32,237 nucleotides of DNA. Source: Chloroflexota bacterium. GTDB taxonomy: Bacteria > Chloroflexota > Dehalococcoidia > Lucifugimonadales > UBA3495. The first letter of the stretch is position 1. Each line of letters starts with the position of its first letter. Shown here in pieces: positions 1 through 32,237 of the stretch. The notes beneath the pieces were generated by a model. It was not told where the DNA came from, searched no databases, and worked only from the letters and a program-made list of their open reading frames with translations. The position numbers and the translations under genes are program-made. The stretch covers positions 1-32,237 of the forward strand of contig JAPPGG010000053.1 in NCBI GenBank assembly GCA_028875055.1. Reading direction: 5' to 3'.

Positions 1-1586
1 TCTCGGTGGCGGCCCAGCTTCGGGCCTTGAGAGACTACGCCAAGAACAACGGCTACTCCGTGGCCCGAGAGTACGTGGACGAGGCCGAGAGCGGCAGGAT
101 CGCCGACCGGCCCCAGTTCAGGGAGATGATCGAGGAGGGCAGCAAGCCCAAGGCCCCCTTCCAGGTCATTCTTGTCTGGAAATTCAGCAGATTCACCAGG
201 AAGCGGGAGCACGCCGTGGCGTTCAAGGCCCAGTTGCGGCGCAAGGGCATCCGCGTGGTGTCCATCACCGAGCAGGCCGAGGACAACGCCACCGGCCGGC
301 TGCTTGAGGGCATCATCGAGTCGGTGGACGAATATTACAGCGAGAATCTTGGGCAAGAAGTGACGCGGGGAATGCGGGAGGCAGCGTCCCGGGGTTTCTT
401 CCTGGGTTCCAAGGCCCCCTTCGGCTACACCCGCGTCAAGGTCAGCGATGGGGTGAAGGAGCGTCCCACCTTGGAGATCGACCCGGTGGCCGCTCCGATA
501 GTGAAGGAAATCTTTGAGAGTTCCCGCCGGGGCAACGGGCTGGCGGAAATCTGCAAGGAGCTGAACGGCAGGGGCATCACCAACCGGGGAAGGCGCTGGC
601 AGAAGAACGTCGTCCACTACCTGCTGACCAACGAAGCCTACACCGGAACGGCGGTGTGGGGAGTCAAAAGCAAGGACGAGAAGGCCGGGGAGCCGGTAAG
701 GGTGGCGAACGCCTGGCCCGCCCTGGTGTCAAGGGAGCTGTTTGACGCGGTGCAGCAGGGACTCCACCAGCGGGCGCCCACGGTGCAGCGGCCCGCGCGG
801 GTCGGGAGCCAGTACCTGCTCAGCGGGTTGCTCCGCTGCGGGGTGTGCGGCAGGTCCTACTCGGCCCAGGGAGCCAAGAGCGGCCAGTTCGCCTACTACG
901 TCTGCTCCAGCCTGTTCCGGGAAGGGGCCGGAGCCTGCACAGCCCGCTACCTTAATGCCACGAAAGTCGAGGACCTGGTGATCGAGAAGGTCAGGGAGCG
1001 GATTCTCACCGAGGAGACCATCACCGAGCTGGTGACCCTGGTGGCCGAGGAGATTGATGCTTTGGCCGGCGAGGTCAACGGCAGGCTGACCGCCATCAAC
1101 AGCGAGCTGTCCGACGTGGAGACCCGGTTGGAGAACCTCTACCAGGCCCTGGAGACCCAGCAGTTGCCCATCGAGGTACTCTCGCCCCGCATCCTGTCCC
1201 TGAAGAGCCGCCAGGACCAGCTAGTGGCGGCGCGGGAGGAAGCCGAGTTCCAGTTGGAGCAGCGGCGGGCGGAGTTGCCCACGTCGAAGGAGATCAGGGG
1301 GTACATGGCGGACTTCCGCGCACTCTTCCAGGACGGCACTTTCCCGGAGCGGAAGGCGCTGATTCGCAACTTCGTGCAGGGCATCGAGATCGTGGAGGAC
1401 GAGGCGGTCCTGACGTACACCATCCCCATGCCCCAGGACGGGGTGACCTCGGAATCTGCCTCGGTTCTTGATTTTGTCCAGTCCGGCCCACCAACCTGCA
1501 CGGTAGATAGAACGGAATCGGGAAGGGCCACCGTCTCGGTGGCCTTTCCCGGTATCAGGGAATCGTCGGGCATGGGAACGTTGTAG
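1..1586 (+). CDS. Large serine recombinase, 5'-truncated by the window edge
   Basis: This is a serine recombinase/resolvase-family site-specific integrase that would cut and rejoin DNA at attachment sites. The first full in-frame codon in view is at 3. By comparison with the paralogue on the opposite strand, about 25 N-terminal residues lie outside the window, including the catalytic serine (YARVSS in the paralogue). Visible parts are the rest of the resolvase domain (FSRFTRKREHAVAF, then YYSENL), the recombinase domain (APFGYTR, then TNEAYTGT), a zinc ribbon with CGVC, YYVC and a later Cys, and a coiled coil near nt 1080-1270. The tail after about nt 1470 reads through DNA that also encodes the end of the convergent recombinase, so the natural end may have been reshaped by recombination. 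The frame could be internally initiated at GTG 6, but homology argues for an upstream start. Confidence 0.9.
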   Translation, partial: SVAAQLRALRDYAKNNGYSVAREYVDEAESGRIADRPQFREMIEEGSKPKAPFQVILVWKFSRFTRKREHAVAFKAQLRRKGIRVVSITEQAEDNATGRLLEGIIESVDEYYSENLGQEVTRGMREAASRGFFLGSKAPFGYTRVKVSDGVKERPTLEIDPVAAPIVKEIFESSRRGNGLAEICKELNGRGITNRGRRWQKNVVHYLLTNEAYTGTAVWGVKSKDEKAGEPVRVANAWPALVSRELFDAVQQGLHQRAPTVQRPARVGSQYLLSGLLRCGVCGRSYSAQGAKSGQFAYYVCSSLFREGAGACTARYLNATKVEDLVIEKVRERILTEETITELVTLVAEEIDALAGEVNGRLTAINSELSDVETRLENLYQALETQQLPIEVLSPRILSLKSRQDQLVAAREEAEFQLEQRRAELPTSKEIRGYMADFRALFQDGTFPERKALIRNFVQGIEIVEDEAVLTYTIPMPQDGVTSESASVLDFVQSGPPTCTVDRTESGRATVSVAFPGIRESSGMGTL

Positions 1587-3070
1587 CGCATCAGGGCGTC
1601 GCCGGGCACCACGAGAATATCCTTGACGAAGGTCTCGATGAAGGCCCGCCGCTCGGTCAGTTCGCTCTTCTCCAGGAAATCCTTCATCTCCCCGGCGTAG
1701 GCCGCGATGGTCTCCACATCGTCGAGAACCTTGCGGCGCTGGGCCAGGGCGGCCCTGGCCTCCTGCGCCGAGCCTTCCAGAAGCTCCTGCCGTTCCCGCA
1801 GTTCCCGGATGCGGGGCCTGAAGTCTTCGATGTCCATGTCGGTGGTCTCCACCAGGTTGTAGAGCCGGCCCAGCCGCTGGCGCACGTCGGCCAGTTCCGC
1901 CTCCACTGTCTCCAGCCGCTGGCGCTGCTCCCGGGTCACCCCGCCCATCTCCGACTCCACCACCTTGACCAGGGCGCGGATGCTGTCCTCGGTGAGGATG
2001 TTGGAGCGAATCTTGTTGACCACCAGTTCCTCGAAGCGGCGGGCGTTGAGGGTGGGGGTGGGGCAGGCATCCCGTCCGACCTTGATGTTGGTGGGGCAGA
2101 CGTAGTAGGCGTACTGTCCGCTCTTGGCGAACCGTCCGGTGAGGGGGGAGTTGCAGGCGCGGCACCTGGCCAGGCCGCTGAGCAGGTAGGAGCTACCCAC
2201 CCGGCGGGGATGGCTGAGCCTGGGGGCGCGGGAGCGCATGAAGCGGTTGACCCGCTGGAATTGGGCCTGGGAGATGATGGCGGGGAACGCCTTCTCCACC
2301 CTTACCGGCTCCCCCTGGTCCTTGGCCGTTTCGCCCCACACCAGAGTGCCGGTATAAGCCTCGTTGGTGAGGACGCCGTGGATGCTGGTCTTGCCCCAGA
2401 GCTTGCCCCTGGGGCTGGGGACGCCCTCCTGGTTCAGGATGCGGGTGATTTCCTGGGTGCCCTTGCCGGCCTCGGCCATGGTGAAGATGCGCTTGACGAT
2501 GCGGGAGGTATCGGGATTGACCTCCAGGGTGGGGCGCTTCTTGGGACCATCGGGCACCATGATCCGGTTGTAGCCGAAGGGGGCGTGGCTGGCGACCCAG
2601 AAGCCCCGTGAGGCGGCCTCCCGCATTCCCCGCAAAACCTCGGTGGCAAGATTTTCGCTATAAAATTCGTCCACGGACTCGATGATGGCCTCCATCAGCT
2701 TGCCGGTGGGGGAATCGTCGGCGTGCTCGGTGATGGAGACCACGCGGACGCCCTTGCGCCGCAGCATGGACTTGAAGGCCACGGCGTGCTCCCGCTTGCG
2801 GGTGAACCTGGAAAATTTCCAGACTAGGATTTCCTGAAAAGGAGAGTCGGACTTGCTGGCCTCGTCGATCATCCTGCGGAACTGGGGTCTATCGGCTACC
2901 CTGCCGCTCTCGGCCTCATCCACGTACTCGCGGACCACCGCGTAGCCGTTCCTGGCGGCGTGGTCCCGGAGCGCCCTGAGTTGGGCGGCGACGGAAAGGT
3001 CCACGTCCTGGCGGTCGCTTGAGACCCGGGCGTAGAGGGCCACGGGGGTGTGGTCGTGCAATTCATTCAT
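1139..3070 (-). CDS. Large serine recombinase, complete, with antisense C-terminal extension
   Basis: This is a complete large serine integrase of 643 codons. The catalytic motif YARVSSDRQ is at residues 13-21, with Ser17 the likely nucleophile. The resolvase domain continues to about residue 150. A recombinase domain follows (APFGYNR, TNEAYTGT), then a zinc ribbon (Cys303, Cys306, Cys325, Cys336) and a coiled coil at about 375-450. Family-like sequence ends near residue 535 (VQVGGPDW at 524-531). The remaining 108 or so residues are simply the antisense of the convergent recombinase, which suggests a lost stop codon. ATG 3070 overlaps the stop of the upstream RHH gene by 8 nt and has AAGGAG upstream, so the two are translationally coupled. 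It is a close paralogue of the opposing recombinase and probably mobilises the neighbouring conjugative element. Confidence 0.92.
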   Translation of the reverse strand: MNELHDHTPVALYARVSSDRQDVDLSVAAQLRALRDHAARNGYAVVREYVDEAESGRVADRPQFRRMIDEASKSDSPFQEILVWKFSRFTRKREHAVAFKSMLRRKGVRVVSITEHADDSPTGKLMEAIIESVDEFYSENLATEVLRGMREAASRGFWVASHAPFGYNRIMVPDGPKKRPTLEVNPDTSRIVKRIFTMAEAGKGTQEITRILNQEGVPSPRGKLWGKTSIHGVLTNEAYTGTLVWGETAKDQGEPVRVEKAFPAIISQAQFQRVNRFMRSRAPRLSHPRRVGSSYLLSGLARCRACNSPLTGRFAKSGQYAYYVCPTNIKVGRDACPTPTLNARRFEELVVNKIRSNILTEDSIRALVKVVESEMGGVTREQRQRLETVEAELADVRQRLGRLYNLVETTDMDIEDFRPRIRELRERQELLEGSAQEARAALAQRRKVLDDVETIAAYAGEMKDFLEKSELTERRAFIETFVKDILVVPGDALMRYNVPMPDDSLIPGKATETVALPDSVLSTVQVGGPDWTKSRTEADSEVTPSWGMGMVYVRTASSSTISMPCTKLRISAFRSGKVPSWKSARKSAMYPLISFDVGNSARRCSNWNSASSRAATSWSWRLFRDRMRGESTSMGNCWVSRAW

Positions 3071-3293
3071 CTATCTCATCTCCTTCTGCGTGTTGGTATC
3101 CGTCCTGGCGGGAGCGCAGGCGTTCCCGCCGTTGCTGGCGGCGAAGCTTCCTATCTTCCATGTACAATCGGAGGGCCTCGCGCACCAGTTCGCTCATGTC
3201 GCGGCCCTCCTCCTCTTTCACCCGCTGCACCTGCTGGAACATGGCAGGAGGGAGGGAAAAGGTGATGGTCCTGGAAATGCGGCGTGGGGTCAT
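3063..3293 (-). CDS. Ribbon-helix-helix (CopG/Arc-type) regulator
   Basis: This 76-residue protein has the layout of a small RHH DNA-binding protein. A beta-strand-like segment is at residues 5-13 (RISRTITFSL), followed by helix one (about 16-29) and helix two (about 33-46, MSELVREALRLYM). The C-terminal tail is very basic (RRQQRRERLR). Such proteins bind operators as dimers and often control the gene they are coupled to. Its stop overlaps the start of the recombinase by 8 nt, so it is probably an autoregulator or a directionality/accessory factor for that recombinase. The role is inferred from fold and linkage only. ATG 3293 has a purine-rich GAGAGAGG upstream. Confidence 0.8.
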   Translation of the reverse strand: MTPRRISRTITFSLPPAMFQQVQRVKEEEGRDMSELVREALRLYMEDRKLRRQQRRERLRSRQDGYQHAEGDEIDE

Positions 3294-3370
3294 GGCCTCT
3301 CTCTTTTTTGTCTCTCTGTGTATGCTTTTGTCTTACTATCTATCATCGGGCATCCGGCCTGTTCCTGTCA

Positions 3371-3465
3371 AGACGCGGCGCGTCTCCATGGGGCAAGGAG
3401 CGGCGGCCCAGCCATCGCTGGGCCGCTTTCCCTTCGTGCCGCTCCTCTTGCCCGTCAACGGGCAA
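3371..3465. promoter_or_regulatory. Cluster of three perfect hairpins between the tra operon and the RHH-recombinase unit
   Basis: Three perfect inverted repeats lie within 95 nt. They are AGACGC/GCGTCT (3371-3385, 3-nt loop), GCGGCCCAGC/GCTGGGCCGC (3403-3426, loop CATC) and TTGCCCGT/ACGGGCAA (3448-3465). They sit just after the last leftward tra-operon gene and before the RHH-recombinase pair, so they may end or attenuate transcription. No long T-run follows on the leftward strand, so they are not standard intrinsic terminators. They could also be protein-binding sites. Confidence 0.5.
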
Positions 3466-3475
3466 TGCCAGGGCA

Positions 3476-3679
3476 TCAGTCCTCGTCCTCCTTTGTCGGT
3501 TCGGCGCCGGCCTGGGCTTGTTCCCCCTGCTGCCGCATATAGGAGCGGATGGCGACCCGGGCCAGGATGCGCAGGCCCTTGATGATGGCCCGGCGCTGCT
3601 GGGGGGTGTAGGCCGCCAGAGGGTCGTCCGGTTTGTCGCCGGACTTGTTCGTTATGTTCGGTTTCGTGGTATCTTTCAT
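3476..3679 (-). CDS. Small hypothetical protein, last gene of the tra operon
   Basis: This is a 67-residue ORF when started at ATG 3679. The N-terminus is polar and probably disordered. A likely amphipathic, basic helical core follows (PQQRRAIIKGLRILARVAIRSYMRQQ region, residues about 26-51), then an acidic tail (KEDED). The frame is open further upstream to 3784, but the added sequence is Pro/Gly/Ala-rich and looks non-coding. No clear ribosome-binding site is visible at 3679. It lies 162 nt after the HTH gene and has the same orientation. I do not recognise the family. A small accessory DNA-binding or membrane-proximal role is possible but unsupported. Confidence 0.5.
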   Translation of the reverse strand: MKDTTKPNITNKSGDKPDDPLAAYTPQQRRAIIKGLRILARVAIRSYMRQQGEQAQAGAEPTKEDED

Positions 3680-3841
3680 GTTGCGCAGTCGCAGCGGCGC
3701 TTGGCGGGCCGCTGGCCTCTCGTTAGTGGTGTGCGGCCCGGGGCCGCCGGCGCCGATGGAAAGGGCGAACGCCGGCGACCCCAAAGCCGTTTCAGACCCC
3801 GCCGTACCGCCGTCGCGCCTGCGCCCGGCGGGGCCCTGGGT

Positions 3842-4276
3842 TTAGCAATCCGGGGCTCCCTGCCCGTCTTCCTCGTTCACCTCCTGTTCCTCCCCCACGT
3901 TCACATCCGCGTCGTCGTCCTCCACGTCCTCCTCCTCGTCGAAGAAGCCGGCCTGGCAGTCCTCGCCCATGAGGATCTCCTGGCCGCCGGGCATCCGGTA
4001 CCCGAAGCGGTGGATGGAGTGCATGGCTCCGCCGCAGGGCTCGACGCCCTTGCGCCAGGGGCCCAGGCGCTTGGGGTCCACGCCCAGGGCCCGGGCCAGG
4101 CCGCGCCAGGAGAGGCCGCTGGCCTCCTTGAGGCGCTCCAGGCGCCGCCCGAAGTCCTCGGGCAGCACGCCGTCCTCCATGGGCTGGTAGCCCTCCGGCT
4201 GGCGGTGCCGCCCCTGGGACCGGTTGGGCTTCTTCCCGTTGTTGTCGCCGGGGTTGGGGTCGCTATTGTGGTTCAT
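3842..4276 (-). CDS. HTH protein with strongly acidic C-terminus
   Basis: This 144-residue protein starts at ATG 4276, with a strong GGAGG 6 nt upstream, and overlaps the end of the preceding XRE-type gene by 14 nt. A helix-turn-helix-like core spans about residues 41-80 (DFGRRLERL, SGLSWRGLARALGVDP). It is followed by a short conserved-looking segment and then a tail that is almost all Asp/Glu (residues about 111-137). The acidic tail might mimic DNA or contact a partner. The core resembles the small HTH protein at 25.7-26.0 kb: both have DF-RRL, SGL-W, LG-DP and KGV-P. It is probably a regulator of the conjugative operon. Confidence 0.75.
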   Translation of the reverse strand: MNHNSDPNPGDNNGKKPNRSQGRHRQPEGYQPMEDGVLPEDFGRRLERLKEASGLSWRGLARALGVDPKRLGPWRKGVEPCGGAMHSIHRFGYRMPGGQEILMGEDCQAGFFDEEEDVEDDDADVNVGEEQEVNEEDGQGAPDC

Positions 4277-4559
4277 GTTTGACCTCCGTCTTGAAAAGCT
4301 GGCGGGAGCGGGTAACTCCCAGGGCCCTGAGCATCCGGCGGCGGATGCGCCCGGAGGGCGAGCGCCCGCCGTTGACCAGCATCGACACGTAGGCCGGTGT
4401 GACCCCGACCTGCTTGGCCAGCCAGTTCTGGGAGCGGCCCAGCATTTCGAGCCGCTGGAAGAGGGCCGCCGCGTCGAGCCGGACCACGGTCCGTCCATCG
4501 CGCCTCCGGTGGCCTTTCCGCTGGCGATGGTTCCGTCGGCGAGGGTTCCTTGATGGCAT
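4263..4559 (-). CDS. XRE-family helix-turn-helix regulator
   Basis: This 98-residue protein has a highly basic N-terminus (about residues 1-22, mostly Arg/Lys/His) followed by a Cro/C1-type HTH at about 32-80. The recognition-helix region is VTPAYVSMLVNGGRSPSG, preceded by NWLAKQVG. It lies 25 nt after the replication-relaxation-type gene and overlaps the next HTH gene by 14 nt, so the three are probably co-transcribed. It is likely a DNA-binding regulator of element transfer or maintenance. The target is unknown. Confidence 0.8.
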   Translation of the reverse strand: MPSRNPRRRNHRQRKGHRRRDGRTVVRLDAAALFQRLEMLGRSQNWLAKQVGVTPAYVSMLVNGGRSPSGRIRRRMLRALGVTRSRQLFKTEVKHEPQ

Positions 4560-4584
4560 GGTTCTCTCTTTCTCTGGTCGTCCA

Positions 4585-6237
4585 TTACCGGGGCAGGATG
4601 TACTGGGCCGGCTCCGGGTCGGCGGGGGTGCGCCAGGCCAGGCCCAACGGCCCCAGTTCCTCGACTGCCTCCCGGTGGGAGACCCACAGGGGGACGCTCA
4701 CGCCCGCGGCCTGCATCTCCTCCCTCGCCAGTCTCAGGAAGTGGGTCTGGGCGATGTCGTCGTCCAGCACCACCAGGACGGCGGGTTGCGCGCCGTGATC
4801 GTCGGTGGGGCGGAGGGAGGAGTAGTAGCGCAGGTAGGGGGCCAGCCGGGCCGACATGGTGGAGGGCCTGACGGCGCGGCGCTCCCACTCCAGGAAGAAG
4901 GGCCAGGTGGTGTCGCCCCTGCTGAGCAGGCCGAAGGCGTCGGGGCTGACGGCGCGCATCCCGCCCTGGTGTCGAAAATAGCGGGAGGCCCGCCGGGGCG
5001 GGTCCAGCTGCGTCACCTCCCATTCCAGCTGCGCCGCCTGGGTGGTCATGGCGGCCAGGAAGGCGTGGACGGCGGCGGTGTGCGCCAGGTTGCGGAGGAG
5101 TTGCCGGGTCTGCCTGCCCGAGACGTTGGTCCAGTGAAAGGGTTCGCCGGGGAACAGGGGAGCGGCGCTCCAGCGGCTCCTGGCCATGCTCACCGACGTG
5201 CGGTCGCGGCGGGCAAGCATGGCCAGGGCCCGGTCGGCTAGGGCCAGCCGCCCGTTCGCCCCTCCGGGCCGGACAACGAGGTTCAGGGCCTCCAGGGGCA
5301 GCACCACCTGGGAGGCCCGCTGCGGGGAGACGCCCGTCATTCCGGCCAGGTCCTTGATGGAGACCCAGGGCCAGTCGCCGATGAGGTCGATGGCCCTTTT
5401 CTCGGCGGGCCGGAGGACGGCGGGCAGCAGGCAGTCGGGAACGCGCCAGCCCGGTCCGGCCGCGGCCAGGTCGCCGGGCAGGATGGCCCGCTGCGGCTCC
5501 GCCTCTACCGGAAGCTCCCCGCCAGGTTCCAGCCGTTCCAGTACCTGGCGCAAACTCACGGCGGCGTTCACCGCCTGGGGGCTCCACACCGGGTCGTCAA
5601 GTGTTGCCGATACCGCATCGCTTTCGACGGCCAGGAACAGGGGGACGGGAAAGCCGTCCAGCATCCGGCGGGAGTGGCGCAGCCGCACCGCGTCGGGCAT
5701 CAGGACCAGCACCGCGCCGGGCAGCGGCCCCTGGCGCAGCTTCCACATCCGCTTGGCGAAGGGGGTACGGTCGGTGGTATGGCCCCGGCGCACGATGCCT
5801 ACGGTGCGCCCGTCGGGCAGGCTCACCACAGCGTCCAGGGGCGCCGCCCGGAACCACTGGAACGATATGGGGTGGGCCAGCCCGGAGAGAACGGCGGCCA
5901 GCCGGTAGACGGCGGCCACGGCGTCCAGGCGTTCCAGCAGGATGGTCCGCCAGCGCTCCGAGACGGGACGGGACCGGAGCAATTCATCCGTGGAAATCCC
6001 CTCGCCGTAGGCCAGCCGTTCCAGCCCGGCGGCGGTGAGGTGGAACCGCTCGACGGCGGGAAAGTGGGCGCTGGCGTGGGTCACGGCGTCGCAGAGGCCG
6101 TGCCGGTCCAGGCTGGCCACGGCCCCGTGGACCGCGCCCCGGGATCGGCCGGTGATGGCCGCCAGGCCGGTGCGGTCCAGGAAGGGCATCTCGGCCAGCG
6201 CGCGTAATATCTGCGCCTCGCATCCGGCGGGCCTCAT
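4585..6237 (-). CDS. Replication-relaxation family protein (plasmid/ICE DNA-processing)
   Basis: This 550-residue protein is typical of the replication-relaxation proteins found beside VirD4-like genes in mobile elements of high-GC bacteria. The N-terminus is a winged-helix region (about 6-80: TGLAAITGRSRGAVHGAVASL). A second winged helix lies at about 280-345 (SIKDLAGMTGVSPQRASQVV). Each is followed by a region resembling a PD-(D/E)XK-like fold. The first has LDAVVSLPDGR at 134-144. The second has Asp433 and FFLEWERR around 448-454, then a YLRYY helix. It therefore looks internally duplicated. The start overlaps the stop of the coupling protein gene by 4 nt (ATGA). A role in preparing DNA for transfer or in copy control is inferred from family and context. 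Confidence 0.8.
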   Translation of the reverse strand: MRPAGCEAQILRALAEMPFLDRTGLAAITGRSRGAVHGAVASLDRHGLCDAVTHASAHFPAVERFHLTAAGLERLAYGEGISTDELLRSRPVSERWRTILLERLDAVAAVYRLAAVLSGLAHPISFQWFRAAPLDAVVSLPDGRTVGIVRRGHTTDRTPFAKRMWKLRQGPLPGAVLVLMPDAVRLRHSRRMLDGFPVPLFLAVESDAVSATLDDPVWSPQAVNAAVSLRQVLERLEPGGELPVEAEPQRAILPGDLAAAGPGWRVPDCLLPAVLRPAEKRAIDLIGDWPWVSIKDLAGMTGVSPQRASQVVLPLEALNLVVRPGGANGRLALADRALAMLARRDRTSVSMARSRWSAAPLFPGEPFHWTNVSGRQTRQLLRNLAHTAAVHAFLAAMTTQAAQLEWEVTQLDPPRRASRYFRHQGGMRAVSPDAFGLLSRGDTTWPFFLEWERRAVRPSTMSARLAPYLRYYSSLRPTDDHGAQPAVLVVLDDDIAQTHFLRLAREEMQAAGVSVPLWVSHREAVEELGPLGLAWRTPADPEPAQYILPR

Positions 6238-8723
6238 GGCTTCGCCTCCCCGCCGCCCTCACCGGCCTCTCCGGCTGCGTCCCGGAACTCGTCCACCTTC
6301 CGCTGGTCCTCGGCCCCGGCGAAGGCCAGATCCCGGTCCGTCAGGGTGTAGGCCCCGGCGGCGGCGCGTATCCGGTCGGCTATTTCTGGATCGCCGTCCT
6401 CGGGCCTGCGCACCATCATGGAGAAGGCGGGCATCCGCTCCTTGTCCACCGTGGCCCGCACGTAGCAGTGATGCACGTCCAGGGACGTGATGTCGTCCTC
6501 GGTGACCCGCTCCTTGCCCAGCTCCCACACCAGTTGACGGGCGTCGCTGCCCGCCACCTGGAACACCGCCAGGCAGCCCACGTTGGCCAGAATGGTGTCC
6601 CGCATGGTGGGGGACAGGTCGTCCAGCTTGGCCAGGCTCTGGGTGGCCAGGATGAAGGACGCGCCGTACTTGCCCAGTTCCGAAAGCATCGACTCGTAGT
6701 CGACGCCGGGCATGGACTGCATTTCGTCCACGACGATCAACGCGCCCCGCCTCTGCGAGAGAGCCACGCTCTCCTGCTCCCGGATCACCGAGTCCACCAG
6801 GTTGAGCAGGGACGCGCCCACCAATGCGGCCACGTCCCGGCCCACGGCGCCCTGGGCGGTGGACACCAGCAGGATGCCGCCGTCAAGAATCGTCTCCCGC
6901 AAGTCGATGGTGGATCGGGGCTGGCCCAGGATGGCCCGCGCCCGTTTGGACGAGGCGTAGTAGGACAGGCGGGTCTGCACCGGGGCCAGCGCCTCGGCCC
7001 GGTACTGCTGGTGCCAGCCGCCGAAGTCCCGGGCCCACCATTCCAGCAGGTAGGGGTCGGAGACCCGCTTCAGGACTTCGGTGCGGTACCTGTTGTCGGA
7101 GAGCAGCTTCAGCCCGTCCAGGATGGTGTGCTGGCTGCCCTGGTCCGTCTCGGGATGGTCGTTGGCCTCATGCAGGGTCTTGACCGTCTGCTCCAGGATG
7201 GACTGCATCCTGGGTCCCCACTGCTCCCACAGGCCCCTGGCCACCCTGACGACGGAATCTGCGGTGCGGTCCCTATCGGCGAAGACGCGGGTGTCCAGCA
7301 GGTTGATGCCGGGGGCGCGGGACCGGTCGGCCAGGTCTATCAGCTTTACTCGGTCAACCAGGGACTCGGGGACGTGTTCCAGGATTCCGGCCACCAGGTC
7401 GGCGTGGGGGTCCACCACCACGATGGCGTCGCCGTCGCGGCCCTCGGCCTTTTCTTTCAACTTGTGGGCGACCACGTGGTGCATCAGGGTGGACTTGCCC
7501 ATGCGGGTGCGGGCCACGTAGAGGTGGTGGCGGCGCAGCAGGTCCTCGGGGAAGCGGATGGGACGGGGCTTGCCCGCCGTGGTGTCGCCCACCAGGGCCC
7601 CGCCCCTTACCCCTTTTGCGGAGGGGAGCAGCGCCCGGGACCCGGACCGCTCCACCAGGGGCGTCTCGTCCCCGGCCCCCGGCGGGTGCCACAGGGCGGC
7701 GGCCTCGCGGACCCCCAGCACGCTGCGCTTGCCGAACAGCCCCGGCCCGGCGGGGTGGAGGTTCATAATCGGCACAATGGACCTCACGCCGCTGACCTTG
7801 AATCTGGCGCCGGCTGGGTGGTCGAAGTGGCGGTAGGCGGCGGCCACCGCGCCCAGCAATTCCTCGGCCCTTTGCGGGCGGGTGGCCTCCGGCAGCACGG
7901 CGATGACCTGCAACTCGGCGTCAAAGGCGATGCGGGAGACCTTCTCCCTTATCAGCAGCGGGTCGTGGACCCGGCTGCGGGCCTGCTTCCACCGCCACCA
8001 GCCCCAGCCGGCGACCGTGGCGCCCAGCACCGAACCGGCGGCCAGCAGCGCCGTCTTGAGGTACTCGCCGTCCTGCACCCACAGGTAGCCCCTGAGAGCG
8101 GCCAAGGCTCCGGCGCCCAGCACGGCCATGGTCACGCCGTCCAGTTGCAGGGGTTTGGTCTGGTAGGTGTAGGAGGGTTCCCGGTTCTCGGGCACCGCCC
8201 GTTTGTGGGCCCGGGCCTGGTGCTGTTGGGACCAATCGGGACCCAGGGAGCGCAGCAGCAGGCGGCACAGGACCCGCTCCCCCTCCTCAAGTTCCGACAG
8301 GGCGCCCATCAGGGCGATGAGGGGGTCGGAGCCCGGGTCCAGCAGGTCGTCGTCCCGGAAGGTGCGCAGGGGCACGTACTCGGGGCCGTCGGCCCGCAGG
8401 GTCATGCCCCAGGCCCGCTCACCCTCGTGGACGAAGATGGGGTCCTCGTCCACCGGCACCTGGCGGATGCGGGCCTGGGGGTAGTGGGCGGCGAGCTGGC
8501 CTCGCACCACCTGGTCGTCCTGGCAGCGGGCCAGCAGGCTCACGCCGTCCATGTCGGCGGCCAGTTCCAGGGAGAAGGGTTCGGGGACGGCGACGGACTG
8601 GAGCAGGTTCTCCACCCCCAAGAGGGTGCGCTCGCCGGTGCGCGGCGGCGTCACCGCCAGCAGCGCCGGGGGGCGTTTCCTCTGTGCGTCGCCGAACAGC
8701 AGTTTCCTGACGTTGGTATTCAT
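6234..8723 (-). CDS. VirD4/TraG-like type IV coupling ATPase
   Basis: This 829-residue inner-membrane ATPase would link the DNA substrate to the transfer channel. Two hydrophobic segments are at about 198-216 and 224-243. They are followed by a HerA/FtsK-type motor with Walker A ARTRMGKST (404-412) and Walker B ALIVVDEMQS (661-670). A sensor-like ATQS is near 693-696. The first glycine of Walker A is replaced by alanine, while the GKST core is intact. An unusually long, about 195-residue cytoplasmic-looking region precedes the membrane segments. ATG 8723 has GAGGAA upstream. It follows the VirB4 gene and overlaps the replication-relaxation-type gene, as expected for a transfer operon. Confidence 0.87.
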   Translation of the reverse strand: MNTNVRKLLFGDAQRKRPPALLAVTPPRTGERTLLGVENLLQSVAVPEPFSLELAADMDGVSLLARCQDDQVVRGQLAAHYPQARIRQVPVDEDPIFVHEGERAWGMTLRADGPEYVPLRTFRDDDLLDPGSDPLIALMGALSELEEGERVLCRLLLRSLGPDWSQQHQARAHKRAVPENREPSYTYQTKPLQLDGVTMAVLGAGALAALRGYLWVQDGEYLKTALLAAGSVLGATVAGWGWWRWKQARSRVHDPLLIREKVSRIAFDAELQVIAVLPEATRPQRAEELLGAVAAAYRHFDHPAGARFKVSGVRSIVPIMNLHPAGPGLFGKRSVLGVREAAALWHPPGAGDETPLVERSGSRALLPSAKGVRGGALVGDTTAGKPRPIRFPEDLLRRHHLYVARTRMGKSTLMHHVVAHKLKEKAEGRDGDAIVVVDPHADLVAGILEHVPESLVDRVKLIDLADRSRAPGINLLDTRVFADRDRTADSVVRVARGLWEQWGPRMQSILEQTVKTLHEANDHPETDQGSQHTILDGLKLLSDNRYRTEVLKRVSDPYLLEWWARDFGGWHQQYRAEALAPVQTRLSYYASSKRARAILGQPRSTIDLRETILDGGILLVSTAQGAVGRDVAALVGASLLNLVDSVIREQESVALSQRRGALIVVDEMQSMPGVDYESMLSELGKYGASFILATQSLAKLDDLSPTMRDTILANVGCLAVFQVAGSDARQLVWELGKERVTEDDITSLDVHHCYVRATVDKERMPAFSMMVRRPEDGDPEIADRIRAAAGAYTLTDRDLAFAGAEDQRKVDEFRDAAGEAGEGGGEAKP

Positions 8724-8798
8724 AGTCGGTTCCTCGCTATCGGTAATCTTTGCGGCTGATGCCGGACGCCCGCGTAGGTGGCTTCGGACCGGCTTCGC

Positions 8799-11033
8799 CT
8801 AATGTCTGGGTCCGGGCCGCCACTCGATGACCTCGGTCTCCTCCGGCGTGGCCTCGATGCGCACCGGAAAGCGCTGGCCCCGGGCCAGCAGCAGCCCGTC
8901 GCCCCGGGGGCAGGACAGTAGCCAGCGTTGCAACTCCTCGGGCAGGTCAAAGGCTTCGCCCACGGTGCTGACGGCGGCGGCGTCCTGCTGGAGCAGCAGC
9001 TTGAAGGCGGCGTTCTGGAGCAGGGCCCTGCCGGAGTGTCCGGTGATGGCCCGGGAGGAGTCCTCCGAGAGGAGGTCCTGCACGTCCTGGGTGATGAACT
9101 GCAACCCTAGCCGGTGCTTCCTGGCCCGCTTGGCCACGGAGACCATGAAGGCCGCGCCTTCGGGGTGCTGCATGATGCTCCACACCTCGTCCACCACCAG
9201 CAGGCGGGGCCGGGGGTCCTGGGCGGCGGCGGCCCACACTGTCTCGGTGCAGACCATCGCCGCCGCCGGTCTCAGTTCCGGTTCCAGCAGGTGCAGGTCG
9301 AACACCGTGACCAGGGCCTCGCGGGCCAGCAGGTCATCGCCCTCGTCGGAGAGCAGGTCGCGCAGGCTGCCGGTGGCGAAGGGGCGCAGCAGGTGGGCGA
9401 TTTCCGGGGTCTCCCCTTCCAGGTAGGCGTAGAAGTCGCGGAACCCCGTGCGCTCCCGGCGCTGGGCGTAGTAGGAGGCCAGGGCGTGGTCCAAAGAGGA
9501 TCTGCGCTCGGCGCTGAGCCTTTCCCCCACCATCACCTCGATGAGGCGGCGCAGGCTGCCGATGCGCTGGAGCAGTTCTTCCGAGTCGCCCCGGTCTATG
9601 ACGAAGGGGTTCATGCCCTGGCCGGGGACGCCGGGGGACAGCACCCGCCCACCCGCAGCGCGGGCCATGTCGGTGTACTCGCCCTCGGGGTCGATGATGT
9701 AGGCCCGCACGCCCCGGCACAGGCCCCGCAGCACCCCCAGCTTGGTGGCGAAGGATTTTCCAGAACCGGACCTCGCCAGGACGGCGGTATTGGCGTTGAG
9801 GTGGGTGCCGTCGAAGGGGTCGTAGACGATGGGAGCGCAGGCCCTCAGGTCAATGCCGTAGAGGGTGCCGCTGCGGGTGTCCAGGTCCGGCGGGGAGAAG
9901 GGGAATAGTCTCGCCAGACTGGAGGTGTCCAAAGTCCGCCACACCGCCACGGCGTTCAGGCCCAGGGGCAACGTCGAGAGCAGGCCCTCGCGCTGGCGGA
10001 AGGTCAGGTTGTCCAGCTTGCCCAAAGTGGCGGCGAAGTGGGCCCGGGCCTTCTGGGTCAGGTCCTTCAGGGTGTCCTGGTCGTCGGCGTGCAATGTCAC
10101 CGACAACGATGCGTGAAACAGCCGTTCCCGGCCCCGCTGCACCTCGTCCCGCAACCGGCTCACGTCCTCCAGGGCGATCTCGGCCTCCGGCGACATGGAA
10201 CGGCCCCGCTTGAAGGAAAGACTCTGGGCCGACTCGAAGCGGACCTTCTGCCATTCCAGGGTTCGGGCCGCCTGCTCCGTGGGGATGGCGCCCAGGTGGA
10301 CCGACAGGTCCATGGGGGCTCCGGCGGCCATCAGCCCTTGCAGAAAGCCGGGAGCGAGACTGCGGGGCCACTTGCCCAGGTGCAGGGAGCGCACCAGGCG
10401 TCCGCCGATGCGGATATCGCGGCGGTTTACCTCCACTTCCAACTCAGCGTCTTCGTCGCGCTCGGTGGGCGAACCGCCCAGGGCGCAGGCCAGGAGCAGC
10501 AGCTTGAGAGTATCGCCATTCAGGGGAAAGACGCCAAGACCGGCCCGCACCAGCAGCGCCCGCAGCTCGTCGGCGCGGGCGTGCTCACAGACGGCGTAGA
10601 AGCGCCGGTCCAGGATGCCCTCCCGGTTTTCAAGCGTGGTCAGCAGCCGTCCCAGACTGTCGGCGGCATCCTTTGTCTGTTGGGGCAAATCGTCCGGCTG
10701 CGCCGCCGTCAGGTTGCTGCGCAGGGTGGAAAGCACCGGCGGGTGCTGGCGTACCAGCAGTTGCACCGGGAAGTCCACCGCGTTCAGGGAACCGGCGAAG
10801 GCGCCCAGCTTGGGTTCGTCCAGCTCCAGCCCCATCACCTCCAATACCGCCAGCTTCACCCCGTCCAGGCGCACCGGGCCGTCGTCCTCCAGGTGGGACA
10901 GCATGAAGAACAGGGGCAGCGGGGGCGGCGGCGGTTTGGGTTCCGCCACCGCTTCGTCAGTCTCATCAGGTTGGGACCGGCCTGGCGGCCAGCGCCGGGC
11001 CAGGTCCTTCAGATTCGGTAGTGTCGCTTTCAT
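8799..11033 (-). CDS. VirB4/TrbE-like conjugative transfer ATPase
   Basis: This 744-residue protein matches the T4SS VirB4 family, the ATPase that powers pilus assembly and substrate transfer. Walker A is ARSGSGKSF (420-428). The next strand has YIIDPEGEY (445-453), and Walker B is RLLVVDEVW (610-618), followed by the family-typical FITQD (646-650). The N-terminal half is the usual VirB4 partner-binding region and starts with a Pro-rich stretch (EPKPPPPPLP, 31-40). ATG 11033 has AGGAG about 10 nt upstream. It is in the same operon as the pilin-like and PrgI-like genes. Confidence 0.92.
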   Translation of the reverse strand: MKATLPNLKDLARRWPPGRSQPDETDEAVAEPKPPPPPLPLFFMLSHLEDDGPVRLDGVKLAVLEVMGLELDEPKLGAFAGSLNAVDFPVQLLVRQHPPVLSTLRSNLTAAQPDDLPQQTKDAADSLGRLLTTLENREGILDRRFYAVCEHARADELRALLVRAGLGVFPLNGDTLKLLLLACALGGSPTERDEDAELEVEVNRRDIRIGGRLVRSLHLGKWPRSLAPGFLQGLMAAGAPMDLSVHLGAIPTEQAARTLEWQKVRFESAQSLSFKRGRSMSPEAEIALEDVSRLRDEVQRGRERLFHASLSVTLHADDQDTLKDLTQKARAHFAATLGKLDNLTFRQREGLLSTLPLGLNAVAVWRTLDTSSLARLFPFSPPDLDTRSGTLYGIDLRACAPIVYDPFDGTHLNANTAVLARSGSGKSFATKLGVLRGLCRGVRAYIIDPEGEYTDMARAAGGRVLSPGVPGQGMNPFVIDRGDSEELLQRIGSLRRLIEVMVGERLSAERRSSLDHALASYYAQRRERTGFRDFYAYLEGETPEIAHLLRPFATGSLRDLLSDEGDDLLAREALVTVFDLHLLEPELRPAAAMVCTETVWAAAAQDPRPRLLVVDEVWSIMQHPEGAAFMVSVAKRARKHRLGLQFITQDVQDLLSEDSSRAITGHSGRALLQNAAFKLLLQQDAAAVSTVGEAFDLPEELQRWLLSCPRGDGLLLARGQRFPVRIEATPEETEVIEWRPGPRH

Positions 11034-11057
11034 TTCTCGTTGCTCCTCTTGCCTGCT

Positions 11058-11399
11058 CTATGGGATGGGAAATACCTCGACGATGCGGCTGTCGATGGCG
11101 GCGGCGATGCCCTTGGCCAGCAGCACCAGCACCAGGCCCACCACGGCCATGATCACGGCGTTCCTGGCTCTGCCCCTTCCCTCGCCCTCGGCGCCTTCGG
11201 CCATCAGGACGAATCCGGCCCAGACGATGGCGAAGAGGCACAGGCCGACGCCCGCATAGGCCATGCCGGTCAACACCGCGTCGAAGGCGGCCAGCATCTG
11301 TTCCTTCTTTTCCTCCGGGGCCCCGGCGGCGACGGAGGCCATTGCCGCCGCTGGGGACAGGAGGATGGCCTTGACGCGCCCTACCACGGAAAACCCCAC
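11058..11399 (-). CDS. Second pilin-like (VirB2/TrbC-type) two-helix membrane protein
   Basis: This is a small protein of up to 113 residues with two hydrophobic helices, about 46-67 (AYAGVGLCLFAIVWAGFVLM) and 84-104 (AVIMAVVGLVLVLLAKGIAAA). A short basic loop (GRGRARN) separates them, which is the layout of VirB2/TrbC-type conjugative pilins. The frame opens at GTG 11399, 19 nt inside the preceding gene. ATG 11342 is an alternative start that would remove 19 residues. Neither has a convincing ribosome-binding site, so translation may be coupled. Its position directly before virB4 supports a transfer role. Confidence 0.7.
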   Translation of the reverse strand: MGFSVVGRVKAILLSPAAAMASVAAGAPEEKKEQMLAAFDAVLTGMAYAGVGLCLFAIVWAGFVLMAEGAEGEGRGRARNAVIMAVVGLVLVLLAKGIAAAIDSRIVEVFPIP

Positions 11400-13042
11400 C
11401 AGGAGGAATCACCCACCGTGGTCTGCTCCGCCCTGGGCGGTTCTGGGGTGGGAGGGGGCACCACCAGCCCCGCGTAGGGGACGTCGGCCCCCAGGCCCAG
11501 GGGCCGTACCTGCCCGGTAACCGGCGCCGGGGCCAGGGCAATGCTTTCCGTCCGGGTGGGGGTGACCGGGCTTCGTTCACTCTCCACCGCCCGCACGTGC
11601 TCCGGGTGGTGGACGTAGATGCGCAACGTCTTGACGGTGGAGCTTTCGCCGCAACGGCACGTGACCCGCCGGGTGTACACGTCGGTGCGGGCCGGGTGGT
11701 GGACCGTCTGGAGCATGGGCGGACGAGGAACGTTCAGCGCCGCCGTCAGCGCCGCCGTGATCTCCAGGTCGTGGACCGCCTTCCCGTCGGGTACGGCCAG
11801 GGTGAAATTGGTCTCGCCGCCCTGGACGAAGGTCGCGCTGGTCGCGTTGGAGCCGGCGGATACGCTGACTGTGCCGGTGATGCCGGTGACGGATGCGTCC
11901 AGCAGGGCGGGGACCGACTGGCTGAAATGGCCGCCGTACACCGGCAGGTCCACCTCCTGGCGGGTCTCGGCGATGCACTCCGAGGCGATGACGCCCGTGA
12001 TGTTGCCCGGCGTCCACCCCAGGGAGGTCATTTCCAGGTCGCACAGCTCCCCGTCGGCTTTTGGCAGGGGATAGGGAATCTGGTTGCTCTTCAGGGACAC
12101 CGCCCCGCTGCGGCCCAATGCGTCCACCCAGGAGAAGGTGAAGGAGGGGGACGGGCCGTCCAGGGAGAGGTTGTAGCTCTTGGACTGCCCGGCGCTCATG
12201 GGAGTGTTGAATCCCATTCTCAGGGTCCGGCCGTTCCGGCCGCCGTAGGCCCTCCCCCGCAGGCGCAACTCGTGGGCCGCTCGCAGGGTGACGTTGGCGT
12301 GGTTGGCGGTTACGCTGAGCCTCTCGATGAAGACGCGCCGCCCCGGCACCGGGTCCGGCGGGACGAAGTAGATTTCGTCCAGCCGCCAGGCGTCGCCGTA
12401 GGGCCGTTCCTCGGTTTCGTCCTCGGGTTCATCCTCCGGGTCGTCGGCCAGGGCGATGTTGGGCAGCAGCACCAGGGCCAGCGCCGCCAGGGCGCCCACT
12501 CCCGCCACGACCAGGAAGCGGTTCCAGGGTTTACGGTGTTTGACAATTTCCCGTTCGGCCCTGGGCCGGTTGGCGTCGGCGTCCCTGGAACGGCGGCCCT
12601 TGCCGAACCAGCTGTGGGGCCGGAAGGGGGGACGACCCTTCTTTCGCGCCGCCCTGACCGCCTTACCGATCTTCCCTGCGGCCTTCTTCGCCAGCAGCCG
12701 CAGCGGGTCGGGCCTGGCCTCGAGCTGGGGCGGCGGCTCGCTGATGGCGAGCTCCGCCGGACACCCGGCGTAGCGCCGGGCGCCCAGCTTGAATTTCAGG
12801 AGGTCGGCGGCCACCAGGGGCAGCCCCCGGCCTCCCACCTTCCCCACTACAGCGGCTAACCCGACGGTGCCGAGCAGGATGGCGATGCCCAGCTTCAGCC
12901 CCGAGGGGCCGAGGGGAAAGTATCGGTAGACGCCGTAGGCCACGGCGCAGGTCGCCACCACCGCCACGATCTGGGGGAAAGTGAACCACAGCAGCGCCTT
13001 GTCCTCGGCCTGCACGTGGGTCGGTACTTCGTGCTCTCTCAT
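11381..13042 (-). CDS. PrgI/VirB3-like membrane protein fused to a large ectodomain
   Basis: This 553-residue protein starts at ATG 13042, which has AGGAGG 6 nt upstream. The frame is open to 13069, but that start would lie inside the upstream gene. The N-terminus (REHEVPTHVQ, then WFTFPQ) and two close membrane helices (about 18-41 and 47-67) match PrgI-family proteins, the VirB3 counterpart in monoderm T4SSs. A basic cytoplasmic linker (about 110-172) leads to a third helix (175-198). After it comes an acidic patch and about 320 residues of Ser/Thr/Gly-rich, probably beta-sandwich sequence, ending in a Pro-rich tail (VVPPPTPEPP) and WWGFPW. PrgI proteins are usually only about 100-200 residues, so the extracytoplasmic part is a notable addition. 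It may act as a cell-surface adhesin or channel-outer component. Confidence 0.78.
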   Translation of the reverse strand: MREHEVPTHVQAEDKALLWFTFPQIVAVVATCAVAYGVYRYFPLGPSGLKLGIAILLGTVGLAAVVGKVGGRGLPLVAADLLKFKLGARRYAGCPAELAISEPPPQLEARPDPLRLLAKKAAGKIGKAVRAARKKGRPPFRPHSWFGKGRRSRDADANRPRAEREIVKHRKPWNRFLVVAGVGALAALALVLLPNIALADDPEDEPEDETEERPYGDAWRLDEIYFVPPDPVPGRRVFIERLSVTANHANVTLRAAHELRLRGRAYGGRNGRTLRMGFNTPMSAGQSKSYNLSLDGPSPSFTFSWVDALGRSGAVSLKSNQIPYPLPKADGELCDLEMTSLGWTPGNITGVIASECIAETRQEVDLPVYGGHFSQSVPALLDASVTGITGTVSVSAGSNATSATFVQGGETNFTLAVPDGKAVHDLEITAALTAALNVPRPPMLQTVHHPARTDVYTRRVTCRCGESSTVKTLRIYVHHPEHVRAVESERSPVTPTRTESIALAPAPVTGQVRPLGLGADVPYAGLVVPPPTPEPPRAEQTTVGDSSWWGFPW

Positions 13043-13052
13043 TTCTTTCCTC

Positions 13053-13340
13053 CTAGCCGTCGCCGTCATCGCCGCCGCTGGGGTCGGGGACGGTGGGGTC
13101 CACGGGGCTGCCGACCACGGCGTTCATCACCAGTTCGACGACGCCATAGGCGACGAGGGCCAGCACGATTCCCGCCAGGGCGGTCATCATGGCGCTCTTG
13201 CCCCGCTCCATCTGGTTGGGCGCTCCGCTGGCGGTCAGGTACATGTAGGCGCCGTAGATGAAGTAGCCGACGCCCACCACGCCCACCAGGCCCAGCAGGA
13301 TGCCGACGAGGTTCGATATGGTCTGGGTCAGGTCGTCCAT
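13053..13340 (-). CDS. T4SS pilin-type protein (VirB2-like)
   Basis: This 95-residue protein starts at ATG 13340, with AAGGAG upstream. An alternative TTG at 13409 is weaker. The sequence has two membrane helices (about 12-36 and 51-73) joined by a short loop with YIYGAY-like and GKSA elements (FIYGAYMYLTASG, then QMERGKSAMM), which is characteristic of T4SS pilin proteins of Gram-positive and Chloroflexi-type elements. An acidic, Pro/Gly-rich tail follows. It lies between the VirB6-like gene and the PrgI-like gene, with only 10 nt to the latter. It probably forms the extracellular pilus or the membrane scaffold of the channel. Confidence 0.8.
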   Translation of the reverse strand: MDDLTQTISNLVGILLGLVGVVGVGYFIYGAYMYLTASGAPNQMERGKSAMMTALAGIVLALVAYGVVELVMNAVVGSPVDPTVPDPSGGDDGDG

Positions 13341-13487
13341 AGGTTTCTCTCCTTGCGGGTTGATTTCTTGACTTGCCTGTCCATTGGTCTTCTTTTTCGT
13401 AGCCACCAACTGCTTACCGGCACATGGCTCACCTCCCGGGATGGTTGACGGCGCGATACGGGTCCGCGCCCGTAGTTGTCGTTCCGG

Positions 13488-15083
13488 CTACGGCCCTTGG
13501 CTTCTGGGCGTGGGCCCGCCCTGTCCCGCCGGGGTAGAGTTCTGGGCCGCCGAGTTCACCGCGCCCGTCGCGTTGCTGGCCGCGCCCGTGGCCGCCGCAG
13601 CGGCGGCAGCGCCCGCCGGTCCACCGGCGGCACCGCCCGCAATCAGCCCCAGGGCGCGGCCCGAACGCACCATCGAGCCGGGTAGGGACATGCCGAAGTA
13701 GAGGGTGTGCAGCCAGGCGTCGAAGGTGCCGTGATTTCCCAGCATCGAGGGGATGCGTCCGGCCAGGTACATGAAGGCGATGGCCATCAAGAGCATCCAC
13801 ACCAGGTCCTGCCCCGCCTCTCCGCCGCTGATGTCGGCGAACTGTTCGAGGAAGGCGAAAGCCAGGGCCACGGCGATGAGCTGCACCGCCTGCTGGAAAA
13901 CCGTGGTCATGAACAAACGGAGCCAATGCCGGCCCCAGCCCGCCGTGTGCGGCAGAATCCAAAGGCCCAGGGCAATGGGTGCCAAACAGAGCAGGATGTC
14001 GATCAGGGCCAGGCGGAGGACCATCTGCACCAGCAGGTAGAGGACGAAGAAGCCGAAGACCAGGTAGAGCAGGGCGATGAACACGGCGAGGCCGGTGTTG
14101 GCGGCCATCACCGCCGTGAGCAAAGGGTCCAACGGGGCGCGCAGCAAATCGCCGGGGGTGACCTCCAGGGACGCGGCGATGAACTGGGATACCGCGTGGG
14201 CCACGTCGATGACCAGGGCGCACCACCAGAGGGAAGACGCGGCGGCGGTCAACCCCAGCACCAGCCGGGGCGCCATCTCCCGCCAGCCCGACTGGTGGCG
14301 GCCCAGGTGCTCCTGGACGATGAAGCTCAGCCCCATCCAGCCCAGGATCACCATCAATGCCCCTGACGTGACGGCCCACACCGCCGTCCACGCTTTCCTG
14401 ATGAAGGGATGTTCGTAGGTCAGGTTGGGCGGGGTCCCGGTGAGGATGTCGCCCATCAGGCCCCGGGCCTCCCCGTCGCACTCGGCGATTTCCGTTCCGG
14501 TGATTCCCTCCACCACCCCGCACAGGGTCCCGTGGGCGCCCTGCACCAGCCAGCCGGCGGCGGCCCTGGCCCAGCGGGACGGGTCCAGCGCGCCCAGCAC
14601 CCGGTCCCACAACCCCTTGGGCTGGTGGACGGGTACCAGGGCGTGGAAGACGTGCCGCTCCCCGCCGCCGGTGCGGGGCACCCCCAGCACCAGCAGGAAA
14701 GCCTGCTCCGGGTCCAGGTCGGGCTGCTCGTCCAGGGCCGGGTACTCGAAGGTGTACTCCCAGCCCTCGGAGAGCCTCTTCCCGCTGCCCTGGACTCGGT
14801 AGGTGTTGGTGACCCACTCGCCGGTGTCCGGGTGGCGGATGGAGTAGTAGAGCTCGCTGACCTGGCGGCTGAAGATGGGCCGGGCCACGAAGTCCCCCTC
14901 CTTCTTCCGCTCCACCATCTGCCGGTCCTTGTTGACCAGGGTGATGTCGTCGGCAGGCGGGGACTGGGCCAGGGCGACGCCGCTGGCGGGTATGGCGACG
15001 ATGACTGCCAGCAGCAGCGCCGCCAGGAGCGACGCGGCCCGGCGCGGGAGCCGGGGTCTGAATCTCTGGGTCAACTCGTTCAC
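13488..15083 (-). CDS. VirB6/TrbL-like polytopic inner-membrane transfer protein
   Basis: This 531-residue protein starts at GTG 15083, with GGAG just upstream. A signal peptide is visible (residues 1-40: basic RPRLPRRA, hydrophobic LLAALLLAVIVAIPA, then ALA-QS). An exported region of about 185 residues follows, then at least six hydrophobic segments (about 232-255, 272-303, 322-352, 354-378, 388-413, 427-443). The C-terminal tail is Ala/Gly-rich with low complexity. This is the VirB6/TrbL layout, forming the membrane pore of the transfer channel. It is the first gene of the leftward operon. Confidence 0.85.
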   Translation of the reverse strand: MNELTQRFRPRLPRRAASLLAALLLAVIVAIPASGVALAQSPPADDITLVNKDRQMVERKKEGDFVARPIFSRQVSELYYSIRHPDTGEWVTNTYRVQGSGKRLSEGWEYTFEYPALDEQPDLDPEQAFLLVLGVPRTGGGERHVFHALVPVHQPKGLWDRVLGALDPSRWARAAAGWLVQGAHGTLCGVVEGITGTEIAECDGEARGLMGDILTGTPPNLTYEHPFIRKAWTAVWAVTSGALMVILGWMGLSFIVQEHLGRHQSGWREMAPRLVLGLTAAASSLWWCALVIDVAHAVSQFIAASLEVTPGDLLRAPLDPLLTAVMAANTGLAVFIALLYLVFGFFVLYLLVQMVLRLALIDILLCLAPIALGLWILPHTAGWGRHWLRLFMTTVFQQAVQLIAVALAFAFLEQFADISGGEAGQDLVWMLLMAIAFMYLAGRIPSMLGNHGTFDAWLHTLYFGMSLPGSMVRSGRALGLIAGGAAGGPAGAAAAAAATGAASNATGAVNSAAQNSTPAGQGGPTPRSQGP

Positions 15084-15506
15084 CTCTCTCCGGTTTCGAC
15101 GCTGGGCCGTTAGGCCAGCGCCGCCGGAAAGTGTGAAGAAAATCGGCGCCGAAAAAGACCCCTTATAGAGGGCCGCACGGATGCGGCCCTTTACAGGGAC
15201 TCTTTTTTTCCGCCCGCGTCCTGCATCATTGGGGGTGTACAGGAATTTGGTGTTTGTAGTGACTCGGGAAAAGTGCTGGTTTCAAAGCTGAAACAGGTAC
15301 GAATCGAGGGGAAAAGCGGCCCAAACCTGTTAACACTTTGTTGAAAGGTCCCGGTTCAGCCCCGGTACGCAAAACCGGGGTAGGGGGACAACAAGAAAAC
15401 CGGACGCCCCGGCGGGAAATCCTGCAAAACCCCCTATAGGGGTCAGCAAGAAGACACCCCTGGCGGTGTGGCCGGGGTCAAGGTCAGGGGAGACGGAGGC
15501 TGGCTT
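15084..15506. promoter_or_regulatory. Divergent control region between the tra operon and the rightward HTH gene
   Basis: This 423-nt gene-free region separates two divergent units, so it should hold both promoters. I could not name convincing -35/-10 boxes. Visible structures are a perfect 9-bp hairpin (AGGGCCGCA/TGCGGCCCT, 15169-15190, loop CGGA), a 7-bp hairpin (CCCCGGT/ACCGGGG, 15360-15380) and a 12-bp palindrome CCCCTATAGGGG (15431-15442). Two related operator-like sites begin with CCTGTT on opposite strands, one at 15277-15296 (leftward) and one at 15327-15349 (rightward). HTH proteins of this element are natural candidates to bind here. Confidence 0.5.
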
Positions 15507-16355
15507 ATGGAACGACAGCGGGATGGCGAGGGCATCGACGGCAGCAAGAGCGTGCGGGACATGCACCACCTGCGGCTGATGTCGCTGTTGCAGGAGCAGG
15601 AGCGCAAGCACGGGCGCCGGCGGGCGGCGGAAATCCTGGGGGTGGACCGCCGGACCCTGGACACCGCCCTGGACCAGGGGATGCTGACCCGGCGCATCCG
15701 GGGGGCCTTGGAAAAGGCGCTCCAGTCGGGCGTGGGCTCCGCCGCCGCGCAGCAGCGGGACCGCAACGACATTCTGGAGGACCGGCTGGGAGACCTGGAG
15801 GAACTGGTGGAGGAGCAGGGCAGGGAGATGCGGGTGGGAAGGAGGGCCGCCGAGGACGGGATCAAGAAGCTGCGGGAAGAGCAGGCCCAGGGGCTGCGAC
15901 GGATAGAAAAGGCGCTGGCCGGGCAGAACGCGGCGGGTAGCAACGGCGAAGGGGAGGCGAACGCGTCAGGCGTTCAGCCCGGAAAGCCGGTCAATCTCAA
16001 GCGGGAATACCCCGAACTGGTGACCCTGGAGCCTGCCGACGACGACCAGGAGGTCTTCGGCGACGCCTGGAAGTTGGTCCAGGAATGGCGGAAGCTGAAG
16101 GACAGCCACCCCAATGAGGGCAAGGGCCTGGACTGGCTGCTGGCGGAAGAACGGTTCCTCACGGTGGAACTGGAGTTGCTGGAGGAATACGGCCTGACCT
16201 TGCCCCCGGCCCGGTTCCCCCTGCGCGGCTTCGACCGGTCCGGCCAGGTCAATTGGCGCCGCAAGGCCCTGGAGGACACCCGCCGGAAGGTCAGAAGGAG
16301 GAAGCTACTGGCCGGGGCTTGGCACGCCCTGACCCTGGAACGCTGGCGGGGGTAG
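15507..16355 (+). CDS. HTH and coiled-coil protein of the mobile element, function unknown
   Basis: This 282-residue protein starts at ATG 15507, with GGAGG 7 nt upstream. An upstream frame to 15468 lacks such a signal. Residues about 25-70 look like a helical DNA-binding segment (RRRAAEILGVDRRTLDTALDQG). A charged coiled coil follows (about 75-138) and then a Gly/Asn-rich linker. The C-terminal part (about 165-282) is helical with conserved-looking Trp and Arg (GLDWLLAEERFL, then NWRRKALEDTRRKVRRRK). It is divergent from the tra operon and may regulate it or act in partition or transfer. I do not recognise the family. Confidence 0.72.
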   Translation: MERQRDGEGIDGSKSVRDMHHLRLMSLLQEQERKHGRRRAAEILGVDRRTLDTALDQGMLTRRIRGALEKALQSGVGSAAAQQRDRNDILEDRLGDLEELVEEQGREMRVGRRAAEDGIKKLREEQAQGLRRIEKALAGQNAAGSNGEGEANASGVQPGKPVNLKREYPELVTLEPADDDQEVFGDAWKLVQEWRKLKDSHPNEGKGLDWLLAEERFLTVELELLEEYGLTLPPARFPLRGFDRSGQVNWRRKALEDTRRKVRRRKLLAGAWHALTLERWRG

Positions 16356-16622
16356 ACGGGCCTGACGTGGACCTTCTTGTCAGCAATTTGGGGAAAATCG
16401 CCAGGGGGGCGGCGCAAGGGGTCTTTTTCTGTCCCGGCGCCTGTGATAATGGCCGTGTTGTCTGGATTTTCCAGGGTTTCCAGCCATAGAAATCCTGGGG
16501 GCACGATCCCCTGTTGCCCGGGTTGACCGTAGGGATGATTCGCTCTCCTGAAAGTCCCCAAGAGGGAATGCTGCCGCTGCGGATTCGACGTAGCTCTCCG
16601 CAGGCAGCGCGGACCGGGCCAG

Positions 16623-16870
16623 GCGGAGTTGATACAGTCCTCCGTCCCCGTTCCAGTCCGGCGGTTGGAGTGTTTAAGTCCTCCGGCCGCCGGGCAACGG
16701 TTCAGCGGTTGGGAACTGATCCTTCCCGTCGCTGGACACCCGTCCGGCGAGTTGGAGTTGACCGCTCCGGTCGTTGGACACCGGGGACGCGGCGGTTGGT
16801 CCCGCTGCGTTCTCACCTGGCCGAGGCGTTGACGGCGCTGCTGGCGGCGCCCCGGCCGGAACCCAAACCA
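16623..16870. repeat. Degenerate tandem repeats with GCGGTTGG-like heads and internal hairpins
   Basis: Units start at 16623, 16661, 16705, 16747, 16792 and 16826, 34-45 nt apart. Several carry a small hairpin just after the head: CGGAG/CTCCG in unit 1, GGAG/CTCC in units 2 and 4, and GGGAA/TTCCC in unit 3. The stem sequence changes while pairing is kept, which suggests selection on structure. Units 3 and 4 also share the block GTCGCTGGACACC / GTCGTTGGACACC. Because spacing varies and units diverge, this is not a CRISPR array. Confidence 0.6.
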
Positions 16871-16981
16871 ACGGCGCAACATAGTTGTCAAGGAGGTGGC
16901 GCACAGGAACCTAAGATATCCCTAACCAACGGCGCATCATCATCGTCAAGGAGGTGACGTACAGAAACAGAACGATATCCC
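16866..16981. repeat. Tandem imperfect 58-bp duplication
   Basis: Two adjacent copies of exactly 58 nt each occupy 16866-16923 and 16924-16981. Both begin AACCAACGGCGCA, both carry TCAAGGAGGTG at the same offset, and both end in GATATCCC. The middle differs. Neither copy has a start codon at a suitable distance after the Shine-Dalgarno-like AAGGAGGTG. Confidence 0.75.
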
Positions 16982-17054
16982 GGATTCCCCTAACCACCGG
17001 TACCACGCTGCGGAGTGATAGCAGGCTCCGCTCCTACTTCCCACTGCGGTCGGA

Positions 17055-17299
17055 GCGTTGGAAACGCCCTGGCCGCTTCCCTACACCTGCGGCAAGGACG
17101 CTTAACACCGACAGCGGCGCCGCGGCTTCGACATGCTCCGGTCGTCGGAAACGACGGACCGGACGCTTACCCCTGCAACGCGGTTGCCACCGGCGCCGTA
17201 GCTGACGGCCTGGCCGGTTGCCGCGCTGCGTTCCTGACCTTCACTTTCTCCCTCACGTAGCGGTTGCCCAGGAACGACACCCCCGTATCGAGTACGGGG
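17055..17299. repeat. Series of short perfect hairpins
   Basis: Perfect small stems are GCGTT-GGA-AACGC (17055-17067), GTCGT-CGGAA-ACGAC (17141-17155), GCAAC-GCG-GTTGC (17175-17187) and CCCCGTA-TCGAG-TACGGGG (17281-17299). The first two share the GGAAACG core and similar flanks (GGTCG before, a GGCC/GGACC-like block and CGCTT after) but have different, still complementary, stems. Confidence 0.6.
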
Positions 17300-17306
17300 C
17301 AGGCTC

Positions 17307-17506
17307 TGGCCGAACTGCGTCCTTCGCCAATCCCCCATACGGCATTGCCCATTGCGCTATTCCGCCCTGGGCGCAGTGCGTCCAGCGCCGGGCGGTTGGT
17401 TGGAGCAACTGACCATCACCCTGGGCGAACTGCGCGTTCCGCCAGCCCTCTTCCAGGCATTTCGCGATGCGTTCCTTAGCCGGGCCGCAGTGCGTACGGC
17501 GCCAGG
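17307..17506. repeat. Related hairpin units around a TGCGT core
   Basis: Four similar units begin at 17307, 17367, 17421 and about 17480, 54-61 nt apart. Each has a CTGGGC- or TGGCC-type left arm, a central AACTGCG or CAGTGCGT, and a right arm ending CGCCA or GCGCC. Examples are TGGCCGAA/TTCGCCA (17307-17329) and CTGGGCGAA with TTCCGCCAG (17421-17445). Related CTGCGTTC cores occur at about 16805 and 17226. Confidence 0.55.
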
Positions 17507-17541
17507 GGTAACTCCAGTTTCACACGGCGTTCGCAAGACAA

Positions 17542-17562
17542 GGGCGGCCGCTTGAGCCGCCC
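17542..17562. terminator. 7-bp GC hairpin upstream of the multi-HTH gene
   Basis: The arms GGGCGGC (17542-17548) and GCCGCCC (17556-17562) pair perfectly around a 7-nt loop. A short A-rich stretch rather than a T-run follows on the plus strand, so termination is uncertain. It closes the hairpin-rich block. Confidence 0.4.
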
Positions 17563-17587
17563 CTGACAAACAAAAATTTGCACACAA

Positions 17588-17622
17588 GAGGGGCCGTCTC
17601 CCAATGCGGGAGGCGGCCCCTC
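17588..17622 (+). promoter_or_regulatory. Strong 15-bp hairpin just before the multi-HTH gene, possible attenuator
   Basis: The arms GAGGGGCCGTCTCCC (17588-17602) and GGGAGGCGGCCCCTC (17608-17622) pair with one G-T wobble around loop AATGC. TCGCTGTTTT follows, and the ribosome-binding site GGAGG is at 17634-17638. The position in the presumed 5' leader, with a short T-run, suggests an attenuator or a translation-controlling structure. Confidence 0.6.
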
Positions 17623-17645
17623 TCGCTGTTTTCGGAGGAAGCGAC

Positions 17646-18866
17646 ATGACCACCACTACCAGTATCAGCATCAACCGGGCGAACCAGGCAGAGACCACCG
17701 GCAACGCCGACGCCAACATCAAGGGACAGGTTGACGCCCTCGACGACACCCTGCTGGCTCAGCAAGTCCAGGCGAATGACCAGGGTAAGAAAGAGGCAGC
17801 GAACAGGGGCAAGCCGGAGAGCGAACTGCGGGCCGCCGCCCGGCGCCAGGGCCTCACCCTCAAGGAACTGGCCGCCCTGATGGGCGCCAGCTACAGCCAC
17901 CTGTGCTCCGTGGCCAACGGACACCGCCCCTGGACTCCCGACCTGCGGGAGAAGGCCATGGCGGTCCTGGGCGAAGTGCCGGGACAGGGCATCGTTTACC
18001 GCCAGGGCGGCGCGGTCACCAGCGAGAGCAGCCATATCCGGGAGCGGGCCAGGGAAAAGGGCATGACCCTCAAGGATCTGTCCCTCATGGTGGGAATGTC
18101 CTACCGCTACATGACCCAGGTGGCAAGGGGCCAACGGAACATGAGCCCGTCGATGCAGGTCAGGGTGGAGTCGGCCCTGGGCGGACCGGTGGAGGTCGCC
18201 CCCGCCGTGTGCGCCAACCGGCATGGGAGCATCGCCAGCGGCGGCAGCAGCTACCTGCGGGAACGGGCCAGGGAGAAGGGCATGAGCATGGGGGAACTGG
18301 CGGACCTGGTGGGCGTGAGCCCCGGGTTCTTGTCCGACGTGGCCCGGGGTCGCCGGAACTTAAGCCCCAAGATGCAGGCACGGGTGGAGCAGGTCCTGGA
18401 CGCTCCCGTCAGGGTTGAGGCCGCGCCGGTCCCCACCGTAGACCCGCGACCCCTGTGGGAGCGGATGGATGCCCACAAGATCAGCCAGAACGAGGCGGCG
18501 CGCCGGGCCGGCATCAGCCCGGCCCATCTCTCCCAGATCATGAACGGCCAGCGCACCCCTTCGGCCAGGGTGCTGCGGAGCCTGCACGGGGTCTTGTTCG
18601 CGCCGACTCCGGCGGAACTGGTGGCGCCGGTGGAGCTCAGGGTGATGGCCTGTAAGAAAGGCGGGCGGAACGGCGTGGTGGTCCAGGGCGCCGGCGGGCC
18701 GGGCGGCGACACCATCCGCACCGGCGGGCGCGTTCCCTGGGGCGCCGAGGTGGAGTTCGCCTATACCAGCGGATACGACAGCCGGGGCCGGGTGTCGGTG
18801 AACCACCTAGTGGACGAGCGAGGCTACAGCGTGATGCTCAACAAGCCGGAACCCGGCGACGCTTAG
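17646..18866 (+). CDS. Protein with four tandem XRE-type HTH domains and a novel C-terminal domain
   Basis: This 406-residue protein starts at ATG 17646, after a clear GGAGG. After a Thr/Asn/Gln-rich N-terminus it has four consecutive Cro/C1-like HTH domains at about 60-108, 130-177, 203-251 and 270-317. The second and third are nearly the same (RERAREKGM, then VARGQRN or VARGRRN and SPKMQARVE-type helices), showing internal duplication. The C-terminal about 75 residues form an unrecognised, probably beta-rich domain (GAEVEFAYTSGYDSRGRVSVNH). Four DNA-reading heads would allow it to bind an array of sites, and a repeat array lies directly upstream. It may organise the DNA of the element or repress transfer. 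Function is inferred. Confidence 0.82.
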   Translation: MTTTTSISINRANQAETTGNADANIKGQVDALDDTLLAQQVQANDQGKKEAANRGKPESELRAAARRQGLTLKELAALMGASYSHLCSVANGHRPWTPDLREKAMAVLGEVPGQGIVYRQGGAVTSESSHIRERAREKGMTLKDLSLMVGMSYRYMTQVARGQRNMSPSMQVRVESALGGPVEVAPAVCANRHGSIASGGSSYLRERAREKGMSMGELADLVGVSPGFLSDVARGRRNLSPKMQARVEQVLDAPVRVEAAPVPTVDPRPLWERMDAHKISQNEAARRAGISPAHLSQIMNGQRTPSARVLRSLHGVLFAPTPAELVAPVELRVMACKKGGRNGVVVQGAGGPGGDTIRTGGRVPWGAEVEFAYTSGYDSRGRVSVNHLVDERGYSVMLNKPEPGDA

Positions 18867-18886
18867 TCGGTCCGTCACGCAAAAGG

Positions 18887-18921
18887 AGGGAGACAGGCAC
18901 TACGGTGGTGCTTGTCTCCTT
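18887..18921 (+). terminator. Hairpin terminator after the multi-HTH gene
   Basis: GGAGACAGGCAC (18889-18900) pairs with GTGCTTGTCTCC (18908-18919), with one G-T wobble, and can extend by two further pairs at the base. The loop is TACGGTG. The sequence after it (TTATGTATTG) is U-rich but without a pure run. It lies 20 nt after the stop codon, so it is a plausible intrinsic terminator. Confidence 0.6.
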
Positions 18922-19086
18922 ATGTATTGCCATTCCTACAGGCCCGCACTGTCAAAAACTCTCGCTACTCGGACAGCCGGCGAATCTCGACAGCTGGTTA
19001 TTACTACATCGAAAAATTTTTTCGCCGCAAAGTTCTGATGCCATTCTTGAACCCTGGAAGTGAGCCTTAGGGGATACCTTAGCAGC

Positions 19087-19122
19087 AATCTGCAAGCTGG
19101 ACAGCGTGCTTTATTGCAGATT
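19087..19122. repeat. Perfect 9-bp inverted repeat at the SDR breakpoint
   Basis: AATCTGCAA (19087-19095) and TTGCAGATT (19114-19122) are perfect inverted copies around an 18-nt loop. The right arm begins exactly where similarity of the adjacent SDR fragment to its family ends, which makes it a candidate scar or boundary. Confidence 0.55.
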
Positions 19123-19311
19123 CACCGCCTCCAGCAAGTGGGGAATCTGGGTGATGTCGCCGCGGTGGTAGGGGACGTCGGCCAGGTGCCGGTGCAGATC
19201 AGTCCGGGGCGGCGCCAGGTCAATCGACATCACGTCCTCGCCCCGTTCCTGCAGCTTGCGAATAATGCGAAACCCGATAAGGTCGTTGCCCTCGGTTACC
19301 ATTACCGTCAT
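19111..19311 (-). pseudogene. Truncated NAD-dependent epimerase/dehydratase (SDR) remnant
   Basis: This 66-residue frame has only the first Rossmann beta-alpha-beta part of an extended SDR protein. The start MTVMVTEGNDLIGFRIIRKL corresponds to the usual TGGxGxIG dinucleotide motif, here decayed to TEGNDLIG. IDLAPP and the RGDITQIPHLLEAV segment follow. A full protein would be about 300 residues, so most of it is missing. A good ribosome-binding site (GGAGG, 7 nt before ATG 19311) remains. Homology ends in EAV, and the last three codons fall in an inverted repeat. It is probably non-functional and was cut by an insertion or deletion. Confidence 0.75.
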
Positions 19312-19349
19312 TGTTGTTCCTCCGGTCTTGGATAAAGGTTTGGATCATT

Positions 19350-20084
19350 TCAAACCTCTCGAAACGAAAATTGGTGGGAATAGGCCACCAGGGAAACGTT
19401 AGGCACAGCCTTGGCAGCGGCGACTAAACGTGGATCGAAATCGCTGGCGATTAGGATTCCCCGGACGGCGCTGCATTGTTCGCTAATCTCGCTTCCCATG
19501 TATGAAAGCAATTGTCCAATAGCGGCGAGATTAGCTCTGCCCGCCTTAAGCTCAATAACTACCAAACATCCCTCAGAGTCTTTAGCGGTAATGTCGATTC
19601 TCCCAGTCCCTACACTCTGTTCAGAACCGCCGTCTATTATTTTCAACCCAGCCTCAAGCTGCTGTATATTGGACCTCAGCGCCTTTTGCAGATCTCTTTC
19701 CAAGCGAAATCGAGCCTCGTCAGAGGGATCCTCAATATCAGTCTCGGGTACGTAACGAGTAGTTTCAGGGACCGGACTGGCGACGTAATAGGGATTTAAA
19801 GTGGGATTCTGCCGAAAAAAGACGTTGCCAAGTGTGTTCAAATTTTCAACGTTTCCCGACTTTGCTTCCGTGGAATAAGGGTTCTGAAATTCACCCTCCG
19901 ATGTTAGAAACCAATCTCCTTCCGTGGCATAGAGCCGGGTAACCTCATGAGTATTCATCCAATTGATTAGTGGCTCTACGCTTAGGTTGGAGAGAAACAG
20001 GCTTCCCTCACGGAGAATGCCTTCACTGGTTAGTTCATCAACTGAAAAACGGGTCAAGAATTCCTTGATGTGCAGTTCGGTCAT
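19350..20084 (-). CDS. NucS-like PD-(D/E)XK endonuclease-domain protein
   Basis: This 244-residue protein starts at ATG 20084, with AAGGA upstream. A GTG at 20096 is possible. The C-terminal half matches the catalytic domain of NucS/DUF91-type nucleases: an LERDL helix with Glu129, GTGRIDIT with Asp164, VVIELKAG with Glu178 and Lys180, and AIGQLLSYMG with Gln191. These form a complete PD-(D/E)XK set. The N-terminal about 120 residues do not look like the DNA-binding half of canonical NucS, so it may be a defence or repair nuclease rather than mismatch endonuclease EndoMS. The base composition is less GC-rich than the element to its left. Confidence 0.75.
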   Translation of the reverse strand: MTELHIKEFLTRFSVDELTSEGILREGSLFLSNLSVEPLINWMNTHEVTRLYATEGDWFLTSEGEFQNPYSTEAKSGNVENLNTLGNVFFRQNPTLNPYYVASPVPETTRYVPETDIEDPSDEARFRLERDLQKALRSNIQQLEAGLKIIDGGSEQSVGTGRIDITAKDSEGCLVVIELKAGRANLAAIGQLLSYMGSEISEQCSAVRGILIASDFDPRLVAAAKAVPNVSLVAYSHQFSFREV

Positions 20085-20096
20085 GTCTTCCTTCAC

Positions 20097-20471
20097 GTTA
20101 GCCCAAATCCACCGAATAGATGAGGGTGGCGGCGGATTGAGTGGGTAATAGAGTGGTCCTTTCCTTGCTGGGACAATGGTTTCTGATACGGGAAACCATC
20201 ACCAGGAGAGGAGTGCCTAAATTAAGGCCAGTGTGGGATGTACATTTGCCGTAAGGACGGATTTCAAACCCGCCTTTACAATTCATACCTCCCCCTTGCG
20301 ATTGTCCGGCCCCATTGATGTGGAAGGTGGACCTCGTCTTGTGCAGATGTAGTTTTCACTCTGGGCTAGGTCTAGTTCCTGCGCTTCTCACCTTCGTTTC
20401 ATTGTAGTTTCTGCCTGCACAAGCCTGAACAGGGGTGTGCGAACGGAAAGACTTGTGCCCGGCAAGGATTT
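20097..20471. other. Gene-free 375 nt with a dispersed hairpin repeat
   Basis: No credible gene is visible. It contains a hairpin at 20176-20199 that has a diverged copy at 26.23 kb. The rest shows no clear promoter or terminator. It separates two leftward nuclease-like genes. Confidence 0.5.
20176..20199. repeat. Dispersed hairpin element, copy 1
   Basis: ATGGTTTC (20176-20183) pairs with GAAACCAT (20192-20199) around loop TGATACGG. A second copy with the same 8-nt loop and compensating stem changes occurs at 26232-26255. Confidence 0.65.
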
Positions 20472-21716
20472 TCATGCTGTTGGCTTTTGGTCATATTTGG
20501 CGAGGCATTCAATTATGGCCTTATGGATGTCCTGAAACTTCCTTCTGTCAAAGTCGCGGACGTCCAGTTCGAGCTTTTGACGAATTCTTGCTGGGTCCCA
20601 AACCTCGAAATCCTCCTTATCCAAAAGGCCCCGCTCAACGGTAAAGGTAAACCAGGGTCTCGATGGGTCAAATTCCTGCTCCCGCGCTTCCAAGCCGCCA
20701 ATAGTCTTTAGACTACCGTGTAGGGACTCTCTGATTTCCTGGTTGGTTCCAGGTCCGATGGAAATGTGCAGCTCTAGAGAGTCTTTGTAGCACCAAAATT
20801 CCAGAAGTGTTACTGCTTCCGAACTTCCCCAACCTTTTCCCGTGCGAAACGTTCCTGAGGATTTCCAGTCTTGGTGCAAAAATCTCGTGAGTCTCCGGCC
20901 ATCCCCTGCCTGGAAATTGCAATAGCTAACTTCCCAGCCATTGATGCCCTGAATGATCTCCTTCAAAATCTCTTCAATTTCGGCGCTTCTGGCCTGATGG
21001 TTAGGCCGGTTAGCCACGATAAAGTCGATGGCAGTTGGGTGCTTACGGTAGAGTTTCTCAACAAGTTCCCGCGCTTCTCGATTTCCCAAAATTCGCTTCT
21101 CCAACGTGGCAATATACTGATGCAAAAAGAACCGCACTTCTTCGCTGGTGGAACTATCGCAAGCCTCTAAAGTCTCACTGACAGACTTACGGATGGCATC
21201 GTAACCCACCGTTATCCAATGGCCTTGTTCCTCCGGCGAACTGGGTTTGGTACCCCTCGGGGACAGGAAGACATACCTTCGCTGGAAATTCGGGTATTTC
21301 TCCTCCACTGCCCGCCGATACCGTGTCAACTGGTTGCTATGTTCCTCGGACCAAACTTTATTTTCGATAGCGCAAAGGAAGTGTCTGCTTTCCTCCGTCA
21401 CCAGCAGGTCCAAGCGCCCATTGATGCGGTCTACAGTATTGTACCATTCTTCGTGAACTTTCGCGTCCGACCAATCTCCAATGATATTTTCGCTAGGGAA
21501 AGTGGTCTTTAGAAACTGCTTCAAAAATCTATCGCTTATGCCGTGATTCTCTTTCGGGGACAATAGCCACCCTAGTATTCTGCTGTGAATCGGTTCCCGC
21601 CAGTGCAGGTCTAGGGTGTCAAATAGGTTGAACTGGGAAAGCAACTGTCCCAGTATATTCAGGTCATGCTCAGTACTGAACTTTTCCAAAGCGGCATATT
21701 GGTCTTGCGCTTTCAT
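20472..21716 (-). CDS. PD-(D/E)XK nuclease superfamily protein
   Basis: This 414-residue protein starts at ATG 21716, with AAGGAG upstream. The frame runs open to 21806, but without a start signal. The N-terminal half fits the PD-(D/E)XK superfamily (PDDEXK_4-like): EPIHSRILGWLL (Glu41), GRLDLL (Asp103), CAIENKVWSEE (Glu118 and Lys120) and a following NQLTRY helix (Gln129). YVFLSPRG completes the core near 157-164. The C-terminal about 200 residues form a second domain that I do not recognise. Such proteins are found in defence islands and mobile elements, but their targets are mostly unknown. Base composition is clearly lower in GC than the flanking IS and tra genes. Confidence 0.75.
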   Translation of the reverse strand: MKAQDQYAALEKFSTEHDLNILGQLLSQFNLFDTLDLHWREPIHSRILGWLLSPKENHGISDRFLKQFLKTTFPSENIIGDWSDAKVHEEWYNTVDRINGRLDLLVTEESRHFLCAIENKVWSEEHSNQLTRYRRAVEEKYPNFQRRYVFLSPRGTKPSSPEEQGHWITVGYDAIRKSVSETLEACDSSTSEEVRFFLHQYIATLEKRILGNREARELVEKLYRKHPTAIDFIVANRPNHQARSAEIEEILKEIIQGINGWEVSYCNFQAGDGRRLTRFLHQDWKSSGTFRTGKGWGSSEAVTLLEFWCYKDSLELHISIGPGTNQEIRESLHGSLKTIGGLEAREQEFDPSRPWFTFTVERGLLDKEDFEVWDPARIRQKLELDVRDFDRRKFQDIHKAIIECLAKYDQKPTA

Positions 21717-21833
21717 AGGACTCCTTCTGGGCTTCAGATCCTCTATAGGGGATGCCGCCTCCCAGCGAATACTCCATGACAACCAAACGGAACCGGTGTC
21801 AGGCAAGTGAACGCAGTTCTAGCTTTCCCTACC

Positions 21834-21860
21834 TGAGGTGGAACCCATTATTTGGACAGG
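21834..21860 (+). repeat. IS left terminal inverted repeat
   Basis: The 27-nt end matches the right end at 22 positions. The tip is TGAGGTGGA. The stop codon of orfB (21848-21850) lies inside it. A further shared 12-mer CTAAGTGAGAAT follows at a different distance from the tip than on the right side. Confidence 0.85.
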
Positions 21861-22792
21861 ATCAGGGCCGAACTAAGTGAGAATCCCGGCTCTCCTGCCG
21901 GTGATTCGGTCTCCTGACTCGGTGAACACCTCCTTCCATAAGAGTCGCCTTCTACAACGTCCTGCTCTCCGTGGAACACCTCGGCCGGAGTCCGGTAGCC
22001 CAGGGCCTGATGAGGCCTGAGCCCGTTGTAGAACCGGAAGTAGTCTTCCAGTCCCCGCTGGGCCTCCAGCACGCTGGCGTAGGCCTTCAGGTAGACCTCC
22101 TCGTACTTCACCGTCCGCCACAACCGCTCCACGAAGATGTTGTCCTGGGACCTCCCCTTCCCGTCCATGCTGATCTTCACCCCCCGGTCCTGGAGGACCT
22201 GGGTGAACTCCCAACTGGTGAACTGGCTGCCTTGGTCGGTGTTGAACACCTCGGGCTGTCCCTGACCCAGGGCCTCCTCCAGCGCCTCGGCGCAGAAGCC
22301 GGCCTCCATCTTGTTGGACAGCCGCCAGGCCAGCACGTACCGGCTGTGCCAGTCCATCACCGCCACCAGGTAGAGGAATCCCCGGGCCATGGGCAGGTAG
22401 GTGATGTCCGCCGCCCACACCTGGTTGGGCCGGGTGATTCTGACATTTCGCAGCAGGTAGGGGTAGACCGGGTGCTCCGGCGACCTGCGGCTGGTGCCAG
22501 GCCGCCGGTAGATGGCCCGCAGCCCCATGGCGCGCATCAGCCGCTGCACCCGCTTCCGGCTCACCGGCATTCCCCGCCGCTCCAGCCAGGCCTTCATCCG
22601 CCTGGACCCAAAGAAGGGCGTCTCCAGGTACTGCCGGTCGATCTCGCCCATCAGGGACAGGTCCTCGGCCGAGGCAGCCCGGGCCTGGTAGTAGAGGCTG
22701 GAACGGCTGACCCCCAGCAGCGCGCACTGCCGCACCAGGGAAAGGGATGGATGCTGCCGGTCCACCATCTGCCGCCGCCGGGCCGGACTCAT
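21848..22792 (-). CDS. IS3-family transposase OrfB (DDE integrase domain)
   Basis: This 314-residue frame starts at ATG 22792 and overlaps the orfA stop (ATGA). It carries the helical HTH_21 region (VSRSSLYYQ, FFGSRRMKAWL) and the retroviral-type integrase core with Asp129 (WAADITYLP), Asp186 (FNTDQGSQF) and Glu222 (DNIFVERLW). There are 35 residues between the last two acids and a Lys seven residues after Glu222, the classical DD(35)E set. The frame is also open upstream in the -1 phase relative to orfA, so an OrfAB fusion by frameshift is possible, although no canonical A-rich slippery site is seen. YNGLRPHQALGYRTP near the end is typical. Confidence 0.93.
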   Translation of the reverse strand: MSPARRRQMVDRQHPSLSLVRQCALLGVSRSSLYYQARAASAEDLSLMGEIDRQYLETPFFGSRRMKAWLERRGMPVSRKRVQRLMRAMGLRAIYRRPGTSRRSPEHPVYPYLLRNVRITRPNQVWAADITYLPMARGFLYLVAVMDWHSRYVLAWRLSNKMEAGFCAEALEEALGQGQPEVFNTDQGSQFTSWEFTQVLQDRGVKISMDGKGRSQDNIFVERLWRTVKYEEVYLKAYASVLEAQRGLEDYFRFYNGLRPHQALGYRTPAEVFHGEQDVVEGDSYGRRCSPSQETESPAGEPGFSLSSALILSK

Positions 22793-23073
22793 GGACCGGA
22801 CCTCTCTGCCAAGAAATCCCGCTCCACCTTCAGCTGGCCGATCTCTTGGTACAGGCGGGCGATCAGGGCGGCGTCGTTCCTGGACTTCTGCTCCTTGCCG
22901 TTGCCGAAGACACCGGAGGCTCCCTCGGCAAGGGCCTTCTTCCAGGCTTGAATCTGCCCGGGATGGACTTCGTAGCGGGCGGCCAGCTGGGCCACCGTCT
23001 CCTGGCCCTTCAGCGCCTCCAGAGCCACCTTGGCCTTGAAAGCCGGGCTGTGTTTCCTGCGTCCTTGTGACAT
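22789..23073 (-). CDS. IS3-family transposase OrfA
   Basis: This 94-residue protein starts at ATG 23073, with AAGGAG upstream. It has the HTH_Tnp_1 domain of IS3 orfA products: RRKHSPAFKAKVALEAL, then TVAQLAARYEVHPGQIQAWKKAL. A leucine-zipper-like helix follows (ALIARLYQEIGQLKVERDFL), which pairs OrfA with OrfAB. It would bind the terminal repeats. Its stop overlaps the orfB start. Confidence 0.92.
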   Translation of the reverse strand: MSQGRRKHSPAFKAKVALEALKGQETVAQLAARYEVHPGQIQAWKKALAEGASGVFGNGKEQKSRNDAALIARLYQEIGQLKVERDFLAERSGP

Positions 23074-23124
23074 TTCCTGCTCCTTCCGACAGCAACAGCT
23101 GTCCTCAGTTTAGGAGCGGAATTC

Positions 23125-23331
23125 TCACTTAGCCACCTGTCCAAATTTCCGGGTCCACCTCAACCCGCAGAACGATATCGACACCGAGAAAACCCCCAGA
23201 TAAGTGACGATGAGGGTCGTTCCGCTGATTATTGGCTTCTGCCGGAAGACTGGAAATCCCGCCAGTAACATCCCAAAGGCAGCGATTGTGAACAGAAAGC
23301 TGACCACCGCCAGAATCAGTATGACTACCAT
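23125..23331 (-). CDS. Small two-helix membrane protein with its 3' end altered by the IS
   Basis: The frame starts at ATG 23331 and encodes two hydrophobic helices (about residues 2-27 and 34-53). After residue 56 it enters the IS end and gains about 12 residues (ending KFGQVAK). If the IS and one copy of its 3-bp duplication are removed, the reading frame meets TAG immediately, giving an original protein of 56 residues. No good ribosome-binding site is visible, so it may not be a real gene. Function is unknown. Confidence 0.4.
   Translation of the reverse strand: MVVILILAVVSFLFTIAAFGMLLAGFPVFRQKPIISGTTLIVTYLGVFSVSISFCGLRWTRKFGQVAK
23136..23162 (-). repeat. IS right terminal inverted repeat
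   Basis: Read on the minus strand it starts TGAGGTGGACCC and contains TTTGGACAGG, matching the left end. The shared 12-mer CTAAGTGAGAAT begins 3 nt inside it, compared with 12 nt at the left end. Confidence 0.85.
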
Positions 23332-23537
23332 TTACTGGGTTTTCACCGCCGGGAATTGGGTATCAGTTATCCGTTCAACATCAAAAAATCATATATTGAT
23401 CGGTGGCTGGACTTGATGATAGTTGACCTCTGTGCGGATTGACAAGACAAACCATTGGGATTCAATTGGCCCCTCGAGACGCCCCAATCTGTGCACTTTT
23501 CGTTGGGACGCGTCCACGCCAGTTTGTGATGTCAATT

Positions 23538-24764
23538 TCAGCCTCCCCCAGCCTCTGCCTCTTCCTGTGCGGCCTGTCTCTGCTGGCGGACCGAGGGATC
23601 GTCCGGTTCCATGTCGATGATGGCGTCGTAGTCTCGCACCGCCTGCTCCGGCTCCCCCAGGCGGCGGTACAGCGTCGCCCGGTTCCGCAGCGACGGGATG
23701 TGGTCCGGCTCAAGCTCGATGATGGCGCCGAAGTCCTCGACTGCTTCCTCGTACCGCTCCAGGTGCGTCAGCGCCGTGCCCCGGCTGTAGCGGGCGCGGG
23801 TGTCGCCGCCGTCAAGGTCGATGATTCGGCTGTAGTCCTCCGCCGCCAGCTCGTGCTGCCCCAGGCTGGCGCGGGCCAGTCCCCGACCCGCCAGGGCCTC
23901 GCCGCTGCCGGGGTCCAGTTCCAGGGAGCGGTTGAAGTCACCTATCGCTTCCTCGAAACGCTCCAGGTTGCCCAGGGCCACGCCCCTCCTCCGCAGCGCG
24001 GCGGCGTTGTCCGGGTCTAGGCCGAGAACGGCATCGAAGTCGGCCAGCGCCTCGGCGAAGGCCCCTGCATTGACGTAGGCGATTCCCCGGGCGTAGTACG
24101 CCAGCCCGTAGTCCGGCTCCAGATCTATGGCGGCGCTGAAGTCCCTGGCGGCCTTCTCCAGCTCGCCCAGGTCGTGGTAAGCCAGACCCCGGAAGTAGTG
24201 GCTCTCGGGCAGGTCCGGTTCCAGCTCGATGGCCCTTCCCAGGTCTTCCACCGCCCTCTGTGGTTCGCCCATCTCGGCGTAGGTCAATCCCCGGTTGTAG
24301 TGCGCGCCGGCGTTCCCGGGGTCCAGGAGGATGGCCACGTCGAAGTCGCTGATGGCCCCGGCCAGGTCGCCCAGCTCAGCCTTGCATCCTCCCCGGCCGG
24401 AGTGGGCCGCCGCGTTACCCGGGGCCAGGCCGATGGCAACGTTGTAGTCCTCCACTGCCAGGCGAAGCTCTTCCATTTCGGCGTAGGCACGGGCCCTGCT
24501 CAGTCGGGCCTCCGCATTGCCGGGTTCCAGGGCGATGACGCGGCTGTAGTCCTCGGCGGCGCGGCGGTGGTCCCCCACCTGCTCGTAGGCCAACCCCCGC
24601 ACGGACAGGGACTCGGTGTCCTGGGGATCGGCGTCGATGATCCGGCTCAGGTGCTTGATGATCCGGCTCAGGCCCTCCCGCCCCAGGGCCTTCATCGCCC
24701 GCTGGAACTCGCCGTAGTCTATCGAAGGCTCCTCCGGGTTGTTCTCGTCATGTTCTTCGGTCAT
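23538..24764 (-). CDS. Tetratricopeptide repeat protein
   Basis: This 408-residue protein starts at ATG 24764, with GGGAG upstream. After a short acidic N-terminus it consists of ten gap-free 34-residue TPR units and a final half unit. Each unit has the alanine and glycine pattern of the fold (for example AVEDYNVAIGLAPGNAAAHS) and a D-P or E-P turn. No signal peptide or membrane helix is seen, so it is probably a cytoplasmic scaffold for protein-protein contacts. It ends in an Ala/Glu/Gly tail. The partner is unknown, and neighbours give no clear clue. Confidence 0.9.
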   Translation of the reverse strand: MTEEHDENNPEEPSIDYGEFQRAMKALGREGLSRIIKHLSRIIDADPQDTESLSVRGLAYEQVGDHRRAAEDYSRVIALEPGNAEARLSRARAYAEMEELRLAVEDYNVAIGLAPGNAAAHSGRGGCKAELGDLAGAISDFDVAILLDPGNAGAHYNRGLTYAEMGEPQRAVEDLGRAIELEPDLPESHYFRGLAYHDLGELEKAARDFSAAIDLEPDYGLAYYARGIAYVNAGAFAEALADFDAVLGLDPDNAAALRRRGVALGNLERFEEAIGDFNRSLELDPGSGEALAGRGLARASLGQHELAAEDYSRIIDLDGGDTRARYSRGTALTHLERYEEAVEDFGAIIELEPDHIPSLRNRATLYRRLGEPEQAVRDYDAIIDMEPDDPSVRQQRQAAQEEAEAGGG

Positions 24765-25016
24765 TGCACTACTCCCCCGGTCCCGCCGTATTTCCATGCC
24801 CTTACAGGACCCGCGCCAAAGTTTGCATTTATGATGGGACAGCCCTGCTCGCAATGCAACGCCCGGCTGTCAGTGGCACGCTGCCCTAGCGGAGGTCGGC
24901 ACGGCCGGGAGCATGGCTTGGAGAAGGGCGCGTATAAGGTTGTTGCCTACGTCAGGTACCCCAGGAGGGTCGCTCCCATCCGTCCGCGGGGTTCTGTTGC
25001 AATCCACCGGGTAGGG

Positions 25017-25604
25017 TCAACGGCAAACTGAGTTGATTGATTCCCTGAATCCAGTCGTGTAGAAAATATATGCCTCTTTCGTATCCTTTTCGGGATGAAG
25101 AGTTATCTCCAACTTCTGGGTTCCAGGTAGCGCTTCAATCAGAGCTTGCGCAACTCTGGGTGGCGCTGTCCAAGATAGGTATCCATTTTCCTCGACGTAT
25201 ATCCACGGATGCACGGCACTGTCCTGCCCATCCAAACTGTACTGGATATCTACCTCGAACACTTCGTAAGTTGGCTGCTAAGGTAAGTATGTGGTCTTTG
25301 ACAGCAACACTTCCTTCCCTGGGAGACCGCCTTCTTGGCAGCCGGGCACGATGATAAGGTGTGTAAACCTGTCAGGTGGCGCCGCGCGAAGGTGTATCTC
25401 GAAATCGATTATCCAATCTCCAGTTGGTTCGCTCGTCGGCTCAGCTGTTGCGGTTGGCGTCGGCTGCGGCGTGGCGGTTGAGAGGCCAGCCACCACGCCA
25501 GCCACTATCGTGGCGGGAATGTCTGGTGTAGCTGGTGAGTTGGCGTCGTCACAGGCGATGCCGAGAGACAGGGCGACCGCCAGAAGGAAGACCATAGCTT
25601 TCAT
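25017..25604 (-). pseudogene. Lipoprotein gene interrupted by one in-frame TAG
   Basis: ATG 25604 has AAGGA upstream. It opens a signal peptide with a lipobox (LSLGIAC, Cys18), so the product would be lipid-anchored outside the membrane. A Thr/Pro-rich spacer follows, then a domain beginning DWIIDFEIHL. A TAG codon at 25278-25280 stops translation after 108 residues, but the same frame stays open for another 87 codons (YEVFEVDIQYSL onward) to 25017. With the TAG read through, it would form one 195-residue protein. A CAG-to-TAG change, a sequencing error or real stop-codon readthrough would all explain this. The family is not recognised. Confidence 0.7.
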
Positions 25605-25738
25605 TGTTGTTCCTTTTCTGCCCTGCCAAATTCAACAGAACCGCCAGCGACCTTAACAGCTTAGTAAAGGGTGGAGGATGGCCACCTATGCCGCCTTCCA
25701 TGCGTTTCAGCTTCAGCGGCAGCGCCGCCCTATCCTAC

Positions 25739-25984
25739 TTACTCGGTGAACAGGTGGCCCAGGCCCAAGGAGCCGGCCAGGGTCAGCAACGCCAGCAGGT
25801 GCTTCCCCGTGGGGCGCACTCCCTTGTCCCGCCAGCGCCTCACGGTCTCGGGATCGGTCCCGAGGTGACGGTTCAGCTCCGCCCACGTGAGACCAGACTC
25901 TTCCTGGAAGCGCACCAGCCGCCGGGAGAAGTCGTCGGGGTAGTCATGGTCTACCCTGCTGTGGTGAATGCGTTGTCTCGGCAT
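25739..25984 (-). CDS. Small HTH protein
   Basis: This 81-residue protein starts at ATG 25984, and a GGAGG lies about 12 nt upstream. The frame is open to 26098, but the extra part looks non-coding. A single HTH domain fills residues about 18-60 (DFSRRLVRFQ, SGLTWAELNRHLGTDPETVRRW), and a C-terminal helix ends GLGHLF. It resembles the HTH core of the acidic-tailed protein in the conjugative element. It is probably a transcriptional regulator. The target is unknown. Confidence 0.75.
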   Translation of the reverse strand: MPRQRIHHSRVDHDYPDDFSRRLVRFQEESGLTWAELNRHLGTDPETVRRWRDKGVRPTGKHLLALLTLAGSLGLGHLFTE

Positions 25985-26231
25985 TGAATCATGGTCCTCC
26001 CTTGGGATGATTGGAAGGCTCCCTTCCCTCTTGGCAACGTCTGGCAGGTCCAGGATATTGAGGGATGAAGGCCCTGGGGACTTCCTGAATATGGGCAACG
26101 CATCGGGTTGGCTGGTTGGAATCAGACGGAGACGATGCCCAATGAGCAGACTATGCGAATGTCGGTGGCCACTCCCTTGTTGGATTCAACGGTTGGCGTT
26201 GGGGTCGGCGGCTCAGTCAGCGTTTGGGATA

Positions 26232-26255
26232 GTGGTTTCTGATACGGGAAGCCGC
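26232..26255. repeat. Dispersed hairpin element, copy 2
   Basis: GTGGTTTC (26232-26239) pairs with GAAGCCGC (26248-26255), with two G-T wobbles, around the same loop TGATACGG as copy 1. Confidence 0.65.
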
Positions 26256-26359
26256 CTGAAACGAGGAACGCTCAACAGATGCTACCACGCAACCGCCTCC
26301 ATCGCATCCAATTCGCCTTTGGCGACAGGGCCATCGCATTCTAAGCCTCAAGCGCTTCA

Positions 26360-26455
26360 CTACTGCGAAAGCAGGTATCCAGATTCCCCATGGTAACTGA
26401 TTCAGGAAGAATCCTTACGCATTCGTTTACTGGATTCTCGCGAAGGCGAGAATGG
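26360..26455. repeat. REP-like inverted hairpin pair
   Basis: The right unit is a perfect hairpin, ATTCTCGC-GAAG-GCGAGAAT (26434-26453), preceded by CTGG. The left unit has CTGCGAAAGCAGG followed by TATCCAGA. The pair is in opposite orientation and resembles the widespread bacterial repeats with the pattern GGATTCCCGC...GCGGGAAT. Confidence 0.55.
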
Positions 26456-26624
26456 TTGAGAGGATGGGTTGACCCTGAGGATCGCACCAGGTTCCGATGC
26501 ATGATCTGAACACCTCTGATAAGATTGATTGAGCACGCAAACCTTCTCAAGAATTGACACTTTGCAGTGATTACTAGGGTACAGGGACGGCATCACCCCC
26601 CCGAAGAATGATAACGGAGGCACT

Positions 26625-26840
26625 ATGAGCACCGGCGACAGTTCTCCCCACCGTGAAAGAGGGCCTGCCCAGAATGCATCATCACCCAACACTTTCTCAG
26701 AGTCTAGCGACCTCGAGAAAAGGCTGGCAGAACTGCGGGAGCAGGGAATCCTGAGCGGAGGCGACGGGTCAAGGGAAACCCTGCGCCCGGTCGCTCACGT
26801 TCCTGGCGCCCTGGAACGGTTCCTTAAAGCCCGAGCCTAG
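26625..26840 (+). CDS. Antitoxin-like small protein (Phd/VapB-type C-terminal half)
   Basis: This 71-residue protein starts at ATG 26625, with GGAGG 5 nt before it. The N-terminal half is Ser/Pro-rich and lacks a visible DNA-binding domain. The C-terminal half (LEKRLAELREQGILSGGDG, then ALERFLKARA) resembles the toxin-binding tail of Phd/YefM- or VapB-like antitoxins. It is followed after 19 nt by a PIN-domain gene, the usual antitoxin-toxin order. The absence of a DNA-binding half would leave autoregulation to another factor. Confidence 0.6.
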   Translation: MSTGDSSPHRERGPAQNASSPNTFSESSDLEKRLAELREQGILSGGDGSRETLRPVAHVPGALERFLKARA

Positions 26841-26859
26841 CCATAGGTGACCAAAACCT

Positions 26860-27264
26860 ATGACGCCACAAATGCCGTTGGTAGCGTATGTAGACCCTTC
26901 CGCGTTGATACCCGAAGTTCTGGGCGAAGAACTCTTCCAGAGTTCCACGCGTCGGCGGCTCAGTGCGTTTCCCCATCTGATGTCATCGGACTTTCTTGAG
27001 GCGGAACTGCGGGTAGCGTTCAAGCGGGAGCAGGAGGACTTCGACACGAGTTCGGTATCCAGCATCGCTTGGATTTTCCCGAATCGTAGGATGGACGCTG
27101 AAATGGCGCGAGTGTTGGAAATTTCCGAACTTTCCCCTGCTCGCGTTTGGCATCTTGCCACGGCGCTGTTCTTTGCGGAAGTCTTGCAGAGTGAGATGGC
27201 TTTCATAACACTGGACGAGCAACAGGAAACCGTGGCCCGCGAGCTGGGCTTTCCGATTCCATAG
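26860..27264 (+). CDS. PIN-domain (VapC-like) protein
   Basis: This 134-residue protein has PIN-domain features. An N-terminal acid lies in AYVDPSALI (Asp12), a second acid in the SSDFLEAELRVAF region (Glu47 or Glu49), then ARVWHLATAL and a last acid in FITLDEQ (Asp119). In active VapC the segment usually reads LDALHLATAL; here the Asp position is Arg95. Three of the four acids remain, so nuclease activity may be reduced or lost. It lies between an antitoxin-like gene and a type III restriction-modification pair, 11 nt before mod, so all four genes are probably one operon. Confidence 0.75.
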   Translation: MTPQMPLVAYVDPSALIPEVLGEELFQSSTRRRLSAFPHLMSSDFLEAELRVAFKREQEDFDTSSVSSIAWIFPNRRMDAEMARVLEISELSPARVWHLATALFFAEVLQSEMAFITLDEQQETVARELGFPIP

Positions 27265-27275
27265 GGAGAGCAGCT

Positions 27276-28883
27276 ATGCCTACGCTGGACTTCAAAGGCA
27301 AGCAGCACATCTACGCCCACCACCTGACTGTTCCTTACCGGCCGTTGGTTCCCGACGCTGGGCGGTCACTTAACCCGATGGAGGCTGAAGACAACCTCAT
27401 CATCCACGGCGACAACCTCCACGCACTGAAGGCGCTGCTACCCCACTATGCAGGCAAGGTCAAGTGCATCTATATAGACCCGCCCTACAACACGGGCAAC
27501 GAAGGCTGGGCCTACAACGACAATGTGAACAGCCTCCTAATGCGGGAGTGGCTGGATAAAACCGTAGATGGCGAGGACTTGGAGCGCCACGACAAGTGGC
27601 TCTGCATGATGTGGCCAAGGCTCCACCTTCTAAAGGAATTGCTGGCTGAAGACGGGGTGATTTTTGTATCCATTGACGACAACGAGCAACACCATCTGCG
27701 GATGATGATGGATGAGATTTTTGGGGAGGAATCCTTCCTGGCGGAGTTGGTTTGGAAGAGTCGTCAAAACAGGGATAACCGGAACGTCACTGGTGCCTCA
27801 ATCGACCACGAATACATTCTCTGCTATGGGACCTCTATACGAGGCGACGAAAGAAAAACCGGCCTATACTCGAACCCAGACAATGACCCCAGAGGGGACT
27901 GGGCTAGTGGCAACATGGTTGGCCTTGCAACCGTGGAGGCCCGTCCCAACTTACATTTCGACCTAATCGATCCAGAAACGGGAATCAATTACGGCTGCCC
28001 TCCCAGGGGTTGGAGATATGACCAATCTCGTATGGCGGAATTGGCTTCAGAAGGCAGAATACTCTGGCCAGAGAATCCCGAAGGCAGGCCGCGGGTAAAA
28101 GTTTTCCTGGATGAGTTACAAAATACGTTCACCGGGTTTTCTTCGATAGTCGCTGACGGGATATTTACAAGGAACGGAACGCGGGAAATCGAGGAGATTT
28201 TTGGTTCAAGAGTTTTTGAGTTTCCCAAGTCCTATGAACTCATCCGTCAGCTAATTCTCCAAGGGTGCCCGGATGATGGGATTGTATTGGACTCCTTCGC
28301 TGGTTCGGGCACAACTGCCCACGCTGTTCTAGCGTTGAACCAAGGGGACGGCGGCAATCGCAAGTTCATCCTCGTGGAGTGCGAGGACTACGCCGACACC
28401 ATAACAGCCGAGCGGGTGCGGCGGGTTATCAACGGTGTGCCCGACGCTCGGGACACCGCGCTCCGAGAAGGTCTGGGCGGCTCCTTTACCTACTGTACGC
28501 TGGGCGCCCCGATTGACGTAGAGGGAATGCTGACTGGCGACGAACTGCCGGAGTATTCGGCGCTAGCGGCCTACTTGCTCCATACGTCGGACGGGCTTTC
28601 CGCTGGCACCTCAAAATTGACTCCCCAGAACGAGGATGGCTTGTTTTACAGCAGCGACTCGACCGACTACCACCTGCTTTACGAACCCGACCTGGATTAT
28701 CTGAGAAACAGCGACGGAATGCTGAACGAGGAACGGGCGCGGCGCATCAGCCAACTCGGCAAACAGAATGGCAGGAAAGCCGTTGTTTTCGGGCCTGGGA
28801 AGTACATCGGGCAGCGGGAGTTGACATCCCTGGGGATCATCTTCTGCCAATTGCCTTACGAGATTCACAAGGCGGCGCATTAG
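27276..28883 (+). CDS. mod: Type III restriction-modification system methyltransferase (Mod)
   Basis: This 535-residue DNA adenine-N6 methyltransferase is of the beta class. The catalytic motif YIDPPYNTGNE is at 66-76 (DPPY 68-71), and the AdoMet-binding motif DSFAGSGTTAH lies near 336-346. That order, with target recognition in between, is normal for Mod. It would methylate one strand of an asymmetric site and provide sequence specificity for Res. ATG 27276 is preceded by GGGAG that overlaps the stop of the PIN gene. The res gene follows after a few nt. Length and motifs look complete. Confidence 0.93.
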   Translation: MPTLDFKGKQHIYAHHLTVPYRPLVPDAGRSLNPMEAEDNLIIHGDNLHALKALLPHYAGKVKCIYIDPPYNTGNEGWAYNDNVNSLLMREWLDKTVDGEDLERHDKWLCMMWPRLHLLKELLAEDGVIFVSIDDNEQHHLRMMMDEIFGEESFLAELVWKSRQNRDNRNVTGASIDHEYILCYGTSIRGDERKTGLYSNPDNDPRGDWASGNMVGLATVEARPNLHFDLIDPETGINYGCPPRGWRYDQSRMAELASEGRILWPENPEGRPRVKVFLDELQNTFTGFSSIVADGIFTRNGTREIEEIFGSRVFEFPKSYELIRQLILQGCPDDGIVLDSFAGSGTTAHAVLALNQGDGGNRKFILVECEDYADTITAERVRRVINGVPDARDTALREGLGGSFTYCTLGAPIDVEGMLTGDELPEYSALAAYLLHTSDGLSAGTSKLTPQNEDGLFYSSDSTDYHLLYEPDLDYLRNSDGMLNEERARRISQLGKQNGRKAVVFGPGKYIGQRELTSLGIIFCQLPYEIHKAAH

Positions 28884-28894
28884 AGGGCTTGGCG

Positions 28895-31435
28895 ATGGAA
28901 TTGAAAGACTACCAAGCCAATACCCTCGAAGCCTTTGCCGCTTGGCTGGAAGCGCTCACTTCGGCCCGGTTGCAGTCCGAGGCCGCCATCAATGCCCTGA
29001 AGCAAGCAGGCCCCGCTATCACGATTTCCGAGGAGCTATACAACTATCCCAGGATTGCCTGGCAACAGTTGAAGGATGCTGGGCGTGTTGCGGATACCGC
29101 CGGTGAGTACGTCAGTCGGACAGATGACGCCAATAGGCCCATTCCCCATATCTGCTTCAAGGTTCCTACGGGCGGGGGTAAGACCCTGCTGGCCGCCGCC
29201 GCGTTGCAGCGACTCCGGCGGCAAACCGGCCTGACGCTATGGGTAACGCCAACGCGGGCCATTTACGAACAGACCAAGGCCGCACTGCGGAGCAGGGAGC
29301 ACCCGTACCGGCAAATGTTGGAAATCGCCAGCGCAGGACGGGTCAAGCTGCTCGAAAAAGATGACCTGTTCACCAAGGCGGACATAGAGAACTACCTTTG
29401 CGTGATGCTGTTGATGCTGCCTGCCGCTAACCGCCAGCGCGGTCGTGACTTCCTGCGGATGTTCCGCGACTCGGGGCGGTATCCCACCCTCTTCCCGGAC
29501 AGCGACGACTTGCTCGGCGACGCTAGGCTGCTCAATGACTATCCTGATCTGGAGCGGATTACCGACGATGGGCCGGTAAAGCACAGTCTATTCAACGTCT
29601 TCAAGATGCTGCGCCCGGTGGTGATACTGGATGAGGCGCACAAGGCTTATGGCGCTCGCAAGTTGGAGGCCAACGAAGAGTTTGCGCGGTCGGTCAGCCG
29701 CCTGGACCCCAGCCTGGTGATTGAACTTTCTGCCACGCCCAACAGGGGAATCAGCAACCTGCTTGTTGACATTACCGGCGTGGAACTGAAAAACGAGGAG
29801 ATGATTAAACTGCCCGTGCAGGTGACGTCGTTCACCAACGCCGACTGGCATTACACCCTGGCCCAGGCCCACGACGAGTTGGAGCGCCTTGATACGGAAG
29901 CGAAGTCGCTGCAGATGAGCGAAGGCCGCTACATCCGCCCCATTGCAGTCGTGCGGGTAGAGCGCACGGGCAGGGACCAGCGGGACGGCGAGCGTGTTCA
30001 CTCGGAGGACGTAAGGGATTATCTGACCCAGAACCTGGGTGTTCCCGAAAACTCCATTGCCGTTAAGTCCTCCGAATTGGACGAATTGGGACGGGATGAT
30101 CTGCTGTCGGAGTTTTCGCCAGTGCGATGGGTTATTACCAGGGCCGCTCTAATGGAGGGTTGGGATTGCCCCTTTGCCTACCTGTTGGTGATGCTGGACA
30201 ACACTCGCGCCCAGCGAGCCGTCACGCAGTTGGTGGGCCGCGTGATGCGCCAACCCCACGCTCGGCGTACCGGCAGGGACTGGTTGGACCAGTGCTATGT
30301 CTATTGCTGGAACACAAGCGTGGGCGATGCTGTGGCGCAGGTCAAGCGGGGTCTGGAAGAAGAGGGCCTGACGGGACTGGGGGATGAGGTGACCAGCGAC
30401 TCGACTGACTTCAGGCGTATCACAATACAGCGCCGGGAAGGGTTTGAAGGGAAGGACATCTTCCTTCCTCTGGTTCTACATCAGCATGGTGAAGGGTGGG
30501 GTGAGTTGGATTACCAGGCTCATATCCTACCGGAAATTGACTGGGACGCGATTGAATCTCCCGACCCAAAGAGCAGCTTCCCCGACCGCGCTGTCCGGCA
30601 ATCGGCAAGCGTTGACGTAGGCGATGCGCTTCCCATTTTTCATCCTGAGACAAAACTGAACATTCCCAAGGAGGTCCAGATAAACTGGTTTGCCCGCCGA
30701 TTGTCGGACGTGGTTCCGAATTCGTGGCAAGCAGCTCGTATCGCACGGCAGTTTGTAATGAAACTTCGAGACGACGGCGACCCTGAGGACGAAATCTATG
30801 ACCGCCGTTCCTACCTGGCATTCGCTTTGAGGGACCATGTGGCGAATCAGTTGCAACTTCAGGCAGAGAAAGCCTTCCGCGGCAAGTTGCGCGACGGCCA
30901 GATACGCTTTGACCTGGAGGCGGGACAACCGAATTTCCGTATGGTCGAAAGCTACGAAATACCCGTGGCTAGCGATGCGGCGCTCCTAGCGGGGAACGGC
31001 GGGAGACAGGTACAACTCAGCCTGTTCGAACCTGTATATGCGCAGCAGTTCGATTCAACTCTGGAACGTGATTTCGCCCGCTACCTGGATGAACAGAAGG
31101 CTCTGAAATGGTGGCACCGGGTGGCAGTCCGGCAGCGTGGCGACTACTATCTCCGGGGCTGGAAGCAGGAACGGATCTGGCCTGATTTCGTGGCTATGGG
31201 CGGTGAGACTAAGGGCAAACCCCACGTATTGGTCTTCGAGACCAAAGGTGAGCATCTGCGTGGCAACCCGGACACCGATTACAAGCAGCGAGTGCTTGAG
31301 ACGCTCCAAAACGCCTTCAACTGCGGCACGATGACCATCAAGGACGGCCCGACGAAGGGTACATTCCGGCTGGTGTTCAACGAAGCAGAGTTCCCCGAAG
31401 CGTTGGCAACTCTTCAGGCGGCTTACGACGCCTGA
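28895..31435 (+). CDS. res: Type III restriction-modification system restriction subunit (Res)
   Basis: This 846-residue superfamily 2 helicase-nuclease starts at ATG 28895. A TTG at 28889 would add two residues. Helicase motifs are Walker A PTGGGKT (91-97), DEAH near 246 and QLVGRVMRQPHARR near 445. The C-terminus carries a nuclease-like segment with WPDFVAMGG and LVFETKG followed by YKQRVLE (about 765-805), a PD-(D/E)XK core. With Mod it would cut unmethylated foreign DNA after ATP-driven movement. It is the last gene of the operon. No terminator is visible in the 200 nt after it. Confidence 0.92.
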   Translation: MELKDYQANTLEAFAAWLEALTSARLQSEAAINALKQAGPAITISEELYNYPRIAWQQLKDAGRVADTAGEYVSRTDDANRPIPHICFKVPTGGGKTLLAAAALQRLRRQTGLTLWVTPTRAIYEQTKAALRSREHPYRQMLEIASAGRVKLLEKDDLFTKADIENYLCVMLLMLPAANRQRGRDFLRMFRDSGRYPTLFPDSDDLLGDARLLNDYPDLERITDDGPVKHSLFNVFKMLRPVVILDEAHKAYGARKLEANEEFARSVSRLDPSLVIELSATPNRGISNLLVDITGVELKNEEMIKLPVQVTSFTNADWHYTLAQAHDELERLDTEAKSLQMSEGRYIRPIAVVRVERTGRDQRDGERVHSEDVRDYLTQNLGVPENSIAVKSSELDELGRDDLLSEFSPVRWVITRAALMEGWDCPFAYLLVMLDNTRAQRAVTQLVGRVMRQPHARRTGRDWLDQCYVYCWNTSVGDAVAQVKRGLEEEGLTGLGDEVTSDSTDFRRITIQRREGFEGKDIFLPLVLHQHGEGWGELDYQAHILPEIDWDAIESPDPKSSFPDRAVRQSASVDVGDALPIFHPETKLNIPKEVQINWFARRLSDVVPNSWQAARIARQFVMKLRDDGDPEDEIYDRRSYLAFALRDHVANQLQLQAEKAFRGKLRDGQIRFDLEAGQPNFRMVESYEIPVASDAALLAGNGGRQVQLSLFEPVYAQQFDSTLERDFARYLDEQKALKWWHRVAVRQRGDYYLRGWKQERIWPDFVAMGGETKGKPHVLVFETKGEHLRGNPDTDYKQRVLETLQNAFNCGTMTIKDGPTKGTFRLVFNEAEFPEALATLQAAYDA

Positions 31436-31636
31436 TAGCGTTCAAAGTCAAAGATCATATCCGATAAAAGACCAGTGGAAATAGCTATCGCCATCAGGAC
31501 AACAGCGTAATACCCGCCTTGTCTCAGTGGAGCCTTCGTCCGCCGGTGTTGGAAATGTAACCTGAAGGAATTTCCCTCGTCGCTTACAGATTCTCTTCAA
31601 TGGGGCAACCACTTTTCAGCGATGCAAAGCTGGCTC

Positions 31637-32237
31637 AATGCCCAGCCGCGCCTGCAGGGGAACCCAATATAGGGTCTCATCGTGTTTTCCCTGTTTCGGG
31701 TCATCCCCGCACCTGCGGGGGAACCGCGCCAGAGTGTGAAGGCTGGAACGGAGGAGTAGGGTCATCCCCGCACCTGCGGGGGAACCATATGAAATGTCCA
31801 AGTGTAGGTTGCGCCGGGGGGGTCATCCCCGCGCCTGCGGGGGAACCGGGCGGCGTGTCCGGCTGCTCGCCGTCGGCGCAGGGTCATCCCCGCACCTGCG
31901 GGGGAACCACCCCAGGCCAAGCCCGAACACGATAAATCCGAGGGTCATCCCCGCACCTGCGGGGGAACCGCGTGTTCCAAGCCCAAAGCGGTCCCGTAGG
32001 ACGGGTCATCCCCGCACCTGCGGGGGAACCGATATGCGGACGGCGGTGGCGGAAGCCGAGGAGGGGTCATCCCCGCACCTGCGGGGGAACCCTTCACAAT
32101 TGCGGTGAGAAGGGCCACCGTGCCGGGTCATCCCCGCACCTGCGGGGGAACCGAATGCAGCGCTGAAGTGACCACCCAAAGCGCCGGGTCATCCCCGCAC
32201 CTGCGGGGGAACCGAATGCAGCGCTGAAGTGACCACC
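31637..32237 (-). CRISPR. Type I-E-like CRISPR array, partial at the right edge
   Basis: Nine intact 28-nt repeats begin at 31698, 31759, 31820, 31881, 31942, 32003, 32064, 32125 and 32186, an exact 61-bp period with 33-nt spacers. The repeat has a palindromic core CCCCGCACCTGCGGGG; the repeat at 31820 has one change (A to G). A decayed repeat at 31637-31664 keeps only its right half and the same spacing. Read on the minus strand the repeat begins GGTTCCCCCGC and ends GCGGGGATGACCC, which matches type I-E repeats and their 3' handle. With the decayed repeat at the left end, this implies leftward transcription and a leader beyond the right edge. No cas gene is in view. Confidence 0.93.

What the first reader, a model, noticed from the sequence alone, without database searches (positions are those of the whole stretch)
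16623..17506. Large noncoding block of covarying hairpins and degenerate repeats beside the transfer operon
About 900 nt contain several repeat families, and many units form hairpins whose stem bases change while pairing stays (GGAG/CTCC against GGGAA/TTCCC; GCGTT/AACGC against GTCGT/ACGAC). This suggests selection for structure. There is no credible gene. It could be a large structured RNA, an operator array for the adjacent four-HTH protein, or an origin that works as single-stranded DNA during conjugation. I cannot match it to a known family by eye.
Basis: partly seen in the sequence, partly recalled or inferred. Interest (0 to 1): 0.78.

Follow-up and report, generated by a model that had tools for sequence, protein, structure and literature searches.

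The report
Giant structured RNA of Chloroflexota conjugative elements
The noncoding block is one copy of a previously undescribed family of very large folded RNAs (about 0.45 to 1.2 kb) that sits next to the DNA-transfer genes of mobile elements in Chloroflexota bacteria, usually directly behind one uncharacterised DNA-binding-type protein, and up to 15 times in a single genome.

Summary
The block belongs to a structured-RNA family that runs from about 16457 to 17623. Homologous blocks recur 15 times in this genome. They also occur in 29 of 250 genomes of the order, in other orders of the class and in a second class of Chloroflexota.

Folding support is strong. A fold predicted from the window sequence alone is backed by 35 compensatory double changes in homologues, against 10.3 +/- 3.3 in a tree-aware null. 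In the 5' domain (105 copies) it is 9 against 0.4. The + strand folds better than its complement, a promoter-like -10 box sits at the 5' end, and the block is not coding. Rfam has no match.

The partner is mostly constant: a gene for an unknown HTH/coiled-coil/helical protein ("P295") lies about 100-150 nt upstream, divergent from the TrbL/VirB4-type transfer operon. The downstream gene varies: four-HTH regulator, small membrane protein, primase or Rad52 operon. Short forms end in an H-type pseudoknot just before that gene's ribosome-binding site. The window form ends in a conserved terminator-like hairpin.

Most likely it is a giant leader/ncRNA that controls the element's next operon, perhaps with P295; a trans-acting ornate RNA is the main rival. 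No transcript data were available.

The parts
15507..16355 (+). P295-family gene (282 aa): N-terminal HTH-like bundle, long coiled coil, C-terminal helical domain; commonest upstream companion of the RNA
   Evidence: No Pfam or NCBIfam match. Homologues end <500 nt upstream of 65 of 96 testable RNA copies, same strand. AlphaFold2 mean pLDDT 88; Foldseek only weak Cro/Xre-type hits.
16445..16450 (+). -10-like box GATAAT about 7 nt before the inferred RNA start; no clear -35 in the window
   Evidence: Positionally conserved [GA]A[TC]A[AC]T in 99 distinct copies (listed). Generic scan finds no sigma-70 promoter here; a TTGACA box is present upstream of two RNA copies in L133.
16457..17623 (+). 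Giant structured RNA (window, T1 long form, about 1.17 kb); 5' end inferred, 3' end set at the terminator-like hairpin
16457..16528 (+). Universal 5' domain (model R1): leader UCUGG, hairpin P1, hairpin P2; possible pseudoknot between leader UGG(C) and the P1 loop (G)CCA
   Evidence: Model R1 75.4 bits here; 105 copies aligned; pair counts. Pseudoknot read by eye from A2, not tested statistically.
16471..16498 (+). P1 hairpin CCAGGGUUUC / GAAAUCCUGG
   Evidence: Becomes CCGAG/CUCGG in L055 and CCAGC/GCUGG in L010.
16499..16519 (+). P2 hairpin GGGCA / UGCCC
   Evidence: 4 of 5 pairs show both-side changes across 100 distinct copies.
16569..16859 (+). Array of large hairpins of GGA..UCC type with loops like UUGACGUAGCUC or UGUUUAAGUC: 16569-16609, 16622-16645, 16656-16695, 16700-16737, 16741-16780, 16783-16814, 16816-16859
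   Evidence: Helix list with compensatory pairs, e.g. 7 of 15 bp at 16700-16737 and 6 of 14 bp at 16741-16780.
16890..16898 (+). Internal Shine-Dalgarno-like AAGGAGGTG without a usable start codon (second copy 16948-16956)
   Evidence: AAGGAGGTG in 17 of 22 and AGGAGGT in 20 of 22 T1 homologues; 0.064 AGGAGGT per sequence expected.
17010..17166 (+). Second group of covarying hairpins: 17010-17031, 17046-17076, 17086-17126, 17135-17166
17280..17307 (.). Dispersed palindromic repeat CCCCCGTATCGAGTACGGGGCAGGCTCT inserted in the RNA
   Evidence: Near-identical copies across genomes of the order; present in only some RNA homologues.
17369..17437 (+). Long-range helix between repeats GGGCGCAGUGCGUCC and GGGCGAACUGCGCGU
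   Evidence: 8 of 14 pairs compensatory, 80% of cells paired.
17587..17623 (+). Terminator-like hairpin (16 bp) with weak U-run CGCUGUUUUC, 10 nt before the next ribosome-binding site
   Evidence: Found by scan. Conserved in most four-HTH-linked copies of the window type with A-U to C-G compensation.
17646..18866 (+). Four-HTH regulator gene (406 aa), SD GGAGG at 17634-17638; weakly TrbA-like
   Evidence: Pfam HTH_3/HTH_31; NCBIfam TrbA 65 bits, below its cut-off of 96.
4585..15083 (-). Divergent transfer operon: TrbL/VirB6 (13488-15083), PrgI-like 562-aa protein (11381-13069), TraC/VirB4 (8799-11033), TraG coupling protein (6234-8723), Replic_Relax (4585-6237)
   Evidence: Pfam. TrbL homologues are divergent from P295 in many other elements. 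The PrgI-like label is from the sequence by eye only.

Best explanation
The block is one long-form member of a new family of giant structured RNAs encoded by Chloroflexota conjugative elements. Shown by computation: homology, a conserved strand-biased fold, frequent linkage to P295 and the transfer operon, conserved ends, no coding. Inferred: transcription starts at 16457 from its own promoter just behind P295; the RNA folds into a modular chain of hairpins and is the leader of the operon that follows. In short forms a conserved H-type pseudoknot lies shortly before that operon's ribosome-binding site; in the window form a terminator-like hairpin does. The fold would set how much of the downstream regulatory/establishment operon (here the four-HTH protein) is made, by termination or by access to the ribosome-binding site, probably with P295 as autoregulator of the P295/transfer divergon and possible RNA partner.
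For: Structure: (neighbouring gene as negative control). Strand: the forward fold is 51 kcal/mol better than the reverse complement; the shuffled difference is -2 +/- 10. G-T exceeds A-C at shared pairs in nine of ten reference sequences. Distribution: 15 copies in this genome, 29/250 order, 29/393 class sample, 10/400 phylum sample. Linkage: P295 <500 nt upstream in 65 of 96, TrbL divergent. Ends: -10-like box; 3' pseudoknot in about 22 short forms with S2 changing on both sides, usually 17-60 nt before a ribosome-binding site; terminator-like hairpin. In most copies with enough sequence a ribosome-binding site and a same-strand ORF follow, leaving little room for another promoter. In the C1/C9/C49 elements a second RNA copy precedes P295 itself, as a leader would.
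Against: No transcript was seen. The downstream gene differs between lineages, which is unusual for a cis-regulator and fits a trans RNA equally well. The window form has a terminator-like hairpin that could simply end an independent RNA. A blind all-pairs covariation test on the 22 long forms gave no individually significant pair (low power: 22 sequences, about 600,000 pairs), and on the + strand pair-breaking events are no rarer than in the null. No -35 box in the window. P295 is not adjacent to 31 of 96 copies; part of these are second tandem copies or lie upstream of P295.
Confidence: 0.5

Rival explanations
1. A trans-acting, stable ornate RNA (in the manner of ROOL/GOLLD/OLE), encoded beside P295 and possibly forming an RNP with it, with the downstream gene merely next in line.
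For: Size, ornate hairpin array, mobile-element setting, multicopy, variable downstream gene, conserved terminator-like hairpin in the window type, conserved unpaired-looking 5' leader and internal Shine-Dalgarno-like motif. A 520-nt lncRNA of this general kind is extremely abundant on a Lactobacillus megaplasmid (PMC5643018), and GOLLD, ROOL and OLE form RNA-only complexes (PMC12286853).
Against: Short forms lack a terminator and run into a ribosome-binding site. No sequence match to any large ornate Rfam family. Its fold looks more like a chain of local hairpins than a compact long-range fold, but this was not tested.
Confidence: 0.35
2. The structure acts as folded single-stranded DNA in conjugation (origin, single-strand initiation site or single-stranded promoter in the leading region).
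For: Lies beside the transfer genes and a Replic_Relax protein; downstream genes include primase and Rad52 types; hairpins would form in ssDNA too.
Against: The fold is better on the + (mRNA-like) strand, whereas a single-stranded promoter would be folded as the complementary strand. Conserved pseudoknot before a ribosome-binding site and -10-like box. Two tandem copies per element in several cases.
Confidence: 0.08
3. A double-stranded DNA operator array for P295 or the four-HTH protein; hairpins arise from palindromic operators.
For: Repeated motifs; both neighbouring proteins have HTH domains.
Against: Compensatory changes keep pairing rather than sequence; helices have asymmetric bulges and 7-13 nt loops; the four-HTH gene is absent from most other lineages; strand bias.
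Confidence: 0.05

Closest known systems
Large ornate bacterial RNAs: GOLLD, ROOL, OLE (PMC12286853); the abundant 520-nt lncRNA of Lactobacillus salivarius megaplasmids (PMC5643018)
   Same: Very long, densely structured noncoding RNA conserved by covariation; GOLLD and ROOL ride on phages or prophages, and the L. salivarius RNA on a megaplasmid; function poorly understood.
   Different: No Rfam match; different phylum; modular repeated hairpins; lengths from about 450 nt to 1.2 kb within one family; linked to P295 and a transfer operon; short forms run directly into a downstream gene.
cis-acting mRNA leaders (riboswitches, long attenuator leaders)
   Same: RNA follows a promoter-like box and ends shortly before a ribosome-binding site, with a pseudoknot or terminator-like hairpin at the junction.
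   Different: Several times longer than typical riboswitch leaders (own knowledge); the downstream gene is not constant; no known aptamer family found by Rfam.
Single-stranded conjugation promoters/initiation sites (Frpo/ssi of F-type plasmids; own knowledge, not fetched)
   Same: Folded DNA in the transfer region upstream of early genes.
   Different: Here the preferred folding strand is the mRNA-like strand and the element is 0.45-1.2 kb with many units.
TrbA-type conjugation regulators (NCBIfam NF010465)
   Same: The four-HTH protein downstream scores 65 bits against this family.
   Different: Below the family cut-off of 96 bits; four HTH domains; concerns the neighbour, not the RNA.

Membership tests
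Any Rfam 15 family (incl. GOLLD, ROOL, OLE) | Covariance-model score at or above the gathering threshold | tested here: not met
   0 matches in the window, 7 homologous loci and 11 short-form or distant loci; only chance-level hits at relaxed threshold.
Large ornate structured RNA (a kind, not one homologous family) | Long noncoding region whose fold is kept by compensatory changes | tested here: met
Large ornate structured RNA (a kind, not one homologous family) | Expressed as a discrete stable RNA, oligomeric in the known cases | not testable with these tools
   No transcriptome or 3D RNA data available.
cis-regulatory leader (riboswitch-like) | Located directly 5' of a gene on the same strand with a possible expression platform | tested here: met
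   Same-strand ORF with ribosome-binding site follows in most copies; 3' pseudoknot or terminator-like hairpin at the junction.
cis-regulatory leader (riboswitch-like) | Controls expression of that gene, usually a conserved one | tested here: inconclusive
   The downstream gene varies between lineages; control itself cannot be tested here.
Operator array for the four-HTH protein | Co-occurrence with the four-HTH gene | tested here: not met
   Four-HTH gene downstream only in part of the families; absent beside most other copies.
Single-stranded DNA promoter/origin | Fold selected on the transferred DNA strand | tested here: inconclusive
   Fold favours the + strand; the transferred strand is unknown.

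The most novel reading that the evidence does not exclude
A new class of giant RNA (up to about 1.2 kb) that works as an RNP with the dedicated protein P295 to control transfer or establishment of Chloroflexota conjugative elements, with its repeated bulged and T-loop-like hairpins as protein or self-assembly sites.
Probability: 0.3. Interest if true: 0.9.

Novelty: new variant of a known kind. Interest (0 to 1): 0.78.

Why it matters
Few bacterial RNAs of this size and complexity are known, and most have no understood role. This one has about a hundred diverse copies, a frequent protein neighbour, a defined mobile-element setting and both short and long forms, so covariance modelling, cryo-EM and genetics could be started from the sequences listed here. 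If it controls conjugation, it would be an RNA layer in a type of mobile element about which almost nothing is known.

Tried and rejected
Coding block: rejected, ORFs broken in homologues. Known RNA family: none. Phage or plasmid RNA: no match in phage or plasmid records or by exact pattern in viral contigs, and P295 has no match in plasmids. Blind all-pairs covariation test on the 22 long forms: no significant pair, underpowered; replaced by testing a fold derived from one sequence against a tree-aware null. That test also gives an excess of double changes on the complementary strand, because many stems are shared by both strands; the strand argument therefore rests on folding energy and on G-T versus A-C counts. 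Viral-contig search with the P295 alignment was not possible (too diverged). Foldseek with the P295 model gave nothing beyond weak Cro/Xre HTH hits. Literature searches for a Chloroflexota giant RNA or for conjugative elements of sponge Chloroflexota found nothing relevant. RNAalifold on the 105-copy 5' alignment recovered only P2 unaided; P1 has a register shift between types.

Full report
Setting. The window is contig C15 of a Chloroflexota MAG; close relatives are sponge- and marine-type Chloroflexi/SAR202 MAGs (the habitat is from own knowledge of these MAG names). On the - strand lies a transfer operon: TrbL/VirB6, a 562-aa membrane protein, TraC/VirB4, TraG coupling protein and a Replic_Relax protein. 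Divergent from it on the + strand lie P295 (15507-16355), the noncoding block, and a four-HTH regulator (17646-18866).

The observation. The block is noncoding and folds far better than shuffles (z = -5.8), whereas the adjacent P295 gene does not (z = -0.5). Homologues recur in this genome and in relatives. Aligning 22 long-form copies gives a consensus fold of -417 kcal/mol, against -253 +/- 10 for shuffled columns, with many helices carrying changes on both sides. To avoid circularity I took the fold of the window sequence alone and asked how its pairs fare in the homologues under substitutions simulated along their tree: 35 compensatory double events against 10.3 +/- 3.3, and 73% of cells paired against 64 +/- 1%. 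In the 5' domain of 105 copies the figures are 9 against 0.4 events, and 94% paired. A blind all-pairs test on the long forms had little power and found nothing.

Which strand. The reverse complement folds 51 kcal/mol worse than the + strand, while shuffles show a difference of -2 +/- 10. At pairs predicted on both strands, G-T outnumbers A-C in nine of ten reference sequences (ratio 0.95 to 2.1). This favours a + strand RNA, moderately.

Extent and ends. The conserved 5' domain starts at 16457, and a -10-like box ([GA]A[TC]A[AC]T) ends about 7 nt before it in most copies; there is no convincing -35 in the window. The domain has two hairpins, P1 and P2, and probably a small pseudoknot between the leader UNGG and the P1 loop CCN (read, untested). 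Then come repeated hairpins of GGA..UCC type with loops such as UUGACGUAGCUC, UCGAGCNNNGCUC or UGUUCAAGUC, the last resembling a T-loop (by eye). The window form ends at a 16-bp terminator-like hairpin conserved in most four-HTH-linked copies of this type, with an A-U to C-G exchange. Short forms of about 450-560 nt in other families end in an H-type pseudoknot (GGCAUCCG / CGGAUGCC and a second helix that changes on both sides), usually 17-60 nt before the ribosome-binding site of the next gene.

Distribution. A covariance model of the 5' domain (R1) finds 15 copies in this genome, hits in 29 of 250 genomes of the order, 29 of 393 sampled in the class and 10 of 400 sampled in the phylum, including two families of another class. 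No Rfam family, plasmid, phage or viral-contig match was found. Phyla outside Chloroflexota were not searched.

Companions. P295-family genes end less than 500 nt upstream, same strand, of 65 of 96 testable copies; part of the rest are second copies in tandem or copies that themselves precede P295. TrbL is divergent from P295 in many elements. The downstream gene varies: four-HTH regulator, small membrane protein plus a 150-aa protein, RYTGPSA-type protein, DnaG-like primase, Rad52. P295 is predicted as an N-terminal HTH-like bundle, a long coiled coil and a helical C-terminal domain without a confident structural match.

Interpretation. That the block is a conserved structured RNA I put at about 0.9. 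Whether it acts in cis as a giant leader or in trans as an ornate RNA is open. I lean to cis because the RNA is followed closely by a same-strand ribosome-binding site in short forms without a terminator, and because one subtype precedes P295 itself. The variable downstream gene and the terminator-like hairpin of the window type argue the other way. A role for P295 as partner is inferred from linkage only.

Novelty. It is a new family, unmatched in Rfam, of a known broad kind (large ornate RNAs such as GOLLD, ROOL and OLE; PMC12286853; compare PMC5643018). It differs in host phylum, mobile-element type, modular build, size range and protein neighbour. No experiment exists, so function stays inference.

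Noticed in passing
17280-17307: Palindromic dispersed repeat (CCCCGTATCGAGTACGGGGCAGGCTCT) with near-identical copies in many genomes of the order; inserted in some copies of the RNA and absent from others.
   Followed up: partly
16890-16898 and 16948-16956: Perfect Shine-Dalgarno-like AAGGAGGTG inside the RNA without a usable start codon, conserved in 17 of 22 long-form homologues; could be a ribosome-binding decoy or the relic of a lost gene.
   Followed up: partly
16862-16968: A 49-nt unit is tandemly duplicated (spacing 58, 84% identity); other long-form homologues such as L009 and L010 appear to carry it once.
   Followed up: partly
L009 11250-12209: An IS110-like transposase gene (by eye) sits between two copies of the RNA in the C18 element of the same genome.
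   Followed up: no
15433-15450: Palindrome CCCCTATAGGGG between the divergent transfer operon and P295, with a related TTATAGAGGG further upstream; candidate operator.
   Followed up: no
1-3070: Two large serine recombinases on opposite strands whose ORFs overlap at the left end of the window; possible integration module of the element.
   Followed up: no
17646-17760 and homologues: The four-HTH proteins start with a fast-evolving N/T-rich segment (MTTTTSISINRANQ, MKANTTNTVNYN, MIANSASITIDANAN) that differs between elements.
   Followed up: no
27276-31435: N6/N4 DNA methylase next to a ResIII/DEAD-type protein (type III restriction-like), after NucS-like, PD-(D/E)XK and IS3-like genes.
   Followed up: no
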